Shown piece after piece: positions 1 to 64,000 of a stretch of 64,000 nucleotides of DNA; positions within the stretch are counted from its first letter, which is position 1; each line of letters opens with the position of its first letter. The translations under genes and the position numbers were made by a program. Source of the DNA: Thermosediminibacter oceani DSM 16646 (GTDB taxonomy: Bacteria; Bacillota; Thermosediminibacteria; Thermosediminibacterales; Thermosediminibacteraceae); contig NC_014377.1 in the NCBI RefSeq assembly GCF_000144645.1, positions 372,001 to 436,000 on the forward strand. The letters run 5' to 3'. The notes under the pieces were generated by a model that did no database searches, was not told the DNA's origin, and saw only the letters and a program-made list of their open reading frames with translations.

Positions 1-825
1 CGCAGTTTAAAAAACATGCAGGATATATTAAAACAGGCGGAGCAGCTTACCCTCCAGATGGGGGTGGCGCTCAACTTCTTAAAGGGCAACCTGCTGGACC
101 TCTCGGAAAAGCTGACGGACATAAACCAAAAACAGGCCATTGCCGCCCAAATAATAAAAGCTCAGGAAGAGGAGCGCAAATTTATAGCCCGGGAAATCCA
201 CGACGGGCCGGCCCAGACAATGGCCAACGTTCTGCTTCAGGTGGATGTATGCGAGAAGCTCTACGAAAAGGATTCGGACAGGGCCAGGAAGGAATTGAGG
301 GACTTAAAGGAACTGGTCAGGAACTGCATCAGGGAAATGAGGAAGATAATATTCAATCTAAGACCGGCGGCGCTGGACGACCTGGGATTGGAGGCCGTTA
401 CCAGAAGATACTGCGCCGAGTTCCAGGAGGACACGGGCATTTCTGTAGACCTGTCGATAATTGGAGATAAGAGGAGGCTGGATTCCACAGTTGAAATAAC
501 CCTTTTTCGGGTTATCCAAGAAGCTCTCAGCAATGTAAAAAAGCATGCCGGTGCCAAAAATGTGTCGGTAAAGCTCGAATTCGCATCGGATGTGGTAAAC
601 TTGCGTATCGAGGACGACGGCGTAGGTTTCGAATTTGAAGAAGTAAAACTGCTTTCAGAAGACAGCAAACATTTCGGCCTGGTGAATATGAGGGAAAGGG
701 TCGATCTCCTGAAGGGTACGATCAAGATCAAGTCTGAACCAGGCCGCGGAACCGGCATTTACATTTCTATACCCCTGAGCGAAAGGAGGAATTTAAATGT
801 CAAAGATTTCCGTGGTTCTGGCTGA
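1..825 (+). CDS. degS: Sensor histidine kinase DegS, 5' end outside window
   Basis: Cytoplasmic histidine kinase that phosphorylates the response regulator encoded directly downstream. From the first ATG at 16, a coiled-coil N-terminus leads into a HisKA_3 dimerisation motif REIHDGPAQ with the phospho-accepting His near residue 62. A GHKL ATPase domain follows, with N box EALSNVKKHA and G1 box DDGVGF. There is no transmembrane segment, as in Bacillus DegS. The frame stays open from base 1 to the ATG at 16 and no ribosome binding site is visible before it. DegS proteins are usually about 380 residues, so the gene very probably starts upstream of the window. Its 3' end overlaps degU by 29 bases, which suggests translational coupling. 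Confidence 0.9.
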   Translation, partial: RSLKNMQDILKQAEQLTLQMGVALNFLKGNLLDLSEKLTDINQKQAIAAQIIKAQEEERKFIAREIHDGPAQTMANVLLQVDVCEKLYEKDSDRARKELRDLKELVRNCIREMRKIIFNLRPAALDDLGLEAVTRRYCAEFQEDTGISVDLSIIGDKRRLDSTVEITLFRVIQEALSNVKKHAGAKNVSVKLEFASDVVNLRIEDDGVGFEFEEVKLLSEDSKHFGLVNMRERVDLLKGTIKIKSEPGRGTGIYISIPLSERRNLNVKDFRGSG

Positions 826-1438
826 TGACCATGTGCTGGTGCGCAAGGGCCTGAAAAAGATCTTGGAAATGGAAAGCGACATTGAAGTGGTAGGAGAGGC
901 ATCCAACGGCCTGGAAGCCGTCGAAGAGGTCAGGACCAAGGCTCCCGACGTGGTGCTGATGGACATTAATATGCCCAAACTCAACGGCGTGGAAGCGACG
1001 CGGGTGCTGAAAAAGGAAAGCCTGAAGACAAAAGTCATCATCCTGACCATCTACGATGATAGAGAATACCTGCTGGAACTTTTAAAGACCGGTATATCCG
1101 GGTACATTTTGAAAGACATAGATCCCCAGGCTCTGGTAGAAGCGGTTAGGGCGGTGAGCAGGGGAGAGACTTACATACAGCCGACCCTTACCCGCGCATT
1201 GATCGCCGAGTACAACCGGCTGAGCCAGCCGATATCCAGGGCCAGCCGGCCGCTGACGGCTAGAGAAAAGGAAGTAATGGCATACATAGCAGAAGGCATG
1301 AGCAATATCGAGATATCCGAAAAACTGGGAATCAGCGAAAAAACCGTGAAAAACCACGTGAGCAGTATCCTCAGAAAATTGAACCTCATGGACAGGACCC
1401 AGGTGGCCGTTTATGCTCTGAAGAATAATCTGGTTTAA
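797..1438 (+). CDS. degU: Response regulator DegU (NarL/LuxR family)
   Basis: DNA-binding response regulator, 213 residues. The receiver domain shows the acidic pair ADDH at 10-11, phospho-acceptor Asp near residue 56 in VVLMDINMPK and the conserved Lys in YILKDI. A C-terminal LuxR-type helix-turn-helix spans roughly residues 145-210 (LTAREKEVMAYIAEGMSNIEI). The ATG at 797 follows an AAAGGAGG site at about 782-789. It overlaps the kinase gene, so the two form an operon. In relatives DegU controls competence, motility and exoenzymes; its targets here are not visible. Confidence 0.93.
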   Translation: MSKISVVLADDHVLVRKGLKKILEMESDIEVVGEASNGLEAVEEVRTKAPDVVLMDINMPKLNGVEATRVLKKESLKTKVIILTIYDDREYLLELLKTGISGYILKDIDPQALVEAVRAVSRGETYIQPTLTRALIAEYNRLSQPISRASRPLTAREKEVMAYIAEGMSNIEISEKLGISEKTVKNHVSSILRKLNLMDRTQVAVYALKNNLV

Positions 1439-1504
1439 GCACAAAAAAAGTCCCTCCCGAATAAATATAGACTTATAAGGGTTTATCTAAGGGGAGGGAT
1501 TGAG

Positions 1505-1960
1505 GTGCCGGCCGTAGGGGAAAAACTGGATCCCGCGCTTGCCATCCTGATGGTCTTTGCGGTTATAGGTATCTACCGGGTTTTGGAACTTTTGGCAATC
1601 AGTTTTTTCGGTCAAACCACGTCGAGACGAAAACCAAAAATTGTGTTGATCGTGAGGGACATGGAGGAGAAAATAGAGGGAATCATCAGGAGCCTGGCAA
1701 GGCGGAGTATTTTTGAGAATTCGGAGACGGTGGTGGTCGTCGATGAGGGCTCGATGGATGGTACGCTTGAAATTTTAAAGAGGCTTTCGTCAGAATTCGG
1801 GTTTGAAATTGCGGAAAAATGTAGGCTGGATTTTCAAAAATCGCCATTTACCGTGTTATTGGACTGCTGTAGGCTCGAACCTAGAGAAATAGAGGCTTTC
1901 CTCGGATGTTTCACTTCGCCGAAAAAAGTCGAAATGGGTCTGAAATCCTATGAAAATTAG
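1505..1960 (+). CDS. Small membrane-anchored protein with a glycosyltransferase-2-like segment
   Basis: Hypothetical protein of 151 residues with a GTG start after a GGGGAGGG site. Residues about 13-35 form one transmembrane helix. The soluble part contains VDEGSMDGTLEILKRL, which resembles the DxGSxDGT nucleotide-sugar motif of family 2 glycosyltransferases, but the protein is too short to be a complete enzyme. An imperfect inverted repeat (TCCCTCCC near 1451 and GGGAGGGA near 1493) lies just upstream. It follows degSU in the same direction and may be co-transcribed. Function unknown. Confidence 0.6.
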   Translation: MPAVGEKLDPALAILMVFAVIGIYRVLELLAISFFGQTTSRRKPKIVLIVRDMEEKIEGIIRSLARRSIFENSETVVVVDEGSMDGTLEILKRLSSEFGFEIAEKCRLDFQKSPFTVLLDCCRLEPREIEAFLGCFTSPKKVEMGLKSYEN

Positions 1961-2076
1961 GACAACTGTTTGATTTTAAAAATGTTGTCGAACGAGTATA
2001 ATAATGCTTGTAAAGCCCTATTCTTTCTCAAAGTTTACCCCTTAGTTCTTTTGTGCCCCCCTTTCTTTCTTGGTAT

Positions 2077-2105
2077 GGCCCTGAGAAAAAAAGGGTCTTT
2101 TTTTT
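2077..2105 (+). terminator. Rho-independent terminator after the degSU region
   Basis: A short stem GCCCT/AGGGT around an A-rich loop is followed by eight T residues. It lies in the 237-base gap between 1960 and 2198 and separates the degSU group from the diguanylate cyclase gene. Confidence 0.5.
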
Positions 2106-2149
2106 ATACAAAAAAAGGATATGCACTATTCGTGTAGAATAATATACAC

Positions 2150-2155
2150 TATAAT
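2150..2155 (+). promoter_or_regulatory. -10 box TATAAT for the diguanylate cyclase gene
   Basis: A perfect TATAAT lies about 43 bases before the ATG at 2198 with no clear -35 partner. It overlaps a GTGTA/TACAC inverted repeat (about 2132-2149) that could be an operator. The AT-rich stretch with ACACTATA resembles the operator region of the GntR gene at 23146, but a shared regulator is only a guess. Confidence 0.35.
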
Positions 2156-2197
2156 ATTTACCAATAATAATTATCGGCGGGGGCACGGGGGATAGAT

Positions 2198-3910
2198 ATG
2201 ATATCAAGGGCTCGATATACAAATGTGCTTGGCATTGTGGGAACGGGGCTTTTGATAATCTTTATTGCTTTATACGGCTTTGAACTGAGACAACCCTGGT
2301 GGCAGTATCTGTTATTTCTCCTTTTTATGTTTATATCAGAGATTAACGCTATTCAGTTCAACAACACCTACCTCACCATGGAGTTCGGCTTTATATACGC
2401 GGCGATTTTCATCTTTGGATTCATTCCTGCAGCGGTTATGAAGGCCATCAGCACCCTTTTGAGCCAGGGATACATAAGGTACAACAATGGCAATCTACGG
2501 GAAACCCTGGATCTGATTTGTTTTAACGTGGGCCAGTATATGATCAGCTTTTTCGGAGGTGCCGGAGCATACTTACTTTTAAAAAGAACTGGGCTGACCG
2601 AGGCTTTTGCACAGGCAGTGGGTATTTTCATATATTTTATCATCAACAACCTGCTGGTAGAGATTTACGTAACCTTCGGGACCGGAGACAACACTTTTCG
2701 CAAGTCGCTGAGGTCCCTGTGCGCCGACCTCACCACCTATGCCATTTCCGTGCCCGGAGGTCTATTGATGGTCGAGCTTTATCGGTATTTCGATTATTAT
2801 CATCATAGTTTTCCGCACCTTAGGTTCCTGGCGGTACTTCTCGGACTTATTCCTTATATTGTTCTTGTGTATATATATAAAATCTACATGGGCTTGATCA
2901 CTACCAACCGGGAGCTTACAGCCCTTTACGATGTAGCGGCGACCATGACCTCAACTTTAAATACCCAGGAAGTACTGAGGATAATCTTCGATTCGGTGAA
3001 GAACGTCGCTCCCTGGGACACCATCAGCCTTTTCGTATACCAGCAGGACGCACTGGTGCCCTTGATGTACGAGGGGTTTTACAGCGATTCGATAAAGGAT
3101 TTCAGGCTTAAACCCGGCGAGGGAATAACCGGCAGTACACTTGTGAGCGGAAGAGGTGAAATAATAAACAACTATAAAAAAGATTCCAGATTCCGCGATG
3201 ATCCCGGATTGCCGCCCAATACCAAATCAGTCATGTCGGTGCCGATGATCAACAACAACGAAATAATCGGCGCCATAACACTAACCTCCAATAAGAAAAA
3301 CGCGTATAATAGCAAACACCTGAAAATAATGAGCATTCTGGCAAATCAAGCAACCGTTGCCATAAGCAATGCCAGGCTTTTCGACAAGACAAGCAAGCTG
3401 GCCGTCACCGACAGCTTGACCAGGCTTTACAATCTACGGTACATTTACGAAGAGCTGGAAAGGATGGTCAACCGGGTTAAGAACAACGGTGGGGTGTTTA
3501 GCCTGATAATAATAGACATCGATCATTTCAAGTCCTACAACGACAGGTACGGCCACCTGGTGGGGGACAGCATATTAAAGAAACTTGCCGAAGTCCTGAA
3601 GGACAACGTGAGGGACAACGATATAGTGGGCCGCTACGGGGGAGAAGAATTCGTCATTATACTACCGGATACTCCGGGTGCTGAGGCTTATGCTATTGCC
3701 GAGAGGATAAGGGAGGTAGTGGAAAGCACCGAATTCGCCCAGACGGATACGGGAAAAAAGATATTCATAACAATAAGCGCAGGAGTGGCATCCTGTCCCG
3801 ACGACGCCCTGACCGTTAAGGAACTGGTGCGCAAGGCTGACCAAGCTTTACTCTTTGGCGCTAAGCAGAAAGGCAGGAACAGAGTGGTAGAATTCAAAAA
3901 AATGAATTGA
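2198..3910 (+). CDS. Membrane-bound GAF-GGDEF diguanylate cyclase
   Basis: Predicted to make cyclic di-GMP from two GTP. The 570-residue protein has about six to eight N-terminal transmembrane segments (residues about 10-230, MASE-like sensor). A GAF domain follows (about 245-395, containing PGEGITGSTLVSGRGEIINN), then a GGDEF domain (about 405-565). The catalytic signature reads RYGGEEFVII, an active GGEEF form, with the metal/substrate motif IDIDHFKSYND before it. ATG at 2198 follows a GGGGGAT site. It is the only cyclase seen here; an HD-GYP phosphodiesterase is encoded on the integrated element at 44401. Confidence 0.9.
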   Translation: MISRARYTNVLGIVGTGLLIIFIALYGFELRQPWWQYLLFLLFMFISEINAIQFNNTYLTMEFGFIYAAIFIFGFIPAAVMKAISTLLSQGYIRYNNGNLRETLDLICFNVGQYMISFFGGAGAYLLLKRTGLTEAFAQAVGIFIYFIINNLLVEIYVTFGTGDNTFRKSLRSLCADLTTYAISVPGGLLMVELYRYFDYYHHSFPHLRFLAVLLGLIPYIVLVYIYKIYMGLITTNRELTALYDVAATMTSTLNTQEVLRIIFDSVKNVAPWDTISLFVYQQDALVPLMYEGFYSDSIKDFRLKPGEGITGSTLVSGRGEIINNYKKDSRFRDDPGLPPNTKSVMSVPMINNNEIIGAITLTSNKKNAYNSKHLKIMSILANQATVAISNARLFDKTSKLAVTDSLTRLYNLRYIYEELERMVNRVKNNGGVFSLIIIDIDHFKSYNDRYGHLVGDSILKKLAEVLKDNVRDNDIVGRYGGEEFVIILPDTPGAEAYAIAERIREVVESTEFAQTDTGKKIFITISAGVASCPDDALTVKELVRKADQALLFGAKQKGRNRVVEFKKMN

Positions 3911-3924
3911 ATAAAAATTTTTTC

Positions 3925-3948
3925 GCCCCTCTTCCGGGGCTTTTTTTG
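3925..3948 (+). terminator. Rho-independent terminator
   Basis: A perfect GCCCC/GGGGC stem with loop TCTTCC is followed by seven T residues, directly after the diguanylate cyclase gene. Confidence 0.85.
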
Positions 3949-4012
3949 TTGTTGCATGGTGATGGCAAAAATGATATAAAAGTGTAAGAAAGTTTGTGAT
4001 GAGGTGCTTTTG

Positions 4013-6202
4013 ATGGTAGAGCTCGAGGGAATTGTAGAAAGGATCACCTACTATAACGAGGAAAATTTTTTCACCGTGGCGAGAGTCCAAGTTAGGGATA
4101 CCGATGAAATAGTGACCGCCGTGGGATATTTCCCTTCCCTGGAAGTGGGGGAGGTGCTGAGGCTCAGGGGCCGCTGGGTCATGCATGAAAAGCACGGCTG
4201 CCAGCTCAAAATAGAATCCTACGAGACCCTGGTGCCCGCCACGGTGAGGGAAATAGAAAACTACCTGGCCTCCGGAGCGATAAAGGGCATAGGCCCCGCT
4301 ACCGCCAAAAAGATCGTAGAGAGGTTCGGAGAAAACACCCTCGAGATAATGTCTTCATCGCCCCACAGGCTTATGGAAATAGCGGGAATAGGGCAAAAGC
4401 GCCTCGAAATGATAGTCCGCTCCTTTGCCGAGCAGAAGGAAACCCGGGAAATAATGCTATTTCTGCAGCAGTACGGCATCGGTCCCGGTGTGGCCGTAAA
4501 GGTGTATAAAGCCTATAAGGAAAAGGCCATAGAGGTGGTAAAGCAAAACCCTTACAGGCTTGCCGATGAGGTCTACGGCATCGGGTTTAAGACCGCCGAT
4601 AAGATAGCCCGGATGATGGGTATTGAAATGGATTCGCCGGAGCGGCTGGCCGCCGGGGTCAAATATGCCCTTCACCGGGCGGCCGACGAGGGCCACGTAT
4701 TTCTTCCCGAAAAGGAGCTTTTAAAGAGGGCGTCTTCCCTGATGGAGGTAGACGAGGACCGGATAAGCGAGGTACTGCCGGCTCTCGAGGAAAAGGGAGA
4801 CATAGTGGCGGATGGCCCGCCTGAAAAACGGGAAGTTTACCTTGCGCCCTTTTACGTATCCGAGAAATCCGTGGCCAGGAAGTTATTCCTCCTGGCAGGC
4901 CTGGGCGAAACCCGGTCTTTAGAAGTGACTCCAGAAGAGATAAGCGAGATAGAGGAAAGGTGCGGTATAAAACTTGCCGCAAGACAGCGGGAAGCCATCG
5001 AAAAAGCCGCCTCGTCCGGGGTTCTGGTCATCACCGGTGGCCCCGGCACCGGAAAGACCACAGTAATACGGTGCCTCATCGAGTTTTTCCAAGGGCGGAA
5101 TTTGAAAGTGGTACTGGCGGCACCGACGGGAAGGGCCGCCAAGCGGATGACCGAGGCCACGGGGATGGAAGCCAAGACCATCCACCGCCTGCTGGAATAC
5201 AAGGCTTACGGCGAAGGCGGCATGGCCTTCGGCAGAAACCGGGATAATCCCCTGGACGAAGATGTGGTAATAATCGATGAGACTTCCATGGTGGATATAA
5301 TCATGATGCACCACCTGCTCTCCGCTTTGAAGCCCTTTGCAAGGCTGGTGCTGGTCGGCGATAAGGATCAGCTGCCTTCGGTGGGGCCAGGGAGTGTGCT
5401 GCGGGAGATAATCGATAGCGGCCGAATTCCGGTGGTCATGCTGGACGAGATTTTCCGCCAGGCCAGGGAGAGCATGATCGTGGTGAATGCCCACCGGATA
5501 AACAGGGGCCTTTTTCCGTACCTGAACGTGAAAGGCAGGGATTTTTACTTTGAGCAGGCCGTCGAGCCCGAGGAAGTACTGAATAAAACCCTGGATCTGG
5601 TGTGCACGAGGCTTCCCAGGTTCGGCGGTTATGACCCTATGGAGGACATCCAGGTTATAACGCCCATGAAGAAGACCCCGGTGGGGGTGCTTTCCCTCAA
5701 CCTGCAGCTGCAGGAAAGACTGAATCCTCCGGCGCCGGGGAAAAAGGAGTTCCCCTTCAGATCTTTTGTGTTCCGCGAAGGGGATAGGGTGATGCAGATA
5801 AAGAACAACTATGAGAAAGAAGTATTTAACGGCGACCTTGGCCGAATAGTTGAGATAGATGAAGATGAGGGGGTTTTGGTATCCTTTCCCGACGCCCGCG
5901 GAGAGAGGACCTTAATCTACGCGGGCGAGGAACTGGAGGAACTTTCCCTGGCCTACGCCCTGTCGGTGCATAAAAGCCAGGGCAGCGAGTTTCCCGTGGT
6001 GGTTATGCCGGTGACCACCCAGCACTTCGTCATGCTCCAGCGAAACCTCCTCTATACCGCCATAACCAGAGCCAGAAAGCTAATGGTGCTTGTCGGCTCC
6101 AAGGAAGCCCTGGCCATCGCAGTGCGCAACAGCAGGGCGGCCATGAGGTACAGCCGCTTGGCCGAAAGGATAGCCCGGGAATTCGAAGAAAGTTTGCTGT
6201 AA
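4013..6202 (+). CDS. recD2: RecD2-type 5'-3' DNA helicase
   Basis: ATP-dependent SF1B helicase of the RecD2/TraA family, which acts in DNA repair outside RecBCD. The N-terminal part has tandem helix-hairpin-helix segments (IKGIGPATAKKIVERFG, IAGIGQKRLEMIV, YGIGFKTADKIA). Walker A GGPGTGKTT lies near residue 342, Walker B VVIIDETSMVD near 418, and the UvrD-C-like motif ALSVHKSQGSEF near 650. Of the possible starts, ATG 4013 is preferred because GAGGTG (4001-4006) lies six bases before it; the GTG at 4004 is part of that site. About 729 residues, as expected. It stands alone between two terminators. Confidence 0.93.
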   Translation: MVELEGIVERITYYNEENFFTVARVQVRDTDEIVTAVGYFPSLEVGEVLRLRGRWVMHEKHGCQLKIESYETLVPATVREIENYLASGAIKGIGPATAKKIVERFGENTLEIMSSSPHRLMEIAGIGQKRLEMIVRSFAEQKETREIMLFLQQYGIGPGVAVKVYKAYKEKAIEVVKQNPYRLADEVYGIGFKTADKIARMMGIEMDSPERLAAGVKYALHRAADEGHVFLPEKELLKRASSLMEVDEDRISEVLPALEEKGDIVADGPPEKREVYLAPFYVSEKSVARKLFLLAGLGETRSLEVTPEEISEIEERCGIKLAARQREAIEKAASSGVLVITGGPGTGKTTVIRCLIEFFQGRNLKVVLAAPTGRAAKRMTEATGMEAKTIHRLLEYKAYGEGGMAFGRNRDNPLDEDVVIIDETSMVDIIMMHHLLSALKPFARLVLVGDKDQLPSVGPGSVLREIIDSGRIPVVMLDEIFRQARESMIVVNAHRINRGLFPYLNVKGRDFYFEQAVEPEEVLNKTLDLVCTRLPRFGGYDPMEDIQVITPMKKTPVGVLSLNLQLQERLNPPAPGKKEFPFRSFVFREGDRVMQIKNNYEKEVFNGDLGRIVEIDEDEGVLVSFPDARGERTLIYAGEELEELSLAYALSVHKSQGSEFPVVVMPVTTQHFVMLQRNLLYTAITRARKLMVLVGSKEALAIAVRNSRAAMRYSRLAERIAREFEESLL

Positions 6203-6293
6203 ATGGGGGCGACATGTTTTTTCGGGGCTGGTTCTTTAGTAGGGAAGGAAATACCGTAAGGCGAAAACATATAAACAGGAATAGCTTTTATAC

Positions 6294-6323
6294 GAGGGCG
6301 ATCTGAAAAAGCCCTCTTTTTTT
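6294..6323 (+). terminator. Rho-independent terminator after recD2
   Basis: GAGGGC/GCCCTC stem with an 11-base loop followed by seven T residues. It closes the recD2 unit in the 299-base gap before the catabolic cluster. Confidence 0.85.
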
Positions 6324-6387
6324 ACTTTTATTAGGTTTGGCTAGAGATAAAGAGGGGTTATATTCATCTATAATAAATAATTTTTGA

Positions 6388-6490
6388 TAATATCGAACGC
6401 TTTTGCCTGCGGTCTAGCAGGAAAAATAAAAAGTATTGACGAATAATTAAATAAAAAAATATCGAATAACATTCTATAATGTCGAACGAA
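6388..6490 (+). promoter_or_regulatory. Promoter/operator region of the catabolic cluster
   Basis: A perfect -10 box TATAAT lies at 6475-6480. The best -35-like element, TTGACG at 6436-6441, is too far away for direct use, so activator help is plausible. A repeated TATCGAA/TGTCGAA motif occurs three times in one orientation, at 6391, 6460 and 6480, flanking the -10 box. The IclR regulator encoded at 17182 is a natural candidate to bind here, but that is inferred from context only. Confidence 0.4.
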
Positions 6491-6501
6491 GGTGGTTGCA
6501 G

Positions 6502-7302
6502 GTGGATATCAGGGATTTTCTCTTCGCCCCTCTAACTGGTCGCACTTTTATGTTGGAAATAACAGCCAGGCAACGGGGAGTGCTGGCTGGCACCGACAGG
6601 CTGCAAAAAATAGCTCAGGAATTGGGACTGAAGCTCGAAGACCTGTCTCCTGACGGCACAAAGATGGCAGAAGGCTCATGTATATGCCGGGCCCGGGGCG
6701 ATGCGTGGCAGGTGGCGCGTGCTGAAGAGCAGCTCTTGGGAGTTATCGGCAAGGCATCGGGTGTAGCCACGGCGGCAGCCGAGATGGTGTATCAAGCCCG
6801 AAGCAGGGCGCGCGTTGTCTGCGGTGCTTGGAAGAAAGTACCTCCTGAGGTGAGGCACGACTTGCGCCAGGCCATAGCCACGGGAGGCGCGGGAATCCGC
6901 ATTGTGGATGAGCCTTTCGTGTACCTCGATAAGAATTATGTCCGCATGTTCGGAGGTGTGGGCCCGGCGGTCCGCAGAGCCCGGGAGCTGGAGGGGAGGG
7001 TAGTGGTGGTTCAGCTGCGGGGCGAAGAGGCATCCCTGGCAGAAGAAGCCGTAGAAGCCGCTGCGGAAGGAGCCCATATACTTATGGTGGATACTGGTAG
7101 GCTGCAAGATCTGGTGCTGGTAAGGGATGTAGCTTCGAAAAAAGGCTTTCGTGAAAAGATAAGGCTGGCCTTCAGCGGGGGTGTCGTAAAGGATGAACTG
7201 GACGAGATCATTGCTGCGGGTGCCGACATTGTGGATGTAGGCCGGGCTATCATCGATGCCCCTTTGCTGGACTTCACCCTGGATGTTAAAAAATTGGAGT
7301 GA
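6502..7302 (+). CDS. Quinolinate phosphoribosyltransferase-like (NadC/ModD-like) protein
   Basis: About 266 residues with the overall NadC/ModD layout. An N-terminal domain holds GVLAGTDRLQKIAQELG. A barrel follows with SGVATAAAEMVYQAR, EGAHILMVDTG, LAFSGGV and GADIVDVGRAIIDAPLLDFTLDV. The conserved quinolinate-binding TRKTxPG segment is replaced by AWKKVPP, so the usual reaction is doubtful; ModD proteins diverge in a similar way. GTG at 6502 is favoured over TTG 6496 because AAGGTGG at 6489-6495 is correctly spaced for it. It is followed six bases later by a MoCF-domain gene, which suggests a role in molybdenum/tungsten or pyridine-cofactor chemistry rather than general NAD synthesis. Confidence 0.65.
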   Translation: MDIRDFLFAPLTGRTFMLEITARQRGVLAGTDRLQKIAQELGLKLEDLSPDGTKMAEGSCICRARGDAWQVARAEEQLLGVIGKASGVATAAAEMVYQARSRARVVCGAWKKVPPEVRHDLRQAIATGGAGIRIVDEPFVYLDKNYVRMFGGVGPAVRRARELEGRVVVVQLRGEEASLAEEAVEAAAEGAHILMVDTGRLQDLVLVRDVASKKGFREKIRLAFSGGVVKDELDEIIAAGADIVDVGRAIIDAPLLDFTLDVKKLE

Positions 7303-7307
7303 AAACG

Positions 7308-8231
7308 ATGGAATGGGATTTGCTGGAGAAAACTACCTTTTGGGTTGAAAATGTAGATCTTCGCGGAGCCGACTTGGGGCAGGTGGCTGCTGCGGCGGCA
7401 AAGGCTTTAGGTCTTGACGCTCACGAGGTAATGGTAGTGGACGTGCGGCCGGGCCTGGTGGCCTTTGATGTCTTGCGCCGCCGGGTACAGGCGGAATCCG
7501 TAGCCGGCAGGGAAGGGGAGATTTTAAAACGGCTTCAAGAAGTGCCGGGTGTAATTTTAGGGCCGAAGGCTGGAGTGCACTCGGAAGGAGTATTGGGGCT
7601 GATTGCCCTGAAACCCGATGAGGCGCAAGAGGTACTTTCCGCTTCAGCCCGAATGACATCTGAAATTAGCCAGGCTGTAGCGCGAAGAGCCCTGGTCTTT
7701 GCTTCAGGGAGCGAGGTGCTGGCGGGGAAAATTCGCGATACTAATTCCCCGTATCTCATTGAAGCTCTGACCGGGGCCGGTTTTCGGGCCGAATTCGGGG
7801 GAATTTTAGAAGACGATGTTGTAGCGGTGGTCAACCGGCTGGAAGGAGCCCTGGAGCGGGGGTATGGCCTCATCATTACAACCGGGGGCGTGGGGGCTGA
7901 GGATAAGGACTGTAACATAGAGGCTGTCCTTAGACTTGATCCCCGGGCCCACACGCCCTGGATACTGAAATTTACCCCCGACTATAAACGCCACTACAAG
8001 GAAGGTGTACGTATAGCCGTGGGCCGGGTGGGGATGGCGCGGCTGATAGCACTGCCGGGCCCCCATGAGGAGGTACGGCTGGCGTGCCGGGCTTTGCTGG
8101 AGGGCCTGTCTCAGGGCCTGGATGATGCCGGTTTAGCCGAGAAAATCGCTGGAGTCTTGCGTCGGCGCTGGTATGAGCGCATGGGAAAAGGAGGGAGCGA
8201 ACACCATGGATTTTCAGGCCATAGCTACTAA
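7308..8231 (+). CDS. MoCF (molybdopterin-binding)-domain protein
   Basis: About 307 residues. The C-terminal half looks like the MoCF fold of MoaB/Mog/MoeA/CinA: LVFASGSEVLAGKIRDTNSPYLIEALTGAGF, then IITTGGVGAEDKD, the conserved TTGGxG pterin-nucleotide loop, and an ALPGPHEE segment. The N-terminal about 120 residues are not recognised. ATG 7308 is chosen because GGAG at 7296-7299 is eight bases upstream; the GTG at 7299 overlaps the preceding stop. The 3' end overlaps the next gene by 26 bases. Its likely role is pyranopterin cofactor handling for the tungsten/molybdenum enzyme at 14814; this is inferred from context. Confidence 0.65.
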   Translation: MEWDLLEKTTFWVENVDLRGADLGQVAAAAAKALGLDAHEVMVVDVRPGLVAFDVLRRRVQAESVAGREGEILKRLQEVPGVILGPKAGVHSEGVLGLIALKPDEAQEVLSASARMTSEISQAVARRALVFASGSEVLAGKIRDTNSPYLIEALTGAGFRAEFGGILEDDVVAVVNRLEGALERGYGLIITTGGVGAEDKDCNIEAVLRLDPRAHTPWILKFTPDYKRHYKEGVRIAVGRVGMARLIALPGPHEEVRLACRALLEGLSQGLDDAGLAEKIAGVLRRRWYERMGKGGSEHHGFSGHSY

Positions 8232-8979
8232 TCTTTTGGAGGCAGAGGAAACCCGGAAAGCAATTGAACCTCTCACCTCTACTTACCCTAATTTAACCGT
8301 AGAGGATGCCTACCGCATCCAGCTTGCCGGAGTAGAAATGAGACTTAAACAGGGCCGGCGGGTAATAGGGAAAAAGATTGGCCTTACCAGTAAAGCCATG
8401 CAGGATCTTCTGGGAGTGAAGGAACCGGATTACGGTCATCTGCTGGACAATATGCTGCTTCTGGAGGGCGAGCCCTGCCGGAGGGAAGATTTCATTTGGC
8501 CGCGCGTTGAGGGCGAGCTGGCCTTTGTCCTGAAGGATACTTTAAAAGGTCCTGGGGTGACCATCGCCGATGTATTCCGGGCCACCGAGGGCGTAATGCC
8601 TGCCATAGAGATAGTGGATAGCCGTATCCGGGACTGGAAAATAAGCTTGGCGGATACTATAGCTGACAATGCTTCCAGCGCCCGCTTTGTACTGGGCAGC
8701 AGGATGGTGCCCATTAAAGACCTGGATTTGCGCCTTCTGGGGATGGTGCTGGAGAAAAACGGCGAAGTTGTAAGTACCGGTACGGGAGCGGCCGTATGGG
8801 GCCACCCGGCGGCAGCGGTGGCATGGCTGGCCAACAAGCTGGCTGCCTTTGATATTGCCCTGGAGGCGGGAGAGATTGTACTCTCCGGAGCAATAACTGC
8901 AGCTGTGGACGCTGCCGCTGGAGATGTGTTTACTGTGTCCTTCTACGGGCTGGGCACCCTTAATCTGCGCTTTATTTAA
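8206..8979 (+). CDS. mhpD: 2-oxopent-4-enoate hydratase / 4-oxalocrotonate decarboxylase family
   Basis: About 257 residues. It matches the MhpD/DmpE/DmpH family: [38 protein letters not shown] and [12 protein letters not shown], with the Glu residues that bind Mg. The family either hydrates 2-hydroxypenta-2,4-dienoate to 4-hydroxy-2-oxovalerate or decarboxylates 4-oxalocrotonate, and sequence alone does not separate the two. The neighbouring aldolase and dehydrogenase favour the hydratase. ATG 8206 is preferred to ATG 8173 because AAGGAGGG at 8188-8195 sits just upstream. Confidence 0.85.
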
Positions 8980-9001
8980 CCACGTAAAGGGGGTTTGTTT
9001 A

Positions 9002-9877
9002 ATGGACAAAATCAAAGTTGCCGTAATAGGTCCGGGCAACATCGGTTCGGATTTGATGTACAAAATCCTGCGCAGCGAATACCTCTGTATGGAAATGATG
9101 GCTGGAATCGTGGAGTCCGAGGGAATCAAGAGGGCTCGCTCCCTGGGAATCCGCACCACTACCGAGGGAATAAAGCCCATACTGGAAGATGAAAGCATAA
9201 AAATAGTGTTTGATGCCACAGGAGCCAAACACCACCTGAAACACGCTCCCTTGCTGAAAGAAGCCGGTAAAATTGCCATCGACCTTACGCCGGCTGCGGT
9301 GGGGCCCTATGTGGTACCGCCGGTCAATCTCAAAGATTTACATGAGGAGCCAAACCTCAACATGGTAACCTGCGGTGGTCAGGCCACCGTGCCCATAGTT
9401 TACGCCATCAATCAGGTGGCCGGCGCCCGTTATGCGGAAATAGTGGCGTGCATAGCGAGCAAAAGCGCCGGGCAGGGCACGCGGCAGAACATTGACGAAT
9501 TTACCCAGACGACGGCAAAAGCCCTTTGTGCCATCGGCGGGGCCAAGAAGAGCAAGGCCATTATTATTCTAAATCCTGCCGACCCACCTATCATCATGAC
9601 CAACACTATATACGTGGATGTGGAAAACCCGGACGAAAAAGCCATACGCGAAGCCGTCGATAAAATGGTCAGGGCAGTCCAGAGCTATGTACCGGGTTAC
9701 CGGCTGCGAGTGCCGCCTATTCTGGAGGGAAATAAAGTAACTACCATCGTCGAAGTAGAAGGAGCGGGGGATTTCCTGCCCAAATACGCCGGCAACATGG
9801 ATATTATAACGTCGGCGGCGGTGGCGGTAGCCGAGAAACTGGCGGCCAGAATTATGGGGAAGGAGGCAGTGGCGTGA
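9002..9877 (+). CDS. mhpF: Acetaldehyde dehydrogenase (acylating)
   Basis: Converts acetaldehyde, CoA and NAD+ to acetyl-CoA. About 291 residues. The N-terminal Rossmann motif is [13 protein letters not shown] and the catalytic Cys lies in [16 protein letters not shown]. The C-terminal [24 protein letters not shown] is typical of DmpF/MhpF/BphJ. ATG at 9002 follows AAAGGGGG. It overlaps the aldolase gene by four bases. In known systems the two proteins form a complex that channels acetaldehyde. Confidence 0.93.
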
Positions 9878-10893
9878 ACGGCACCAAATTCGTACACATA
9901 GTGGATACCACCCTTAGAGACGGGAGCCACGCTGTGGCCCACCAGTTCACCAGGGAGCAGATTAAGGCTATTGCCGGTGGGCTGGATGCGGCGGGCGTTG
10001 AATATATCGAGGTTTCCCACGGAGATGGCCTGGCGGGATCTTCTTATAACTACGGCTGGGCTGCTTTGAGCGATGAAGAGATGCTGAAGGCGGCGGCCGA
10101 AGTAATAAAGAAAGCCAAACTGACCGTTTTATTGCTTCCCGGCATAGGTACGCGGGAAGACTTGAAACTTGCCATTGAATGCGGCGCAAAGGCGGTAAGG
10201 GTAGCTACGCATGTGACCGAAGCGGATATCGCCGAACAGCACATCGGCATGGCTAAAAAGATGGGCCTGGAAGCCTTCGGATTTCTTATGATGGCCCACA
10301 CGGCGCCACCGGAAAAGGTGGTGGAGCAGGCGCTGCTTTTTGAAAGTTACGGGGCGGACTATATCTATATAGCCGACTCCGCCGGAGCAATGCTCCCCGA
10401 AGATGTAAAGGCCAGGGTAGGAGCTGTGGTAGAGAAAGTCAAGGTGCCTGTCGGGTTCCACGCGCACAATAATTTGACCCTGGCGACGGCCAATTGCCTG
10501 GCGGCCTTGGAGGCCGGCGCTACATTCCTGGATGGAGCCTGCCGGGGCTTAGGTGCCGGTGCAGGGAACGCCCAGACGGAAGCCCTGATAGGCGTGCTGG
10601 ATAAAGCCGGCTACCGGACGGGGGTCGATTTTTACAAGATCATGGACGTGGCCGAAGACGTAGTGGAGCCCATCATGCAGCGGCCGCAGGTAGTCCGCAA
10701 TGCGCCCCTCATGTTGGGGTATGCAGGGGTCTACTCCAGCTTTTTACTCCACACCTACCGGGCGGCCGAGAAGTTCGGCCTTGACCCCCGGGATATTCTG
10801 GTAGAACTGGGAAGGAAGGGGATGGTCGGAGGGCAGGAAGATATGATCGTCGACGTGGCTTACCAGTTGGCAAAACAGAGGGAGGGAAATTAA
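9874..10893 (+). CDS. mhpE: 4-hydroxy-2-oxovalerate aldolase
   Basis: Cleaves 4-hydroxy-2-oxovalerate to pyruvate and acetaldehyde. The 339-residue DmpG/MhpE-type TIM-barrel protein begins [19 protein letters not shown], containing the metal/catalytic Arg-Asp pair. It has [23 protein letters not shown] with the two metal-binding His residues. The GTG start overlaps the end of the dehydrogenase gene, and GGAAGGAGG lies upstream. The gene order hydratase, dehydrogenase, aldolase is that of aerobic meta-cleavage operons, although no ring-cleaving dioxygenase is seen in this window. Confidence 0.94.
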
Positions 10894-10895
10894 AA

Positions 10896-11510
10896 GTGAA
10901 GCTCGTCAACCTGCTCGCGGTGGTGGATGAGGAAAAGTGCCGGGGCTGTAAGACCTGTGAAAAGGTCTGCCCGGTGCTGGCCATCAAAATGGTGGACCGA
11001 AAGGCCAAAGTTGATGAGGAAAAGTGCCGGGGTTGTGCGGCCTGCGAGCAGCGGTGCCCCTTTTACGCCATTTCCATGGCAAAGCGCGAACAGCCGGTTG
11101 CCGTAGGCGTAGATGTAAGCGGTGTGGATTACTCAAGGGTAGAAGAGCTGTGCCGCAGAGCCAAACTTCACCCGGAACAGATCGTATGCTATTGCACCGC
11201 TACCAGGGCGGAAGAGGTGGCGGCTGCCGTCTTGCAGGGCGCGCGTTCCCCCGAGGACGTGTCTTTGGTGACGGGAGCCCGTACCGGGTGCAAAGTGGAA
11301 TGCATCCAGCCTATTTTGCGCCTGTTGGAGACCGCCGGCATCAAACCGGAACCGCCAAAAGGAGGCTGGCAGTGGTACGGCCGTACTCCCACTGTGTGGG
11401 AAGTGCCGAATGAGGTGAAAAAGAAGTATGCCAGCCGGGGCTTCTATTTCGATGAGGATATAAAACTGCTGGACGGGGTGGCAGCAGCACCCCTGCAAGG
11501 AGAGGAGTGA
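10896..11510 (+). CDS. Ferredoxin with two 4Fe-4S motifs and a BFD-like domain
   Basis: Electron-transfer protein of 204 residues. Residues about 10-60 carry two CxxCxxCxxxCP clusters (CRGCKTCEKVCP and CRGCAACEQRCP). A second module has CYCTATRAEEVAAAVLQGA then GARTGCKVEC, the CxC and CxxxC arrangement of BFD-like [2Fe-2S] domains. The C-terminal 70 residues (GGWQWYGRTPTVWEVPNEV) are not recognised. GTG start two bases after the aldolase stop. It probably supplies or removes electrons for a redox step in this cluster; the partner is unknown. Confidence 0.8.
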   Translation: MKLVNLLAVVDEEKCRGCKTCEKVCPVLAIKMVDRKAKVDEEKCRGCAACEQRCPFYAISMAKREQPVAVGVDVSGVDYSRVEELCRRAKLHPEQIVCYCTATRAEEVAAAVLQGARSPEDVSLVTGARTGCKVECIQPILRLLETAGIKPEPPKGGWQWYGRTPTVWEVPNEVKKKYASRGFYFDEDIKLLDGVAAAPLQGEE

Positions 11511-11513
11511 TTC

Positions 11514-12962
11514 ATGATGCGTCCTCCAATTCCTCCCATACCTCCGCGCAAATCCCAGTACGGCATTGATCCGTCACTGGTGAAGAAGCGGGTTTCCGAA
11601 TTGCCGGGGATGACCTCGGTATTGCTCAAGGACCTTTTCCCGGACCTGCCGGAGGTCATTTACCCCGGTGAACGGGGTATTGCCGCAGTGCGCAGAGCCA
11701 CCGAAGAAGCGTTAAAAAAAGTCGATATGAGCATGATCAAGCCGGAGCATTCGGTCAACATCCTGGCTTCGCATCACGGCTTTACTTTACTGGGCGGTGA
11801 GCCCTATGCCGAGATGCTAAAGACTTTGAAGGATGTCATCCAGGCCCGGACGGGCTGTAAGGACATCCGCCTGCGGGCTGGTGTGGGCTTGCGCTTCCGG
11901 GAGACGGAGGAATACATCAAGCGCTACGGCCTGGATAAGCACTTCGAGGGGAAGGCCATAGGCGTTGCTCCCATTGACGAAGGCATACCCATAGAGACGG
12001 AAATAGGCACTTTATACGGCATTAAGAAGGTATACGACGCAGACTGGATTGTCCATGCTCATAACTCCGACGTGCGCGAAGTCCATTTCCACCGGCAGGT
12101 CGACCGGGCAGTAAAGCCTTTCGGCATGTCCTATGCCCGAATAGAGACCAGGTCCACCTATCACCAGAACCTGGGACCCCGGGCGGCCAATTTTACGGCC
12201 AGAGCTATCTTCGATTCTCCCTTTGTGCAGAGCAAATTCGCCTTTGCCTCTTTCCTGTCGGTGGCCCCGAACGGAATCGTTGGAGTGGACGCGGATAACG
12301 ACCTTTACGCTTTAAACGACCGCATTACGGTGCTCGGGTGCCGCTACTATGGCAAAATGATGACCCTTTTTGGCGAGATAGATGAGTGCATCGCTGCACT
12401 GGACTTCCCCTGCCCGGTGGTATACGTATTCGCGGCCGGAGTTATTTATGCTAACTTTGCCGGAGCAAACACCGACCTTTACGATCTCGACATGCCCCTG
12501 CCGGCTTATACCTGGTATACGGAAGCCTTTTACGGCAAAAACGGTAAGCCGCTCTTAAAGGAGATTCCACCGCTCAATCCGGCTATAAAGATGTGCGTCC
12601 ACAACTACGCCTGGACGGGATACCCGAGCGCTTTCTTCAGCGAGCACATTCCTACGGTGGTTGTCGGCTATGAGCAGGCTGACCTCTTCAACCGTGACCC
12701 GCAGAATCTCAACTATATGAAGCATGCAGTGGTGGCCGAGACCACGGAGGCAGCCATGGAATTCGCCTACAGGGTGACCGGTACCCGCAAGGTCTTGATT
12801 TTCGACGGGGCTGTCGGCGGGATAAACTTGAGCGAACCGCTGGCAGAATTCCTCCTCAAGAAAGCTCCGGAAGTAAACGAACGGGTGGAAAGCGAATTGC
12901 TGCCAAAATGGCTGCGCCAGCGGGGCGTGGATTTGTTGGAACTCAAAAAATGTGCCGGTTAG
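11514..12962 (+). CDS. Distant LarA/DUF2088 (lactate racemase superfamily)-like protein
   Basis: A 482-residue protein of uncertain function. Its order of motifs resembles LarA-like (DUF2088) proteins: an N-terminal IKPEHSVNILASHHGF (compare the IKPG..VAI..GSRG segment of that family), then GIPIETEIGTLYGIKKVYDADWIVHAHNSDVRE (compare GxPVxxxxxAxxADxIVxxNRxKPHTDFRG), followed by a Lys in RAVKPFGM where LarA carries the nickel-pincer-bound Lys. It ends with VLIFDGAVGGINLSEPL. The identification is by eye and needs a profile search. The larE-larB-larC maturation genes lie 5 kb downstream, which supports a nickel-pincer enzyme acting on a hydroxy or oxo acid of this pathway. Confidence 0.5.
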   Translation: MMRPPIPPIPPRKSQYGIDPSLVKKRVSELPGMTSVLLKDLFPDLPEVIYPGERGIAAVRRATEEALKKVDMSMIKPEHSVNILASHHGFTLLGGEPYAEMLKTLKDVIQARTGCKDIRLRAGVGLRFRETEEYIKRYGLDKHFEGKAIGVAPIDEGIPIETEIGTLYGIKKVYDADWIVHAHNSDVREVHFHRQVDRAVKPFGMSYARIETRSTYHQNLGPRAANFTARAIFDSPFVQSKFAFASFLSVAPNGIVGVDADNDLYALNDRITVLGCRYYGKMMTLFGEIDECIAALDFPCPVVYVFAAGVIYANFAGANTDLYDLDMPLPAYTWYTEAFYGKNGKPLLKEIPPLNPAIKMCVHNYAWTGYPSAFFSEHIPTVVVGYEQADLFNRDPQNLNYMKHAVVAETTEAAMEFAYRVTGTRKVLIFDGAVGGINLSEPLAEFLLKKAPEVNERVESELLPKWLRQRGVDLLELKKCAG

Positions 12963-12972
12963 AGAAGGCATA

Positions 12973-13000
12973 GCCCCTCCGGTTTAGTCCCCGGAGGGGC
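12973..13000 (+). other. Intergenic hairpin without T-run
   Basis: A perfect ten-base GCCCCTCCGG/CCGGAGGGGC stem with an eight-base loop lies between the LarA-like gene and the transporter gene. No poly-T follows, so it is more likely an mRNA stability or processing element that sets different levels of upstream and downstream genes than a strong terminator. Confidence 0.5.
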
Positions 13001-13032
13001 ACCTGACGAATAAGGATAGGGGGAAACGTAAA

Positions 13033-14283
13033 TTGTCTGTGGTAATTAAGACGTCTTTGAAAAACGAACCCGTATGGGAAAAAGGTCCGGGATTTCAGGA
13101 AGGTCTGAGGGATCTTCGAAGCAAATTAAACGCCAATACCTTCACTGCTGGCGTTGTGGCCGCCATCTTTGGCTGTACAGGCCCGGCGCTTATTGTAATG
13201 AATGCTGCCCAGAACGGGAAACTGACGGATGCTCAAACGATTTCCTGGTTGTTCTCGGTTTATTTCTTCGGAGGACTTATAAGTATTATTTTGGGTTTTT
13301 ATTATAAGATGCCGATAAATGGAGCTTATTCGATCCCGGGTGCGGTTATGCTTGCTTCGGCTTTGCCCCTGTTTTCATTCAATGAGGCCGTAGGCGCTTA
13401 TTTTATAGCAGGAGTGCTGGTTTTACTCTTGGGATTTTCGGGCTTGATAGGAAGGGTGATGCGCTGGATACCGCTTCCCATCGTTATGGCTATGATTGCC
13501 GGCGCTATGTTCAGGTTCGGGCTTGAGATCGTTACTTCCGCCCAAAAAGCTCCGGTAATCGCCGGTGCTGCCTTGGCGGCTTATTTTATCGGTTACAGGC
13601 TCAACAAAAAAATATCGCCTATTTTGTGGTCTTTAATCGTGGGGGTTGTTGCAGCCTTATTGACCGGAGGTTTTGAGTTTGAAAATATCAAAATAGCCTG
13701 GATAATGCCACGGATTTTTGCGCCAACTTTTTCGATGGGGGCTTTCTTTGGCATCGCCATTCCTTTGGCTGTACTGGTCATCGGTGCGGAGAACGCCCAG
13801 GCTTATGGGGTGCTGACGGCCCAGGGATATAAGGCTCCCATAAACGCAATGACGGTGATAAGTGGCATAGGAGGTATAGTAACTTCATTTTTTGGAGGTC
13901 ACAATGCCAACATCGCTGGCCCTATGACCGCCATCTGCAGCTCAGAAGAAGCGGGACCCGATAAATCGGGACGTTATGCCGCCACCATTGTGAACGGTAT
14001 TCTTTTTGGATCCTTCGGTCTTTTTGCCAGCGCAGCCGTGCCTTTTGTAAAAGCTTTACCGTCGAATCTTGTCAGCATGCTGGCCGGTCTTGCCATGATA
14101 GGGGTGCTGATAAGCGCTTTCGAACAGGCATTTGCCGCCAGGAAGTTCAAATTTGGGGCGTTTTTCGCGCTGATTATCGCCATGTCTGGTTTAACACTGT
14201 TTAAAATTAGTGCTCCTTTCTGGTCATTGGTAGGGGGTGTGTTGGCTTCGCTCATAATGGAACCGGATGACTTCGAGCGCTAA
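13033..14283 (+). CDS. BenE-type benzoate/H+ symporter family transporter
   Basis: Inner-membrane transporter of 416 residues with about 11-12 hydrophobic segments. Features of the BenE family are the early GCTGPALIVMNAA segment, GAYSIPGAVMLAS, GAENAQAYGVLTAQGYKAPIN and FGGHNANIAGPMTAICSSEEAGPDKSGRYAATI. Characterised members import benzoate with protons. TTG start at 13033 after GGGGGAAA. Placed between catabolic and oxidoreductase genes, it probably imports the substrate of the pathway. Confidence 0.82.
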   Translation: MSVVIKTSLKNEPVWEKGPGFQEGLRDLRSKLNANTFTAGVVAAIFGCTGPALIVMNAAQNGKLTDAQTISWLFSVYFFGGLISIILGFYYKMPINGAYSIPGAVMLASALPLFSFNEAVGAYFIAGVLVLLLGFSGLIGRVMRWIPLPIVMAMIAGAMFRFGLEIVTSAQKAPVIAGAALAAYFIGYRLNKKISPILWSLIVGVVAALLTGGFEFENIKIAWIMPRIFAPTFSMGAFFGIAIPLAVLVIGAENAQAYGVLTAQGYKAPINAMTVISGIGGIVTSFFGGHNANIAGPMTAICSSEEAGPDKSGRYAATIVNGILFGSFGLFASAAVPFVKALPSNLVSMLAGLAMIGVLISAFEQAFAARKFKFGAFFALIIAMSGLTLFKISAPFWSLVGGVLASLIMEPDDFER

Positions 14284-14329
14284 GTTGGGTTTTTCGATCC
14301 AATGAATTAATTTTTGGAGGTGTTCCGGT

Positions 14330-14794
14330 GTGTCTAAGATGTTAATGGTGGACCCCTCTTTATGTACCGGATGTCACCGCTGTGAAATGTGGTGCTCCTT
14401 TACCAAGTACGGCGAAATCAACCCTTCCCGCAGCCACATATATGTAATACGACGGGAGCCGGCGGTAGATGTGCCGGTAGTGTGCATACAGTGTGGTTTA
14501 TGTATAAATGCCTGCCCTATAGGGGCTCTCAAGCGGGATAGAATTTCTGATGCGGTGGTGGTGGACCCGGATCTCTGTGCGGGCTGCGGCATCTGCGTCC
14601 GGGTGTGCCCTTATGGAGTACTGAGGATAGACGATGAAACCGGAATGGCAGCTAAATGCGATTTGTGCGGTGGTTCGCCATCATGCGCCGGCCACTGCCC
14701 GCATGGTGCTATCAGGTACGAAGATGTAGACAAAGCTGCGGCCAGGCGCCGGGAGCTCTGGGCTAGGGCCCATGCGGTTAAAATCAGGGACTAA
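14330..14794 (+). CDS. Polyferredoxin-like Fe-S subunit (AOR partner)
   Basis: A 154-residue iron-sulfur protein with four Cys-rich motifs: CTGCHRCEMWCSF, CIQCGLCINACP, CAGCGICVRVCP and CDLCGGSPSCAGHCP. This is the HycB/DmsB/YdhY-like pattern with four cubane sites. GTG start at 14330 after GGAGGTG. It lies 19 bases upstream of the aldehyde ferredoxin oxidoreductase gene, the usual arrangement for a dedicated electron-transfer subunit. Confidence 0.88.
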   Translation: MSKMLMVDPSLCTGCHRCEMWCSFTKYGEINPSRSHIYVIRREPAVDVPVVCIQCGLCINACPIGALKRDRISDAVVVDPDLCAGCGICVRVCPYGVLRIDDETGMAAKCDLCGGSPSCAGHCPHGAIRYEDVDKAAARRRELWARAHAVKIRD

Positions 14795-14813
14795 ATGGGG
14801 AGGTGACTGATTC

Positions 14814-16700
14814 ATGTGGTACGGGTTTGCAGGTAAGCTTTTGCGGGTGAATCTGACAAACGGTGAAGTTAAAACAGAGGAACTGGATAGAGATGAGCTG
14901 CGCAAGTACATGGGCTGTACAGGCTTTGCAGCCAAAATACTCTATCAGGAAATGCCCGGTGGCACCGACCCGCTGGCTCCTGAGGCTAAAGTTGTAGTAG
15001 CCACGGGGCCCGTAACCGGCACTCTTTGTCCGAGCGGTGGAAGTTACGAAGTCTGTTACAAGTCGCCCTTGACCGGTACGTGGAATCAGGCGCGGTCTGG
15101 TGGGGCTTTTGGCCCCAAGCTAAAGTATGCAGGGTTTGATTTTGTCGTCCTCGAAGGGAAAGCGGCAGAACCAGTTTACCTTTACATAAACGACGGCCAT
15201 GCAGAAATTAAATCTGCCAAGCACCTCTGGGGCCTCACGGTTGAAGAGACTACGGATGCTCTGATTCGGGAACTCGACGATCCGGAAATCTCTATCGCCG
15301 CTATAGGTCCTGCGGGAGAAAAGGGGGTTCTCTATGCCGCTTTGATCAACGATAGGGGACGGGCTGCGGGTCGCGGCGGCATCGGGGCTGTATTTGGGAG
15401 CAAAAACCTGAAAGCTGTTGCGGTAAAGGGCCGTGGCGGAATTAAGGTGTCGCGCCCGAAACAATTCGCTGAGGCCGTTGAGAAAGCAGAGCAGTGGCTG
15501 GAAAATTATCCCTTCGCCTCAATTCCCGCTTTTGGCACGGTCGGCCTGGTATCTCTGCTCAATAGCTTGGGAATGCTTCCGACCAAAAACTTTCAAACCG
15601 CTCATTTTGAAGGGGCTGACAGGATTTCCGGGGAATATCTCAACCGAAAGTATCAGATAAAACGGCGGGCATGTTATGGCTGTACTTTTGCATGCGGCCG
15701 ATATACCTCTGTCAACAGCGGAAAGTTTGCCACTCCTCCCATGGAGGGCCCGGAATACGAAACAGTGAACATGTTCGGAGCTAATTGCGGCGTGGATGAT
15801 CTGGAGACGGTTATCAAAGCCAACTACTTATGCAATGCGTACGGGTTGGATACGATCAGTACAGGAATGAGCATCGGTTTTGCAATGGAGTGCTATGAAA
15901 AGGGCTTATTGACCGACAAAGATACAGAAGGGATGCCTTTGCGGTGGGGCGATGGTGAGGTAGTGGTAAAACTGGTGGAAAAAATCGCCCACCGGGAGGG
16001 GATTGGTGAATTTCTGGCCCAAGGTGTGAAACGGATGGCCGAGCAACTCGGTCCGGAGGCCGAAGAATTAGCCGTGCATGTGAAAGGCCTTGAAGCACCG
16101 GCTCATGAGCCTCGCTCCGAATCTAAAGTGCTGGCCATCCAGTATGCGGTTTCCCCGAGAGGAGCTTGTCACATGCATCCCAATTGGGCCAGCACGTGGG
16201 ATTTCGGCCAGCTTGACGGTGGTATGAAAGATTTTGGCTTGCCGTGGCCTCCGGCCGGTATACCCGAAGAAACTTCCCAGAAAGGTATGGTTTATCGTTA
16301 TGTAGCTCTGCAGGGTGAGATCAGCGAAATTTTAGGAGCATGCATTTTCTATTCATGGGGGACCGAGGGCAGTTGCATTACGCCGCAGCTTTACGCTGAA
16401 ATTGTCAGTGCGCTTACGGGGTGGGACGTGACTGCCGAAGAATTGTTATTGGCAGCGGAACGTTCCTGGAACCTAAAGCGCTGCTTCAATGCCCGTGAAG
16501 GTTTCACGCGGAAGGATGACAGGTTGCCCAAGCGTTTCTCACAGGCTATTCCTGATGGCCCTTCGGCGGGAGCCAGGGTGGATAATCTGGATGTGATGTT
16601 GGATGCATATTACGAGGCCATGGGTTGGGACAAAGACACCGGCCTTCCAACTCCCGAAAAGTTAAAGGAATTGGGATTGGATTTTGCTATCGAGTCCTAA
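14814..16700 (+). CDS. aor: Aldehyde ferredoxin oxidoreductase (tungsten/molybdenum)
   Basis: Oxidises an aldehyde, or reduces an acid, with a bis-pyranopterin W/Mo centre and a [4Fe-4S] cluster. Length 628 residues, normal for AOR. It starts with the family hallmark GFAGKLLRVNLTNGEV. The pterin-binding N-domain includes GPVTGTLCPSGGSYEV and GRAAGRGGIGAVFGSKNLKAVAVKG. The cluster ligands are CYGCTFACGRYT and the later Cys of LCNAYGLDTISTG. ATG at 14814 follows GGGGAGGTGA. Acetaldehyde made by the aldolase is one possible substrate, but an aromatic aldehyde/acid is equally possible given the BenE-type transporter. Confidence 0.93.
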   Translation: MWYGFAGKLLRVNLTNGEVKTEELDRDELRKYMGCTGFAAKILYQEMPGGTDPLAPEAKVVVATGPVTGTLCPSGGSYEVCYKSPLTGTWNQARSGGAFGPKLKYAGFDFVVLEGKAAEPVYLYINDGHAEIKSAKHLWGLTVEETTDALIRELDDPEISIAAIGPAGEKGVLYAALINDRGRAAGRGGIGAVFGSKNLKAVAVKGRGGIKVSRPKQFAEAVEKAEQWLENYPFASIPAFGTVGLVSLLNSLGMLPTKNFQTAHFEGADRISGEYLNRKYQIKRRACYGCTFACGRYTSVNSGKFATPPMEGPEYETVNMFGANCGVDDLETVIKANYLCNAYGLDTISTGMSIGFAMECYEKGLLTDKDTEGMPLRWGDGEVVVKLVEKIAHREGIGEFLAQGVKRMAEQLGPEAEELAVHVKGLEAPAHEPRSESKVLAIQYAVSPRGACHMHPNWASTWDFGQLDGGMKDFGLPWPPAGIPEETSQKGMVYRYVALQGEISEILGACIFYSWGTEGSCITPQLYAEIVSALTGWDVTAEELLLAAERSWNLKRCFNAREGFTRKDDRLPKRFSQAIPDGPSAGARVDNLDVMLDAYYEAMGWDKDTGLPTPEKLKELGLDFAIES

Positions 16701-16764
16701 GGTGCGATTGGCGCGATATTTGTTGTTTCGGTGATTAAGAAGTGCTGTGGGGGCTCAGTGTCAA

Positions 16765-16995
16765 ATGAAGGTAAAAGTAAAATTGCTGGGCATACTATCA
16801 CTTCGCTGTCCGGCATTTAGCAGGTTTCAGTGCCTTGAGCTGGAAGAAAAAAAGACGGTGGGGGATTTGCGGGAATATTTGGGATTAACGGGAGAGGTTT
16901 GCTTTGTGTCCGTCAACGGAAAAGTGGTTGAGGAAGGACATGAGCTGGCAGAAGGAGATGAAGTTATATTCATCCCGGCAGCGAGCGGTGGATGA
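16765..16995 (+). CDS. MoaD/ThiS-like sulfur carrier protein
   Basis: A 76-residue beta-grasp protein that ends in the Gly-Gly tail (PAASGG) required for adenylation and thiocarboxylate formation. It begins KVKVKLLGILSL and has the GDLREYLGL, VSVNGK and LAEGDEVIFIPA segments of MoaD. ATG 16765 is chosen over an upstream GTG at 16747 because the shorter form matches MoaD length. Directly downstream of AOR, it probably supplies dithiolene sulfur for the pyranopterin cofactor. Confidence 0.82.
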   Translation: MKVKVKLLGILSLRCPAFSRFQCLELEEKKTVGDLREYLGLTGEVCFVSVNGKVVEEGHELAEGDEVIFIPAASGG

Positions 16996-17181
16996 TAAAG
17001 GACGGATGGAAATTATCGAGGCTGGGAGGGATACTGCGTGATGCCAGCAATATTTTTTTGTTTAAAAACTTCTTTACACCTCGCTAAGATTTTTGATTTA
17101 ATGAAAATGTCCCCAAAGAGAAAGGGAAAATTGATTTAAAAAGCGAATTAATAAATTAACAGTGGTAAGGGGGCCTGTTAC

Positions 17182-17967
17182 ATGGAGAAGACTTCTCAAA
17201 TAAGGTCGGTGGCCAAAGCCCTGAAAATCGTAGATGTCCTTGCGGAAGCGAAAGGAGAACTGGCTCTGGGGGAAATTGCCACCAAGCTGGGGCTGGCCAA
17301 AAGTACTGTCCACGGATTGCTGTCCACTTTGCGGGATTTTGGTTACGTGGAACAATCTGTCTTTACCGGGAAATACAAACTGGGTTTGCGCCTGTTTGAG
17401 CTAGGAAATATAGTCGCGCATGGTTGGGACGTGCACTCTGTAGCAGCCCCCTATATTCAGAGGTTGGTGGATGAGTTGGGGGAAACCGTCCACCTGGTTG
17501 TTTTAGACAAGGGAGAAGTGTTGTATATCGACAAGCGGGAAAGCCGCCACTCTTTGCGAATAGTTTCCCAGGTGGGTATGAGGTTGCCTGCCCACTGCAC
17601 CGGTGTGGGAAAGGTACTTCTGGCTTCACTGCCGCCGGACGAAGTCAGACGGATTGTTGCTGCTAAAGGCTTGCCGCGTTTCACCAAGAATACCATTACC
17701 GACCTTGAGACTCTAGAAAAAGAACTGGCCAGAGTGCGTGCCCAGGGATACGCTATAGATAATGAAGAGATTATGGATAGTCTTCGGTGTGTGGCTGCTC
17801 CTATCCGCGACCACAGCGGCAAGGTATGCGCTGCAATCAGTATTTCGGGCCCCGTTGCCCGGCTCGAAGGGGAAAAGCTTGCATTAGCTATAAAACAGGT
17901 AACCCGGACGGCGGCGGAGATATCCGCCGACCTGGGGTATCAGGCGGACAAGTCCATCCGGGTTTGA
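17182..17967 (+). CDS. IclR family transcriptional regulator
   Basis: DNA-binding regulator of 261 residues. The winged helix-turn-helix occupies residues about 5-65 (RSVAKALKIVDVLAEAKGELALGEIATKLGLAKSTVHGLLSTL). The IclR effector domain follows, with the typical LRIVSQVGMRLPAHCTGVGKVLLA and the C-terminal CAAISISGP. ATG 17182 after TAAGGGGG. IclR proteins usually control adjacent aromatic or acid catabolic operons, so the cluster at 6502-16995 is the expected target. The 186 bases before it hold no gene. Confidence 0.93.
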   Translation: MEKTSQIRSVAKALKIVDVLAEAKGELALGEIATKLGLAKSTVHGLLSTLRDFGYVEQSVFTGKYKLGLRLFELGNIVAHGWDVHSVAAPYIQRLVDELGETVHLVVLDKGEVLYIDKRESRHSLRIVSQVGMRLPAHCTGVGKVLLASLPPDEVRRIVAAKGLPRFTKNTITDLETLEKELARVRAQGYAIDNEEIMDSLRCVAAPIRDHSGKVCAAISISGPVARLEGEKLALAIKQVTRTAAEISADLGYQADKSIRV

Positions 17968-17993
17968 GAATATGTTAAGTGGGGGGTTGAATT

Positions 17994-18830
17994 TTGGCTG
18001 AAATGGAAAAACTAGAAAGGCTAAAAAGTTGTATAAAGAATCTCGGAAGGGTAGTAGTTGCCTTCTCCGGAGGGGTTGACAGCACCTTTCTTTTGAAGGT
18101 ATGTCTTGATGTGCTGGGAAAAGAAAACGTACTGGCGGTTACCGCCCGGTCCAGCACATATCCCGCTAGGGAACTGGAGGAAGCACGGAAACTCGCCGAA
18201 AAGTTTGGAGCCAACCATGAGATAATCGTTTCGGAGGAACTTGATATACCCGGGTTTTCCGAAAATCCGCCGGAGCGCTGCTACCACTGCAAAAAGGAGC
18301 TTTTTGGCAAGTTGGTTGCAATAGCCCGGGAAAGGGGCTTTAACTTCGTGCTGGACGGTTCCAATATGGACGATACCGGGGATTTCCGGCCCGGCATGAG
18401 AGCGAAGGATGAGCTGGGGGTATTGAGCCCGCTGAAGGAAGCAGGGCTTACCAAAGCCGATATAAGGGCGCTGTCACGGGAAATGGGGCTTCCCACCTGG
18501 AACAAGCCCTCCTTTGCGTGCCTTGCGTCCCGGTTTCCGTACGGCGAGAGGATAACGGCAGAAAAGCTCAGCAGGGTGGAAAGAGCCGAGGATTTACTGC
18601 GAGAGCTCGGATTTATCCAGTACAGAGTGAGAAGTCACGGGGACCTGGCCCGCATCGAGGTCTCTCCCGACGAGATAGATAGATTTTTCGACAAGACTTT
18701 AAGGGAAAAAGTGGTATCTGGGCTGAAGGGGCTCGGCTTCATTTACGTCTCGCTGGACCTTGCCGGATACAGGACCGGCAGCATGAACGAAGGTCTTGAA
18801 GAGGAGGAAAAAGCGCCTTGGAAAAATTAA
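17994..18830 (+). CDS. larE: LarE, sulfur transferase for nickel-pincer cofactor
   Basis: ATP-dependent sulfur insertase of 278 residues. LarE-type proteins activate and thiolate the carboxylates of pyridinium-3,5-biscarboxylate mononucleotide. The PP-loop SGGVDSTFLL is near residue 28. KPSFACLASRFPYGERIT contains the Cys equivalent to the sacrificial Cys of Lactiplantibacillus LarE, so the single-Cys mode is likely; an additional CYHCKKEL is also present. TTG start at 17994 after GGGGGG. It overlaps larB by 13 bases. Confidence 0.93.
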   Translation: MAEMEKLERLKSCIKNLGRVVVAFSGGVDSTFLLKVCLDVLGKENVLAVTARSSTYPARELEEARKLAEKFGANHEIIVSEELDIPGFSENPPERCYHCKKELFGKLVAIARERGFNFVLDGSNMDDTGDFRPGMRAKDELGVLSPLKEAGLTKADIRALSREMGLPTWNKPSFACLASRFPYGERITAEKLSRVERAEDLLRELGFIQYRVRSHGDLARIEVSPDEIDRFFDKTLREKVVSGLKGLGFIYVSLDLAGYRTGSMNEGLEEEEKAPWKN

Positions 18831-19588
18831 GGGAGATACTGGAAAGAGTCCACCGGGGGGAGATGGCGGTTGATGATGCCATTCAGCTGCTCAGGGACCT
18901 ACCGTACGAGGATCTTGGATTTGCAAAGATCGATCACCACAGGGCCCTGAGGCGCGGGGTGCCGGAGGTCATATTCTGCCAGGGTAAGACCCCGGAGCAG
19001 GTAGCCCGGATAACCCGGCGCATGCTCGAAAAGGGCGTCAACATAATGGGCACCAGGGCCGATTTAAAAGTTTACGAAGAGGTAAGGAAAATAGCACCCG
19101 ACGCCGAATATTACAAGGATGCCCGTATTTTCGCCGTGAAAAGGGAAAAAATAGTGCAAAATAAGGGCACAATCGCCGTCGTATCGGCCGGTACCTCCGA
19201 TATACCCGTGGCCGAAGAAGCCGCGGTCACCGCCGAATTACTGGGGAATAAGGTGGAAAGGCTGTACGACGTGGGGGTTGCCGGAATACACCGGCTTTTT
19301 ATGAACATGGAGGTTTTAAAAAGGGCCCAGGTAATCATAGTTGTGGCCGGGATGGAAGGCGCTCTGGCCAGTGTCGTCGCAGGGCTGGTGGACAAACCCG
19401 TAATAGCCGTGCCCACCAGCGTCGGGTACGGGGCCAACTTTTCCGGGCTGTCGGCACTGCTCACAATGCTCAACAGCTGCGCCGGAGGGCTGACCGTGGT
19501 CAACATAGACAACGGATTCGGCGCTGGGTTTGCAGCACACCAGATAAACAGGCTTGGAGGACAGGCGGATGGATGTGCTTTATCTTGA
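18818..19588 (+). CDS. larB: LarB, NaAD carboxylase/hydrolase for nickel-pincer cofactor
   Basis: A 256-residue protein that carboxylates nicotinic acid adenine dinucleotide and releases AMP, the first step of nickel-pincer nucleotide synthesis. The C-terminal half is PurE-like: IAVVSAGTSDIPVAEEAAVTAELLG, GVAGIHRL, VAGMEGALASVVAGLV and VGYGANFSGLSALLTMLNSCAGG. The N-terminal region has LGFAKIDHHRALRRGVPEVIFCQGKTPEQV, typical of LarB. TTG start at 18818 with GAGGAGG upstream, translationally coupled to larE and larC. Confidence 0.95.
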   Translation: MEKLREILERVHRGEMAVDDAIQLLRDLPYEDLGFAKIDHHRALRRGVPEVIFCQGKTPEQVARITRRMLEKGVNIMGTRADLKVYEEVRKIAPDAEYYKDARIFAVKREKIVQNKGTIAVVSAGTSDIPVAEEAAVTAELLGNKVERLYDVGVAGIHRLFMNMEVLKRAQVIIVVAGMEGALASVVAGLVDKPVIAVPTSVGYGANFSGLSALLTMLNSCAGGLTVVNIDNGFGAGFAAHQINRLGGQADGCALS

Positions 19589-20744
19589 CTGTTTTTCGGG
19601 GATCAGCGGCGACATGTTCCTGGGGGCCCTGCTGGACCTGGGAGTGGATGTGAGGGAGTTCCTGGCGGAACTTAAAAAATTGCCGCTTTCGGGTTACGAA
19701 ATTGAAATCAAAAAATCGGTGAAAAAGGGCATTTTCGGCACCGATGTTTACATAAAGTGCCACGAACACCATCCCCACCGCGGCCTGAAAGAGATTTACG
19801 GCATAATCGATGGAAGCTCGCTGAAACCGGAGGTAAAACAAAAAAGCAAGGAAGCTTTTTTGAAGCTGGCCGTTGCGGAGGGCAAGATTCACGGAAAGCC
19901 CCCGGAGGAAATCCACTTCCACGAAGTGGGTGCGGTCGACTCCATCGTGGATATAGTGGGTGCCTGCATTCTGGTGGATATGCTGAACCCGGCTAAAGTC
20001 TCGGCCTCGCCGGTGAACGTGGGGTGCGGCACCGTGGCATGCGCCCACGGCGTGCTGCCGGTGCCCGCTCCGGCGACTATGGAGCTCCTAAAGGGTGTGC
20101 CGGTGTATTCCTCCGGCGAAGAAGGGGAACTTGCGACACCTACCGGGGCCTTGCTGCTCTCGGTTTTTGCCGAGGAATTCGGCCCAATGCCTCGGGGCAT
20201 TCCCGCGAAGATCGGCTACGGCCTCGGAAAGAAAGACCGGAGGATTCCCAATGTGCTCAGGGCGGTGCTCCTAAAAGCCGAAGAGGATGATGCGGAAACC
20301 GACCGGGTAGTGGTGATGGAGGCAAACATAGATGATATGAATCCCCAACTCTACGAGGAGATAATGGAGAGCCTTTTCCAAAAAGGTGCGCTGGACGTGT
20401 TCCTCACGCCTATCATTATGAAAAAAAGCCGTCCGGCTGTTAAACTTTCCTGCATCGCTCCCCCGGATAAAAGACGGGAACTGGCGGAAGCTATATTAAA
20501 GGAGACCACCACTATAGGTGTAAGATTCTACGAAGCCCACCGGATGAAACTTGAAAGGGAGATAGAAACGAGAAGTACGCCCCTAGGAGAAGTGAGGGTA
20601 AAGGTATCGAAAAGGGGCGGCGAAATCGTGAGGGTCACCCCAGAATACGACGACATAAGGGAAATATCCCGCAAGTTTGGAATCCCCGTGCTTGAAGCAT
20701 ACCGGGATATCGTGGGATTCTTGAATAAAGATAAATGTAAATAA
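19569..20744 (+). CDS. larC: LarC, nickel insertion cyclometallase
   Basis: Inserts nickel into the thiolated cofactor in a CTP-dependent reaction. About 391 residues from ATG 19569, which follows GGAGG at 19556-19560. It begins VLYLDCFSGISGDMFLGALLDLG and has IHFHEVGAVDSIVDIVG and LELLKGVPVYSS-like segments. The gene is one uninterrupted frame, unlike the larC1/larC2 pair of some lactobacilli that depends on programmed frameshifting. With larE and larB it completes the maturation set, but no classical larA is adjacent. Confidence 0.93.
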   Translation: MDVLYLDCFSGISGDMFLGALLDLGVDVREFLAELKKLPLSGYEIEIKKSVKKGIFGTDVYIKCHEHHPHRGLKEIYGIIDGSSLKPEVKQKSKEAFLKLAVAEGKIHGKPPEEIHFHEVGAVDSIVDIVGACILVDMLNPAKVSASPVNVGCGTVACAHGVLPVPAPATMELLKGVPVYSSGEEGELATPTGALLLSVFAEEFGPMPRGIPAKIGYGLGKKDRRIPNVLRAVLLKAEEDDAETDRVVVMEANIDDMNPQLYEEIMESLFQKGALDVFLTPIIMKKSRPAVKLSCIAPPDKRRELAEAILKETTTIGVRFYEAHRMKLEREIETRSTPLGEVRVKVSKRGGEIVRVTPEYDDIREISRKFGIPVLEAYRDIVGFLNKDKCK

Positions 20745-20797
20745 TGCTGCAAATATGTTATAATGACTAAAAAAACAAAATGTTGGGAGTGTTCTAC

Positions 20798-22288
20798 ATG
20801 ACGGATAAAGTCAGGGTAAGATTTGCTCCAAGTCCTACCGGCAGCCTTCACATCGGAGGCGCCAGGACCGCTCTCTTCAACCTGCTTTTCGCCCGCCACA
20901 ACAACGGTGTTTTCGTATTGAGGATAGAGGACACCGATACCGAACGCTCCACGGAGGAATCGGTGGCCCAGATATTGAGGTCCATGAAGTGGTTGGGCCT
21001 CGACTGGGACGAAGGCCCCGAGAAGGGCGGGGACTACGGGCCTTACTTCCAATCCCAGCGTCTGGAGCTTTACAGGAAAGAAGCTCAAAGGCTCCTGGAC
21101 GAAGGCAAGGCCTACTACTGCTATTGCACCCCGGAAGAACTGGCTGCCCGGCGTGAGGCGATGATGAAGGCCGGAAAGGCCCCCAGGTACGAGGGTCTGT
21201 GCAGGAACCTGTGCGACGAAGATAGAAAAAGATACGAGGCCGAGGGCAGGAAGCCCGTCATAAGGTTGAAGGTACCGCAGGAGGGACAGACGGTTGTCGA
21301 GGACATCATTCGCGGCACCGTTGTATTTGAAAATTCCGTGCTGGACGACTTCATAATCATGAAATCCAACGGCATGCCCACCTACAACTTCGCCTGCGTG
21401 GTGGACGACCACGCCATGAAAATAACTCACGTTATAAGGGCGGAGGAGCACCTCTCCAATACCCCCAAGCAGATACAGGTGTATAAGGCCCTGGGGTACG
21501 AGCTTCCCCGGTTCGCCCACGTGCCGATGATACTCGCCCCCGACCGGAGCAAGTTGAGCAAGCGCCACGGCGCCACTTCGGTGGAGGAATTCCGGGACCA
21601 GGGATACCTGTCCCAGGCGATAATAAACTACCTGACGCTGCTAGGCTGGTCTCCGCTGGACAGTGAAGAGATATTCGACATGGAAAAAGCCATCAGGGAG
21701 TTCACGCTCGAGAGGGTGAACAAGACCGCCGCTATATACGATATCAAAAAACTCACCTGGATAAACGGCCATTACCTGAGGGAGCTGGACCTGGATTATA
21801 TAACAGATCAGGTAATCCCCTTCATGGTCAAAAAAGGTATCATCGCCGAAGAAGACGCCGGCAAAAGATACGAATATATCAAGCAGGTGGTAGCCGTTTC
21901 CAGAGATAGGGCCAAGACTCTGGACGAACTGGCCGATGCTATAGCCTTCTTCTTCAAAGATGTGGCGGAATACGAAGAAAAAGGTGTAAAAAAGCACTTT
22001 TTTAAAGAAAATGCCGCCGAGCTCCTGATTAAAGGGGCCGAAGCGCTGGAAAGGCTGGATGAGTTCACCCACGAGTCTACGGAACGCGCCTTCAGGAGCC
22101 TGACCGACAGCATTGGACTTAAAGCCGCGGAGCTCATCCATCCCACGCGCCTTGCCATTACCGGAAGGACCGTGGGTCCCGGGCTTTTTGAGATAATAGT
22201 GCTTCTTGGAAAAGAGGAAACCGTAAAACGCATGAGAAAGGCGGCAGATTGGATAAAAAATCACGGGACCGGCGCCTCTGCTTCCTGA
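20798..22288 (+). CDS. gltX: Glutamyl-tRNA synthetase
   Basis: Charges tRNA-Glu (and tRNA-Gln in organisms that use transamidation). About 496 residues. The class I signatures are HIGG in [16 protein letters not shown] and the KMSKS loop as [10 protein letters not shown]. The zinc-like [12 protein letters not shown] region and the C-terminal anticodon-binding helices are present. ATG 20798 lies six bases after GGGAGTG, which favours it over ATG 20780. A TATAAT at 20759-20764 is a likely -10 box. Confidence 0.96.
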
Positions 22289-22301
22289 TTTAGATGCCAT
22301 C

Positions 22302-22335
22302 GCCGGTTACCCCGGGTCCCTCCGGCCGGCTTTTT
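22302..22335 (+). terminator. Probable terminator after gltX
   Basis: GCCGG/CCGGC stem with a GC-rich loop followed by five T residues, 14 bases after the gltX stop. Confidence 0.55.
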
Positions 22336-22377
22336 CGCCGTGCTAATATCGAGCTTTTAAGGGAGAGAGGTTGTGAT

Positions 22378-22959
22378 ATGGGGAAAATTCCTACGCGCCA
22401 GGAAGCTTTCGAGCTTTTGAAAAAATACAACCAGAATGAGAGCCTCATCAAGCACGCATTGGCAGTGGAAGCCGTGATGCGCCATTTTGCCAAACTCTTT
22501 GGTGAAGACGTTGAAAAGTGGGGAATTATAGGCCTTGTTCACGACCTGGATTACGAAAAATTCCCCGAACAGCACTGCAGGAAAGTGAGGGAGATCCTTG
22601 CAGAAGAAGGATGGCCTGAAGAATACATAAAGGCCGTTCAGAGTCACGGCTGGAAAATCTGCGTCGATGTTGAACCCACTGAAAGGATGGAAAAGGTACT
22701 TTATACAATCGATGAACTGACGGGCCTTATTGCCGCCACAGCTCTGATGCGGCCCGACAGGAGCATTATGAGCACCACGGTAAAATCCGTAAAAAAGAAG
22801 TGGAAGCAGAAAAGCTTTGCAGCGGGCGTAAACCGGGAGGTCATCGAAGAAGGCGCCGGGATGCTCGGTATGGACCTGGACTGGATCATCGAAGAGACCA
22901 TAAAGGGCATGCAAAAAGTTGCCGGTGAAATAGGATTAAAAGGCGATTTTCAGGGGTAG
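22378..22959 (+). CDS. HD-domain phosphohydrolase-like protein
   Basis: About 193 residues with an HD fold: the motif LVHDLDYEKFPEQHC contains the HD pair, preceded by LIKHALAVEAVMRH and followed by AVQSHGW. This type of small HD protein is widespread in anaerobic Firmicutes, with an unknown nucleotide or phosphate-ester substrate. ATG 22378 follows GGGAGAGAGG; an upstream in-frame ATG at 22294 overlaps the putative terminator and is less likely. Confidence 0.75.
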   Translation: MGKIPTRQEAFELLKKYNQNESLIKHALAVEAVMRHFAKLFGEDVEKWGIIGLVHDLDYEKFPEQHCRKVREILAEEGWPEEYIKAVQSHGWKICVDVEPTERMEKVLYTIDELTGLIAATALMRPDRSIMSTTVKSVKKKWKQKSFAAGVNREVIEEGAGMLGMDLDWIIEETIKGMQKVAGEIGLKGDFQG

Positions 22960-22994
22960 AAAACATGCCGGCGTATTACAGCTTTGAATCTTTT

Positions 22995-23022
22995 AAGGGC
23001 GTTTTTTGCGCCCTTTTTTTTT
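22995..23022 (+). terminator. Rho-independent terminator
   Basis: AAGGGCG/CGCCCTT seven-base stem with a T-rich loop followed by nine T residues, after the HD gene. Confidence 0.9.
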
Positions 23023-23057
23023 ATTTGCCATTTATGGCGGAGACCGCAAAAAAATAA

Positions 23058-23121
23058 TTGACTATAAAGGAAAAATAGTTTAACATGTATATAAACACTA
23101 TATACACTATAAACACTATAA
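23058..23121 (+). promoter_or_regulatory. Promoter with triple ACACTATA operator
   Basis: TTGACT (23058-23063), a 17-base spacer and TAACAT (23081-23086) form a good sigma-A promoter. Immediately after it ACACTATA occurs three times with a nine-base period (23095, 23104, 23113). This is probably the operator for the GntR repressor encoded 25 bases further on, giving negative autoregulation. Confidence 0.6.
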
Positions 23122-23145
23122 TCACTTTAAAGAGGAAGGCCGGCT

Positions 23146-23523
23146 ATGAAAATTGTTATTTCAAATACCAGCGGGGAACCGATCTACGAACAGATTAAAA
23201 GACAGCTCAAAGAAAGCATTTTAAAGGGCGAATTGAAGGAAGGGGAACTTCTCCCTTCGATCCGCCAGCTGGCGAAGGACCTGCACATCAGTGTGATTAC
23301 TACCAAACGGGCCTACGATGACCTGGAGAGGGAAGGATATATTACCTCCGTTGTAGGCAAGGGGTCGTTTGTGGCAAAACAGAGCAAGGAGTCTCTTCGG
23401 GAGATTCGGCTGAAGTGGATAGAGGAAAAGATGGCCGAGATCGTCTCCGAGAGCAAGTCCTTAAACATTACGCTGGAAGAACTGCAGGAAATGCTGCGGA
23501 TTTTATATGAGGAAGATACTTAA
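23146..23523 (+). CDS. GntR family regulator, YtrA-type
   Basis: A 125-residue repressor with a GntR winged helix (PIYEQIKRQLKESILKGELKEGELLPSIRQLAKDLHISVITTKRAYDDLEREGYI) and only a short C-terminal helix pair, as in the YtrA subfamily. ATG 23146 follows AGAGGAAGG. It leads an operon with an ABC ATPase and permease, the normal YtrA arrangement, and probably represses that operon until an envelope or antibiotic signal arrives. Confidence 0.9.
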   Translation: MKIVISNTSGEPIYEQIKRQLKESILKGELKEGELLPSIRQLAKDLHISVITTKRAYDDLEREGYITSVVGKGSFVAKQSKESLREIRLKWIEEKMAEIVSESKSLNITLEELQEMLRILYEEDT

Positions 23524-23601
23524 GGGAAAGGGGAGGCGATCTTAAAGAAGAAGAAGCTGTAGCGAAAAAGTTCATGGAAACTCAGCAAAGGGGGAATTTT
23601 T

Positions 23602-24477
23602 ATGGAGGACGTTGTTGTCCTGGACGGGGTCACTAAAATCTATCCGGGTTTTCAACTGGACAGCCTTTCGTTTACCATTAAGAAAGGATTTATCCACGGT
23701 TTTATCGGCCGAAATGGGGCGGGAAAAACCACCACGATCAAGCTGATGATGAACCTGGTCAAGCGGGATGCCGGGACCATCCAGATATTCGGCCTGGATA
23801 ACCGGATGCACGAGAAGGAAATTAAACAGCGAATCGGCTTCGTTTATGCAGAAAATCACTTTTACGAGGAGCTAACCGTTGAACAGATGAAGCGGGTGGT
23901 GGCCTCCTTTTACAGAAAATGGGATGAACAGACTTTTCAGCGTTATCTAAAGCTGCTCGACGTTCCACTTAAGAAAAAGATCAAGCATCTATCCAAGGGG
24001 ATGAAAGTGAAATTTTCTATAGCCCTGGCATTATCGCACAACGCAGACCTGATCGTTATGGATGAGCCTACGTCAGGCCTTGATCCTGTAGTCCGCCGTG
24101 AAATTCTGGAACTGATGTCTGAACTTATCCAGGATGGAGAAAAAACTGTGTTCTTTTCCACCCATATCACATCCGATCTTGAACAGATTGCTGATTATAT
24201 TACTTTCATTCACGAGGGCCGCATTTACTTTAGCCTGACCAAAGAGGAGATCGCCGACCTTTACGGGATCGTTAAAGGCGGTCCGGACCTGCTCAATCGG
24301 GAAAACCGGAAGCTCTTCATAGGGCTGCGGGAAACACCGTACGGTTTCGAGGGCCTGACGAAGGAGATGAAAAAGGCCCGGGAGATTTTCGGGGACCGGG
24401 CAATTTACGAAGCCCCTTCTCTTGATGAAATCATGGTATACACCGTAAAGGGTAATACAAAACACCAGGAGGCGTGA
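23602..24477 (+). CDS. ABC transporter ATP-binding protein
   Basis: A 291-residue nucleotide-binding subunit. Walker A GRNGAGKTTTIK, signature HLSKGMKVKFSIALAL (LSKGM variant), Walker B LIVMDEPTSGLDP and H-loop FFSTHIT are all present. It belongs to the YtrB/CcmA-like group. RBS GGGGG lies before the ATG. It works with the permease encoded four bases after its stop. Confidence 0.9.
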   Translation: MEDVVVLDGVTKIYPGFQLDSLSFTIKKGFIHGFIGRNGAGKTTTIKLMMNLVKRDAGTIQIFGLDNRMHEKEIKQRIGFVYAENHFYEELTVEQMKRVVASFYRKWDEQTFQRYLKLLDVPLKKKIKHLSKGMKVKFSIALALSHNADLIVMDEPTSGLDPVVRREILELMSELIQDGEKTVFFSTHITSDLEQIADYITFIHEGRIYFSLTKEEIADLYGIVKGGPDLLNRENRKLFIGLRETPYGFEGLTKEMKKAREIFGDRAIYEAPSLDEIMVYTVKGNTKHQEA

Positions 24478-24481
24478 AAAG

Positions 24482-25108
24482 ATGCTCACCCTGATTTATA
24501 AAGAGTTTCTGATTACTCGAATAACTCTCATCTTTTATATTGTGATTTCCCTGCTCTACAACTTTAACATCCTCTCGCCGGGACCCCCGCTTCCCCTTGT
24601 CACTATGCTTGCGACTTTTTTCCAATTCATGGTGGCAGGGCAGGAAGATAAAAACAACAGCCATATCTTCATAAACAGCCTGCCGGTTACCCGGAAGCAG
24701 GTGGTTGTGGCCAAATATCTCTTCAGCATACTGGTCGGTTTACTGTTGATCGGGTTGACGGTAGTGATTCAATGGCTGATGCCCATGTATCCATCGGGAA
24801 ACGGCTTTGTGGAAATCATATATGCCGTTTCGGCAATCTGTTTCTTTACGGCCGCGTTTTATCCGCTGTACTTCTGGCTGGGAGCTCAATTCGTCCGGAT
24901 CGGGATTTTTGCTTTCTTTATATTCGTCTTTGCGGTCGCACCTATATTAGTCAATATCGCAATGAAGAAAAATTGTTGGGGCATACTTGGTTTATTTCTG
25001 GCCATGCCGGACCATCTCTTAGCTGCGCTGGTGCTGGGGATGACCATAGTCTTGATGGTAATATCCGCGGCCTTGTCGATCCGGATCTACGGCAGGAAAG
25101 ATTTCTAG
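24482..25108 (+). CDS. ABC-2 type permease
   Basis: A 208-residue membrane protein with six hydrophobic segments. The GQEDKNNSHIFINSLPVTRKQVVVAKYL stretch is typical of ABC-2 permeases linked to YtrA-type regulators. AGGAGG lies before ATG 24482. It is the last gene of the 23146-25108 operon and converges on the second GntR-ABC locus. Confidence 0.85.
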   Translation: MLTLIYKEFLITRITLIFYIVISLLYNFNILSPGPPLPLVTMLATFFQFMVAGQEDKNNSHIFINSLPVTRKQVVVAKYLFSILVGLLLIGLTVVIQWLMPMYPSGNGFVEIIYAVSAICFFTAAFYPLYFWLGAQFVRIGIFAFFIFVFAVAPILVNIAMKKNCWGILGLFLAMPDHLLAALVLGMTIVLMVISAALSIRIYGRKDF

Positions 25109-25229
25109 AATTTTTACAAGTCACTGAGAATTGACAATATCCGACTTTGGATTTTGTGTTTTCAATATAGCATTGCCACCGTGCATTTTGTTAAGATCAG
25201 AGAAAACGGTGTGGGAAAGACTTCTTTTG

Positions 25230-25277
25230 CCTTTCTTGATATATTCTTCTTTTTGTTATAATAATATTGCCGAAACA
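25230..25277 (+). repeat. Partial duplicate of the ssrA promoter region
   Basis: Twenty-nine bases (25230-25258) are identical to 28172-28200, the ssrA promoter, and the match continues through ATAATATTG and CGAAA with a two-base deletion. The TTGATA box is kept, but the deletion shortens the spacer to TATAAT from 17 to 15 bases. No tmRNA sequence follows. It lies in the 222-base gap between convergent operons, where I see no gene. Confidence 0.85.
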
Positions 25278-25330
25278 TGTTCAAACCTGCTTTTGAATTG
25301 CCTTGCCATTCTTTAGCCTTTTTTTATTTT

Positions 25331-26101
25331 TTATATATCTACTTTATTGTCCAGAAGATATAACGTGACTATAAAGAGGCATAAATGTACCAGCACTTGG
25401 AAAATGAGACCGGCTACATTCACCGAAACCGTCACCGGTATTGTGCTTATATGTTGTCCGTTGATTTCATTTACTACCGTCCCTATATGGAGCATCAGAT
25501 TATACGGAAAGACCTTTGTCAGGTAAAGATGGATCTTATTTATCAGAATAACTGAAATTATGAAGACCCCGAAGGATACAATCAGGCCAAATCTACTGTT
25601 GCAGAAAGCCGCTTTGCCCAATGTAAATGCGAAATATGCGATTATCAGCGCAGAGAGAAGTACAATTATGGGATATAAATAAACATATATGAATTCCGGC
25701 CATAATTGATTCAGTGCTTCTAAAAGATGATGCCTTGAGAATTCCTGAAAATTAAGAACGTGAATCAGCACCATGCTTCCCGAAAGAAACGAAAATATGA
25801 TGAATTCTACGAGGGAAGTCAAAAGTTTTGAACCGACAATGGCGTAAGCCTTCTGAGGCAGGGAAAACACCAGGTAACCTGTATCCTGGTATAAATCCCG
25901 CCTGAAAAGGTTGACTCCGGATATGAACACACCCACTAATACAGCGGGAATACTCATTAGATAAAATAAACTAATATTTATAAATCTCCACCCACCGTCA
26001 TATATCGTAAAGAGGTATAAGCTCCACAAGATGATAGCGCCACAGACGCCCAGGATCCCCTTATATCTTCCCCGCATTTCATATTTAAACAATGTAAACA
26101 T
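25331..26101 (-). CDS. ABC transporter permease
   Basis: A 256-residue membrane protein with about six transmembrane helices (ILGVCGAIILWSLYLFTIY, MSIPAVLVGVFISGVNLF and others). The RRDLYQDTGYLVFSLPQKAYAIVGSKLL segment is typical of ABC-2 permeases in GntR-ABC loci. It overlaps the upstream ATPase gene by one base. Exported substrate unknown. Confidence 0.85.
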   Translation of the reverse strand: MFTLFKYEMRGRYKGILGVCGAIILWSLYLFTIYDGGWRFINISLFYLMSIPAVLVGVFISGVNLFRRDLYQDTGYLVFSLPQKAYAIVGSKLLTSLVEFIIFSFLSGSMVLIHVLNFQEFSRHHLLEALNQLWPEFIYVYLYPIIVLLSALIIAYFAFTLGKAAFCNSRFGLIVSFGVFIISVILINKIHLYLTKVFPYNLMLHIGTVVNEINGQHISTIPVTVSVNVAGLIFQVLVHLCLFIVTLYLLDNKVDI

Positions 26102-26796
26102 TATTGAAATACCTCCCGAAATATTTCTTCAATGGATTTATGTTTTTCGACCCTTAGTTCTTCCGCGTTGCCTCTCAAAACGATTTCTCCTTTGGAAATG
26201 AACGCCACCTCGTCAAACAGCCTTTCGATATCTTTCACTAAGTGGGTGGATATTATCATAGAACTTTCTTCATTGAGGTTATCGACTATGGCATCGATGA
26301 TCTTCTCTCTGGCAACAGGGTCGATCCCTCCCAGCGGTTCATCCAAGATGTAAAGCTTTGCCTTCCTGGAAAGTACCAATGTTAGATGAAGTTTCTCTAC
26401 CATGCCTTTGGATAAAGTGGTTATCCTTTTGTCTTCCGTAAGTTCCATAAATTCCAGGAGCCTTCTTGCTTTTTCTATATCAAAGTCCGGATAAAAATCT
26501 TTGAAAAAACTCATGGCATCTTTTATTCTCATCCATTTAAATAGAAAATTCACATCCGGGAGGTAAGATACTATGGATTTCGTATATACACCAGGCTTTT
26601 GACCGTCTATCAAAATTTCTCCCGAAGAAGGGCGAATAAGTCCCGCAACAATTTTGATAAAAGTAGTCTTGCCGCTGCCGTTGGGCCCGAGAAGACCCAG
26701 TATCTTCCCCCTTGGGACTTCAATATCGATATCCTTGAGGACCTTTTTTGAATAATAGTTCTTTGACAGTTTTTTTGCTTTTAGTATGAAATCCAA
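26101..26796 (-). CDS. ABC transporter ATP-binding protein
   Basis: A 231-residue nucleotide-binding subunit with Walker A GPNGSGKTTFIK, signature TLSKGMVEKLHLTLVL, Walker B LYILDEPLGGIDP and H-loop IISTHLV. It overlaps the GntR gene upstream and is coupled to the permease downstream. Paralogous in design to 23602-24477. Confidence 0.9.
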   Translation of the reverse strand: MDFILKAKKLSKNYYSKKVLKDIDIEVPRGKILGLLGPNGSGKTTFIKIVAGLIRPSSGEILIDGQKPGVYTKSIVSYLPDVNFLFKWMRIKDAMSFFKDFYPDFDIEKARRLLEFMELTEDKRITTLSKGMVEKLHLTLVLSRKAKLYILDEPLGGIDPVAREKIIDAIVDNLNEESSMIISTHLVKDIERLFDEVAFISKGEIVLRGNAEELRVEKHKSIEEIFREVFQ

Positions 26797-27167
26797 TCAG
26801 GATCCCCCTTTTCTACGTAATTTTTTACAATGTGCAAGATCTCATCTCCGGAAAATCCCAATTCTCTCATCCCGTTTATAAAAGCATCCAGCACATCCTT
26901 TGCCATTTTCTTTTTTAGTGCCGAAATCATTCCTTCATCCTTTGTAATAAATGTTCCCATGCCCCTCTGGGTGAATGTTACTTTTTCCCTCTCCAGTTCC
27001 TGATAGGCTCTTTGAACCGTATTTGGATTTACCTTTAGCTTTTCCGCCATTTCTCTAACCGATGGCAATTTATCACCGCCCTTTAATTTACCCGACACTA
27101 TATCCCTTTTTATGAGGTCCATGATCTGCAAATATATAGGCTGTTTTTCATCAAATTCTATAATCAT
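26781..27167 (-). CDS. GntR family regulator, YtrA-type
   Basis: A 128-residue repressor with the winged helix PIYLQIMDLIKRDIVSGKLKGGDKLPSVREMAEKLKVNPNTVQRAYQELEREKV and a short C-terminal tail. First gene of the leftward operon 27167-25331. The 240-base region before it contains GTATTACTATTATAATAC, an AT-rich imperfect palindrome at about 27217-27234 overlapping a TATAAT on the minus strand, a likely self-operator. Confidence 0.9.
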   Translation of the reverse strand: MIIEFDEKQPIYLQIMDLIKRDIVSGKLKGGDKLPSVREMAEKLKVNPNTVQRAYQELEREKVTFTQRGMGTFITKDEGMISALKKKMAKDVLDAFINGMRELGFSGDEILHIVKNYVEKGDPDWISY

Positions 27168-27407
27168 GATTCACCCCGTTCTCATTTTGTTATATTAGCC
27201 ACATAATGTTTTAGTGTATTACTATTATAATACAAAATGATTCTTAAGATGACAATATTATTATTCAAAAAGTGATCACACCAAATAATAGCGATAGCGT
27301 TAGCACAAGGGTTCGGGCTTTATTTACAAACTGTCTAAAAATTGATATCATATTAAGAATGACCGAAGACAGGGAAGATAAAATCCAATGAGGAGGAGAA
27401 AACTGGT

Positions 27408-28154
27408 ATGGATTTCAAAGACAAAGTGGTGGTGGTAACGGGCGCCGGCCGGGGCATAGGGCGGAGCATCGCCAGAATGTATGCATGTCATGGTGCGAAA
27501 GTAGTTATCGCCGACCGGAATTTCAAGGATGCGCAGGAAACGGAAAGGCTTATAAAAGAGGAAGGCGGCGAAGCCTTTGCCGTCCTTGCCGATGTCAGCA
27601 GGCCCGAGGACGTCGTAAAATTAATGGAAAAGACCGAGGAAATGTACGGCAGGCTGGATATACTCATAAACAACGCCGGGTTCGGCTGCTGGAAATCTCC
27701 CTATGACCTCAAGGTGGAGGAATGGGACAGTGTCATAAACACCAATCTTCGCGGTACATTCCTGTGTTCCCGGGAAGCGGCGAAAATCATGAGAAAAAAT
27801 GGTGGAGGCTCCATAGTGAACATAGCCTCCACCAGAGCCATCATGTCCGAGCCCGATTCCGAAAGTTATGCGGCTTCAAAGGGTGGCATACTTGCCCTCA
27901 CTCATGCGCTGGCGGTTTCTCTGGGTCCTGACCGTATAAGGGTGAACGCCATCAGCCCCGGATGGATCGAGACAGGGGACTATGAAAAACTCCGGGAAAT
28001 CGACCACCTTCAACACCCGGCAGGCCGGGTGGGAAAGCCCGAAGATATTGCCAGAGCATGCCTTTTTCTTACAGCCGATGAGAACGGCTTCATCACCGGA
28101 GCAAACCTTGTGATCGACGGAGGCATGACCCGGAAGATGATCTATGAACCATAG
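27408..28154 (+). CDS. Short-chain dehydrogenase/reductase
   Basis: NAD(P)-dependent oxidoreductase of 248 residues. Cofactor motif TGAGRGIGRS near residue 12, NNAG near 90, catalytic Ser in SIVNIASTRA and YAASK as the catalytic Tyr-Lys pair, then SPGWIETG. Closest in type to FabG or glucose 1-dehydrogenase-like SDRs; substrate not predictable. ATG 27408 follows GAGGAGG. It stops 25 bases before the ssrA -35 box. Confidence 0.9.
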   Translation: MDFKDKVVVVTGAGRGIGRSIARMYACHGAKVVIADRNFKDAQETERLIKEEGGEAFAVLADVSRPEDVVKLMEKTEEMYGRLDILINNAGFGCWKSPYDLKVEEWDSVINTNLRGTFLCSREAAKIMRKNGGGSIVNIASTRAIMSEPDSESYAASKGGILALTHALAVSLGPDRIRVNAISPGWIETGDYEKLREIDHLQHPAGRVGKPEDIARACLFLTADENGFITGANLVIDGGMTRKMIYEP

Positions 28155-30094
28155 GTTGTCCTTTTCTTTGACCTTTCTTGATATATTCTTCTTTTTGTTA
28201 TATAATAATATTGGCGAAAAGTGAATACGGGGGCGTTTGGTCTCGACGGGGGCGGCGGAGATAAAAGCTGCAGGCCGAGCTTTCCGACTCGTAAATCCGG
28301 AAGCACGAATAAGTGCCAACGAAGAATTAGCTCTTGCTGCTTAATTAAAACGCAGCACGCCCTTTCCGGCATGCCCGGTTGTCGGAAAAGGGTGTCATAG
28401 CTCCGGGCTCTTCTCCTGCTGTTAGCTTTGGCAGCCGGAGAGAACACTGACAAAGCTGGCCGGCTTTCAATCCTGCCCTCGGGAGTGAGGCCGGCGAGAT
28501 CAAAACGAGGGATAAGCCTGTAGAGGCTTTTATCGATGCGCCTTCGGACAGGGGTTCGATTCCCCTCGCCTCCACCAGCTTTATCCCTTTCCGTTTCGAA
28601 TTTCATATCCACTTTCAAAGACAAATCTATCCTATCAGGATAGATTATTATTTTATCTACAAAAGTTTCTATTATTTTTCTTTGGGCTTTAGGATCCCCG
28701 CTTAAAAGGGCTTCCCTGCAAATTCTCAGGTAATCCGCTACTTTTTCTTCGTTTATCCAGCTATACTCTTTTAATTTTAATTCGCTCAGCCTACTCTCGC
28801 ACTGTATTTTTTCGGCCTTATAGGCTTTCATCCTTTTATCTATCATTTCTTTATCACCATATCCTTCTGCAATGGCGTCTATCAGCCTTTCGATCTTAGC
28901 TTCAAGGTCCTTTATTTTGCTTTCTAGGTATTTGATTTCGCCGCTTTTTTCAGCTTCAAACTGCCTGACATACTCCAGAACCTTACGAGTGATTTCGTGA
29001 ATCATATTTTCCTCAAATATTTTGTTTAATAATTGATCCATTACGTATTTCTCTATAACATCCTGTCTGATGGATTTATTTTTGCAGGTTTTTGTCCGTA
29101 CACGTCTGGTACAGGTGTAAATAGCGTATTTTTTGCCATTACGCCCTCCCCTGTAGCTGTTTCCAGCATAGTGACTGCCGCATTCGCCGCAAAATATTTT
29201 GCCAGTTAGCAAATAAAACCTCTTTTCACTCATACGAGGACCCCTCTTCCTTGCCTGTATTTTCTCTTGGACTTTGTCAAAAGTTTGCTCATCAATTATA
29301 GCCGGCATACCGTTCGGGATTCTTATAATATTTTCATTATCCTTGAATCTTCTATTGTTTCGCTTACCTAAGCTGTCTTTGCTCGATCTTTTGTTAAAAA
29401 CGTAAGTGCCTTTGTATTTCTCATTTATAAGGATATCGTAAATACTGTTTTTCCCAAAAGGATTTCCCAATTTAGTTCTATATCCCTGTCTGTTCAAAAT
29501 ATCGGCTATTGCCTGATATGAATAGCCATCTAAATAAAGAGAAAAAATTTTTTTTACTATAACTGCTTCCTGCTCATTGATTACATAATAACCTTCTTCA
29601 TCTACATCATATCCAAGCGGTGGCAAACCGCCCGTATGCTTTGCCTGTAGAGCTGTCTCTTTCATTCCTTTCATTACTTCCCTGGCTAAGTTCCGAGAAT
29701 AGTATTCCGCCATGCCTTCGAGAACGGATTCTAAGATAATACTCTCAGGGCTGTCATCAAGAGGTTCAAGCACGCTTATGAGTTTAACGCCGTTTTTTTT
29801 CAGGATTCGCTTATAAAACGCGGAGTCATACCTATTTCTTGAAAACCTGTCGAGCTTATGGACGATGACAGCATCGAACATGCCTTTAGAGCTGTCCTCT
29901 ATCATTCGTAAGAAGTTAGGCCTATCATCGGTGGTTGCGCTTTTAGCTTCATCTATATAAATTTTTACTAAGACGTAACCTTCTTTTTCTGCAAATTCCT
30001 TTATAGCCCGCAGTTGAGCCTCAATGCTTTCCTCTCTCTGGTTGTCACTTGAATACCTGGCGTAAGCTGCAGCTTTAACTTTTGCTTCGCTCAT
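28142..30094 (-). CDS. Large serine recombinase (integrase), frame continues into antisense ssrA
   Basis: Site-specific integrase of the element. N-terminal resolvase domain with AYARYSSDNQREES (catalytic Ser) and HKLDRFSRNRYDSAFY. A recombinase domain follows (GLPPLGYDVDEEGYYVINEQEAVIVKKIFSLYLDG), then a zinc-ribbon (FCGECGSHYAG and CTRRVRTKTCKNKS) and a coiled coil. ATG 30094 follows AGGGAGGG. About 506 residues lie inside the element (to 28578). The remaining 144 residues, beginning GGGEGNRTPV, are simply the antisense of the tmRNA and of its upstream region. In the excised circle the C-terminus must be different. Confidence 0.9.
   Translation of the reverse strand: MSEAKVKAAAYARYSSDNQREESIEAQLRAIKEFAEKEGYVLVKIYIDEAKSATTDDRPNFLRMIEDSSKGMFDAVIVHKLDRFSRNRYDSAFYKRILKKNGVKLISVLEPLDDSPESIILESVLEGMAEYYSRNLAREVMKGMKETALQAKHTGGLPPLGYDVDEEGYYVINEQEAVIVKKIFSLYLDGYSYQAIADILNRQGYRTKLGNPFGKNSIYDILINEKYKGTYVFNKRSSKDSLGKRNNRRFKDNENIIRIPNGMPAIIDEQTFDKVQEKIQARKRGPRMSEKRFYLLTGKIFCGECGSHYAGNSYRGGRNGKKYAIYTCTRRVRTKTCKNKSIRQDVIEKYVMDQLLNKIFEENMIHEITRKVLEYVRQFEAEKSGEIKYLESKIKDLEAKIERLIDAIAEGYGDKEMIDKRMKAYKAEKIQCESRLSELKLKEYSWINEEKVADYLRICREALLSGDPKAQRKIIETFVDKIIIYPDRIDLSLKVDMKFETERDKAGGGEGNRTPVRRRIDKSLYRLIPRFDLAGLTPEGRIESRPALSVFSPAAKANSRRRARSYDTLFRQPGMPERACCVLIKQQELILRWHLFVLPDLRVGKLGLQLLSPPPPSRPNAPVFTFRQYYYITKRRIYQERSKKRTTYGS
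28179..28206 (+). promoter_or_regulatory. ssrA promoter
   Basis: TTGATA at 28179-28184, a 17-base spacer and a perfect TATAAT at 28201-28206. The tmRNA 5' end at 28229 is somewhat downstream, which suits a short precursor leader processed by RNase P. A degenerate copy lies at 25230-25277. Confidence 0.85.
28229..28577 (+). ncRNA. ssrA: tmRNA
   Basis: Transfer-messenger RNA that rescues stalled ribosomes. The 5' GGGGGCG pairs with CGCCTCC near the 3' end, and the 3' end GGTTCGATTCCCCTCGCCTC is the T-arm plus acceptor followed by an encoded ACCA. The resume codon GCA at 28303 opens the tag ARISANEELALAA, with TAA at 28342-28344. Length about 349 bases. The 3' end is the insertion site of the element that fills the rest of the window. 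Confidence 0.95.
28550..28595. other. Element boundary (attL) at the ssrA 3' end
   Basis: The chromosomal ssrA gene ends at 28577 and the recombinase gene of the mobile element is read towards it on the opposite strand with no gap. The tmRNA T-arm supplies a small inverted repeat suitable for recombinase binding. The crossover point cannot be fixed without attR, which is not in the window. Confidence 0.7.
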
Positions 30095-30536
30095 AAGATC
30101 CCTCCCTAACGATTAGTTTGAGTACATTCTCAGGAATATCTAAGGCACAGGCGATCTGTTCCATAACATACCCTTCGTATTTAGTAAGGTCAATGTTATA
30201 CATCAGCAGCTCTGCTGCAAATTTACTGGCTTCATTTTCATATTTACTTGTAACCAGGAGAGTATTTAGTTCCAAGAAAATTGCATTCATTTTCGGGTGC
30301 AGTAAGCAGTGTCCCAGTTCATGGGCCGCAGTCACTATTTGACGTCTTTTCTCATATATGCTATTTATTACCACGATTTTCCTGCGAAGTTTGCTAAAAT
30401 AAAATCCTCTGACGTTTTCAGGCAGAGGGTGCTTTATGTATATTATGTCCAGCGCGTCCATAATTTCAAACGGATCGCTGGTTTTATATTTTTTTACAAG
30501 TTTTCTGACAACATTCTTGACGTCCAAACGGGCCAC
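30075..30536 (-). CDS. ImmA/IrrE-type metallopeptidase
   Basis: A 153-residue zinc protease with the HELGH motif in VTAAHELGHCLLHP and the downstream NEASKFAAELLM helix that supplies the third ligand. In ICEBs1 the homologue ImmA cleaves the repressor ImmR to induce excision. Here it lies between a repressor gene and the recombinase gene, and its 3' end overlaps the recombinase start by 20 bases, so the three are one leftward operon. GTG start. Confidence 0.9.
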   Translation of the reverse strand: MARLDVKNVVRKLVKKYKTSDPFEIMDALDIIYIKHPLPENVRGFYFSKLRRKIVVINSIYEKRRQIVTAAHELGHCLLHPKMNAIFLELNTLLVTSKYENEASKFAAELLMYNIDLTKYEGYVMEQIACALDIPENVLKLIVREGSYERSKS

Positions 30537-30540
30537 CCCG

Positions 30541-30948
30541 CTATTTTTTCTTCTTCCTTCCGTACTTTTCCTTATTTCTTAACTTCGCCATCTCCAGTCC
30601 CACACGCATGGCGTTTATAATGGCGTCGACATCCTCCTGGCTGAGTATTTCGCCATCAAGCAAGAGGCCTTCCGTATTCTCAATCCTATGCCTCGTCTCT
30701 TCGATTATCTTTTCTATGTCTCGTTCATCCCTGCGCGTGAGTTGGCGGTGATTGGAGCGGCCCAGGAGGTAGTCCACGGTAACATCGAAATAGTCGGCGA
30801 TTTTTTTCAGGGTCTCCTGGTCTGGCTTCCTTACATTTGTTTCGTATTTTGCGATAGCGGAGTACGATACTTGTAATGCTCGTGCAAGTTCTTCCCTACT
30901 AATTCCTTTTTCTTTCCTTAATTCTTGTAATCTTTCGCCGAAATCCAT
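30541..30948 (-). CDS. XRE-family repressor (ImmR/CI-like)
   Basis: A 135-residue protein with an N-terminal helix-turn-helix (FGERLQELRKEKGISREELARALQVSYSAIAKYETNVRKPDQETLKKIADYFDVTVDYLLG) and a helical C-terminal half that is the likely target of the adjacent metallopeptidase. ATG 30948 is preferred over GTG 30957, which belongs to the AGAGGTGG ribosome binding site. It should hold the element quiescent by binding the divergent operator region at 30960-31053. Confidence 0.9.
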   Translation of the reverse strand: MDFGERLQELRKEKGISREELARALQVSYSAIAKYETNVRKPDQETLKKIADYFDVTVDYLLGRSNHRQLTRRDERDIEKIIEETRHRIENTEGLLLDGEILSQEDVDAIINAMRVGLEMAKLRNKEKYGRKKKK

Positions 30949-30959
30949 TACGTCCACCT

Positions 30960-31053
30960 CTTATAATAATTTTATCACATAATGTCCAATTGAAAATAAT
31001 TTGGACGAAATGGGTAAATATATATTGACGTTGGACTAAATGTCTAGTATAAT
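30960..31053. promoter_or_regulatory. Divergent promoter/operator region of the element
   Basis: The rightward promoter is TTGACG (31025-31030), a 17-base spacer and TATAAT (31048-31053). The spacer holds the palindrome TTGGACTAAATGTCTAG. The leftward promoter reads TTGGAC, 17 bases, TTATAA on the minus strand. Further half-sites AATGTCCAATT (30981-30991) and TTTGGACGAAAT form an inverted pair. The repeated TTGGAC is the probable ImmR-like operator, so one repressor can shut both directions. Confidence 0.75.
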
Positions 31054-31087
31054 TACAATTGAGATAACAAAACGGAGGTAACTTACC

Positions 31088-31300
31088 TTGAGAGAAGCAT
31101 TAAATACCGCAAGAAAAGTTAAAGGATTCACGGTTAAAGATATTGCCACAAAGTTAGGTATTTCAGAGTCATTTTACTATAAAATTGAAAAAGGTTTACG
31201 TAATCCGACGATAAGTCTGGCAAAAAAGATCAGTGAGTTGCTTGAAAAAGATATTGAAGAACTTTTTTTTGACGAAAAATTGGACGGATCGTCCAGCTAA
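31088..31300 (+). CDS. Small XRE-family regulator (Cro/Xis-like)
   Basis: A 70-residue protein that is almost entirely a helix-turn-helix (LNTARKVKGFTVKDIATKLGISESFYYKIEKGLRNPTISLAKKISELLEKDIEELF). TTG start at 31088 after CGGAGGTAA. Transcribed from the operator-controlled rightward promoter as the first gene, the position of Cro-like or excision-control proteins. Confidence 0.85.
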   Translation: MREALNTARKVKGFTVKDIATKLGISESFYYKIEKGLRNPTISLAKKISELLEKDIEELFFDEKLDGSSS

Positions 31301-31314
31301 GGAAGTGATCTCTC

Positions 31315-31497
31315 ATGAAAATCGCTATCCTGAAGACCACCATATCCCGCAAAAAACTCCTAAAAGGCGACTTTACCCCTGACAGCGAAGAAATTGTCGG
31401 CTATGAAGAAGTAGACGAAGACGAATTTTACGGACCGCTAGTTAGGCTGTTTTCTCAAAAGCTAAAAGAAGCGTACAAAGAATCTGTCTCTAATTAA
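31315..31497 (+). CDS. Small hypothetical protein
   Basis: 60 residues, acidic in the middle (DSEEIVGYEEVDEDEFYG), with AAGGAAGTGA before the ATG. It follows the Cro/Xis-like gene by 14 bases and is probably co-transcribed. No recognisable domain. Confidence 0.6.
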   Translation: MKIAILKTTISRKKLLKGDFTPDSEEIVGYEEVDEDEFYGPLVRLFSQKLKEAYKESVSN

Positions 31498-31591
31498 ATT
31501 CGACTTATGGAATAATTTTCCTTCTGAACATGATCAATCGATGAATGACTTACCACTTTTCCTAAAAGCGATCATATAAGGGGGTACTTCG

Positions 31592-31756
31592 ATGATACCA
31601 AAGATTATCGAAATGGAAGCCGATCTTCCAGATGGCATGACGGAAGAGCAACTAGAAAAACTTCTCCGGCCAAATCTATTAGCATTTGCACGAATATTAG
31701 CAAGAGATATAAAGAACCAAAATGTTGCAGAGACCAGACCTAAGCGGAAAGAATGA
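31592..31756 (+). CDS. Small hypothetical protein
   Basis: A 54-residue frame starting MIPKIIEMEADLPDG and ending RPKRKE, with AAGGGGG before the ATG. Charged and helical (MTEEQLEKLLRPNLLAFARILARDI). It resembles the small accessory proteins found in early regions of Firmicute elements. Function unknown. Confidence 0.55.
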   Translation: MIPKIIEMEADLPDGMTEEQLEKLLRPNLLAFARILARDIKNQNVAETRPKRKE

Positions 31757-31797
31757 AATAGAATATTTTCTATGGCTCGAACAGGGGGTAGCATGAT

Positions 31798-31905
31798 GTG
31801 GATGCTTGGGTGGAATTTTCGCCGGTAAAAAACAGAAAGATGATATTCGAACTTGCAGAAAGTTTGATGAGAATTAAACCTGTTAGACTTGAAAGTGTAC
31901 CGTAA
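31798..31905 (+). CDS. Possible 35-residue peptide
   Basis: GTG start after GGGGG (31784-31788). The product begins MDAWVEFSPVKNRKM and ends RLESVP. The codon pattern looks coding and it fills an otherwise empty gap, but its size leaves real doubt. Confidence 0.3.
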   Translation: MDAWVEFSPVKNRKMIFELAESLMRIKPVRLESVP

Positions 31906-31948
31906 GGATGGAAACTGAGTATGTTCCTAGGAAAGGAGAAGAAGGAAG

Positions 31949-32479
31949 ATGCAAAGATGGTCCAGCTGGTCTGAGATGGAGGATCAGTATAGAGAAGGAG
32001 CCTTGGCACTGAAAACGGCGCGGGATAGACTGAAAGACGAAGACTATCAAAGAACCATTGCAGATAGAGAGATTATGGGCAGCATGATACGGGATCTGGA
32101 GGATACTGCCAGGGTATTGAAGAGGAAGGTGCTGTATGAATTCGGGTCGCTGTCTGAAGACGAGCTTGCCCTTTTGACAGACCGACAGCGGCAAATTGCT
32201 GAACTGAGACAGAGATATTCCTATCGAGAGATTGCCGAAAAAACCGGGCTAGCGGTGAACACGGTCTTTTACATATATCAGCAGGCTGTACGAAAACTAA
32301 AACAGGCTAAGCGGAAGAAAAAAGAGGGTATTCCACCGGGTCTAAGCCCCCAGCAGAAGGAGATTTACGTACTTTATAGTCGCGGTGTAAAACCTAAGGA
32401 AATCGCTTCTAAGCTGAATATATCTAGAGAAGTTGTATATGTGCAGCTCAACAGGATCAAATCCTTAACAAAAATATAG
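31949..32479 (+). CDS. Sigma-70 region 4-like transcription factor
   Basis: A 176-residue protein. Residues about 75-120 contain a sigma region 4-type helix-turn-helix (LTDRQRQIAELRQRYSYREIAEKTGLAVNTVFYIYQQAVRKLKQ). A second one lies at about 130-170 (LSPQQKEIYVLYSRGVKPKEIASKLNISREVVYVQLNRI). The N-terminus is helical and lacks region 2, so it is probably a phage-type positive regulator of late or transfer genes rather than a complete sigma factor. ATG follows AAGGAAG. Confidence 0.65.
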   Translation: MQRWSSWSEMEDQYREGALALKTARDRLKDEDYQRTIADREIMGSMIRDLEDTARVLKRKVLYEFGSLSEDELALLTDRQRQIAELRQRYSYREIAEKTGLAVNTVFYIYQQAVRKLKQAKRKKKEGIPPGLSPQQKEIYVLYSRGVKPKEIASKLNISREVVYVQLNRIKSLTKI

Positions 32480-32514
32480 AAAAAATGCCAACAGGCGTAG
32501 TATGCCCAAAATAT

Positions 32515-32536
32515 AGAGCCGAAAGGCTCTTTTTAT
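32515..32536 (+). terminator. Rho-independent terminator
   Basis: AGAGCC-GAAA-GGCTCT with a tetraloop, followed by TTTTATT, after the sigma-like gene. Confidence 0.85.
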
Positions 32537-32566
32537 TATTGCCGTAATTTGAAGAGGAGGGGCAAT

Positions 32567-32901
32567 ATGAGATCAACAACGTAACTCTTGTCGGCAGGCT
32601 CACCAGGGATCCAGAGCTCCGGAAGGCTGGCGATGTTCCTGTATGCTCCTTCACCCTGGCGGTGGACAGGGATTTCCTGAACGGCGAAGGCGAGCGGGAG
32701 ACTGATTTTATACCCGTTGTGACGTGGAGGAAGCTGGCGGAGACCTGCGCCAATAACCTCAAGAAGGGCCGACTGGTGGGTGTGACGGGCAGGATCCAGG
32801 TCCGGCAATGGGAGCAAGAGGGTAAAAAACGTCGGGAAATGGAAGTAGTTGCGGACAGCGTGAGGTTTCTGGACAGGGGTAAAAAAGATGAAGGGCAGTA
32901 G
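32567..32901 (+). pseudogene. ssb: Single-stranded DNA-binding protein, frame broken at the start codon
   Basis: The product EINNVTLVGRLTRDPELRK...VCSFTLAVDRDF...TDFIPVVTWRKLAETCANNLKKGRLVGVTGRI...VVADSVRFLD is a complete OB-fold SSB of about 111 residues. The only well-placed start, ATG 32567 after GAGGAGGGG, is one base out of frame: ATG and the GAG codon share the G at 32569. The in-frame region before GAG has no ATG, GTG or TTG back to a stop at 32545. The first in-frame standard start is GTG 32662, which would remove a third of the OB fold. Either a base is missing in the sequence or the gene is damaged. Confidence 0.8.
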
Positions 32902-32914
32902 ACAGCCCTTTTTA
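32891..32914 (+). terminator. Rho-independent terminator after ssb
   Basis: AAGGGC/GCCCTT stem with loop AGTAGACA followed by T residues, overlapping the ssb stop codon. Confidence 0.8.
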
Positions 32915-32922
32915 TTATTTAT

Positions 32923-33020
32923 AGGCTGTGGATATGACGCAGCTGTGGGCCCTGCGGGTTACCCACAGGGCCCACAGCTGCTTGGGCAGCTCTCCGAGCT
33001 GCCCACATATCACACAGCCT
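32923..33020. repeat. Large cruciform: outer inverted repeat with two internal hairpins
   Basis: An outer imperfect stem (AGGCTGTGGATATG at 32923 against CATATCACACAGCCT at 33006) encloses a perfect 16-base-pair hairpin (GCAGCTGTGGGCCCTG at 32939 and its complement ending 32981) with a nearly closed loop. A second hairpin has stem GGGCAGCTC/GAGCTGCCC at 32984-33004. No T-run follows. It lies directly after ssb and before the replication genes, a setting that suits a single-strand origin or another replication or transfer site. Confidence 0.7.
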
Positions 33021-33026
33021 CTGCTA

Positions 33027-33608
33027 CTATTTTTTTACTTTTTTCCAAATTACAACGTAATATCTATGTTTGTTTAATTTTCTTAAATATTCCAAAAGGT
33101 TTCCTTTGTTGAGCTTATACACGTATTTTCTAATAATAAAAGATATTGCGGCAAGCGATATATTTATTATTATGGTCAGCATACTAGCTTTTATTTCCTT
33201 TATTTTCGGATTTCCTGGCAATTTCTTAATGAATTTGTGTGGTATAAGATGAGTTTTTACTATAATTTCATCACCTTCCTTTGCAGTTTTCATTATTTCC
33301 GGGAAGGCAGAATTTACAAAGTCTTTATAAATTAGATTTAGCGAACGGTTTATAGGATTTCCTATGATGATAGGAAATGAAGAAAATGTATTCATTTGGA
33401 GTGATATTTTATGTTTACCCGTCCTGATGTAGACAAAAAATCTGCTGATGGGCTTCAATGCAAGCCAAAGGGAAAAAATGAGCCAAAGGAAATACCTGGA
33501 AAAGTTACAGGGGAAATTGAGTATAATAAAACCTGTCAAAATCCAAAAAATAATCCCTCTAATCCCGACTCCATAAACCAAAAAACCGATAAAATCAACA
33601 ATGCCCAT
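33027..33608 (-). CDS. Hypothetical membrane protein
   Basis: 193 residues from the ATG at 33608, which has AAAGGAGG six bases upstream on the minus strand (the ATG at 33626 is too early). Hydrophobic segments lie at about residues 5-25, 25-50 and 145-165; the middle part is basic and soluble, and the C-terminus is strongly basic. AT-rich compared with neighbours. It is divergent from the membrane protein at 33657. Not recognised; entry exclusion or immunity is possible but unsupported. Confidence 0.55.
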   Translation of the reverse strand: MGIVDFIGFLVYGVGIRGIIFWILTGFIILNFPCNFSRYFLWLIFSLWLALKPISRFFVYIRTGKHKISLQMNTFSSFPIIIGNPINRSLNLIYKDFVNSAFPEIMKTAKEGDEIIVKTHLIPHKFIKKLPGNPKIKEIKASMLTIIINISLAAISFIIRKYVYKLNKGNLLEYLRKLNKHRYYVVIWKKVKK

Positions 33609-33656
33609 AAAAAACCTCCTTTTCATTGTGAGTTTTTTGGGTCAGAAGATCTGTCG

Positions 33657-34064
33657 ATGGGCCTGGGCAACCTGATAGCGTTTTATTTATTTACGAGGGG
33701 CAAATCAATACCCAACGGCAAAATCGTCTATTATTTCATCGAAAATCCGCATTTGTTGGGGAAATATTTTCCAAAGGATGATTTTTATTTTCCTCAATTT
33801 ATTTTGTGGATGGGAATATGCGGTGTTATTTTTGGCATAAGATGCATACTACTGCCGGAGCGGTGGCCGCAAAAACTGCTAATCGTTTATGATGTCTTTT
33901 TTTCTATACTCATGCTTTCAATTCCTGTATATTCAACAATAAAATATCTGACGCCTGGAACAATTTTCAACTTTTTATTTTTTCTGATGGTCTGGGGGAT
34001 TTTGTTTTTTTCCCGTATTTATTTACTGCATGAAAGCAATTATTATACGAAAAAGGATGATTAA
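33657..34064 (+). CDS. Hypothetical membrane protein
   Basis: 135 residues from ATG 33657 with three or four transmembrane segments (FPQFILWMGICGVIFGIRCILL, LLIVYDVFFSILMLSIPVY, FNFLFFLMVWGILFFSRIYLL). The upstream extension of the frame to 33411 is hydrophilic, overlaps the minus-strand gene and is probably not translated. The ribosome binding site is weak. AT-rich. Function unknown. Confidence 0.5.
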   Translation: MGLGNLIAFYLFTRGKSIPNGKIVYYFIENPHLLGKYFPKDDFYFPQFILWMGICGVIFGIRCILLPERWPQKLLIVYDVFFSILMLSIPVYSTIKYLTPGTIFNFLFFLMVWGILFFSRIYLLHESNYYTKKDD

Positions 34065-34065
34065 A

Positions 34066-35133
34066 ATGGCAGGGAATTACTTCGCCCGCTTCGGTGAAAT
34101 TATAGCCCGCAACGGAATAGCCAGTATCCCCGACGCCATATTCTCTTTCCAGAAAGAGCTCGGGTTAAGTGTCGGCGAATGCTGGTTCGTGGCCCAGATA
34201 CTGCGGTTTAAATGGACCACTGAACTACCGCGGCCTTCTTTGCGAAAAATGGCAGCATATACAGGCGTGAGCGAAAGGACCCTCCATAATTACAAAAATT
34301 CGCTTATTGAGAAAGGGTACCTTATTCTTCAAAATCGTTTAGATAGGACGGGCAGAAAAGATACGAACTACTATGACTTTTCTCCCCTTTTTGATGCAAT
34401 TATAGAGCTCTTAGACGGTAAAGATAATACAGCCAATCCGATTGAAGAAACTGAATTAGAAGATGACGAAAGGGTATCTGAAAATATTTCAGATAGGGGG
34501 GTATCTGAAAATTTTTCAGATACTATCTGTAAAAATTTCAGATACCTATCTGAAAATTTTTCAGAACACAAACAGAAGAATATACAAACAGAAGAAGAAT
34601 ATATAAATAACAACAACCCGCCGTCACAGGACGGCGGCAATGATACCCGGCCGGAGGCCGGGGTTGTTGTTTACTTAAAATCTCTGTATTTTGAAATCAC
34701 TGGTCGGGATAAAGGCAGGCTGATAGAAACGCTTGCGGCTAAACACGGCTGCGAAAAAGTACAAAAGGCTATCGAATACCTCCGCGAACAGCTCAAAAGA
34801 AACGACATCGCACGTCCTGAGGGTTTCCTGGTCCGTTTGCTGGAGGAAGACTGGGACCTCTCGACTTTCGATAAAATTCGGCACATGGAAGAGAAAAGAA
34901 GCAAGCGAGAGGAAGAACAGAGAAGGCGGCTCGAGGAACTAATGAACATTCGGGCTTCACCCGAGACAGCGCAAAAATACCTGAAGTTAATAAAGCAAAA
35001 ACTGCGAGGTGATGATGTTGAATCCAAAAACGATATCCTTCTGGAGTGCGGGTGGGAACGCGGGCAAGACCTCCCTGGCGATAGCCTTCGCACTGGCGTT
35101 GAGGAAACACAAAACCGAGGTGGTCCTGGCTGA
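34066..35133 (+). CDS. Replication initiator-like protein (winged helix, RepA_N/DnaD-like design)
   Basis: The N-terminal about 90 residues form a winged-helix replication-protein domain (LSVGECWFVAQILRFKWTTELPRPSLRKMAAYTGVSERTLHNYKNSLIEKGYLIL). A variable linker carries the palindromic repeats described separately, and a helical C-terminal domain follows (DKGRLIETLAAKHGCEKVQKAIEYLREQL). ATG 34066 after AAAGGATGA. The last about 40 residues overlap the ParA-like gene by 125 bases. A single extra base upstream would instead end the protein at the TGA at 35010, overlapping the ParA start, so the 3' end here may be a frameshift. Confidence 0.75.
   Translation: MAGNYFARFGEIIARNGIASIPDAIFSFQKELGLSVGECWFVAQILRFKWTTELPRPSLRKMAAYTGVSERTLHNYKNSLIEKGYLILQNRLDRTGRKDTNYYDFSPLFDAIIELLDGKDNTANPIEETELEDDERVSENISDRGVSENFSDTICKNFRYLSENFSEHKQKNIQTEEEYINNNNPPSQDGGNDTRPEAGVVVYLKSLYFEITGRDKGRLIETLAAKHGCEKVQKAIEYLREQLKRNDIARPEGFLVRLLEEDWDLSTFDKIRHMEEKRSKREEEQRRRLEELMNIRASPETAQKYLKLIKQKLRGDDVESKNDILLECGWERGQDLPGDSLRTGVEETQNRGGPG
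34473..34565. repeat. Four palindromic iteron-like repeats inside the rep gene
   Basis: Near-palindromes of about 22 bases with consensus TATCTGAAAATTTTTCAGATA begin near 34473, 34501, 34524 and 34547; the last is cut to its left 19 bases. They encode the repetitive SENISD/SENFSD/SENFSE linker. Spacing is about 23-28 bases. In RepA_N-type plasmids the origin is a repeat cluster within rep, and this has the same placement. Confidence 0.75.
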
Positions 35134-35746
35134 CTTTAAGGAGGTCACGCCGCACATTCATAAGTATTTCGGGATTGACTTTCGGGAGAAGTCAGACATA
35201 TACGAAGCCATAGAAAATGGGCAGGAAGTAGTTGAGGTAGTCAAACGACACCTGTATAAAAAGCAGAGTATATGGATTTTCCCGGGTGTGGGACTTGAAG
35301 ATTTTGCAAAATTCGAGGTAAAACACTTTTCGGCCATAATCGAAGTGCTTAAGAAAGAGTTTGACCATATTGTGATCGACACCAGCCCGGGGATATTTTT
35401 TTCGTCCACCTATGCATCCCTTAAAAACAGCGATCTTGTATATGCCGTTTTACTCTCTAACCGCTGGAGCCTCGAAGACACCGCCATGATGATAGACTTT
35501 ATCTACAGTAGGTGGAATGTAGAGAAAAGCAGATTTAAAGCACTTCTAAATATGGCGGATTCTGGAGAAATAGACGTTCATACTGTTGAAAGGGTATTGG
35601 AGGTCGAGGCCTTCAGCGTAAGGCACGGACAAAAACATATAACCCACGATGTCGATAGGTTAGCGAAAGTTTTATTTGAGAAAGAAACTGTAAAGGGATA
35701 CCCAATTAGAGCAACCAAGACGTGCTATGAAAAGTCAATAGGCTAG
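35009..35746 (+). CDS. ParA/MinD-like ATPase
   Basis: A 245-residue P-loop ATPase. The N-terminal FWSAGGNAGKTSLAIAFALAL is a Walker A of the GGNxGKT type, FDHIVIDTSPG is the Walker B/A' region and VLLSNRWSLEDTAMMIDFIYSRW follows. The start is among GTG 35009, ATG 35012 and ATG 35015 after GCGAGG. It is adjacent to the replication gene, so plasmid-type partition or copy-number control is likely, although no ParB follows because the IS element is inserted directly after. Confidence 0.75.
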   Translation: MMMLNPKTISFWSAGGNAGKTSLAIAFALALRKHKTEVVLADFKEVTPHIHKYFGIDFREKSDIYEAIENGQEVVEVVKRHLYKKQSIWIFPGVGLEDFAKFEVKHFSAIIEVLKKEFDHIVIDTSPGIFFSSTYASLKNSDLVYAVLLSNRWSLEDTAMMIDFIYSRWNVEKSRFKALLNMADSGEIDVHTVERVLEVEAFSVRHGQKHITHDVDRLAKVLFEKETVKGYPIRATKTCYEKSIG

Positions 35747-35782
35747 AGCAAAAATTTCTTGACAATCACATAGAAATTCTGT

Positions 35783-37006
35783 TCACGCATTTTTGCCGGG
35801 AGGAGACCATTGATAATCCGGGTCATACGGCCGGTTATCCTTCCAGAGAGAGTAGATCAGGTGAACAAGTTTTCTTGCAACGGCTCCTGTAGCAACATTC
35901 GAGTGCTTTCCCTGGCTGCGTTTTTGCTCATAATAAGCCCTCAACTCCGGGTTAAAACGGCGGGCTGAAACAGCGGCTAACCACAAGCTGTTTCTTAAAA
36001 CAGGGGAACCGCGTTTAGACATACGGTTACGAGTACCCTCAAACAATCCTGAAGCCCTGACTGTAGCATCTAAACCGGCATAAGCTACGAGAGCCCGGGG
36101 GTTAGGGAAACGAGAAATATCACCTATCTCACCGATAATTGCGGCAGCCAGGACAGGGCCAATACCTGGAATAGTTTCAATTACGTGGCGATAAGGGGTA
36201 TCCTTACTAGGACGAAGCTCCTCCATAACCTCGTTAATTGCATCTTCAATAACCTTTATCTGTTCTTCAATAAATTCAATTTGCTCAACCAACAAACGAA
36301 GCTGTAATGTGAAAGCGTCTAAAGCCATGGTGATACCGAAGGTCCCCTTAGCCAGAGATTGAATCTTTTTAGCTCTTTCTTCACCGAACCGACCGCGGGA
36401 ATGTTCTTTCAGGAAAGCAGATAACTCTGAAAGGTCCACTTCGGCTAATTCTTCCGGCTCCGGGTAAGATTTAAGCAGCTCCCTTGAAGTCCGGATAAAC
36501 ACATCGGAGAAGCAGTCTGGGTATTCAGGGAAAATCCTATCCAAAATACCAAGCACCCTGTTCTTAAGGCCACCGACCTGGCGTACGAACTCAAAGCGGA
36601 GTCGGGAGAGCGACTGCAATTTGAGGGTTGTTTCGGAAGGGAGTCTGGTCTCGGGGGCTCTTCCCAATCGCAGCAAGTCAGCAAGGAGCAGAGCATCTTT
36701 TTGGTCGGTTTTAGTTTTACGCACATAGAGATTCCGCAAAGCATCCGACTGAATGGGATTGATGACATGAAGTTCAAATCCCTGGTTAGTGAGGTAGCAG
36801 TAGATAGGGAGCCAGTAATGGCTGGTAGCCTCTAAGCAGAACTTTACGTCATCAGGCTTTAAACCGAGTCTTTCCAATGCCTGCAAAAGCTTATTCATTC
36901 CTTTATGGTTATTGTCTAGATGCATTTTTAAGACTATATCACCGGAGTCGTTTACGAGGCATACTTCGTGACTGTGTTTAGCCACATCAATACCGCCATA
37001 GAACAT
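35783..37006 (-). CDS. IS110-family transposase
   Basis: A 407-residue DEDD transposase. The N-terminal RuvC-like domain contains GIDVAKHSHEVCLV (first Asp), CLEATSHYWLP (Glu) and KTDQKDALLLADLLRLG (Asp pair). The C-terminal Tnp_20 domain has the IPGIGPVLAAAIIGEIGDISRF helix-hairpin region and SKRGSPVLRNSLW with the nucleophilic Ser. Full length and apparently intact. The family is guided by a bridge RNA made from the non-coding end. Confidence 0.95.
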   Translation of the reverse strand: MFYGGIDVAKHSHEVCLVNDSGDIVLKMHLDNNHKGMNKLLQALERLGLKPDDVKFCLEATSHYWLPIYCYLTNQGFELHVINPIQSDALRNLYVRKTKTDQKDALLLADLLRLGRAPETRLPSETTLKLQSLSRLRFEFVRQVGGLKNRVLGILDRIFPEYPDCFSDVFIRTSRELLKSYPEPEELAEVDLSELSAFLKEHSRGRFGEERAKKIQSLAKGTFGITMALDAFTLQLRLLVEQIEFIEEQIKVIEDAINEVMEELRPSKDTPYRHVIETIPGIGPVLAAAIIGEIGDISRFPNPRALVAYAGLDATVRASGLFEGTRNRMSKRGSPVLRNSLWLAAVSARRFNPELRAYYEQKRSQGKHSNVATGAVARKLVHLIYSLWKDNRPYDPDYQWSPPGKNA

Positions 37007-37260
37007 GATTTACATCCTCGCTTTCACTGAATTAGGCAGGGTTCCCGCAATCCTCTATAAGTCTCAACCTTGCGCGTAACTCGAGGCATGCAGCAAGCTA
37101 CATCCGCAACGTGCTCATTCGAGACATCTCATAGAGGAGGGGCTTCACTCTTAATTTCGGGACAGCGAAAGAGCTTCCCAAGGAGGAAGATCGAAGTCCC
37201 CTGCCGCTACGAGAAATATTAGCTAAGTTTTATCAGAATTCCTGTGTGGTTGTCAAAAAA
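37007..37260 (-). ncRNA. Candidate bridge RNA region of the IS110 element
   Basis: In IS110 elements the non-coding end upstream of the transposase encodes a structured bridge RNA with donor and target loops. On the minus strand here TTGACA (about 37255-37250) plus a 17-base spacer leads to ATAAAA, a possible promoter, followed by about 200 bases rich in short inverted repeats. The loops cannot be assigned without folding and without knowing the empty target site. Confidence 0.5.
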
Positions 37261-37322
37261 CTTTGAATGACCCTTAATTACATTATTAAAGCTAACTATA
37301 TTGTACAAGGAGGTGAGAAGTT

Positions 37323-38477
37323 TTGGCATTAATTAATCCTTTTGCACCGGAAAATACCGATTATCAGCCTGAACTGGAAATAGACTCTACCGTCAATAGT
37401 GCCGTAGAAGAGGTTGTTGCTGAAATTGTAGCCGAATGCCCCGAGCTGGTTGCCGGCGTCGAAAGCGGGGCATGTTCCAGAGCACTTTTGGAGAGCAAAA
37501 TAAAGGACGTTATCGTTGGTAAGAAAATATATCGCGGCAGTATAGATGCGTTTGTTCGGAAAGTTATGGATGCGCTTTTTGGATATGGACCGCTACATCC
37601 TTATATTGAAGACCCTGAGGTATCAGACATACTTGTAAATGCTTTTAATATCGTCTATATCAAAAAATTCGGCAAAAAATTTCGTGTATCTGTAGATTTC
37701 GGAAGCGAAGAAAATCTAACGAGATATTGCTACAAAGTAGCTGCCTTATGCGGCGGCAAGCTGGACGAAAACTATAACGCCGAAGCGATCCTTACGGACA
37801 GGAAGAGAAACCTGCGGATAGTTATTTCCCTAAAGCCTATCAACGTTCTTTCCCCTTCAATATCAATCAGAAAGCCGACTACAGGATTTTCTCTTCCCGA
37901 GCTGGTGGAGAGAAACATGTTAACGGACGAACAGGCTGATTTTTTCCGAAATGCGGTCCTGGAGAAAAAGACAATAGTCATAGCCGGCAAGGGTGGCAGC
38001 GGTAAAACGACTCTTTTGGGTGCTCTCATTGATATGGTCCCACATGATGAAAGGGGCCTTTTGATTCAGGAGACATTCGAGATAAAGCCGCGGCATCCGG
38101 ACGTAATATGTAAACTGGTAAGGATATCCGATAACCCGGAGGTGAAGGACTACACCCTTTTCGAGTTGACCAAAATAGGCCTTTTAATGAGTCTAGACCG
38201 CATCTTTATAGGTGAAATAAAAGATAAAGAGGCCATGGACTTCTTTAACGCCGTATATACCGGCCACCGTGGCAGTATGGCTACGGTCCACGCAAATTCC
38301 GCTGGTGAGGTTGTCAACAGGTTGATCCTGCTCATGAAAAGGTCCGGAACCGACGTACCGGTGGATGACCTGCGGGAAATGCTCTATGCGTCTCTTGATT
38401 TAATAGTGTTTATGGAGGACTATCGGGTTAAGGAAATATTTGAGCCGAAAGGAGGCGGCGGCTTTTGCACTATGTAG
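37323..38477 (+). CDS. tadA: TadA/CpaF-type pilus assembly ATPase
   Basis: Hexameric secretion ATPase of 384 residues that powers Tad pilus assembly. Walker A VIAGKGGSGKTTLLGALI near residue 222, then RGLLIQETFEIKP and MSLDRIFIGEIKDKEAMDFFNAVYTGHRGSMATVHANS with Asp/His boxes. The N-domain contains GYGPLHPYIEDPEVSDILVN, typical of CpaF. TTG start at 37323 after AAGGAGGTGAG. First gene of the tad operon and 13 bases into tadB at its 3' end. Confidence 0.93.
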   Translation: MALINPFAPENTDYQPELEIDSTVNSAVEEVVAEIVAECPELVAGVESGACSRALLESKIKDVIVGKKIYRGSIDAFVRKVMDALFGYGPLHPYIEDPEVSDILVNAFNIVYIKKFGKKFRVSVDFGSEENLTRYCYKVAALCGGKLDENYNAEAILTDRKRNLRIVISLKPINVLSPSISIRKPTTGFSLPELVERNMLTDEQADFFRNAVLEKKTIVIAGKGGSGKTTLLGALIDMVPHDERGLLIQETFEIKPRHPDVICKLVRISDNPEVKDYTLFELTKIGLLMSLDRIFIGEIKDKEAMDFFNAVYTGHRGSMATVHANSAGEVVNRLILLMKRSGTDVPVDDLREMLYASLDLIVFMEDYRVKEIFEPKGGGGFCTM

Positions 38478-39367
38478 CTTTCCTGCAATTTGCTGTTTTA
38501 TCCACACTTATATACATCACTGCTACCGAAATTCTACGGGCAAAATTCAGGAGGCGGTTGTTCGAAAGCTATTTTTCACGATACAGGAAAGCCTTCGGTT
38601 TCCTGGAAAGCAGAAGCAACGTCCTGAAAGGCATAGACGCGCTTGTGGCAAGGTCCGGTATAAAAGGCAAATTACCCTTCCTCGACGCCAAAAACATGGT
38701 CTTTGCCAGCTGCATATTATTCCTGGCCGGCATCTACTTCTTCGGCCGGCTTGGATTTGCGGCGCTGTTCTATGCCGCTGCCTTAGTTTATATCCCATAT
38801 GCCGGCATGATGTTCCTTGCAACGATGAATGCGAAAAAAGTAAAAGCGGCATATCTGACTTTTCTGTCTACGTTCACTGGGTTCTACAATATCGAAGGAA
38901 ATATCATCAATGCCCTAAAATCCACCGCGGCTTACGTTTCGGAGCCGTTGAGATCTTTCCTAAAAAGAAACGTCTTTTTGTTTGAAAAGACCCAGCGGAG
39001 CATTGCTGAATGTCTGGACAATATAGCCTTCGAAGTAGGAGATAAGGAGTTCAGGAAATTCATAAACTTCGCCAAAATGAACGCAAAATACGGCGGCAAT
39101 TTCGGGAAGGCACTAACAAAACTCCGGGAGCAGGCGGAGAAGCTACATTCTCTCGAGGCTATTGAGTCGGCCAACGCGTTCGTGGGAAGCTTAGTAATAC
39201 TTTTTATGATCGTGATAAACCTTGTCCTCATGCTGAATGTATCAAACGATCCGGAAGTGGCTCTTGCGATCAGGAATACGGTAACTGGACAGGCTATAGC
39301 AATTTCCAACGCCGCCGCTATTATCTTCGGACTCTATATGATCAAAAACATCAATTCTTCCGCATAA
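38465..39367 (+). CDS. tadB: TadB-like pilus assembly platform protein
   Basis: A 300-residue membrane protein with hydrophobic segments near the N-terminus, at about residues 75-120 and two at the C-terminus (VGSLVILFMIVINLVLMLNV and IAISNAAAIIFGLYMI). The cytoplasmic middle part resembles the T2SF domain. TTG start overlapping tadA. It pairs with TadC to form the inner-membrane platform. Confidence 0.8.
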   Translation: MHYVAFLQFAVLSTLIYITATEILRAKFRRRLFESYFSRYRKAFGFLESRSNVLKGIDALVARSGIKGKLPFLDAKNMVFASCILFLAGIYFFGRLGFAALFYAAALVYIPYAGMMFLATMNAKKVKAAYLTFLSTFTGFYNIEGNIINALKSTAAYVSEPLRSFLKRNVFLFEKTQRSIAECLDNIAFEVGDKEFRKFINFAKMNAKYGGNFGKALTKLREQAEKLHSLEAIESANAFVGSLVILFMIVINLVLMLNVSNDPEVALAIRNTVTGQAIAISNAAAIIFGLYMIKNINSSA

Positions 39368-39376
39368 AAAGGAGGG

Positions 39377-40201
39377 ATGAAGATTATTTACAGCCTTTTA
39401 CTCGTACCCGTACTGGCATATGCATTATACAACCTTTTAAGGGAATATGAAATCTATTCTCTCAAAAAAAGAATTTACCGGATAAGGTCGGTCCATGAAA
39501 TTTCAAAGTTAGTGGGTAAAACGGTGAGGCGGGATATCCTGGAAAGAATAAACGCCAACCTCAAGGCCGCCGGCAGGCCTTTAGGGCTCACCGCCGAGGC
39601 CTACATCCTCGCCCGTGCCGGGCTCTTTTTATTTTCGCTGATTTATGTATACCTCACCCACATGGAAGGTATCCAGGCAGTAATGATGCTCTTTTTAGGA
39701 CTGTTCGGTCTAGACATATACATCCATTTCGCCAAAAAAGAGCGGCTGGAGGCCTTCCGCAGGGAAATGCCGGAAATAGTGGACCTTTTCGAGCTAGGAG
39801 CGGCGGCCGACGTGCCGCTGGAAGATATATTCCTCATCACAGCCGAATCAGCCCAAACGAAGGAGGTGAGAAATGCCCTTACGAGGCTCGCCGCCGAATA
39901 TGTAATGACGCGGGAAAAGGAGGGATGCCTGAGAAGGTTCTGCAATGAAGTAAATCTACCCGAAGCTAACATACTGGCGATGGCTTTACTGCAGGGTGAA
40001 AGGACCGGAAGGACGCTTGAGATCCTCTCCACTCTGTCATCCTCACTTTTCAACACCGCGACGGCCAAAATAGCTCGCCAGGATAAGGCTATGGAGTACA
40101 AGGTCCTTGCGGCGACCTTTTTCCTTATGGCGTCTATCGTGACGCTTTATATGTATCCATATTTTACGAATATTCAAGGTGGGCTAAAATTACTCTTTTA
40201 A
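39377..40201 (+). CDS. tadC: TadC-like pilus assembly platform protein
   Basis: A 274-residue T2SF-type membrane protein. It has RLEAFRREMPEIVDLFELGAAADVPLEDIFLITAES, followed by LLQGERTGRTLEILSTLSSSLFNTATAKIARQDKAMEYKVLAATFFLMASIVTLYM, the usual TadC signature. AAAAGGAGGG lies unusually close to ATG 39377. It follows tadB by nine bases. Confidence 0.88.
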   Translation: MKIIYSLLLVPVLAYALYNLLREYEIYSLKKRIYRIRSVHEISKLVGKTVRRDILERINANLKAAGRPLGLTAEAYILARAGLFLFSLIYVYLTHMEGIQAVMMLFLGLFGLDIYIHFAKKERLEAFRREMPEIVDLFELGAAADVPLEDIFLITAESAQTKEVRNALTRLAAEYVMTREKEGCLRRFCNEVNLPEANILAMALLQGERTGRTLEILSTLSSSLFNTATAKIARQDKAMEYKVLAATFFLMASIVTLYMYPYFTNIQGGLKLLF

Positions 40202-40215
40202 GGAGGTTGGTATAA

Positions 40216-40419
40216 ATGTTTAACATGTTAAGGAATCTTTTTCAAAGGGTTAAGGAGGCTGTATGCAACAAGAAAGGCAACGAAATTGTCGCAATAGCGC
40301 TGATACTCTTGTTCATCATCCTCGCTGCCGCTCCGTATATCCGCAACCTTGGCCAGACAACCAGCACCGGTATAAGCAACTTAAACACGCAGATGGAGCA
40401 GGTACTAAACGGCCAGTAA
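40216..40419 (+). CDS. Flp-type pilin
   Basis: A 67-residue prepilin-like peptide. A short basic leader (MFNMLRNLFQRVKEAVCNKKGNE) is followed by the hydrophobic IVAIALILLFIILAAAPYI. The G-N-E at the junction fits cleavage before a Glu-containing hydrophobic core by the A24 peptidase encoded at 43998. AAGGAGG upstream. Probably the major structural subunit. Confidence 0.82.
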   Translation: MFNMLRNLFQRVKEAVCNKKGNEIVAIALILLFIILAAAPYIRNLGQTTSTGISNLNTQMEQVLNGQ

Positions 40420-40431
40420 GGAGGTGCAAAG

Positions 40432-40454
40432 AGGGGGCGGGTGAACCGCCCCCT
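40432..40454 (+). other. Hairpin between pilin and TadE-like genes
   Basis: A nine-base perfect stem AGGGGGCGG/CCGCCCCCT with loop GTGAA and no T-run. A strong AAGGAGGT (40418-40425) lies before it and the ATG of the next gene (40463) lies nine bases after it. The stem may stabilise the pilin transcript, or bring that ribosome binding site close to the ATG. Confidence 0.6.
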
Positions 40455-40462
40455 ACTGAACT

Positions 40463-40888
40463 ATGCTAGATAAAAGCTTCTGGAAAAGGGGAAGCGCCGA
40501 AATAGTCGCCTTTGTACTGATACTACCTTTTCTCATACTGCCGATTGCGAACACGGTCAATATGCTCACGGACCTTACGCGATACGACGTCCTGCGCCAG
40601 ACAGCAAGAGAGGCAATTCTACGAATGGAGATAGAAGGCGGCATGACGCAGGATGCGCTATATGCATTAGAGGCCTTCCTCCAGACGAAAGGTATAGACC
40701 TGAACAAAGTCCATATAGACTACACTCCCTACCCCGTAAGCTATGGTGAAGAAGTCAGGCTACGGCTTGCCTACGACTATACGATCAGGCGTTACACGAT
40801 CACTTTAGGTGGCATACGGAGGATTGACCAGAATGCTACAATGGTTTACGGGCCTATCAGCTCGGTTAGCAAGAAGTATGAAAGATAA
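40463..40888 (+). CDS. TadE-like minor pilin
   Basis: A 141-residue protein with an N-terminal KRGSAEIVAFVLILPFLILPIANTVNM, the basic leader and hydrophobic helix of TadE-like pseudopilins, followed by a soluble domain. It is co-directional with the pilin gene and overlaps the next gene by 11 bases. Confidence 0.75.
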   Translation: MLDKSFWKRGSAEIVAFVLILPFLILPIANTVNMLTDLTRYDVLRQTAREAILRMEIEGGMTQDALYALEAFLQTKGIDLNKVHIDYTPYPVSYGEEVRLRLAYDYTIRRYTITLGGIRRIDQNATMVYGPISSVSKKYER

Positions 40889-41384
40889 AAGGGGCAGTGG
40901 GACGATAATCTTCGGCCTGCTTTTCCTCATCCCTTTTATGACATTCAGCCTGTTTCTGATAGAGAGCAGGCTGCTTTATACAGTCAAAAACGCAGCCGAC
41001 GATGCCGTTACTGCGGCGGCCCTGGCGGCACTCAAAAGCACAAATCCTGTAGATATAGCCTACGGAGAGTACATGCTGGATATCAACACCGCAAGAGAAA
41101 CATTTTATGAATACCTCCGGAAAAATATGAAGCTCGACGCCGGCATGAACCCCCTGCCGGGAAGCATTGCTGCGGGGGCGGTATATGTGGAGGAGTTTAC
41201 GGTATATAATCCGGGAAGCTACCCTACATTTTGCTCCCGAGGAACTTACATACAAAACACGGCCATCCATGTGGTGGTGAGGTTTAAAACCAGGAGGGCG
41301 GCTTTAAAAGGGCTTTTCGGTGAGTATGTGGATATAACTATACACCGGGATGTTGACAATTATTACAATCTGCAGGAGGAGTAA
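40878..41384 (+). CDS. TadE/TadG-like minor pilin
   Basis: About 168 residues from ATG 40878, beginning MKDKRGSGTIIFGLLFLIPFMTFSLFLIESRLLYTVKNAADDAVTAAALAAL, a TadE/TadG N-terminus with a single helix and an Ala-rich stretch. The upstream in-frame starts at 40809 and 40833 would overlap the preceding gene extensively. Likely pilus tip or assembly component. Confidence 0.75.
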   Translation: MKDKRGSGTIIFGLLFLIPFMTFSLFLIESRLLYTVKNAADDAVTAAALAALKSTNPVDIAYGEYMLDINTARETFYEYLRKNMKLDAGMNPLPGSIAAGAVYVEEFTVYNPGSYPTFCSRGTYIQNTAIHVVVRFKTRRAALKGLFGEYVDITIHRDVDNYYNLQEE

Positions 41385-41387
41385 TGG

Positions 41388-42032
41388 ATGTTTGCATTTA
41401 AAAGAAAAACGGTCTTAATTGTGATTAGTTTATTACTTGCTACGGGATTAACGTTTTTGCAGTACAGATATTTTAAAAGTATGGCAGAAAGCGATAGAAA
41501 GATACAGGTAGTTGTTGCAGCAGCCGACATTGAAGCTGGAGAAGATATAACTGGAAGGATAGGCTTGAAAACAATTCCTCAATCAGCTTACGTAAAAGGC
41601 ATGTATTTACCGAACGAGAAAGTAAGCGGTTATGCGAAGGTAAACATAAGCGCCGGATCCTATATTTTAAAAGAAATGGTCTCTACTGAAAAAGTTCCTG
41701 TAGTGGAAAACGGCATGAGGAGGGTAACTATAGGCGTCAACCTCACATCTTCCCTGGCTGGTAAGATTAGGCCGGGTGATGTGGTGGATGTGGGATGGGT
41801 GCCTAAGGAGCAAGAAAAAGGCGCTGGTTCTAAAGTAATAGCTCAAAAAGTTCAGATATACGATGTCGTAAATAAAATGGGAGAAGACACGACTAAAAAA
41901 GGCGATAAAAAGAATCAGTATGAAAAAGATATGCTTATTCCTTCCGCGGTAACTTTAATTGTTACACCGGAACAAGCAGTGATGATAAAGTATCACGAAG
42001 TCATCGGTAGCTTGTTCCTGGTAGGTTATTAA
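41388..42032 (+). CDS. cpaB: CpaB/RcpC-like SAF-domain protein
   Basis: A 214-residue protein with one N-terminal transmembrane helix (TVLIVISLLLATGLTFLQYRYF) and a SAF domain (VVVAAADIEAGEDITGRIGLKTIPQSAYVKGMYLPNEKVSGYAKVNISAGSYILKEMV) plus an RcpC-like part (GVNLTSSLAGKIRPGDVVDVGWV). CpaB proteins act outside the membrane in Tad assembly. AGGAGG precedes the ATG. Confidence 0.88.
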   Translation: MFAFKRKTVLIVISLLLATGLTFLQYRYFKSMAESDRKIQVVVAAADIEAGEDITGRIGLKTIPQSAYVKGMYLPNEKVSGYAKVNISAGSYILKEMVSTEKVPVVENGMRRVTIGVNLTSSLAGKIRPGDVVDVGWVPKEQEKGAGSKVIAQKVQIYDVVNKMGEDTTKKGDKKNQYEKDMLIPSAVTLIVTPEQAVMIKYHEVIGSLFLVGY

Positions 42033-42099
42033 TATTAGAACCGGGATGGAGGATTTTTTATTTTTTTGAAGAAGATAATATAAACTAGAGGTGTTTGTT

Positions 42100-42543
42100 A
42101 TGTCAGTCAATATTGTTTACACAATCGGATACGAAGGAATTGATTTAGAACAGTTTATAAATATTATTAAGAAAAATCATATTGATACTATTATAGATGT
42201 CAGAAAGAATCCTGTAAGTAGAAAAAAAGGTTTTTCTAAATCGATTTTAAATAAAATATTATTTGAAAATGGCATTAAATATAAGCATATAGAAGAACTT
42301 GGGACTCCAAAAGACCTTCGTGAAAAGCTATACCGAACAAAAGATTTTATTATGTTTATTAATGAATACGAGAAAATGCTGCAATCAAATATGTCTTTGC
42401 TGGAAGAGCTTTTAAATGAGATTCATCAGGAAAATTGCTGTCTATTGTGTTATGAAAAAAACTATTCTAAATGTCACAGAAGTATATTAGCATGGAACAT
42501 AAAAAAAATGGATGGTAATGGGTTGATAATAAAGCATTTATAA
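42100..42543 (+). CDS. DUF488 family protein
   Basis: A 147-residue protein beginning VNIVYTIGYEGIDLEQFINIIKKNHIDTIIDVRKNPVSRKKGFSKSIL, with the ENCCLLCYEKNYSKCHRSILA Cys/His segment near the end, the DUF488 signature. Biochemical role unknown. ATG 42100 after AGAGGTG. Distinctly AT-rich compared with the tad genes on both sides and followed 10 bases later by its partner, so the pair looks like an inserted cargo unit. Confidence 0.85.
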   Translation: MSVNIVYTIGYEGIDLEQFINIIKKNHIDTIIDVRKNPVSRKKGFSKSILNKILFENGIKYKHIEELGTPKDLREKLYRTKDFIMFINEYEKMLQSNMSLLEELLNEIHQENCCLLCYEKNYSKCHRSILAWNIKKMDGNGLIIKHL

Positions 42544-42553
42544 GGTGGTTTTA

Positions 42554-43336
42554 ATGGGTTCTACCTACAAATGGGAGACAAAAAGAATATTAATTACTGT
42601 TAAAGCATATCCACAGCCTTCAAGAAGATATGGCGAGGCTGTATGTGTGGCAGGGATAACCGATGAAGGTAAATGGATAAGATTATATCCTGTTCAATTC
42701 AGGGATCTCCCACAAGAAAAGCAATTTAGGAAATATGAATGGATAGAAGCTAAAGTTATAAAATCATCTGATGATACGAGGCCCGAAAGTTATCATGTTG
42801 ATCCAGATAGTATAAGGAAATTACATTTTGTAGACACTAAAGATAATTGGGCTGAAAGGAAAAAGATTGTTCTTCCCTTGCTAAATAAATCATTAGAAGA
42901 ATTAATAGAAAAATGCAAGAATGAAAATATATCTCTTGGATTAATTAAACCAAAAGAAGTACTTGATCTTATTATACAAGAAGAACCAGAAAATTGGAGG
43001 CCAGAAAAGGAAATATACCTAAGACAAATAAGCTTATTTTCATCGGTACAAAAACAAGTTTTAGAAAAAATACCTTGGTCTTTTGCTTATAAGTTCATTT
43101 GTGATGATAAAAAATGCAATAGGGAACATATATTGTCGTATGTTGATTGGGAAATATATCAAAGTTACCGTAGCTGGAGAAAGAAATATAATGATAAGGT
43201 ACTTAATAAAATCAAAAACAAATATTTCGATTATTTCAAAAATCGAGACTTATATTTTTACGTTGGAACGGTACATAAATTTCATAGGTTTGCCACTTTT
43301 GTAGTTATAGGAACATTTTACCCCCCAAAAAGTTAA
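42554..43336 (+). CDS. Hypothetical partner of the DUF488 protein
   Basis: A 260-residue soluble protein: ILITVKAYPQPSRRYGEAVCVAGITDEGKWIRLYPVQFRDLPQEKQFRKYEWIEAKV near the N-terminus and a Cys/His-containing C-terminal part (FICDDKKCNREHILSYVDWEIYQSYR, then GTVHKFHRFATFVVIGTFYPP). ATG 42554 with AAGGTGG upstream. AT-rich like the DUF488 gene. I recognise no named domain. The CDDKKCNREH stretch could bind metal. Confidence 0.6.
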   Translation: MGSTYKWETKRILITVKAYPQPSRRYGEAVCVAGITDEGKWIRLYPVQFRDLPQEKQFRKYEWIEAKVIKSSDDTRPESYHVDPDSIRKLHFVDTKDNWAERKKIVLPLLNKSLEELIEKCKNENISLGLIKPKEVLDLIIQEEPENWRPEKEIYLRQISLFSSVQKQVLEKIPWSFAYKFICDDKKCNREHILSYVDWEIYQSYRSWRKKYNDKVLNKIKNKYFDYFKNRDLYFYVGTVHKFHRFATFVVIGTFYPPKS

Positions 43337-43365
43337 AAAAGGTATTTAGGATATACTAGAGATTC

Positions 43366-43704
43366 CGGCCCTGCATCGAGCACCTTCGGGCTCCATGCAG
43401 GGCCGAAATTTTGGGCACCTCCGCTTTCGGGCTTACGCCCTGGTGGAAGTGCCCTTTATAAATGCAAAAGCGGTATAGAAAATAACAACAACCCCGGCCT
43501 CTGGCCGGGTAAATTATCGCCTCACGGCCCGGCGATTATAACATCCCGGCGCGGGCTTCCGGCAAGGGGTTCGCTTCGCCGCGGTGAGCATAAACGGCCT
43601 CCGCCCCGCCTTTGGCGGGTCCCCTCCAATTATCCCTCCCCGCGCCCTTTTTTTGGGTAGCCAAGTCGTGAGGCGGCTCACAGCAAGGACGGGGTCGGGA
43701 GTGC
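43366..43704. repeat. GC-rich multi-hairpin repeat, copy 1
   Basis: A non-coding block in the 456-base gap before the gene at 43793. It contains in order: hairpin GGCCCTGCAT/ATGCAGGGCC with an inner GAGC/GCTC stem; hairpin GGGCAC..GTGCCC with inner GGGC/GCCC; CCCGGCC-TCT-GGCCGGG; and a long region with ACATCCCGGCGCGGG, CGCTTCGCCGCGGTGAGCAT and CTCCAATTATCCCTCCCCG. Nearly the same series occurs at 59217-59574. The short frames inside it have no ribosome binding sites and are not credible genes. Confidence 0.85.
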
Positions 43705-43792
43705 ATGACCCCGTCGACAGCACCTTAACCCCCGGCTCTCGAAGCCAGGCCGTAAGCACGGGGAAAAAAGTAAAAATGTTGGAGGGGTGTAA

Positions 43793-44002
43793 ATGAAAGG
43801 TCATCAAATGGATTACGAATTGAGTTATATCTTATGGCGAGGTATACATGATGCTCTTGAAAAAGCTATCGAAAGAAGAGATAAGAAGGCGGTTGAACCT
43901 TTAAAAAGGGCGGTAGAATATTACAACAAACATTTCGTCACTAGCGGCAAGTATCTGGAGGATCTATTAAGTAAATTGGAATCCCTTAAAGGGGGTAATT
44001 GA
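43793..44002 (+). CDS. Small hypothetical protein
   Basis: 69 residues, helical and charged (WRGIHDALEKAIERRDKKAVEPLKRAVEYYNKHFVTSGKYLEDLLSKLESLKGGN). TTGGAGGGG precedes the ATG. It ends at TGA 44000-44002, overlapping the probable start of the prepilin peptidase. Function unknown. Confidence 0.65.
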   Translation: MKGHQMDYELSYILWRGIHDALEKAIERRDKKAVEPLKRAVEYYNKHFVTSGKYLEDLLSKLESLKGGN

Positions 44003-44411
44003 GATAACATACCTATTCGTTATAGTTGTCTTAGGCTATTTAAGTTGGGTTGATATTAAAAAGAGGGAAGTGCCGGACTGGGCAGTACTTGCCCTCTTTA
44101 TTTATTCCCTGTTTGCTTGCCGTAATCTTAAAGAAGGCTTTATTATAGGAGGCTTTGTTTTTATTACTCATTTATTGGTTGCAATAGCGGCCAGCGGAAG
44201 TATTGGTGGCGGGGATATCAAGCTCATAAGCGTCTTAGCTTTTTTGATGGGCCGTGATTTCTTCCTTATAACCCTGTCGTTGGCCGGGTTAATGTTAGCA
44301 ACGCTCATATATGCTTTGGTCACCGGAAAGGGATTGAGATATTCAATTCCATTAGTGCCGTATTTATTTCTCTCATTTCTCATTTCATGGGGGTGTTTTT
44401 TTGAAGGATAG
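43998..44411 (+). CDS. Prepilin peptidase (A24 family, TadV/CpaA-like), start codon unusual
   Basis: Membrane aspartyl protease that cleaves the Flp prepilin. The two catalytic Asp motifs are SWVDIKKREVPDW (near residue 20) and GGGDIKLISVLAFLMG. The first lies upstream of the earliest standard start, GTG 44070, so translation must begin further up. From the stop at 43968 the frame has no ATG, GTG or TTG. ATT 43998 is the nearest candidate, or a base is missing so that TTG 43999 would be the start. Length about 137 residues with five hydrophobic segments. Confidence 0.8.
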   Translation: MEITYLFVIVVLGYLSWVDIKKREVPDWAVLALFIYSLFACRNLKEGFIIGGFVFITHLLVAIAASGSIGGGDIKLISVLAFLMGRDFFLITLSLAGLMLATLIYALVTGKGLRYSIPLVPYLFLSFLISWGCFFEG

Positions 44412-45090
44412 TATGAGGCTCTTCACCACTATGGCGAGAGGAGAGGACGGGCTGTATTCCGTCGAAATCACAAGGGGATACTGTGACGGAAAATGCGTTT
44501 TTTGCAGGAGGTGCTACGAAAACCGAGATATTCTAAAGCCGGTAAACTCGTATGAGGCTGATTTCTACGAAGAACACTTCGTCAATCACCAGGCGAGAGT
44601 CGCAGGACTTTGTGCTAAAGTAGCTGAGTATATAGCTTTGGAACAAAAAAAAGCGACAGTACTTATACAGGCTGCACTCTTGCACGACATAGGAAAAATC
44701 TTTATTCCTAGTGCTGTTTTTATGAAAAAGGGAAGGCTGACGCCCGAAGAATTTGAGGTGGTCAAGTGTCATGCGGTGCTGGGTGCTTTTTATTTAAAGG
44801 GTCGGGGGTTTCCGGCAAGTGTGACGGAAGCAGTTAAACATCACCACGAAAGGTACGACGGAGCCGGCTATCCTGACGGTCTGAAAGGAGACCACATACC
44901 GCTTTTAGCAAGGATAATTGCTGTCTGTGATGCCGCTGATGCAATGTTGGTAGGCAGACATTACAGAGCGGCTATTAGTAGAAAAATGGTAATTGATGAA
45001 CTCTTAAGGAATTCAGGGAGCCAGTTTGATCCTGATGTGGTAAATGTAATGGTCGAAATTATAAACGAGGAGGCGGTCGTAAATGTTTAA
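44401..45090 (+). CDS. HD-GYP-domain phosphodiesterase with Cys cluster
   Basis: Probable cyclic-di-GMP phosphodiesterase of 229 residues. HD motif LLHDIGKIFIP and GYP motif HHHERYDGAGYPDGLKGDHIPLLARIIAVCDAADAM are complete. A short N-terminal part has CDGKCVFCRRC, spacing CxxxCxxCxxC, which could bind zinc or an Fe-S cluster. TTG start after GGGGGTG. It overlaps the prepilin peptidase by 11 bases and the ParM-like gene by eight bases. Confidence 0.87.
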   Translation: MKDSMRLFTTMARGEDGLYSVEITRGYCDGKCVFCRRCYENRDILKPVNSYEADFYEEHFVNHQARVAGLCAKVAEYIALEQKKATVLIQAALLHDIGKIFIPSAVFMKKGRLTPEEFEVVKCHAVLGAFYLKGRGFPASVTEAVKHHHERYDGAGYPDGLKGDHIPLLARIIAVCDAADAMLVGRHYRAAISRKMVIDELLRNSGSQFDPDVVNVMVEIINEEAVVNV

Positions 45091-46108
45091 AATTGGTTTG
45101 GACTTAGGGTATGGGTACGTGAAGGGCGTGAACGAGGCCGGTAAAGTTGCGGTATTTCCTTCGCTTGTAGGAAATGCATATGAAAGGCCTTTGAAAAGCT
45201 TATTTGAGAATAATCAGGAAAAAGTAATTGATAACATGCATCTGGTAGTTGTGAACGGTGAAAAGCTGGAGTTTTTTGTTGGAGAGTTGGCAAGGAGGGA
45301 AAGCAGGAACGTTTCGTATGCTTTTGACCAGAACAAGATAAATCATCCGAATACCAGGGCCCTTCTTGCCGCGGCGTCAATTCTTTTGTTTCCCGCAGAG
45401 GATTTACCAATTCATTTAGTTTCTGGACTTCCACTTGAGGAATATATCCATAAAAAAGACGAGTTTAAAGAGATGTTAAAGGGATATAAGGTTCTAGCAT
45501 GCTTTAAAGGAGATGAAAAGGTAAAAGTAATCAAATTCGATAAGGTCACCATCTTTCCCCAAGCGGCAGGGGCCGTTTACTACGCTATCTGGGGAGATCT
45601 CCAGAATTATCTTATCAGAGGAAGTTACTTAGGATTGATAGATATAGGTTTTAAGACTACAGATTTTATTGTTTTTCTTGTAGATAATCGGTTGGTGCTC
45701 AGGGAGGATCTTTCAGGAACTATTGATATCGGAATATCGTCACTCTACAATATGGCCGATAAACTTTTTACACAAAAGACTGGCGGTAAACTGGATATCC
45801 CCGAACTTATGCGTCTCATATGCGACGGCAGAATATTTTTCCGCGGCAGGCAATTGGATTTTTCGGAAGAACTAAAGGCTAAAAAAGCTGAAATAGCCCA
45901 AGTAATAAAGGACAGACTCAAAGCAGTATGGGGAAATAAGCTAGACTTTTTCAACACCGTATTCCTGGCCGGCGGTGGTGCGAAGGACCTACAGGAATTC
46001 CTTACGGATATATACGAAAACACGGTAATAGTTAAGGACCCCCAGCTTGCCAACGCAAGAGGCTTTTTAAAGGTAGCAGAGCTAGAGGAAAAGAAGGTGG
46101 CCAAATGA
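45083..46108 (+). CDS. ParM/StbA-like plasmid segregation actin
   Basis: A 341-residue actin-fold ATPase. Phosphate-1 motif IGLDLGYGYVKGV, phosphate-2 LGLIDIGFKTTDFIVF and adenosine motif VFLAGGGAKDLQEFL are present, with HLVSGLPLEEY in between. ParM filaments push plasmid copies apart. ATG 45083 after GAGGAGGCGG. Together with the repeats at 46285-46570 and the small DNA-binding protein at 46576 it makes a type II partition locus. Confidence 0.85.
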   Translation: MFKIGLDLGYGYVKGVNEAGKVAVFPSLVGNAYERPLKSLFENNQEKVIDNMHLVVVNGEKLEFFVGELARRESRNVSYAFDQNKINHPNTRALLAAASILLFPAEDLPIHLVSGLPLEEYIHKKDEFKEMLKGYKVLACFKGDEKVKVIKFDKVTIFPQAAGAVYYAIWGDLQNYLIRGSYLGLIDIGFKTTDFIVFLVDNRLVLREDLSGTIDIGISSLYNMADKLFTQKTGGKLDIPELMRLICDGRIFFRGRQLDFSEELKAKKAEIAQVIKDRLKAVWGNKLDFFNTVFLAGGGAKDLQEFLTDIYENTVIVKDPQLANARGFLKVAELEEKKVAK

Positions 46109-46275
46109 TATATAACCCCTACGAGAATGCCTGGAATCTCATGAAGCAGATGGCCGAAGAATATATGAGAGAGAAGAACTACCTCACTTCGAGAGAATTT
46201 AAATATATCATTCGACTTTGCGAGAAGAGTATAAACATGTTTACGGCCTTAAGTCCAGATGATACAACGGTTTAA
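46105..46275 (+). CDS. Small hypothetical protein downstream of ParM
   Basis: A 56-residue frame (MIYNPYENAWNLMKQMAEEY...) starting in the ATGA overlap with the ParM-like stop codon, so translational coupling is likely. Helical and charged; no recognised domain. It may be a filament or centromere accessory. Confidence 0.6.
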   Translation: MIYNPYENAWNLMKQMAEEYMREKNYLTSREFKYIIRLCEKSINMFTALSPDDTTV

Positions 46276-46284
46276 GAGAGCTAT

Positions 46285-46570
46285 TTTTGTTTTTTGTAAT
46301 ACATTTCTATTAAGGATAATGTTTACATCCTCTAACCCTGGCTTTATACCGTTTCTAGTTTATTGATTTTTAATTTGTATTACAACTATACCTAACCTTA
46401 TGTTTACACCTCCAAACCGCTGAATACAGATGGTTTTACAGGATTATTTTTTCGTTTTTGTATTACATTCTAATTGTGTTTGAAGCACGGTGTAATACAT
46501 TTTTCGATTTAACAGTCTATTTACCTTTATTGGATGCAGTTTAGAGAGTGTAAACTTATATGGGAGTGAA
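46285..46570. repeat. Candidate centromere (parC-like) repeats
   Basis: The 300-base gap holds no gene but two repeat families. GTAATACA or its complement TGTATTAC occurs near 46296, 46375, 46459 and 46491. ATGTTTACATCCTC (46319) and ATGTTTACACCTCC (46400) are 81 bases apart, the same distance as the first two GTAATACA sites, with a third, inverted GTGTAAAC copy near 46548. Such spaced repeats next to a ParM gene and a small DNA-binding protein gene suit a partition site and operator. Confidence 0.65.
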
Positions 46571-46575
46571 GAGTA

Positions 46576-46857
46576 TTGAAGGTATACAGCTTTAGGCTTG
46601 GAAAAGGAGATGAGGACATTGAACAACTACTGAAGGGGCTGGCTAGGAATGAGAGAAGTCAATACATAAAAAATGCGCTACGGTTTTATAGAGATTTCGG
46701 TGAAAAAATTTCAAAAATAGAAGCAATGCTTGAGAAGATTGAAGCTTCCGGATTTTACCCACCGGGCCCACGGGAAGAAGCAGAGCCGGAACAGGCCGGC
46801 TATGACACGGCAGAAAAAATGCTTATCGAAAGCCTTGAAAATATCCTATCTTTCTAA
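46576..46857 (+). CDS. ParR-like small DNA-binding protein
   Basis: A 93-residue protein: a short beta-strand start (KVYSFRLGKGDEDIEQLLKGLARNERSQYIKNALRFYRDFG) with the ribbon-helix-helix look of CopG/ParR proteins, then a coiled segment and a Pro/Glu-rich tail. TTG start after GGGAGTGA. Its place beside the repeat array and ParM-like gene suggests the centromere-binding adaptor. Confidence 0.65.
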   Translation: MKVYSFRLGKGDEDIEQLLKGLARNERSQYIKNALRFYRDFGEKISKIEAMLEKIEASGFYPPGPREEAEPEQAGYDTAEKMLIESLENILSF

Positions 46858-46915
46858 GGCCTGTCGATATGCCGGCCCCGTGGGGGTAAAATCTCTCTTT
46901 TTATGGCTTTCTTTT

Positions 46916-47044
46916 TAAATGCAGGATAAGGCGCACCGCGCATGACGACGACACACAACAGGCAGAGCCTGTTGGTTCCTGCATTTATAAGCGACGCACT
47001 TTGCACCGCTTTTGAGATATTTGAGCGGCAAAAAAGCGGTGCAA
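46916..47044. other. Candidate origin of transfer (oriT)
   Basis: This 129-base region just upstream of the mobilisation genes is packed with inverted repeats: TAAATGCAGGA (46916) with TCCTGCATTTA (46977); CAACAGGC-AGA-GCCTGTTG (46956-46974); and TTGCACCGCTTTT (47001) with AAAAGCGGTGCAA (47032). The minus strand reads CTTATCCTGCATTT near 46917-46930, which resembles the ATCCTG nick region of MOBP systems. No gene is visible from 46858 to 47118. Confidence 0.6.
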
Positions 47045-47118
47045 GATAGGTTCATATGTTGATACTATTTAATTCGTTGGCGACGCTTTTAAGCGGTTTG
47101 TCAGAAAGGAGGTATACT

Positions 47119-47487
47119 TTGAAGAAAGTAACGGTTTATCTTTCAGAAAATACATACGATGTCTTGAACAATCTATCTTCCAAAAGAAAAGAATCTATGT
47201 CATTAATCGCAAGAAAAATACTTGAAAAAGGACTGACAGAAGAAGCTGCAAAAGACGGGATAGACGCCGTAACGGACGCCGTAAGAAGGGCTATGCGCGA
47301 CATCCTGAAGCCTACCGAGGACCGCTTAGCCAAACTTGCAGCCAAGGCTGCGGTAGCAGCTGCTACGGCTATGTATCTCAATACACAATGCATTGCTGAC
47401 TTAGGGAAGAATAATGCTTTGGAGTTATATCAGATAGCCCGCACAAAAGCCGTCGCATACCTTCGGGAAAAGGATGAAGAAGCATGA
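47119..47487 (+). CDS. Ribbon-helix-helix mobilisation accessory protein
   Basis: A 122-residue protein. The N-terminal KKVTVYLSENTYDVLNNLSSKRKESMSLIARKILEKGL is a ribbon-helix-helix DNA-binding domain and the rest is Ala-rich and helical. TTG 47119 with GAAAGGAGG six bases upstream is the best start. It overlaps the relaxase gene by four bases and probably binds oriT like MobC-type accessory proteins. Confidence 0.75.
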   Translation: MKKVTVYLSENTYDVLNNLSSKRKESMSLIARKILEKGLTEEAAKDGIDAVTDAVRRAMRDILKPTEDRLAKLAAKAAVAAATAMYLNTQCIADLGKNNALELYQIARTKAVAYLREKDEEA

Positions 47488-49973
47488 GTCGAGCACCCTT
47501 CATAATAAAAATAGCCTTTTACAAGGCGTCTCAAAAAAATCAGGCAAAAAACGTTGCACACATCCAGTATATCGCCACAAGGCCGGGCGCAGATAGAGGC
47601 GAATTCAACATAGGTGACGACCTAGATGCAGATCCCGGTACCGCCGCTGGCCATGCAAAGTATATGGACGAGAGGCCTGGCAGCCACGGACTGTTCGGCC
47701 CCGAAAACAAAACGCCTGACCTAAGGGAAGTCCAGCGGGAACTTAAAGATCACAATGGGATTGTCTGGCGTATGGTCTTATCTTTGAAGGAAGAAGACGC
47801 CATAAGACTGGGATATACCGCAAGGGAATCCTGGGAGAAGGCCCTCAAGGCCACGATGCCTGAAGCTGCCGCTAAAATGGGTATTCGAGAGTCAAATCTG
47901 AAATGGGTTGCCGCCTTTCACCAAGCCCAGGGACACCCCCACGTCCACGTGGTCATGTGGGAAAAGACACCCCAGCGTACAAGGGGTGTCCTTTCTTTAG
48001 GGGAACGAAAGGACCTTCGCAGGGTATTTGTCCGTGAAATATATGCGGAAGAAAGACTTGCTCTTACGGCTAAAAAGTCGGCCATCAGAGACCTGATTAG
48101 AGAAACGGCGAGAAAGGACGTTTTTAGTGTCATAAGAGAGATTGAGAAAGCTAGACTGGAAGTTAGGGCCCTTGCAGGACAGGAACCGGGCCTCCCTCCG
48201 GTATTACATACTGTTACTCAAGAAGAGCTTATAAACAAATTAAACGGCTTGGCAAAAATCATGCCCGGACACGGCAGGGTTGCCCTTAAATACATGCCGG
48301 TGGAAGTGAAAAAAGAAGCAAGAGAAATAGCTGACTGGATCCTGTCCCAGCCTGGCTTTACGGGGTCTGTGGAAAGATATAAGGACCTTGCCAGACAGCT
48401 GGCCGGCTATCATACTTTTCAAGAGCAAAGGCTAAACGAAGCTGCACAGAAGGCTTACGAAGATATGAGAGACAGGGTAGCTCAGATAGTATTGCAGGGT
48501 GCTGTTAAAGTCCAGCAGATCGAGAGCTTCATAGAGTCCAGGCCGCAGATGACCGAGCATGAAGCGACCGAATATGAGGCGGTTAAGATTTCGGAACAGG
48601 CCTTAGAAAGAAAGGAAATAGAGAATATACCACAAGAAGGGACTATAGGCGGAAGGAGGATAGGTGCAGGCAGCGCCGATGAAGCAGCCAAAAGACTTTG
48701 GAGGACCACGCATTATTCCTTGAACAGGGTATATCTCCAGGAAAACCCGGGGGCCGACATACTGAAGCCGCGGCTGAACGAAAATTTTAGAAAAGAGATA
48801 GCCGAGCGCCTCCAGGATATAGCCAGCTCAATGCCGGACCTGCAGGGAAAACCTGCATATACTTATCTCCCTGATGAGTTAAAACAAAAAGCAAGGGAAA
48901 CGGCTGAATGGCTCCTTACCCGCCAGGAACTTCAGAATCGTTTTTCTGAAATTGGCCCCTTAAAAGCCGAACGGCTAACTCGGCGTATGGCGGAACAGGT
49001 AGCTATCAGAGCTTATGATCTTGTGCCGAAAGAAGTACCTGATGTTGAAATGGTGCTCCACAGCCGCCGGGCGGAAGAAGCGGTAAATAAATTACGAAGC
49101 GTTCGGTCGGACTTTGTCAAGGATGACCTCGAAGAGGCAAGATGGACGGTAGGCGCCATATACCGGGCTCTGACTTACCTTGGAAAAGAAAAAGAGGCTC
49201 GGGAGGTTGCAGAGAGATTCGGGAAAGAAGCCGGACTACAACATAATGAAATTCTAAAAGCCCTGGAAAAAGAGATTGAGCGTATACAATTTATAGCCGA
49301 CAAGTCCCAGGAAAAGGGTCAATATCAAAGGCATATGAGCCGGAACGACTGGCAGCAGCTCACCGAAAATCTGGGTTTAGAAGAAGAGGAGCTGCTGTTC
49401 CCCTGGTTTGGTGTAAAAAAAGTAGAAGAAAATGAGGCTGAAGAAAAGCAGAGAGTAAAAGAAGAATTAAAGGTAACTCTGATCGAAGATAGAGTTTCTC
49501 CTGCCGTTGCCGTATTAGAACAGGCTGGTGGAAAGCCGGAAGATCTAAAGGAACTTCGATGGACATTGGTCACAATGACTTCCGTGCTCAAAGCTTTAGG
49601 GGTAGATGAAGCTGGCCGGGAAAGGATTGTGCGGGGCTGGTGCGAGAGAGCTGGCGTGGATATATTGGAAGCAAGATTGAAGGATGTACTGGATAGGACG
49701 ACAATATCGAAGGATGATATTTGGCTCGGTAAACGAAGCTGGGAAAGGCTTATGGCCAATCTCGGCATTAAAGATGCACCGGACCTTCCCTGGTCGGTCG
49801 GCAGCCCTATACCAATGTCCGCCAGGGTGGCCTCGGATGTATGGAAGGCGGCCTGGAGGGCACTGGAACGGGAAAGGCTCAGGGCTGAGGCCCAGGTCCT
49901 TCTTGCGGCTGAAAGGGAGATGCAGAGGAAAAAAAGAGAGGCCGAGAGGGAGGGGAAAAGCCGTGAAGGTTAG
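47484..49973 (+). CDS. MobP-type relaxase
   Basis: An 829-residue DNA strand transferase that nicks oriT. N-terminal relaxase domain: PFIIKIAFYKASQKNQAKNVAHIQYIATRPG with the candidate Tyr, then the three-His motif HQAQGHPHVHVVMWE near residue 155. The long helical C-terminal part (residues about 250-829) has repeated LPDELKQKARETAEWLL-like segments that occur twice (KYMPVEVKKEAREIADWIL and TYLPDELKQKARETAEWLL), suggesting internal duplication. It resembles the MobP3-type relaxases of Firmicutes. Overlaps the coupling-protein gene by 11 bases. Confidence 0.87.
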   Translation: MSRAPFIIKIAFYKASQKNQAKNVAHIQYIATRPGADRGEFNIGDDLDADPGTAAGHAKYMDERPGSHGLFGPENKTPDLREVQRELKDHNGIVWRMVLSLKEEDAIRLGYTARESWEKALKATMPEAAAKMGIRESNLKWVAAFHQAQGHPHVHVVMWEKTPQRTRGVLSLGERKDLRRVFVREIYAEERLALTAKKSAIRDLIRETARKDVFSVIREIEKARLEVRALAGQEPGLPPVLHTVTQEELINKLNGLAKIMPGHGRVALKYMPVEVKKEAREIADWILSQPGFTGSVERYKDLARQLAGYHTFQEQRLNEAAQKAYEDMRDRVAQIVLQGAVKVQQIESFIESRPQMTEHEATEYEAVKISEQALERKEIENIPQEGTIGGRRIGAGSADEAAKRLWRTTHYSLNRVYLQENPGADILKPRLNENFRKEIAERLQDIASSMPDLQGKPAYTYLPDELKQKARETAEWLLTRQELQNRFSEIGPLKAERLTRRMAEQVAIRAYDLVPKEVPDVEMVLHSRRAEEAVNKLRSVRSDFVKDDLEEARWTVGAIYRALTYLGKEKEAREVAERFGKEAGLQHNEILKALEKEIERIQFIADKSQEKGQYQRHMSRNDWQQLTENLGLEEEELLFPWFGVKKVEENEAEEKQRVKEELKVTLIEDRVSPAVAVLEQAGGKPEDLKELRWTLVTMTSVLKALGVDEAGRERIVRGWCERAGVDILEARLKDVLDRTTISKDDIWLGKRSWERLMANLGIKDAPDLPWSVGSPIPMSARVASDVWKAAWRALERERLRAEAQVLLAAEREMQRKKREAEREGKSREG

Positions 49974-51804
49974 GATGGCAATAGCGGCAATAATACTTAT
50001 TTTCGACCTTTTCTTTATGCCTTTTTTGTGCAGCCTGCCGATTTATGCTAAAGATTATGGATTGCAGAAAGGCTTCCAGACATGGAAAACTTACGTAATA
50101 GAAAATCCCATATCGGGTGTATTTTTACTAGATAAAGAAGCTATTCGCACCCCCTGGCTCTGGCTCCAGCCCGCCGTCGCCGCGGCAGTGCTTTCAGTCC
50201 TTTTCCCTATATACGGCCGTAGAAGAAGGAGAACTGATGAGATGGGCCTGCCGGAGGCTGCCGGCCAGGGACAGCACGGCACTGCTCGGTGGAGGACGAA
50301 GAAAGAAATATCAAATACGTTGACAATATGGGAAACGAAAAACGACAACCCCCCGAAAGGGGGTTTTGTAGTAGGAGCTGAACTCGGCAGGAATTTCAAG
50401 GCGTGGCTTGACACCGGAGACACCCACTGTATGGTCATAGGGTCTACAAGGAGCGGCAAATCCAGGCGGACAATACTCCCCACTATATGGACTTTGGCGC
50501 GGTCAGGAGAGAGTATGATAATCACCGACCCCAAAGGGGAGCTTTTCAATTTTTCCTCAGGCTACTTGAAAGGCCTTGGTTATAAAGTGATCCTCATAGA
50601 CCTTCGGGACCCTTATAGAGGTAACCAGTGGAACCCTCTCTTGTCTGTAGCATCTGCCTTACAGGACGGTAATTATTCAGCAGCCAGCCAGGCCGCCTGG
50701 GATATTGCCAATATATTGACAAATCAACAGCTTCACGTTGGCGATTCTATTTGGCCACAGTCACAGGAAAGCCTAACCGCCGCCCTTATCCTTGCCGTCG
50801 CTTCCTTTGCGCCGGATGACAGTAAGCATCTCGGAAGCGTCTATGAAATGCTGCACCGTCTCGGTGCAAACGGCGGCGACATGCTGGATGATTATTTCCG
50901 CTCTTTGCCCAAAGGCCACCCTGCATCATCGGCCTACGGCGTTGCGGCTCTTTCAGAAGACAGGCTCAGGAGCTCAATTTTTACCGGCACTGCCGCCCAA
51001 TTAAGGCTCTGGGCTGACCCGGCTGTGGTATGGCTCACGTCACGTCAGGACCATAACTTGAACATAGCCGGCAGAGAAAAGGCGTCAATATTCATCGTTA
51101 TACCCGACGAGCGAGGCACCCGAAATGTCATTGCGGCCCTGTATATAGCCCAGAGCTACCAGGCTCTGGTGGACCTTGCGAATGCGAACGGAGGTAAATT
51201 GCCGCAGAAAGTCAATTTTCTATTGGACGAATTCGGCAACCTCCCTCCAATTCCTGAATTCGATAGAAAAATTACAGTGGCCGCCGGCCGGGGTATGAGA
51301 TTCCTTTTGGCTGTCCAAGACCTCTCTCAAATTAAAGCAAAGTATAAAGAGCTTTCGCAGACCATCACCGGCAACTGCGCCACATGGGTTTACATTCTTA
51401 CGACGGATTTGGATACGGCAAGGGTAATAAGCGGGAAGACCGGCCAGTACACGGTCAGGACGGAAAGCTATTCATCTCAGGTGCGACATACCGACTATAG
51501 CCACAGTACGACTGAAGGCCTCACAGGGAGGCCTCTTTTGCTGCCCGACGAAGTGTTAAGGTGGCCAGCTGACAGGGCGCTGGTGCTTCAGGCCAGGTGC
51601 AATCCGGCGTGGCTTCCACTGCCGGACTTATCAAAATGGCCTGCAGCAAAAGATTTAACACCATCTTTTTCTTCGGAGGAAAAGGAAAAGGAGGTGGTCA
51701 CCGCCCCGCCGGTGTGGGTCCCCGGCGTATCGGCGGGCGAGGAAGAAAAGAAAACTGAAATTACGAGCCGGGAAAACGAAAACTTACTATCAAAACTCAG
51801 GTAA
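49963..51804 (+). CDS. VirD4/TcpA-type coupling protein
   Basis: About 613 residues from GTG 49963, which has GGGAGGGG upstream; the earlier in-frame ATG at 49684 overlaps the relaxase. Two N-terminal transmembrane segments are followed by HGTARW, Walker A VIGSTRSGKSRRTILPT, Walker B VNFLLDEFGNLPP and QDLSQIKAKYKELSQTITGNCATWV, all typical of VirD4/TraG. It brings the relaxase-DNA complex to the secretion channel. Confidence 0.94.
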   Translation: MKVRMAIAAIILIFDLFFMPFLCSLPIYAKDYGLQKGFQTWKTYVIENPISGVFLLDKEAIRTPWLWLQPAVAAAVLSVLFPIYGRRRRRTDEMGLPEAAGQGQHGTARWRTKKEISNTLTIWETKNDNPPKGGFVVGAELGRNFKAWLDTGDTHCMVIGSTRSGKSRRTILPTIWTLARSGESMIITDPKGELFNFSSGYLKGLGYKVILIDLRDPYRGNQWNPLLSVASALQDGNYSAASQAAWDIANILTNQQLHVGDSIWPQSQESLTAALILAVASFAPDDSKHLGSVYEMLHRLGANGGDMLDDYFRSLPKGHPASSAYGVAALSEDRLRSSIFTGTAAQLRLWADPAVVWLTSRQDHNLNIAGREKASIFIVIPDERGTRNVIAALYIAQSYQALVDLANANGGKLPQKVNFLLDEFGNLPPIPEFDRKITVAAGRGMRFLLAVQDLSQIKAKYKELSQTITGNCATWVYILTTDLDTARVISGKTGQYTVRTESYSSQVRHTDYSHSTTEGLTGRPLLLPDEVLRWPADRALVLQARCNPAWLPLPDLSKWPAAKDLTPSFSSEEKEKEVVTAPPVWVPGVSAGEEEKKTEITSRENENLLSKLR

Positions 51805-51816
51805 GGAGGAGATCTT

Positions 51817-52059
51817 ATGCCTGATTTTATTTCCGGTGCCGCTGATTTATTAAACGACGTCTTAACATGGATCCTATATATTATCCCTGCAGCCAGCGGT
51901 GCGGCAATAGGCTATCACGCCCTAATGAAGCAGATGGGGGACGGCGACCCGTCTGTCACCGCCGCACACAACAGGTCCATAAGGAATGTCCTGGTCGGCG
52001 GGGCTATCGGCATGAGCGCCGCATCGCTTGTAAAGGTATTTCTCTCTTACTTTCAATAA
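51817..52059 (+). CDS. VirB2-like small membrane protein
   Basis: 80 residues with two hydrophobic helices (LTWILYIIPAASGAAIGYHAL and NVLVGGAIGMSAASLVKVFLSYF) separated by a short polar loop. Size and location between the coupling protein and a VirB6-like gene fit the pilin-like or channel VirB2 component of Gram-positive systems. AAGGAGG upstream. Confidence 0.65.
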   Translation: MPDFISGAADLLNDVLTWILYIIPAASGAAIGYHALMKQMGDGDPSVTAAHNRSIRNVLVGGAIGMSAASLVKVFLSYFQ

Positions 52060-52060
52060 A

Positions 52061-52088
52061 TAAAGGGGCTCGTGAGCGGGCCCCTTTA
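52061..52088 (+). other. Intergenic hairpin in the transfer operon
   Basis: TAAAGGGG/CCCCTTTA stem around a loop that contains CTCGTGAG. No T-run follows. It probably sets relative expression of the abundant VirB2-like protein and the following genes. Confidence 0.5.
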
Positions 52089-52109
52089 TCTTATAATGGA
52101 GGTTTTAGT

Positions 52110-52964
52110 ATGAACGTTATATCTAACCTTATTAATACTGCTATTACAGACTTTATAACCAATCTTCTTGACAGCATCTTAAGCGTTTTTGTCGCTTTTG
52201 CCGGGGATGAAATGGCTCTGGCGTTGAAAATCCTTGAAACGCCTTACGTAGTCAACGCAATATCGCTTTCCAGGACACTGGCGGGGAGCCTTTTGGGTGT
52301 GAAAGTGGCCGCCGAGGCGGTGAAGTCTTACATACTTTACAGTTCTGGAGATCCGGGAGCTGATCCTTTGAACTTACTCCGGCGCACCGCTTTTTCAGCT
52401 TTTATGATTGGGGCAGGTCCCTGGGCAGTGACTAATGTCTACAAATTCGGCGGAGAGCTTGCCAGGGCAGTTGCAAAACTACCCTCCACAAATGCAGATA
52501 ACCCATTGAACACGATATTTTCACTTTCGGCGTCATTCTCGGCAGCCCTCGTCGTGACGTCATTCGCAGCAGTAATTATCTGGGCGCTGATACTTATACA
52601 GACCGGCATAAGGGCAGTGGAAATCGCATTTCTTGCAGTGTCGGGTCCCATAATGGCGGTAGGGCTTACCCGCCCCGACGAAGGAGTCTGGTCCGCATGG
52701 TGGAGGGAGCTTATAGTCCTGTCCCTTTCCCAGGCCGTGCAGACCTTCATGATCCGCGGCTTCCTTTCCACAGCGGCAAATATCTTCTTCTCTTCGCCGA
52801 TGCTCAATATGCTGATGCTTATCGGTTGGCTATGGGTAGCGTTTAAGACACCGGCGGTGCTTCGGCAGTTTGCCTACCATTCCGGCATGGGCTCAGCCAT
52901 AGGTCATGCCGGCCAGACGGCGGGCAGTATGTATATTCTGAGGAGAATGATGATGAGGGGATGA
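52110..52964 (+). CDS. VirB6/TrbL-like polytopic membrane protein
   Basis: 284 residues from ATG 52110 (AATGGAGG upstream) with about six transmembrane segments. It includes AALVVTSFAAVIIWALILIQTGIRAVEIAFLAVSGPIMAVGLTRPDEGVWSAWWRELIVLSLSQAVQTFMI, the conserved core of TrbL/VirB6-like proteins in Firmicute conjugation systems. Forms part of the inner-membrane channel. Confidence 0.82.
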   Translation: MNVISNLINTAITDFITNLLDSILSVFVAFAGDEMALALKILETPYVVNAISLSRTLAGSLLGVKVAAEAVKSYILYSSGDPGADPLNLLRRTAFSAFMIGAGPWAVTNVYKFGGELARAVAKLPSTNADNPLNTIFSLSASFSAALVVTSFAAVIIWALILIQTGIRAVEIAFLAVSGPIMAVGLTRPDEGVWSAWWRELIVLSLSQAVQTFMIRGFLSTAANIFFSSPMLNMLMLIGWLWVAFKTPAVLRQFAYHSGMGSAIGHAGQTAGSMYILRRMMMRG

Positions 52965-52970
52965 TAATAA

Positions 52971-53264
52971 GTGTATCAGGTGCCGAAAAATATATCTGCC
53001 AAGTTTGAGTTTTTCCCGGGTTTTGGGTGGAAGGAGCTTTTCTTTGTCCTTGCAGGCCTTTTAACGGGCTTTTTATTTTATTTGCTTTTAGGCATTTTTA
53101 CTCAGTCTCCTGCGAGGTATTTGGCGATCTTCGTCCCGGCAGGGCTTTCTTATTTCTTATCAGTCCCGGGCCCCGACGGGAATAGCGTAATAAGCCTTAT
53201 TAAGTGCTACCTTAAGTGGAGTAAAAAACAAAAAAAATACCTCTATATTCAGGAGGGTATGTAG
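52971..53264 (+). CDS. PrgI/VirB3-like protein
   Basis: A 97-residue membrane protein: YQVPKNISAKFEFFPGFGWKELFFVLAGLLTGFLFYLLLGIF and a second helix, the pattern of PrgI/TcpE-like VirB3 equivalents that always lie upstream of VirB4. GTG start. One base before the next gene. Confidence 0.85.
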   Translation: MYQVPKNISAKFEFFPGFGWKELFFVLAGLLTGFLFYLLLGIFTQSPARYLAIFVPAGLSYFLSVPGPDGNSVISLIKCYLKWSKKQKKYLYIQEGM

Positions 53265-53909
53265 ATGCTTAAAAAGCTCCTAAAAGATAAAACATCGAAA
53301 GCCGAGAAGGCAAAAATAGAAGATCAGAAAAAGAAGTCCGTCCAGGAATGGCTACCGGTGATCGACATTACAGAAAACTTTGTTAAACTTAAGGACGGTC
53401 GCTACGTAAGCATCTTAAAAGTCAGGCCGCTCAACATCGGGCTGAAAAGCGACAACGAGAAAAAGAGGATAATACACTCCGTATTCGAGGCCCTAAACGG
53501 CTTAAAAGAGCCTCTACAGATATTCTCCATGGGCAGGCCCGTAGACCTCGACCCCTATATCCAGTCTCTCAATACAAAATCGAGAGAGGAAATAAACATC
53601 ACAAAGAAAAGGTTACTTCAGGAGTATTTGAAATACGTGGCCTCTATTGCAACTGGCGGCGAAGCGATAGAGAGGCGGTTTTTTATCATGCTTTCCGGGA
53701 AAGAGAAGGATGAATTAAAGACAAAAGCCCACGAGCTTGCCGCAAATCTCGATAAATCCGGACTGAAAGCGGAAATGTGCACCGATCAAGATATTATTGA
53801 CCTTCTCTTTTGCTTCTCTCACCCTTCCCAGGCGGCGTTCGAGAGACCTCCGGCGTTCACCGGGCCCTATCTTCCGCCGACATACTTTAGTGGAGGTGAC
53901 AGATTATGA
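53265..53909 (+). CDS. VirB4 N-terminal domain as a separate protein
   Basis: A 214-residue soluble protein: VQEWLPVIDITENFVKLKDGRYVSILKVRPLNIGLKSDNEKKRIIHSVFEALNGL, typical of the N-terminus of VirB4/TraE-type ATPases. It ends in an ATGA overlap with the ATPase gene. The split looks natural rather than a frameshift because the second gene has its own GGAGGTGA site. The two products probably act as one VirB4 unit. Confidence 0.8.
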   Translation: MLKKLLKDKTSKAEKAKIEDQKKKSVQEWLPVIDITENFVKLKDGRYVSILKVRPLNIGLKSDNEKKRIIHSVFEALNGLKEPLQIFSMGRPVDLDPYIQSLNTKSREEINITKKRLLQEYLKYVASIATGGEAIERRFFIMLSGKEKDELKTKAHELAANLDKSGLKAEMCTDQDIIDLLFCFSHPSQAAFERPPAFTGPYLPPTYFSGGDRL

Positions 53910-55690
53910 AAAGACAAAAAAACACTAACATCCTTACCGGCCTCATAGACATGCTTTCGCCACAGGCCCTCAAATTCAACGCACGTCAGCTTACATTCAA
54001 CGACCAACTCGCGAGAATCATGGTCGTTTCAGGATACCCACCTAAGGTAAACGCAGCTTGGCTTTCAAGAATCGCCTCGATGCCTGGGGTAGTATGCGCC
54101 GTCCACATCGAGCCGACAGACCCTACCAACCTTGTATTAAGCATAAACAAGGCTATCGGCGAATACGCCGGAAGGCTGGAGATGGGCGGCAACGCCCTTA
54201 CCATCCAGAGAACCGAACAGGCCCTCAAAGATGCCCAGGACCTTCTGCGGAAAATAGACCAGGAACAGCAGCAGGTTTTCTACGTCACCGTCGTCCTAAT
54301 GGTACTTGCGCCGGACCAGCAAACTCTGGACCGCAGGACAAGGCAGGTTGAGGCTGCCCTCGCCGCCTCCGGCATGAGGGGAAGGACTCTGGTATTCCGA
54401 CAGGAGGACGGTCTGAAAGCTGTTGGTCCCTGGTGCATACTGCCTGATGAGGTTAAAGAAGCAGGGGCAAGGAATATGCCTGCGGAGACGGTGGCCGCTA
54501 GCTTTCCCTTTACGGCCAGCGGTATAAACGACGGCAGCGGCATTGTGTTAGGGAAAGACAGAGACGGCGGCCTGGTGCTGGTGGATATCTGGAAGCGCGG
54601 CGGCGACCGGACGAACTCCAACTGGACTATCCTGGCTAAACCTGGCGCAGGAAAAAGCTTTGCAGCGAAAATGCTCCTTTTAAGGGAATTCATTCAGGGC
54701 AGCAGGGTAATAATTATCGACCCGGAGCGGGAGTATAAAGAAATGTGCAGGCTGCTCGGTGGTTCGTGGGTCAACTGTGCCGGTGGAGAAGGGAGGATAA
54801 ATCCCCTTCAGGTGCGTCTGAGGCCGGTAGGTGAAGATGAAGAGGGGGACGCTATCTTTCAAAGTCCCCTCGCCCTCCATATTCAGACCCTCAGGACATT
54901 CTTCAGCCTGTATCTTCGCGACCTTACGGATATTGAAAAGGCTGCATTGGAGGATGCCTTAGTAGAGGTATACCGCGATGCTGGAATAACTTGGGATACC
55001 GATCCCGCAGATATCCCTTCGGATAAATGGCCCACGACTAAGGAGCTTTACAAGTATTGCATTGGACAGGCAAAAACGAACAACGAGACCTACGGTCGAC
55101 TTGCGGTGCTTTTGAAAAGGTGCGCCGAAGGTGCCGATGCCAATCTATGGGCAGGCCCTAGCACGGCGAAAGCAGAGTCGGATCTTATCGTGCTCGATGT
55201 TCACGACCTCCAGAACGCCGACGAAGGGGTAAGGAAGGCTCAATATTTCAATGTGCTCTCATTTGCCTGGAACATAATAGAGAGGGACCGCCAGGAACGG
55301 ACAATTCTCGTTGTAGATGAGGCATGGCTACTCGTTGATCCGCAGACGCCTCAGGCTCTGGCCTTTCTGCGCGATACTTCGAAACGCATCAGGAAGTATA
55401 TGGGGAGCCTCGTTGTCATAAGCCAGAACGTTATAGACTTCCTCGCACCGGAGGTGCAGCGATACGGCCAGGCACTTCTCGATAACCCGACTTACAAACT
55501 CCTGCTGGCGCAGGGTGAGAAGGATTTGGAGGCTATAACAGGCCTCTTGAACTTATCCGAAGCGGAACACGACTTACTTGCAACAGCAAAAAGAGGTGAA
55601 GGCCTCCTGGTGGCCGGCTCCCAGAGGATCCATCTGAAAATCGAAGCCGCACCCTATGAATTACAGTATCTTACCGGAGGCGGAAGCTGA
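53906..55690 (+). CDS. virB4: VirB4-like conjugation ATPase
   Basis: A 594-residue ATPase powering the secretion channel. Walker A ILAKPGAGKSFAAKMLLLREF near residue 248, VIIIDPEREYKEMCRLLGG after it, Walker B RTILVVDEAWLLVDPQTPQALAFLRDTSKRIRKY near 472, then SQNVIDFL. It includes the usual ATPase domain but lacks the first about 200 residues, which are encoded by the preceding gene. ATG 53906 after GGAGGTGA. Confidence 0.94.
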   Translation: MKRQKNTNILTGLIDMLSPQALKFNARQLTFNDQLARIMVVSGYPPKVNAAWLSRIASMPGVVCAVHIEPTDPTNLVLSINKAIGEYAGRLEMGGNALTIQRTEQALKDAQDLLRKIDQEQQQVFYVTVVLMVLAPDQQTLDRRTRQVEAALAASGMRGRTLVFRQEDGLKAVGPWCILPDEVKEAGARNMPAETVAASFPFTASGINDGSGIVLGKDRDGGLVLVDIWKRGGDRTNSNWTILAKPGAGKSFAAKMLLLREFIQGSRVIIIDPEREYKEMCRLLGGSWVNCAGGEGRINPLQVRLRPVGEDEEGDAIFQSPLALHIQTLRTFFSLYLRDLTDIEKAALEDALVEVYRDAGITWDTDPADIPSDKWPTTKELYKYCIGQAKTNNETYGRLAVLLKRCAEGADANLWAGPSTAKAESDLIVLDVHDLQNADEGVRKAQYFNVLSFAWNIIERDRQERTILVVDEAWLLVDPQTPQALAFLRDTSKRIRKYMGSLVVISQNVIDFLAPEVQRYGQALLDNPTYKLLLAQGEKDLEAITGLLNLSEAEHDLLATAKRGEGLLVAGSQRIHLKIEAAPYELQYLTGGGS

Positions 55691-56625
55691 TGCATTTTGT
55701 TGGGAAACTGATTTTGGCTTTCTTGCCGGAACCGGAAAAGATCATCAAATTCTTGCTTATCGCTTTTTTTATACCGGCTTTACTGCTCATTCTGCTGTTC
55801 GCGGGGCCCATAACCGCATACGAAAGGGTCCCGCTTGCTACTCCGAGCCAGATTAAAATTTATGTCGATGCCGCAGTGAAGGTCAGCGAAAGCACTAAAA
55901 ACCCATACAGCGAAGGTGTCAAAGTCGACTGGAAGCCTCTTGTGGCAATTGACGCTGTTAGGTTCATGCAGGACTTCAGCAAGTCTACCCCCGCCGGAGC
56001 CGAAAAACTAGCTGAAATGTTTATCGAGAAGACTGATGAGATAGAGGTAAAAGAAGGAGACCCGCCGGTTACCAAAAGGTATCCGATATACAGGCTCAAG
56101 AGCCTGGATGAGGTTCTGGATTATCTCAAATTTTCAGCACAGGAAAAAGAAAAAGTTAAAGAGTTTCTAAGTATTGACCTTTCGTTTCTCTTTGTTGCCG
56201 ACTCCGGTGTTCTCGATGGATGGATACCTTTGGAAGGAAGCTTAAAATGGCCCCTGCCGGGAGTTTATAAAATCACTTCAAGATACGGTCCTAGGATCGA
56301 TCCCGTTTACGGAGGCAGTGGTTTTCACCGCGGAATAGACATCGCCGCAGCAACAGGCACACCTGTAGTAGCGGCGGCTGATGGCAGGGTGGCCTATGCA
56401 GGGTGGTGTGGCGGCTACGGTATCGCAGTTTTTATCTGGCACGGGGACGGCATGGAGACCAGATACGCCCACCTTTCAGGAACGGCCGTCAGGCAGGGTG
56501 CCGTCGTGAAGGCCGGAGATATCATAGGCTATGTGGGGTCGACGGGGAAGAGCACCGGCCCCCACCTCCATCTTGAGGTCAGGGTCGGCGGAAAGGCTGT
56601 AAATCCTTTAGATTTTTTCAAGTAA
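55690..56625 (+). CDS. M23-family peptidoglycan hydrolase of the transfer system
   Basis: A 311-residue protein with one transmembrane helix (IIKFLLIAFFIPALLLILLFAG), a helical stalk and a C-terminal LytM/M23 domain. The zinc ligands lie in GFHRGIDIAAATGTPVVAAADG and GPHLHLEVRVGG. It opens the cell wall for the transfer channel, the VirB1 role. ATG overlaps the VirB4 stop codon. Confidence 0.92.
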   Translation: MHFVGKLILAFLPEPEKIIKFLLIAFFIPALLLILLFAGPITAYERVPLATPSQIKIYVDAAVKVSESTKNPYSEGVKVDWKPLVAIDAVRFMQDFSKSTPAGAEKLAEMFIEKTDEIEVKEGDPPVTKRYPIYRLKSLDEVLDYLKFSAQEKEKVKEFLSIDLSFLFVADSGVLDGWIPLEGSLKWPLPGVYKITSRYGPRIDPVYGGSGFHRGIDIAAATGTPVVAAADGRVAYAGWCGGYGIAVFIWHGDGMETRYAHLSGTAVRQGAVVKAGDIIGYVGSTGKSTGPHLHLEVRVGGKAVNPLDFFK

Positions 56626-56675
56626 CATTCAAATTGCTTATTAAGGGATAAATAAATTATAATGGAGGCATAGGG

Positions 56676-57005
56676 ATGGATAAGCTTTATTCTATTTTAA
56701 AGCCTCATGACAGCTGGTGTAATGATGAAGGAGAAGAGAAAAATTTGGAGGCAAGAAAGGCCCTGCAGGATTTTTACAGGGAATTAAAAAAATTAAAACC
56801 TTCTAGAAAGTATGAAAAGAATATACTGCATTTATCGTATATTCCTTACCTTGTAAGAATTAAAAAAGCTCTTAACGAAAAAAAGTACATGAGAGCGTGC
56901 AATGAACTTATTTCTCTAATGCATTACGAACCTTTCCTTCAGGGAAGGATTTATTACAACATTCTCAATCTGCTGGGGAAAGAGGTGATGAAAGATTATA
57001 CTTGA
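56676..57005 (+). CDS. Hypothetical helical protein
   Basis: 109 residues, basic and helical (LQDFYRELKKLKPSRKYEKNILHLSYIPYLVRIKKALNEKKYMRACNELISLM). ATGGAGG upstream. AT-rich and placed after the transfer operon, with its stop overlapping the probable start of the next gene. Function unknown. Confidence 0.6.
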   Translation: MDKLYSILKPHDSWCNDEGEEKNLEARKALQDFYRELKKLKPSRKYEKNILHLSYIPYLVRIKKALNEKKYMRACNELISLMHYEPFLQGRIYYNILNLLGKEVMKDYT

Positions 57006-57699
57006 GAGGTTTATAAAAAAGATATTAAAAAAGAAAGTTTTTCTGGATAAAATAGAGCGAGCCTACGAGTTTAAATATGCCCTTGAGTTTGCCCATCAGG
57101 CTGTAGAAAATGAGAAGATGAAGGAAGATAAGATTCTGATATTGGATTTCATGCTTGATGTAATTAAGGAAGATCTAAAATACGATTTTCTCACAAATAT
57201 CTTTTATCGGGAAGAATATTTTGATAGAGGAATAAGAATTCCCCCACCTTTTCCGTATTCTTATTACGATGAAACAGAAAAAAAGATTTCCATTTTTGAA
57301 AGGAAAATTGGAATAAAAAATGTGGATTTGGCCAAAGAATGTGTTTTGGTTTTTCCATGGCATAGGGGAAGGATGAGAGAAAGTATTAAAAATATAGGAA
57401 GTAACGAATTTAGATACGATAAATATAATCATAAAGCCTTCTATTTTTCACCTGTAAATATCTGTTTTATATATAATGGGAAGCATTCTATAACTGCTGG
57501 TGTAGGATTTAAAAAAGGATGTATTGAAGCTCCTGAATATGACGTAACCGGACTTTTTAAACATGTGTATACGGATGGAGTATACTGGTACAACAGCCAC
57601 AACAACCAGAAGTTTGAAGATGAGCTGCTTGATTTCCGTATTGGAATTATCTATGAGCTTTCGAAATTGAAATATCAAATAGAAAAAGGACTTGAATAG
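56995..57699 (+). CDS. Hypothetical protein with no standard start codon
   Basis: The soluble product of about 195-235 residues is not recognised (ILDFMLDVIKEDLKYDFLTNIFYREEYFDRGIRIPPPFPYSYYDE, then KECVLVFPWHRGRMRESIKNIG). The coding pattern clearly extends upstream of ATG 57118 (ERFIKKILKKKVFLDKIERAYEFKYALEFAHQAVENEK) to a TGA at 56989, with no ATG, GTG or TTG in frame. ATT 56995 is the only plausible alternative, or a base is missing at TTGAG 57002. AT-rich. Confidence 0.55.
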   Translation: MILERFIKKILKKKVFLDKIERAYEFKYALEFAHQAVENEKMKEDKILILDFMLDVIKEDLKYDFLTNIFYREEYFDRGIRIPPPFPYSYYDETEKKISIFERKIGIKNVDLAKECVLVFPWHRGRMRESIKNIGSNEFRYDKYNHKAFYFSPVNICFIYNGKHSITAGVGFKKGCIEAPEYDVTGLFKHVYTDGVYWYNSHNNQKFEDELLDFRIGIIYELSKLKYQIEKGLE

Positions 57700-57759
57700 G
57701 ATAAGCACTTCTGCATGGATTCTGCAGATGTGCTTTTTAAATTTAATGGAGGGCTGAAT

Positions 57760-58113
57760 ATGGATGCGCTAGAAAAGTATGAAGAGGATGCCAAACTCTA
57801 CGGTGCTTTCCTGGACGCCGCAAGGATTGCCGGAGAAAAGGCAAACATTTCAAGACAAGAGTTACTTTTAATAGATCCTGATAATCCTATACTGAAACTA
57901 TCTATGAGAGAATACGCCCTATTGAAATCTCATCCGATTTTGATGCTGGCTGAAGTTCTTTTTGGAGGAAGTGAAGGTCCCGGCAGGAAAAACATCTCCC
58001 CGCAGATGGCTTTTCTTGCGGCGTCTGTGGCTGTAGGGCAGGGATATAGTGTGGACAGGGTTTTTAGGGTGTTGGAGAGGCTTTTTGCGAGGGAGTTGGA
58101 AAGGAGGGTATAA
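57760..58113 (+). CDS. Hypothetical protein upstream of the CpaE-like gene
   Basis: 117 residues from ATG 57760 with GGAGGG upstream. Helical (YEEDAKLYGAFLDAARIAGEKANISRQELLLIDPDNPILKLSMREYALLKSHPILMLAEVLFGG) with an Arg-rich C-terminus. Five bases before the next gene, so probably one unit. No domain recognised. Confidence 0.6.
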   Translation: MDALEKYEEDAKLYGAFLDAARIAGEKANISRQELLLIDPDNPILKLSMREYALLKSHPILMLAEVLFGGSEGPGRKNISPQMAFLAASVAVGQGYSVDRVFRVLERLFARELERRV

Positions 58114-58117
58114 ATTT

Positions 58118-59203
58118 TTGCTTATATCAGTAATTCTCACAAAGCAAAGATCGGAAAAGGTAATTGAAGCTGCAAAAGAACTGGGAGAGATTATCCTTGA
58201 GCAGGTAGGGACACTGGACTCTCAGGGAATAAAAGACGTATTGAATTCTGCGGCGAGGGTGGCGTCTGATATCCTCATCCTTGACCTGGATATTGGATCT
58301 GGGAGGGATATTGTGGCCGCACTCCAAAGTTTCAGAATAGCAAGACCTCATACGAGAATTATCATTCTTGCACCGGCAAGAGAGCCGGGAGACGTAATAG
58401 TATCTTCCCTAGTAGGATTAGGTATATACGATATAATATCAGGGTCGAAAGATTCGGACTGGGGAAAGCTGGTCAAAGATGCCCTTGCTAGACAGCCCGC
58501 CACTTACGCCCAGGCGGCCAGGTGGCACACCGGGCAGTTTTTAGGCATTCCACCTGTAAAGGAACAGGTTATTATCGAAGAGAGGCCTTCTGGTGTCGTT
58601 ACTATCGCTGTAGCCGGTACCGCCCACGGCCTCGGATGTACTTATACTGCTCTCTCCATAGCTTATTTTCTAGCGCGTTTAGGGCATTCCGCGGCTATTA
58701 TAGAAGACAGCCAGAGGCCTTCGCTCGGGTTTCTATGCAGCGTTCTTAAAGCGAGAAGCGGGAGGGTTCAGGGCTCTTTTATGATTCATGGGCTAGACAT
58801 TTTTCCTCTGGATGAAAGCGCAACAGATGTTAATTCAAATTATGATATACTCCTTAAAAAGATTAGAGCGGGACAATATGAGTATATTGTCCGCGACATT
58901 GGTGTTTTAGACCCTGTAAGAGTCAAAGAAATTTACAAGGCCGATTTTGCTTTTATTGTAGCTTCAGCGGCAAAATGGAGGTGGCAAGAGCTTATTGATA
59001 AGATTGATTCTGAATTTAGTATTATTTTTCCATTAGCTTCACAGAATGATATTGAAGACCTTTCTTTTTATGCCGGGATTAAAGGAACAGCTCTACCTCA
59101 CTGTCCAAATCCTTTTTCTAAAGATAATGATTTACTCTTTTTAAAACTGCTTGCTCCTATACTCCCAAATAGAAAAAGAAAGAAATCTCTTTTCGGACTT
59201 TAA
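58118..59203 (+). CDS. CpaE/TadZ-like ATPase homologue with degenerate P-loop
   Basis: About 361 residues from TTG 58118 after AAGGAGGG. The N-terminus looks like an atypical receiver domain (DILILDLDIGSGRDIVAALQSFRIARPHTRIIILAPARE). A MinD/ParA-like fold follows in which Walker A reads AGTAHGLGCTYTALSIA: the catalytic Lys is replaced by Cys. DILLKKIRAGQYEYIVRDIG and ADFAFIVASAAKWRWQELI follow. This receiver-plus-ParA design is that of CpaE/TadZ, which localises Tad pili; some TadZ proteins also have altered P-loops. Confidence 0.72.
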   Translation: MLISVILTKQRSEKVIEAAKELGEIILEQVGTLDSQGIKDVLNSAARVASDILILDLDIGSGRDIVAALQSFRIARPHTRIIILAPAREPGDVIVSSLVGLGIYDIISGSKDSDWGKLVKDALARQPATYAQAARWHTGQFLGIPPVKEQVIIEERPSGVVTIAVAGTAHGLGCTYTALSIAYFLARLGHSAAIIEDSQRPSLGFLCSVLKARSGRVQGSFMIHGLDIFPLDESATDVNSNYDILLKKIRAGQYEYIVRDIGVLDPVRVKEIYKADFAFIVASAAKWRWQELIDKIDSEFSIIFPLASQNDIEDLSFYAGIKGTALPHCPNPFSKDNDLLFLKLLAPILPNRKRKKSLFGL

Positions 59204-59216
59204 CTGTTTTAGGCCT

Positions 59217-59574
59217 CGGCCCTGCATCGAGCACCTTCGGGCTCCATGCAGGGCTAAAAATTAGGGCACCTCCGCTTTCGGGCTTACGCCCTGGCGGAAG
59301 TGCCCTCTTGCAAAAGCGGTATAGAAAACAACAACCCCGGCCTCTGGCCGGGTATTAATCCGCCTCACGGCCCCGGTGATTATAACATCCCGGCGCGGGC
59401 CTTCGGCAAGGGGTCCGCTTCGCCGCGGTGAGCATAAACGGCCTCCGCCCCGTCCCTGGCGGTCCGGGTCCCCTCCAATTATCCCTCCCCGCGCCCCTTG
59501 CCTTCGCCCGGCCGGGACCTTCTTTGGTAGCCAAGCCGTGAGGCGGCTCCCGGCAGGGACGGAGTCGGGAGTGC
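59217..59574. repeat. GC-rich multi-hairpin repeat, copy 2
   Basis: Second copy of the 43366-43704 sequence, in the same orientation, in a 469-base gene-free interval. Order of hairpins and most bases are conserved, including GGGCACCTCCGCTTTCGGGC, GCAAAAGCGGTATAGAAAA and GCGGTGAGCATAAACGGCCT. Several differences are compensatory or fall in loops. A short piece of the same sequence appears inverted in the replication gene at 34643-34672. Confidence 0.85.
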
Positions 59575-59643
59575 CGGGCAATGAAAGGAGGTCAGGTGCA
59601 TGAAGGTAGTTTCAGCCGTAATAGAAAATTTTATCAATTGTGA

Positions 59644-59649
59644 TATAAT
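59644..59649 (+). promoter_or_regulatory. Extended -10 promoter of hicAB
   Basis: TGATATAAT (59641-59649) is an extended -10 element placed 24 bases before the hicA start. No -35 box is visible. Upstream, a 26-residue frame with AAAGGAGG (ATG 59600 to 59680) ends at the hicA start and could be a leader peptide. Confidence 0.4.
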
Positions 59650-59672
59650 AAATGAAAAGGAGAGGAAAGGTT

Positions 59673-59927
59673 GTGAGTAAAAGAGAGAAGTTAATAAAGA
59701 AAATGAGAGAAAATCCAAAAGGAATAAGGTTTGAAGAAGTTGATAACCTACTGGTTGGTATAGGTTTTCACAGAAGACAGCCACGCAAAGGTTCGAGTCA
59801 TTATATTTATAGAATGGGCCCACATAAACTTGTCATAAAGCGAGAAAACCCTGTTAAGCCTGTTTACATAAAAGAAGCTATAGAAATAATAGATTTGATA
59901 GAGAAAGGAGAGAATCTGAATGAGTAA
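59673..59927 (+). CDS. hicA: HicA-like toxin
   Basis: About 84 residues from GTG 59673. It has the HicA mRNA-interferase layout: a helix, GIRFEEVDNLLVGIGFHRRQPRKGSSHYIYR containing the GSSHxxY catalytic His region, and the final helix. GTG 59673 is favoured over ATG 59652, whose codons form the ribosome binding site. It overlaps hicB by eight bases. The pair would stabilise the element in its host. Confidence 0.85.
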   Translation: MSKREKLIKKMRENPKGIRFEEVDNLLVGIGFHRRQPRKGSSHYIYRMGPHKLVIKRENPVKPVYIKEAIEIIDLIEKGENLNE

Positions 59928-60264
59928 AAAGGACCTGGAATACTATCTTAATCTAAAATATCCCTTTATCGTTCGTCCCTTAACTGAAGAAGAAGGCGGA
60001 GGTTTTGCAGTAGAATTTCCGGATCTTCCTTTCTGTATAGGAACCGGAGATACAATTGAAGAAGCTATAGAAGATGCACAGAAAGCCAAAAACGCATGGT
60101 TGGAAGTTTCCTATGAGGACGGCGATGAAATTCCGGAACCGGGAAGCTCTAAAAAGGCTGTAAAAATACCTGGGGACTTATATCGTGCTATGGAAAATAG
60201 AGCGAAAAGAGAAGGGAAAACTGTAGATGAATATGTTGAGGAGATTTTAAAAAAGGTGGTTTAA
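59920..60264 (+). CDS. hicB: HicB-like antitoxin
   Basis: A 114-residue protein with a partial RNase H-like fold (YPFIVRPLTEEEGGGFAVEFPDLPFCIGTGDTIEEAIEDAQKAKNAWLE) and a C-terminal ribbon-helix-helix (VKIPGDLYRAMENRAKREGKTVDEYVEEIL) that would bind the operon promoter. AAAGGAG precedes the ATG. Neutralises HicA and probably represses its own operon. Confidence 0.92.
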   Translation: MSKKDLEYYLNLKYPFIVRPLTEEEGGGFAVEFPDLPFCIGTGDTIEEAIEDAQKAKNAWLEVSYEDGDEIPEPGSSKKAVKIPGDLYRAMENRAKREGKTVDEYVEEILKKVV

Positions 60265-60304
60265 AGTTAAAGTCAGAAAAATCAATGTTAAAGGAGGATT
60301 TCTA

Positions 60305-61285
60305 ATGCGAAAAATTGTAGTCTTATTTTTGTCGGCGCTCCTGATGCTGTATGCATCAACACCGGTGCTGGCAGTGCAGGAGATTACCCCTGATAAGGCC
60401 TTTGATAAAGAAGCACTTATGAGGAAATTCACATATAACGGCAAGGAATATGATGATCTGGTACTGGTCATACAAGGCACGGAGGGAATTTATGCTTCTT
60501 ACCTTTCAGAGTTCCTGGAGTGGCGACTTGAAAGTGGTGTAGTTTACGATTTGGATGATGAAGAAGAACGAGATCTCCTCATAAAAGAATTTTTCTCACG
60601 TAAAACAACAGGTTTTTGGATGTATCCGTCAGTAGAAATAATTTCCATCAACGGGGAACCCTGGCAGATAACGGAATACGCCGAACACATAAAAGAAGCG
60701 GTACATAACAACTTGAACCCGGGAGACCTGCTCTACGACAAAAACGGAGAGGCATGGAAGTATTTTTGCAACCCAAAATACAACGGCGTAGCCAGTATTT
60801 TACTTAAGGGCAAAACCTCTCTATCCTTTCCGGTTCTCTGGGAAGATAGAATTTCCATGTATAACCCGTTAAACGGCGGTAAACCGGTTAAAATAGAGAC
60901 AGACGTCAAAGACGGAGCAGTTCTGAAGCTTGGTAGTCCAAAAGTTACCATTACTAAAAACGGGATTTCAAAGGTAAACACACTCTCGGTGGCTCCGCTG
61001 GCTCTAGGAGGTCGGACACTGGTGCCCATACGCGGCGTCATTGACGAATTTGGTTACGACCTCGGCTTTAAGAAAAATATTGTAACCGTAACTTACGACG
61101 GTCATAAAATTGAATTACCCGTAAATTCTAAAAAGGCTTATATAGACGGGAAAGAAGTCATTTTAGACCAGCCAGTGATAATCAAAAACGGGCGCACTCT
61201 CATACCACTCAGGTTTATAGCCGAGAATATCGGTTTTGACGTTGCATATAAAGACGGGACCATAAATCTAATAAAGACTAAATAA
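60305..61285 (+). CDS. Exported protein with copper amine oxidase N-terminal-like domain
   Basis: 326 residues with a signal peptide (RKIVVLFLSALLMLYASTPVLAVQE). The C-terminal half carries two copper amine oxidase N-like repeats, GGRTLVPIRGVIDEFGYDLGF and NGRTLIPLRFIAENIGFDVAY, common in secreted Firmicute proteins and probably cell-surface attachment modules. The middle region is not recognised. AAAGGAGG upstream. It precedes a giant surface protein gene. Confidence 0.82.
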   Translation: MRKIVVLFLSALLMLYASTPVLAVQEITPDKAFDKEALMRKFTYNGKEYDDLVLVIQGTEGIYASYLSEFLEWRLESGVVYDLDDEEERDLLIKEFFSRKTTGFWMYPSVEIISINGEPWQITEYAEHIKEAVHNNLNPGDLLYDKNGEAWKYFCNPKYNGVASILLKGKTSLSFPVLWEDRISMYNPLNGGKPVKIETDVKDGAVLKLGSPKVTITKNGISKVNTLSVAPLALGGRTLVPIRGVIDEFGYDLGFKKNIVTVTYDGHKIELPVNSKKAYIDGKEVILDQPVIIKNGRTLIPLRFIAENIGFDVAYKDGTINLIKTK

Positions 61286-61312
61286 GACCCTTTCTAAAAG
61301 GGGTCTTTTTTA
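61284..61312 (+). terminator. Rho-independent terminator
   Basis: AAGACCC-TTT-CTAA-AAGGGGTCT with six T residues, right after the copper amine oxidase-like gene. Confidence 0.85.
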
Positions 61313-61327
61313 TTGGGAGGGATATGA

Positions 61328-64000
61328 ATGCCGAAGAAAGCAATTGCGACCATTCTGATAGTTATTTTACTTGTTGGGATTTTTCCACCGTCATTCGTAT
61401 ACCAGTCCAAGGTCTATGGGGCAACAATCAGCGACCCTAAAGACATAAACCCACCTGCGGGGGCTCAGTTAAAGGTTGGTAATAGCACTGATTGGTATTC
61501 TGCGGGCTTTTGGAAAATATATGTAGACGGTGAACTAACCGGAGACGACCTGTGTGTTGTCGACGATCTGAAACTGTCACGTACAGGTAATTTATGGAAT
61601 ATGCTCCACAAGAACACCATAAACGCATGGCTTGACGCATTTACTCCAGTTCCCAGCCCCACTGGGTATTACTCCGGTGCAACATTTTCCAAAAAATTAG
61701 GAAGTTATGATCCATATTATATTAAAACAATAACTTATGGCGGCAAATCATCTCAGAGGCTTCATATAAGAGAAGCTGGTAAGATAGCAGGTGTAGCCAG
61801 CATAACATACGATGAAAATAAAAAGGAGGTCTATGTCCAGACAACGCAATTTCCCACCGGCGGCATTTCCTTTCCATCGGGGGTCAAAGAAGGCGACAAT
61901 ATTACCTTTCAACTGCGGGGTACGGCCTATGCTAATATTGACACTAAAAAAATCAGTTATGAATTTTACATAGACGGGAAAAAAGCCGCCTCAAATACAC
62001 TGTCCAAGACTACCTTCAACGACTCCGTAACCAAGACTCTGACCGCCGGGACCCACAGCCTGGTGTTAAAGGTAACCGACGGTGTAGGCAGGACGACGAC
62101 ATATACAAAATCCATCACGGTCCAGCCTGGATCTCCACCCCCGCCACCTCCTGGCAACATCAATGCTGATCTTAAGATGACTCTTAATCCGCCAAAATTG
62201 AAGACTGGCACAACGGGGGATATAAACGTCTCACTCGACGCCAGCGGGTGCACTTCCACCGGCAGCGGGCCTTTTGCATATCGCTGGTGGGTAAAGCTGA
62301 ACGGAACGTATATTACGCCTTCCGATGGCGTCAACCCTGGCGACGGAAGCCCATACTTCTCAATTGTGGCCAAAAAAGCAAAGCCCGGCGACGTAATATG
62401 GGCTAAGGTCAAAGTACACGATTATTCACTCAACAAATCCAGCGAGGCGGAGACGCAAAGGACTGTTCTGGAAGAAGGTGTGGAACCTCCGGAAGAACCG
62501 GAACCCGAGCCCGACCCCGGGCCGACCAACACCCCACCTGTTGCTAGGTTCTCGATGCCATCGAAAACCGGCCAGGGTACGACCGTAAACGTCACGAACA
62601 GGTCTTATGACCTGGACGGCGAGATAGTGGACGTCGAATGGGACGTTTCTCCTTCTTCCGGCGTTGATGAAAATCTGGGCTTTGACGGAGGTACGATAAC
62701 CTTTGACCGAACGGGGACTTACGATGTTACCCTTACCGTCTGGGACGACTTCGGTGACAGTGACAGCACAACGAAGACCATCGAAGTTACGAACGAGCCG
62801 CCTGAAGCAGTCATATCGGCTCCAGTTGAGGTTATTCAGGGCGACGATGTGGTAATACGCTCCAATTCCTACGATCCGGACGGCGAGATATCCACCCATC
62901 GGTGGTCAATATTGCCTTCAGAAGGAGTAATGGGGACGCTGGACGGCGAAAAGTCTACAATATGGTTTGACAAAACGGGAGAATACACTATTAGCCTTAC
63001 CGTCGAGGACGAATTCGGCCTTGAGGATACAACCCAGAAAACAATCACCGTGAAACCCGCAATTCCGGTAGCATACTTCGATTATTCTGGAACCCTGAAA
63101 GAAAACCGCAAAATAGTGCTTGACGCCTCCGGCAGCCGCACTTCCGAACGCTATCCGATGGTGTGGGAAGCCACCGAGTGGCAGATCATACCGCCAGCCG
63201 GAGGGTCGGAGTCGGACATAAAAATAGTTTCGTCGCCCGACATGAAGACCAGGACGGTGCTGTTCAAGAAGGCCGGAGATTATACCGTTCGAGTAAGGGT
63301 GAAAAACAGCGCCGGCCATTATTCCGAATGGTACGAAAAAGTCCTCACCATATATCCCGACTTGCCACCGATTGCCGACTTCTACGTATATAAGACGGTC
63401 TTGCGGAACCCCGACGATGAAAACTACGCCAGCATCCAGCTTTTTGACATAAGCTATTCCTCCGATGGGGATACAATAAATTCGCGGATATGGCGCTATA
63501 AATACGACAGCGACAATGATGGGAGTTTCGACGATGAAAGCTGGGTTGTCCTCGACGATGGGAACAACCTGTCACCAATATTAAAGACAAAAAACGTAGG
63601 GAAATATCTTTTTGAATTGAGTGTAAAGGAAGGATTCGGAGAAGAAACCATACCAGAATTCATATCACCGTCAGACTATAGAACCGCCGACACCTCGGAT
63701 AAGCCGATAAACGATAAGGTATGCGAATTAATAAACCTTCGGCCCGTGGTTGACTTCGAGGTATTGAAGAAAGTTAAAGCTGATGTGGTATTTACCATAG
63801 GGCAAGCAGGTCAAAAAACTCAAGATTTAGATAGTAAGATTAATCAATATATTAAACCAAAACTAGCAGCCAAAAATATCGATGCCCAGATTTCATCAAT
63901 ACAAACACGAATCATTGACTCAAAGACGAATTTCACATGGGAGAAATACGACCATGGCAAGGGTAAAGTAATCGGAAACGATATATATTTCTACGGCTAC
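61328..64000 (+). CDS. Large PKD-repeat surface protein, 3' end outside window
   Basis: An open frame of 891 codons without stop to the end of the window. It starts PKKAIATILIVILLVGIFPPSFVYQSKVYGAT, a signal peptide. After about 250 residues comes a Pro linker (SPPPPPPG). Then at least three PKD-like domains follow, recognisable by ARFSMPSKTGQGTTVNVTNRSYDLDGEIVDVEWDVS, VISAPVEVIQGDDVVIRSNSYDPDGEISTHRWSI and GTYDVTLTVWDDFGDSDSTTKTI. A further domain contains YDSDNDGSFDDESW, an Asp-rich calcium-binding-like loop. GGGAGGG precedes ATG 61328. Likely an adhesin exposed on the donor cell. Confidence 0.85.
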   Translation, partial: MPKKAIATILIVILLVGIFPPSFVYQSKVYGATISDPKDINPPAGAQLKVGNSTDWYSAGFWKIYVDGELTGDDLCVVDDLKLSRTGNLWNMLHKNTINAWLDAFTPVPSPTGYYSGATFSKKLGSYDPYYIKTITYGGKSSQRLHIREAGKIAGVASITYDENKKEVYVQTTQFPTGGISFPSGVKEGDNITFQLRGTAYANIDTKKISYEFYIDGKKAASNTLSKTTFNDSVTKTLTAGTHSLVLKVTDGVGRTTTYTKSITVQPGSPPPPPPGNINADLKMTLNPPKLKTGTTGDINVSLDASGCTSTGSGPFAYRWWVKLNGTYITPSDGVNPGDGSPYFSIVAKKAKPGDVIWAKVKVHDYSLNKSSEAETQRTVLEEGVEPPEEPEPEPDPGPTNTPPVARFSMPSKTGQGTTVNVTNRSYDLDGEIVDVEWDVSPSSGVDENLGFDGGTITFDRTGTYDVTLTVWDDFGDSDSTTKTIEVTNEPPEAVISAPVEVIQGDDVVIRSNSYDPDGEISTHRWSILPSEGVMGTLDGEKSTIWFDKTGEYTISLTVEDEFGLEDTTQKTITVKPAIPVAYFDYSGTLKENRKIVLDASGSRTSERYPMVWEATEWQIIPPAGGSESDIKIVSSPDMKTRTVLFKKAGDYTVRVRVKNSAGHYSEWYEKVLTIYPDLPPIADFYVYKTVLRNPDDENYASIQLFDISYSSDGDTINSRIWRYKYDSDNDGSFDDESWVVLDDGNNLSPILKTKNVGKYLFELSVKEGFGEETIPEFISPSDYRTADTSDKPINDKVCELINLRPVVDFEVLKKVKADVVFTIGQAGQKTQDLDSKINQYIKPKLAAKNIDAQISSIQTRIIDSKTNFTWEKYDHGKGKVIGNDIYFYGY

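What the first reader, a model, noticed from the sequence alone, without database searches (positions are those of the whole stretch)
32923..33020. Nested cruciform between ssb and the replication genes
An outer imperfect stem of about 14 base pairs encloses a 16-base-pair perfect hairpin and a nine-base-pair hairpin, with no T-run. The size and setting resemble single-strand origins or strand-transfer sites, and it could convert transferred single strands to duplex in the recipient.
Basis: partly seen in the sequence, partly recalled or inferred. Interest (0 to 1): 0.55.

Follow-up and report, generated by a model that had tools for sequence, protein, structure and literature searches.

The report
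Folded origin-like DNA in mobile elements
The folded DNA beside a conjugative element's replication gene belongs to a widespread family of three-way hairpins that unrelated jumping genes also carry and that resembles the chromosome's replication start signal, so it may let these elements recruit the host's replication machinery.

Summary
The structure is real (32923-33020; z -12.15): a 14-bp outer stem enclosing a 16-bp and a 10-bp hairpin. It sits in a Thermosediminibacter integrative conjugative element (ICE) and is kept upstream of rep in 3 of 3 relatives. It is one copy of a large family of folded DNA: a covariance model finds it in 36 of 398 genomes of the phylum, and 34 of 45 pairs show double-sided changes among 32 copies. 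Copies lie inside unrelated insertion sequences (IS110, IS3, IS30-type) and on alphaproteobacterial plasmids. The 3' side has the layout of the host's own oriC: tandem DnaA-box-like sequences, a 4-nt spacer, triplet repeats, AT-rich DNA. The minus strand, which carries the triplets as a 5' tail, folds better in 48 of 50 copies. Most likely single-stranded DNA folds here into a ready-opened origin that loads DnaA or a primosome. The family is well supported; the mechanism is inferred. Against it: the window's own boxes are degenerate, the middle triplet base varies, and one of six IS families has the reverse orientation.

The parts
32923..33020 (.). Whole nested structure (three-way junction)
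   Evidence: DNA fold z -12.15; R2 match 108.8 bits, E 1.2e-29 with filters off; compensating changes in relatives
32923..32936 (.). Outer stem, 5' arm (AGGCTGTGGATATG)
33006..33020 (.). Outer stem, 3' arm, with bulged A at 33012
32939..32981 (.). First hairpin, 16 pairs plus 3 inner pairs
32983..33005 (.). Second hairpin, 10 pairs; changed on both sides relative to the three relatives
32999..33016 (+). Tandem DnaA-box-like sequences, degenerate in the window (CTGCCCACA, 3 mismatches to TTATCCACA; second box split by the bulge); the relatives have TTGTCCACA (1 mismatch)
   Evidence: consensus box
33021..33029 (-). Triplet repeats, CTG CTA CTA on the plus strand = 3'-GAC GAT GAT-5' on the minus strand, DnaA-trio-like
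   Evidence: same four-base phase as the host oriC
33030..33060 (.). AT-rich stretch (25 of 31 bases A or T)
   Evidence: read; 72% AT on average in 50 copies
32890..32911 (+). Separate terminator-like hairpin at the end of ssb
32581..32901 (+). ssb coding region; no in-frame ATG at the expected start
   Evidence: Pfam SSB E 4.5e-31; start region compared
34030..35133 (+). rep-like gene, DnaD N-terminal domain plus helix-turn-helix; neighbour of the structure in the relatives
47484..49973 (+). MobL/MobP3 relaxase of the same element
28142..30094 (-). Large serine recombinase whose frame runs through the tmRNA gene (28229-28577); left end of the element

Best explanation
The nested structure is one copy of a widespread family of cis-acting DNA modules carried by unrelated mobile elements: this ICE family, IS110, IS3, IS30-type and probably IS21-like elements. 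Shown: the fold is kept by compensating changes, one strand folds better than the other, and its base has the layout of the host oriC unwinding site (tandem DnaA-box-like sequences, 4-nt spacer, triplet repeats, AT-rich DNA). Inferred: when the minus strand becomes single-stranded (transferred or displaced strand), it folds so that the box-like sequences are double-stranded while the triplets stay single-stranded as a 5' tail. That is the kind of substrate on which DnaA is reported to form an oligomer. DnaA would then help load the replicative helicase, with host DnaD/DnaB/DnaI or the element's own DnaD-like protein, and start copying: second-strand synthesis or origin activity in the ICE, replication of transposition intermediates in insertion sequences.
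For: Fold far beyond chance. Kept upstream of rep in 3 of 3 relatives. 34 of 45 pairs with double-sided changes in 32 copies, 0 of 500 shuffles as high. Inside the repeated unit of six IS repeat families and, with an IS110, inside a CRISPR array. Host oriC has the same order of signals. Triplets C-K-R: C in 44, 45, 47 and purine in 49, 50, 44 of 50 copies. With a model built without the tail, 10 of 25 copies outside its training set keep strict (CKR)x3 at the exact offset, shuffled mean 0.0035. Same four-base phase in 8 of the 11 host oriC tracts recognised among 30 dnaA loci. Minus strand more stable in 48 of 50 copies; C-GNA-G triloops 40 of 100 on the minus strand, 1 of 101 on the plus strand. 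DnaA oligomers need boxes plus a 5' tail with trios (passage of PMC8287927).
Against: The window copy fails the published box rule (best box 3 mismatches, second box split); in 50 copies 21 meet the published rule (shuffled mean 0.70). The middle triplet base, the conserved adenine of published trios, is the most variable here, and alphaproteobacterial tails are mostly CAR or AAG. The window's second hairpin kept pairing while its box sequence drifted. RNA energies show the same strand bias (48 of 50), so it does not separate DNA from RNA. One of six repeated IS families has the tail facing inward. 16 of 50 copies have no recognised neighbour within 1 kb. No binding or activity was tested.
Confidence: 0.5

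Rival explanations
1. A structure-specific single-strand origin or primosome assembly site recognised by PriA, RNA polymerase or another host factor. The DnaA resemblance is partly fortuitous and the triplets serve another protein.
For: Pairing is kept while box bases drift in the window. The middle triplet base is free. ICEBs1 has a functional sso with stem-loops (passages of PMC4595007).
Against: The spacing and order of boxes, spacer, triplets and AT-rich DNA match the host oriC and would need another reason.
Confidence: 0.25
2. A double-stranded DnaA site that times or damps transposition and transfer, or titrates DnaA.
For: DnaA-box-like sequences near IS ends; DnaA boxes at transposon ends are known (recalled).
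Against: Double-stranded action does not need the hairpins, yet the pairs covary strongly and one strand is favoured.
Confidence: 0.1
3. An RNA element or transcription terminator.
For: Very stable as RNA; RNA energies also favour the minus strand; T-rich DNA nine bases downstream.
Against: ssb has its own terminator-like hairpin. Several GC-rich copies have no T-run after the stem. The structure is on the same strand as the transposase gene in some IS110 copies and on the opposite strand in others. No Rfam match at the structure at gathering score.
Confidence: 0.08
4. A dispersed palindromic repeat that serves as a landing site for insertion sequences.
For: Several IS families lie beside it; 16 of 50 nonredundant copies have no recognised neighbour within 1 kb.
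Against: It lies inside the repeated unit in six IS repeat families, and an IS110 with its structure sits inside a CRISPR array whose repeats resume on the far side.
Confidence: 0.04

Closest known systems
Basal unwinding system (BUS) of bacterial oriC: DnaA-boxes, spacer, DnaA-trios (PMC8287927, passages)
   Same: Order box-box-spacer-triplets-AT-rich DNA; four-base phase as in 8 of 11 host oriC tracts recognised
   Different: Lies on mobile elements; boxes are embedded in a conserved three-way fold; boxes more degenerate; the middle adenine of the trio is not conserved
Single-strand origins of rolling-circle plasmids and ICEs, e.g. sso1 of ICEBs1 (PMC4595007, passages)
   Same: Stem-loops that form in single-stranded DNA of a conjugative element; probably one active strand
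   Different: Also inside insertion sequences; oriC-like signals; similarity to known sso sequences was not tested
DnaA-box hairpin (A-site, ABC primosome) of plasmid R6K (recalled, no call)
   Same: Hairpin with DnaA-box-like sequence that could load a helicase on ssDNA
   Different: Here a three-way junction with a triplet tail, shared by many unrelated elements
REP elements and IS200/IS605 subterminal hairpins (recalled)
   Same: Folded DNA near the ends of insertion sequences
   Different: Shared by IS110, IS3 and IS30-type elements and ICEs; inside the IS unit in the six repeat families analysed

Membership tests
oriC basal unwinding system (BUS) | DnaA-box with at most 2 mismatches within 16 bp of the trios (rule of PMC8287927) | tested here: not met
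   Window: best box CTGCCCACA, 3 mismatches (read); its three ICE relatives have TTGTCCACA, 1 mismatch. Box plus NTNx3 rule met by 21 of 50 copies, shuffled mean 0.70
oriC basal unwinding system (BUS) | At least three trios 3'-NAN-5' on one strand | tested here: met
   Window: CTG CTA CTA on the plus strand = 3'-GAC GAT GAT-5'. Not general: the middle base varies between T, G and C in 50 copies
oriC basal unwinding system (BUS) | Lies in a chromosomal replication origin | tested here: not met
   It lies in an ICE; the host oriC is between dnaA and dnaN
oriC basal unwinding system (BUS) | DnaA-dependent strand opening | not testable with these tools
   needs purified DnaA
Single-strand origin (sso) | Stable stem-loops in single-stranded DNA | tested here: met
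Single-strand origin (sso) | Orientation-dependent second-strand synthesis | not testable with these tools
   needs a rolling-circle reporter
Single-strand origin (sso) | Sequence or structure similarity to described sso types | not tested
   no sso reference was aligned
Intrinsic terminator | T-run directly after the stem | tested here: not met
   CTGCTACTA (33021-33029) separates stem and T-rich DNA; the terminator scan reports other hairpins, not this one
Known RNA family (Rfam 15) | Match at or above the gathering score at the structure | tested here: not met
   window; 16 loci with copies; permissive hits far below cut-off
IS landing site (REP-like) | Structure lies outside the IS unit | tested here: not met
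   inside the unit in six IS repeat families and in the CRISPR-array insertion

The most novel reading that the evidence does not exclude
Unrelated bacterial mobile elements (conjugative elements and several insertion-sequence families, in at least two phyla) share a portable folded copy of the chromosome's own origin-opening signal. It acts in single-stranded DNA as a pre-opened origin, so that DnaA and the helicase loader can be placed directly on transfer and transposition intermediates. Insertion-sequence circles or copy-out intermediates would then recruit the host replisome through an origin of their own.
Probability: 0.4. Interest if true: 0.92.

Novelty: new variant of a known kind. 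Interest (0 to 1): 0.77.

Why it matters
How copy-out transposition and conjugative elements recruit the replisome away from oriC is largely open (recalled). A shared, strand-biased folded module with oriC-like signals would make this directly testable with short oligonucleotides and purified DnaA, and would link insertion sequences, ICEs and chromosome initiation. Even if DnaA is not the binder, a folded DNA family kept by compensating changes in IS110, IS3, IS30-type elements and ICEs calls for an explanation, and the covariance model gives a way to find it.

Tried and rejected
Terminator: ssb has its own hairpin; the strand relative to the transposase gene varies; several GC-rich copies lack a T-run.

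Known RNA family: no Rfam match at the structure at gathering score; permissive hits far below cut-off. IS110 bridge RNA: rejected because IS3 and IS30-type units also carry the structure.

IS landing site: rejected for the copies inside IS units.

Second copy in the window's element, as in G019: scoring of window 28000-64000 without filters gave, apart from the antisense reading of the known copy (25.5 bits), at best 19.6 bits at the repeats inside rep, against 108.8 for the known copy.

Host match of tail flavour to oriC flavour: G325 fits, G138 does not; not pursued. A universal outward orientation failed for one of six repeated IS families. The reversed-sequence control was uninformative, because it keeps the mismatches that cause the strand bias (it too gave 48 of 50). 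RNA energies also gave 48 of 50.

Rows dropped before counts: of the 102 matches, the 29 rows after L154 (weaker, partial or antisense) were dropped, leaving 73; 50 remained after the 90% similarity filter. Of the 67 matches, 11 were dropped (8 duplicates of a locus, 1 partial, 2 antisense); of the 56 left, those with less than 20 bases of tail and those at least 90% similar to the training set or to each other were dropped, leaving 25. The alignment for R3 used 30 of the 31 references listed.

Empty searches: window copy against plasmids, IS110 copy against phages, Bradyrhizobium copy against E. coli, degenerate 21-mer in viral contigs. A 16-mer hit 14 viral stretches, of which the model confirmed 0. 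Two genome searches reached only 4 and 17 genomes.

Literature: searches (listings with abstract starts only) showed no paper on this structure in insertion sequences; six papers hold both 'DnaA-trio' and 'transpos' and none is about this by its title and abstract start. The library is open-access only, so absence from print is not shown.

Full report
OBSERVATION. Window 32900-33045 folds as DNA into the described shape at -48.9 kcal/mol; 200 shuffles average -15.97 (z -12.15, 0 as stable). The RNA fold has the same shape. The outer stem has 14 pairs with one bulge, the first hairpin 16 pairs plus 3 inner pairs, the second 10 pairs. The minus strand of 32915-33045 folds at -51.7 kcal/mol (z -13.19).

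SETTING. The window lies on a one-contig chromosome of 2,280,035 bases. A contig of Thermosediminibacter litoriperuensis that holds a close relative of the rep gene has the same length, 107065, as the contig of G020, a genome of the window's genus. The window is therefore Thermosediminibacter, probably T. oceani (inferred). The structure lies in an integrative conjugative element (ICE). Its genes include a large serine recombinase whose frame runs through the tmRNA gene, a MobL/MobP3 relaxase, a VirD4-type coupling protein and a TadA-like ATPase. A 118-base partial repeat of the tmRNA 3' region (84% identity) lies at 69020-69137 on the window's scale, 5 kb beyond its end; this suggests an element of about 40 kb. 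The rep-like gene has a DnaD N-terminal domain and weakly matches solved DnaD structures (E 0.0019).

CONSERVATION BESIDE REP. Of 22 genomes of the order, 4 (own included) hold the rep gene at E <= 1e-6. All 3 relatives keep the structure upstream of it, about 20 bases away in two and about 470 in G017. In G017 a gene that reads as a DNA methylase stands where ssb is elsewhere, so the association is with rep rather than ssb. The window has about 1 kb of extra DNA with two unknown genes between structure and rep. In these four sequences 5 of 45 pairs change on both sides. Two of the five are in the second hairpin: GGACAACTC/GAGTTGTCC in the relatives, GGGCAGCTC/GAGCTGCCC in the window.

A FAMILY. 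A covariance model of these four (R1) found matches in 36 of 398 genomes of the phylum at E <= 0.001 (three of the genomes used to build it are among them). A model of 32 copies (R2) found 16 of 97 genomes of the class of G322 at E <= 1e-4. G322 alone had 19 matches, two of them antisense readings of listed copies. On 32 aligned copies 34 of 45 pairs have changes on both sides (shuffled mean 15.7, 0 of 500 as high; partners slid by 1-3 columns give 7 to 10), and 91.9% of cells pair. That alignment was fitted to the structure. A sequence-only alignment of 30 copies still gave the same three-way layout by RNAalifold, with 21 pairs.

WHERE IT LIVES. In genomes with many copies the structure lies inside the repeated IS unit: two IS110 units of about 2.0 kb, an IS30-type unit of 1.4 kb (Pfam finds only the HTH_38 domain; the IS30 name is recalled) and three IS3-type units of about 1.5 kb. 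One IS110 with its structure sits inside a CRISPR array whose repeats resume beyond it. In five of these six repeat families the tail faces the nearest IS end, 97-133 bases away; in the sixth (L167/L168) it faces inward, 75 bases from the end. Of 50 nonredundant copies, 7 lie beside IS110, 5 beside IS3, 1 beside IS30-type, 3 beside IS21-like genes and 1 beside an integrase-like gene. Seven lie beside genes typical of such ICEs, 3 beside DUF1670 genes alone and 2 beside tyrosine-recombinase-like genes alone; 5 are at contig edges and 16 have no recognised neighbour within 1 kb. Some of these labels (IstB, tyrosine recombinase, integrase-like) are my reading of the sequence. The 7 nonredundant IS110 copies all have the tail pointing away from the transposase, whichever strand that gene is on.

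OTHER PHYLA. An IS110-borne copy matched 12 Bradyrhizobium plasmids, and a Bradyrhizobium copy matched 26 plasmid records (24 Bradyrhizobium, 1 Acidiphilium, 1 Skermanella). I fetched 9 of these records; the tail-free model R3 scored all 9 (E 1.3e-13 to 7e-7). One match begins within ten bases of the end of an annotated IS21 istB gene; another lies beside the annotated ISNCY element ISBj12. The Bradyrhizobium copy has no match in E. coli genomes and the IS110 copy none in phages.

THE ORIGIN RESEMBLANCE. The host's own oriC, between dnaA and dnaN, reads TTATCCACATATCCACA-AGCT-GTACTACTACTACTGCTA followed by AT-rich DNA. The 3' side of the structure has the same order; the family's commonest form is TTGMCCACA-TAYCCACA, four bases, triplets, AT-rich DNA. 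In 50 nonredundant copies C stands at triplet position 1 in 44, 45 and 47, and a purine at position 3 in 49, 50 and 44. Positions 10-40 after the stem average 72% AT, against 56% further on and 56% upstream. Because R1 and R2 included the tail, I built R3 without it. Of 25 copies outside its training set and under 90% similar to it, 10 have strict (C-K-R)x3 at the exact offset, against a shuffled mean of 0.0035 and a maximum of 1 in 2000 shuffles. Most of those 25 had first been found with R1 or R2, so the test is not fully independent. In 30 host dnaA loci I recognised a box-plus-triplet tract in 11, and 8 of the 11 have the same four-base phase (G020 and G230 by reading).

WHICH STRAND. With DNA energies the minus strand is more stable in 48 of 50 copies (mean -38.1 against -33.4 kcal/mol). 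Mismatches are more often A.C on the plus strand, which are G.T on the minus strand, than the reverse (90 against 39 of 2121 cells). Triloops of the C-GNA-G type, recalled as unusually stable in DNA, make up 40 of 100 loops on the minus strand and 1 of 101 on the plus strand. RNA energies show the same bias (48 of 50), and the copies are related, so these counts are not independent. The minus strand carries the triplets as a single-stranded 5' tail next to the stem.

MECHANISM. [quoted passage not shown] Passages of PMC10201434 state that the helicase can be loaded around the trio strand and that DnaD binds the opposite strand. The folded minus strand would present that substrate without prior unwinding. 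I infer that it loads the primosome on single-stranded intermediates: transferred strand or rolling-circle product in the ICE, displaced strand during copy-out in insertion sequences. IS30 is described as copy-out-paste-in with circular intermediates in the abstract start of PMC9333248 (listing); for IS110 and IS3 I rely on recall.

AGAINST. The window copy's first box is CTGCCCACA (3 mismatches; TTGTCCACA, 1 mismatch, in the three relatives) and its second is split by the bulge, so it fails the published rule. In 50 copies 21 meet that rule (shuffled mean 0.70), and 24 meet it with (C-K-R)x3 triplets instead (shuffled mean 0.04). The middle triplet base, the conserved adenine of published trios, is the most variable here, and alphaproteobacterial tails read mostly CAR or AAG. 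In the window pairing was kept while box sequence drifted, which favours structure over box. No activity was tested.

VERDICT. The family and its presence inside mobile elements are well supported. A single-strand initiation role is likely; the DnaA step is about even odds. As membership it is neither a BUS (the window copy fails a defining feature) nor a proven sso; it would work like both.

Noticed in passing
32560-32600: The ssb of the window has no in-frame ATG at its expected start, whereas the T. litoriperuensis-type copy (L011) has one; ssb may be inactive here.
   Followed up: partly
34473-34565: Repeated inverted motifs (TATCTGAAAATWTTTCAGATA type) lie inside the rep gene and recur in two relatives; candidate iterons or oriV within rep.
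   Followed up: no
35783-37006: A gene that reads as an IS110 transposase lies between the ParA-like and TadA-like genes; the three relatives lack this stretch.
   Followed up: no
33027-34064: Two unknown genes (199 and 217 aa, no Pfam match) inserted between structure and rep only in the window; G017 has a different insert there.
   Followed up: no
28142-28683 and 69020-69137 (5 kb beyond the window): The serine recombinase frame overlaps tmRNA, and a partial tmRNA-end repeat lies about 40 kb away; likely attachment sites of the element.
   Followed up: partly
L070:5084-5249: The G019 element holds a second, more complex copy upstream of its MobL-type relaxase gene, possibly near oriT.
   Followed up: partly
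L073:4928-6794: An IS110 with its structure is inserted in a long CRISPR array.
   Followed up: partly
L133 (oriC region of G325): A host oriC with CGA-type triplets (CGACGACGACGACTACGA) next to a DnaA box, hinting that oriC trios can lack the middle adenine.
   Followed up: no
all copies, second hairpin and outer stem: A recurring A.C mismatch (G.T on the minus strand) falls at the position that corresponds to base 4 of the DnaA-box; the meaning is unknown.
   Followed up: partly

Follow-up and report, generated by a model that had tools for sequence, protein, structure and literature searches.

In the heat-loving bacterium Thermosediminibacter oceani DSM 16646, a Tad (type IVc) pilus locus is enclosed by an integrative conjugative element of ~40.5 kb that is inserted at the 3' end of ssrA, the tmRNA gene. 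Judging from gene content and linkage, we consider it fairly probable that the tad genes are a backbone part of this element and that their pilus is an element-encoded mating-pair pilus. The tad set lies beside or inside the DNA-transfer genes in most related elements of the Firmicutes, which suggests a role for the pilus in joining donor to recipient ahead of DNA transfer. To our knowledge, the conjugation machines of Gram-positive bacteria are usually described as using adhesins and having no long pilus, and the way in which monoderm cells find and hold a partner is poorly understood. Positions are those of the window, i.e. the whole 64,000-nucleotide stretch of DNA analysed; those beyond its end are called window-equivalent.

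The element and its insertion site

28229-28577, + strand, tmRNA gene (ssrA), the 3' end of which is the integration site
28142-30094, - strand, large serine recombinase (integrase; Pfam Resolvase, Recombinase and Zn_ribbon_recom)
34030-35133, + strand, DnaD/HTH_36 replication-initiation-like protein

The element carries a serine recombinase and a 12-bp att core at both ends, together with a relaxase, a coupling protein and VirB4. The core, TCGCCTCCACCA, forms attL at 28566-28577, and its second copy forms attR at window-equivalent 69020-69031 (L085:5020-5031). The frame of the recombinase extends through the core into ssrA. Among relatives the tmRNA gene is intact, being followed by a recombinase in some and not in others. 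A perfect empty site was not found in genomes of the same family, where other recombinases or rearrangement occupy the region 3' of ssrA; the nearest equivalent is a genome (G022) in which the tmRNA gene is followed directly by the arm that here lies outside attR.

The tad genes

35009-35746, + strand, ParA/MinD-like ATPase, the TadZ belonging to the tad operon (Pfam AAA_31, 3e-8; ParA/MinD matches in the PDB; synteny)
35783-37006, - strand, IS110 transposase gene, between the TadZ/ParA gene and TadA
37323-38477, + strand, TadA/CpaF ATPase (Pfam T2SSE, 2.2e-24)
38465-39367, + strand, TadB (weak T2SSF match, 0.013, under the cut-off; position and homologues)
39377-40201, + strand, TadC (weak T2SSF match, 2.9e-5, under the cut-off; position and homologues)
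40216-40419, + strand, Flp-type pilin, 67 aa (processing site and hydrophobic stretch)
40463-40888, + strand, TadE-like pseudopilin (DUF4320, weak)
40809-41384, + strand, TadF-like pseudopilin
41388-42032, + strand, CpaB/RcpC (RcpC, 2.6e-16; NCBIfam CpaB TIGR03177, above the cut-off)
42091-43336, + strand, cargo, candidate phage-defence pair PDC-M19A (DUF488, 42091-42543) and PDC-M19B (42545-43336)
43356-43790, no strand assigned, structured intergenic repeat (more copies at 59217-59574 and window-equivalent 66822-67155)
43998-44411, + strand, TadV prepilin peptidase (Peptidase_A24, 8.5e-11 for the full frame)

A preliminary description of this DNA had named TadA, TadB, TadC, a Flp-type pilin, two TadE-like proteins, CpaB and a prepilin peptidase between 37323 and 44411, and profiles, position and homologues confirm the set, the two TadE-like proteins more tentatively than the rest. 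TadA, which begins with TTG behind the ribosome-binding site AAGGAGGTG, is 47-91% identical to 13 homologues from other elements, and its Walker motif residues are invariant in all 14 sequences; VirB11 models also match it. The predicted identities of TadB and TadC are firm despite the weak Pfam matches, given their position and their homologues in about 20 elements. The pilin had no match to Pfam Flp; it reads G-NE-IVAIALILLF, with a Glu at +2, and the processing site K/R-G-(1-2 residues)-E is kept across 11 elements. Size, order and a processing motif fit the TadE- and TadF-like proteins, for which a Pfam TadE match was absent and DUF4320 reached only 0.012. The true start of TadV appears to be an ATT codon near 43998, which gives a full frame with the two Asp motifs of the active site, VDIKKREVPD and GGGD; a product started from the GTG at 44070 would be without the first Asp. 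No secretin was found among the proteins scanned from 33411 to 61285, and the genes are of the Tad type, not the type IVb set with a PilV adhesin or shufflon. The tad genes are under purifying selection, with Ka/Ks values (about 0.05-0.21) similar to those of the T4SS genes.

The TadZ/ParA gene, which had been overlooked in the preliminary description, lies directly 5' of TadA in nearly all relatives. The two genes overlap in Thermosediminibacter litoriperuensis (G024) and are separated by the IS110 copy in the present strain. Also overlooked were the PDC-M19 pair and the 0.35-kb repeat between CpaB and TadV. When tested as an RNA, the repeat gave a strong predicted fold; no base pair showed changes in both of its partners, and nothing in Rfam matched at the gathering score.

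Transfer genes and secreted proteins

44401-45090, + strand, HD-GYP phosphohydrolase (HD_5, 2.9e-35; 11-nt overlap with TadV)
45083-46108, + strand, ParM/Alp actin-like partition protein (overlap with the HD-GYP gene)
47484-49973, + strand, MobP3/MobL relaxase (MobL, 1.4e-19; MobP3, 2.9e-95)
49684-51804, + strand, coupling protein VirD4 of the CD1115 family (true start probably around 49900)
51817-52059, + strand, VirB2-like T4SS pilin, 80 aa (PF18895, 9e-6, just under the cut-off)
51867-52964, + strand, TrbL/VirB6 (TrbL_4, 9.4e-71; real start probably near 52100)
52971-53264, + strand, PrgI/VirB3
53265-53909, + strand, conserved T4SS protein (probably a split VirB4, N-terminal part)
53906-55690, + strand, VirB4 ATPase
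55690-56625, + strand, M23 peptidase (cell-wall hydrolase)
58118-59203, + strand, two-domain TadZ-like protein with a degenerate P-loop, last gene of the transfer operon
60305-61285, + strand, secreted protein with a copper amine oxidase N-terminal domain
61328-64000 (to window-equivalent 66799), + strand, PKD-repeat secreted protein, 1823 aa, candidate adhesin

TadA is the only T2SSE-family match of the element, in which no other VirB11-like ATPase was found. The VirB2-like pilin gene was missed by the preliminary description; Exiguobacterium acetylicum plasmid pEYLC1.2 has an annotated "pilin" at the same position. The protein encoded at 58118 matched no Pfam family, and phmmer against PDB sequences returned nothing, so that profile and fold searches were needed. 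Its AlphaFold2 model (pLDDT 86) contains a receiver-like and a ParA-like domain, and the only ParA-type protein spanning both among the PDB matches listed was 3fkq of Eubacterium rectale, albeit with a high rmsd; the TadZ-like label given to it earlier is upheld by this model and match. The top Foldseek matches, IcmF, were discarded as a look-alike (flavodoxin-like plus GTPase) with an rmsd over 22 Å. The counterpart of the PKD-repeat protein in T. litoriperuensis is also secreted (1855 aa), and giant proteins come after tad on several conjugative plasmids.

Linkage of tad and T4SS genes in other elements

The survey of tad and T4SS linkage called for in the preliminary description covered 398 Bacillota genomes. 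A CpaB gene lay on the same strand within 40 kb at 20 of the 39 related VirB4 loci, where 1.0 was expected, and a million simulations produced at most 8 such loci. Profiles add G395, G231:C21 and G401 to this recurrence, which extends across Bacillota families. In complete or near-complete genomes with a related VirB4, tad genes were present at the VirB4 locus in every case (8/8). Gene order is the same in T. litoriperuensis and a relative (G023), and the T. litoriperuensis copy sits 3' of a cluster of tRNA genes instead of at ssrA. Four elements (G109, with two loci, G155 and G359) have tad embedded between PrgI/VirB3 and VirB4, and in G395 tad has changed in type and position yet is still near the T4SS. 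Complete plasmids with both tad and T4SS genes come from Exiguobacterium, Sulfobacillus, Alicyclobacillus, Oscillospiraceae, Mycoplasmatota and Carboxydocella. The earlier claim that the tad genes belong to a conjugative element is supported by the att repeats at ssrA, by a gene order that recurs at different sites in other hosts, by tad within the transfer operon of four other elements and by the complete conjugative plasmids.

Tad genes were found on five of six complete plasmids chosen by VirB4 rank; the sixth, Peribacillus pOM18 (VirB4 30% identical), has a T4SS without tad. Several other VirB4 loci, mostly on short contigs, show no visible tad, and one (G207) is decayed. When plasmids were searched with TadA alone, T2SSE relatives, mainly from proteobacteria, swamped the result, and no relative of the element's TadA was found in viral contigs. 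The linked plasmids of Exiguobacterium, Oscillospiraceae and Mycoplasmatota are from a freshwater pond, insect-larva faeces and a cold seep, respectively, and the suggestion that such a pilus suits a hot, flowing habitat finds no support.

Full co-evolution of tad and T4SS was expected and not found: TadA tracks VirB4 weakly (r 0.30), as against 0.96 for VirD4 and VirB4. Purifying selection and this weak agreement together indicate that the tad module is swapped among elements but kept.

A candidate mating-pair pilus and its alternatives

In the proposed scheme, TadV would cleave the Flp and TadE/F-like prepilins, TadA would drive pilus assembly on a TadB-TadC membrane platform, and CpaB and the TadZ proteins would organise the machine and position it; in a cell with one membrane a secretin would not be required. 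The pilus, perhaps with the large secreted proteins bearing PKD or copper-amine-oxidase domains, would contact the recipient and draw the two cells together, possibly by retraction. The adjoining T4SS (MobP3, VirD4, VirB2-like pilin, TrbL, PrgI, VirB4 and M23) would then pass the DNA. Several findings count against a mating-pair pilus: the element has a VirB2-like pilin of its own, the TadA and VirB4 trees agree only weakly, which cargo modules could show too, pOM18 does without tad, and in this strain the operon is split by IS110 and TadV starts with ATT.

The weak tree agreement would also fit a pilus that serves the host in surface adhesion or biofilm and hitch-hikes like other accessory genes, as would the differing position of tad between elements and the exchangeable cargo, e.g. 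PDC-M19, in the CpaB-TadV interval. This seems unlikely, and the case for it is weakened by the frequency of tad, always co-directional, over a wide divergence of VirB4, by its place within the T4SS operon in four elements, by its persistence near the T4SS in G395, and by the gene overlaps that join TadV to HD-GYP and HD-GYP to the partition gene. Both roles had been proposed in the preliminary description; pulling cells together for mating appears favoured because the linkage of tad and T4SS is conserved.

Tad parts might instead have become T4SS components, with TadA as VirB11 and TadB/C and the pseudopilins forming a short wall-spanning or secretion structure, which would suit the match of TadA, the element's sole T2SSE-family protein, to VirB11 models, the location of tad between VirB3 and VirB4 in G109, G155 and G359, and its occurrence on a Mycoplasmatota plasmid. 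This is made rather improbable by the completeness of the pilus set, with its full prepilin peptidase and a major-pilin-like Flp whose processing site is conserved, and by the pOM18 T4SS without tad. Transformation that depends on Flp is known (Angelov et al. 2015, as cited in PMC5696575), and a DNA-uptake (competence) pilus like the Flp pili of Micrococcus luteus could be imagined on the element; the steady pairing with relaxase and VirB4 offers no grounds for assuming uptake, and we regard it as very improbable. As for a tad locus of the ordinary chromosomal kind beside which transfer genes have merely inserted, which the preliminary description had set against its own reading, its chance is practically nil: the att repeats bracket tad and transfer genes alike, homologues lie on plasmids, other T2SSE-family genes of the host genome are at 1.29 and 1.94 Mb, and TadA is far closer to the element copies than to the usual TadA of relatives in the same class (about 29-34% identity).

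The mating-pair pilus may have a wider form, which we put forward tentatively and with some doubt: a Tad module could be standard and near-obligatory in a whole clade of conjugation systems of Bacillota (and at least one of Mycoplasmatota), in which a swappable pilus locates and holds the recipient and the TadZ-like protein of the T4SS operon puts both machines at one site. If true, the pairing, recurring over much of Bacillota, would equip these elements with a contact filament able to retract, account for "type II secretion F family protein" or "CpaB" annotations on conjugative plasmids, and supply a marker for locating such elements; a pilus role in Gram-positive mating would be testable in hosts that are culturable and non-pathogenic, e.g. 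Exiguobacterium.

Comparison with known systems

Literature searches of open-access papers yielded isolated precedents only, on Cutibacterium and Sulfobacillus plasmids. A linear plasmid of Cutibacterium acnes carries a tad locus and VirB4-like conjugation genes, and a pilin of the TadE type was detected at the surface of the cells; its authors left the link between Flp pili and conjugation open and made no wider survey (PMC5696575, PMC3666418). That plasmid differs in being actinobacterial and linear, with an FtsK/TraB-like translocase. The backbone of Sulfobacillus thermotolerans pL15/pY0017 comprises TadA, TadB/C, StbA, a relaxase, and TraG-like and VirB4-like proteins (PMC6803676, citing Deane and Rawlings 2011); in that account of the two plasmids the genes are called type IV/type II secretion homologues in a nonpheromone conjugation system, and are presented there neither as a mating pilus nor as something general. 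pY0017 falls in the group surveyed here. With plasmid-borne tad in C. acnes (PMC5696575) and Sulfobacillus (PMC6803676), the earlier premise that Gram-positive elements rely on surface adhesins is too broad.

An ordinary Tad/Flp locus (Aggregatibacter, Caulobacter and the chromosomal Tad of Bacillota) has the same TadZ, TadA, TadB, TadC, Flp, TadE/F, CpaB and TadV. The element differs in having no secretin, a TadA only about 29-34% identical to the usual TadA of its class, and a shortened Flp motif with the Glu at +2/+3 after the Gly, whereas ordinary Flp pilins have it at +5.

The pili of R64, TP114 and the ICE PAPI-1 are type IVb pili of diderm hosts and have a secretin, with PilV adhesins in R64 and TP114. 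In R64 (IncI), TP114 (IncI2, PMC9045228) and PAPI-1 there is likewise an element-encoded type IV filament next to the T4SS, and the TP114 pilus is required for mating, both in broth and in the gut of mice (PMC9045228). The Thermosediminibacter element has a Tad (type IVc) pilus locus without a secretin, in Bacillota, and a T4SS of the MobP3/CD1115/VirB4 kind. Its pilus genes are physically linked to the transfer genes as in R64/TP114-type systems; by analogy, the Tad pilus would work like these conjugation pili and not be a member of their group.

Borders and gene content of the element

One recombinase gene marks the left side of the element, at ssrA:

28142-30094, minus strand: large serine recombinase, adjoining the tmRNA gene (ssrA)

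Within the window plus the 20 kb that follow it, the final 12 bases of the tmRNA gene, TCGCCTCCACCA, have one further copy (window-equivalent 69020), and in the surveyed genome G022 the tmRNA gene is directly followed by sequence that in the window genome lies beyond this right repeat. These limits give the element a length of about 40.5 kb (28566 to 69031), so that it extends past the window end. Its att repeats, at 28566 and 69020, enclose both the tad and the transfer genes, which bears out the preliminary description of a tad locus within a conjugative element. Further element genes encode DnaD, HD-GYP, ParM/Alp, a MobP3 relaxase, VirD4, a VirB2-like pilin, TrbL, PrgI, VirB4, M23, large secreted proteins, and a HicB-like antitoxin with a small partner.

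The reading frame of the recombinase crosses the att core and extends into ssrA; outside the right repeat lies a remnant of a second serine recombinase (L085:4956-5309, in the stretch past the window end). From these two traces in the sequence, ssrA looks like an insertion hot spot that was hit repeatedly. In G018, G019, G020 and G022, too, ssrA is followed by recombinase-like sequence. In the right part of the element, sequence resembling a tRNA 3' end (L085:3735-3768) is perhaps the scar of another integration.

The tad genes and their TadZ-type partners

Within the complete genome (2,280,035 bp, of which the window covers bases 372001-436000), all of the expected tad genes were present:

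37323-44411, plus strand: TadA, TadB, TadC, Flp, TadE-like, TadF-like, CpaB and TadV

The first seven are spaced from overlaps up to 43 bases. As TadV starts with ATT (43998), a simple ORF list truncated it; the full frame contains both catalytic Asp motifs. Since Thermosediminibacter litoriperuensis DSM 16647 (G024), of the same genus as the host, has ATG at the equivalent position, TadV translation may be weakened in the window strain. An IS110 copy (35783-37006) sits between the ParA-like gene and TadA, whose ribosome-binding site is still good despite the insertion. Given these two strain-specific scars, the window tad copy may be poorly expressed. Between CpaB and TadV lies an inserted candidate phage-defence pair, PDC-M19A/B (DUF488 plus partner; 42091-43336). 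Pilus or transfer may be controlled by an HD-GYP (cyclic-di-GMP phosphodiesterase-like) gene at 44401-45090, of a type that adjoins tad/ParM repeatedly in many related elements.

Immediately upstream of TadA in nearly all relatives lies the ParA-like gene (35009-35746 in the window), which overlaps TadA in G024 and is best read as the TadZ of the tad operon itself. The protein at 58118, initially singled out as TadZ-like, is indeed TadZ-type, but it is a second such protein, whose gene closes the transfer operon. Modelled with 19 homologues (pLDDT 86), it is predicted to have a receiver-like and a ParA-like domain, and its P-loop, AHGLGCT, is without the usual lysine. Among the structural matches listed, the only chain spanning both domains was 3fkq (Eubacterium rectale; Z 15.0, 284 residues), the solved TadZ structure; the rmsd of 12.4 arises because the two domains differ in relative placement.

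A GC-rich repeat of ~350 bases marks three module borders, after CpaB/cargo (43356-43790), after TadZ (59217-59574) and after the PKD protein (window-equivalent 66822-67155; L085:2822-3155), and recurs at corresponding places in the G023 and G024 elements. It folds much more stably than shuffled sequences (z -6.5), with no Rfam family match and no covariation so far, and a core of ~65 bases is also found in distant elements. The repeat may be a new RNA, or else a site of module exchange.

Linkage of tad and transfer genes

Among 398 Bacillota genomes, 14 contained TadA relatives (E 1e-60 or better) and 34 contained VirB4 relatives. CpaB was chosen as the marker because it matched in 1 of 14 control genomes and T2SSE in all 14. 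A same-strand CpaB match lay within 40 kb of 20 of the 39 VirB4 loci, against 1.0 expected and a maximum of 8 in one million simulations, so that the anticipated linkage of tad and transfer genes extends to related elements. Profile searches of locus DNA added tad near VirB4 in G395, G231:C21 and G401, the last with a broken VirB4. All eight (near-)complete assemblies (G000, G135, G155, G278, G326, G397, G401 and G383) carried tad, the G326 call resting on TadA, CpaB and ParA, the three genes recognised there. Of the remaining VirB4 loci without tad, most are on a short contig or close to the end of one, and G207 is decayed.

Three arrangements were found: tad upstream of relaxase-VirD4-VirB4, as in the window; tad following the TadZ-like gene on its downstream side (G395, G383 and G326); and tad lying between PrgI/VirB3 and VirB4 (G109, with two such loci, G155 and G359). 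In G395 the upstream place has the order DnaD-HD-GYP-ParM without tad, and a different tad (TadA 28% identical) lies downstream, while VirB4 is 83% identical to that of the window; judged by these sequences, the module has been exchanged for another rather than lost. The correlation of TadA with VirB4 distances was weak (r 0.30, p 0.001; r 0.15 minus the three closest), that of VirD4 with VirB4 distances strong (r 0.96). Compared with those of the two nearest relatives, the window's tad genes had Ka/Ks of ~0.05-0.21, in the range of the T4SS genes, these values being rough because some synonymous sites are near saturation.

Six complete plasmids were examined among those listed by VirB4 ranking. 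Tad and T4SS genes occurred together in Exiguobacterium pEYLC1.2, Sulfobacillus pY0017, and one Alicyclobacillus, one Oscillospiraceae and one Mycoplasmatota plasmid; in Peribacillus pOM18 the T4SS was present and tad was not found. In Carboxydocella pCCELLA01, found through TadA, tad continues into VirB4 and M23. A protein of 1645-1743 aa immediately follows tad in the Alicyclobacillus, Oscillospiraceae and Mycoplasmatota plasmids, and secreted giants occur in the window element (1823 aa, PKD-repeat) and in T. litoriperuensis (1855 aa); by inference, these are candidate adhesins. The 110.9-kb Thermoanaerobacterium saccharolyticum plasmid pMU3262 (L223) has two tandem tad loci. The Mycoplasmatota bacterium zrk4 plasmid (L227, CP074574) carries tad, a T4SS and a 1650-aa protein; Mycoplasmatota are usually thought to be without a cell wall.

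Discussion

The linkage and its direction, together with the nested layouts and the pattern of replacing yet keeping the module, agree better with a pilus serving transfer than with tad as free cargo. As the weak co-phylogeny and the case of pOM18 make clear, tad is not strictly obligatory in these conjugation systems, and modules are exchanged. In the open-access literature, we found no paper presenting tad as generally characteristic of conjugation systems in Bacillota.

By analogy, a tad pilus serving transfer would aid mating-pair contact as the TP114 pilus does, which is required for mating in broth and gut and dispensable on solid surfaces (PMC9045228). Cutibacterium acnes plasmids, like the window element, carry tad together with VirB4, and their authors left the link between tad and conjugation open (PMC5696575; PMC3666418). 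Sulfobacillus plasmids likewise have TadA and TadB/C beside T4SS genes, described there as homologues of type II and type IV secretion (PMC6803676).
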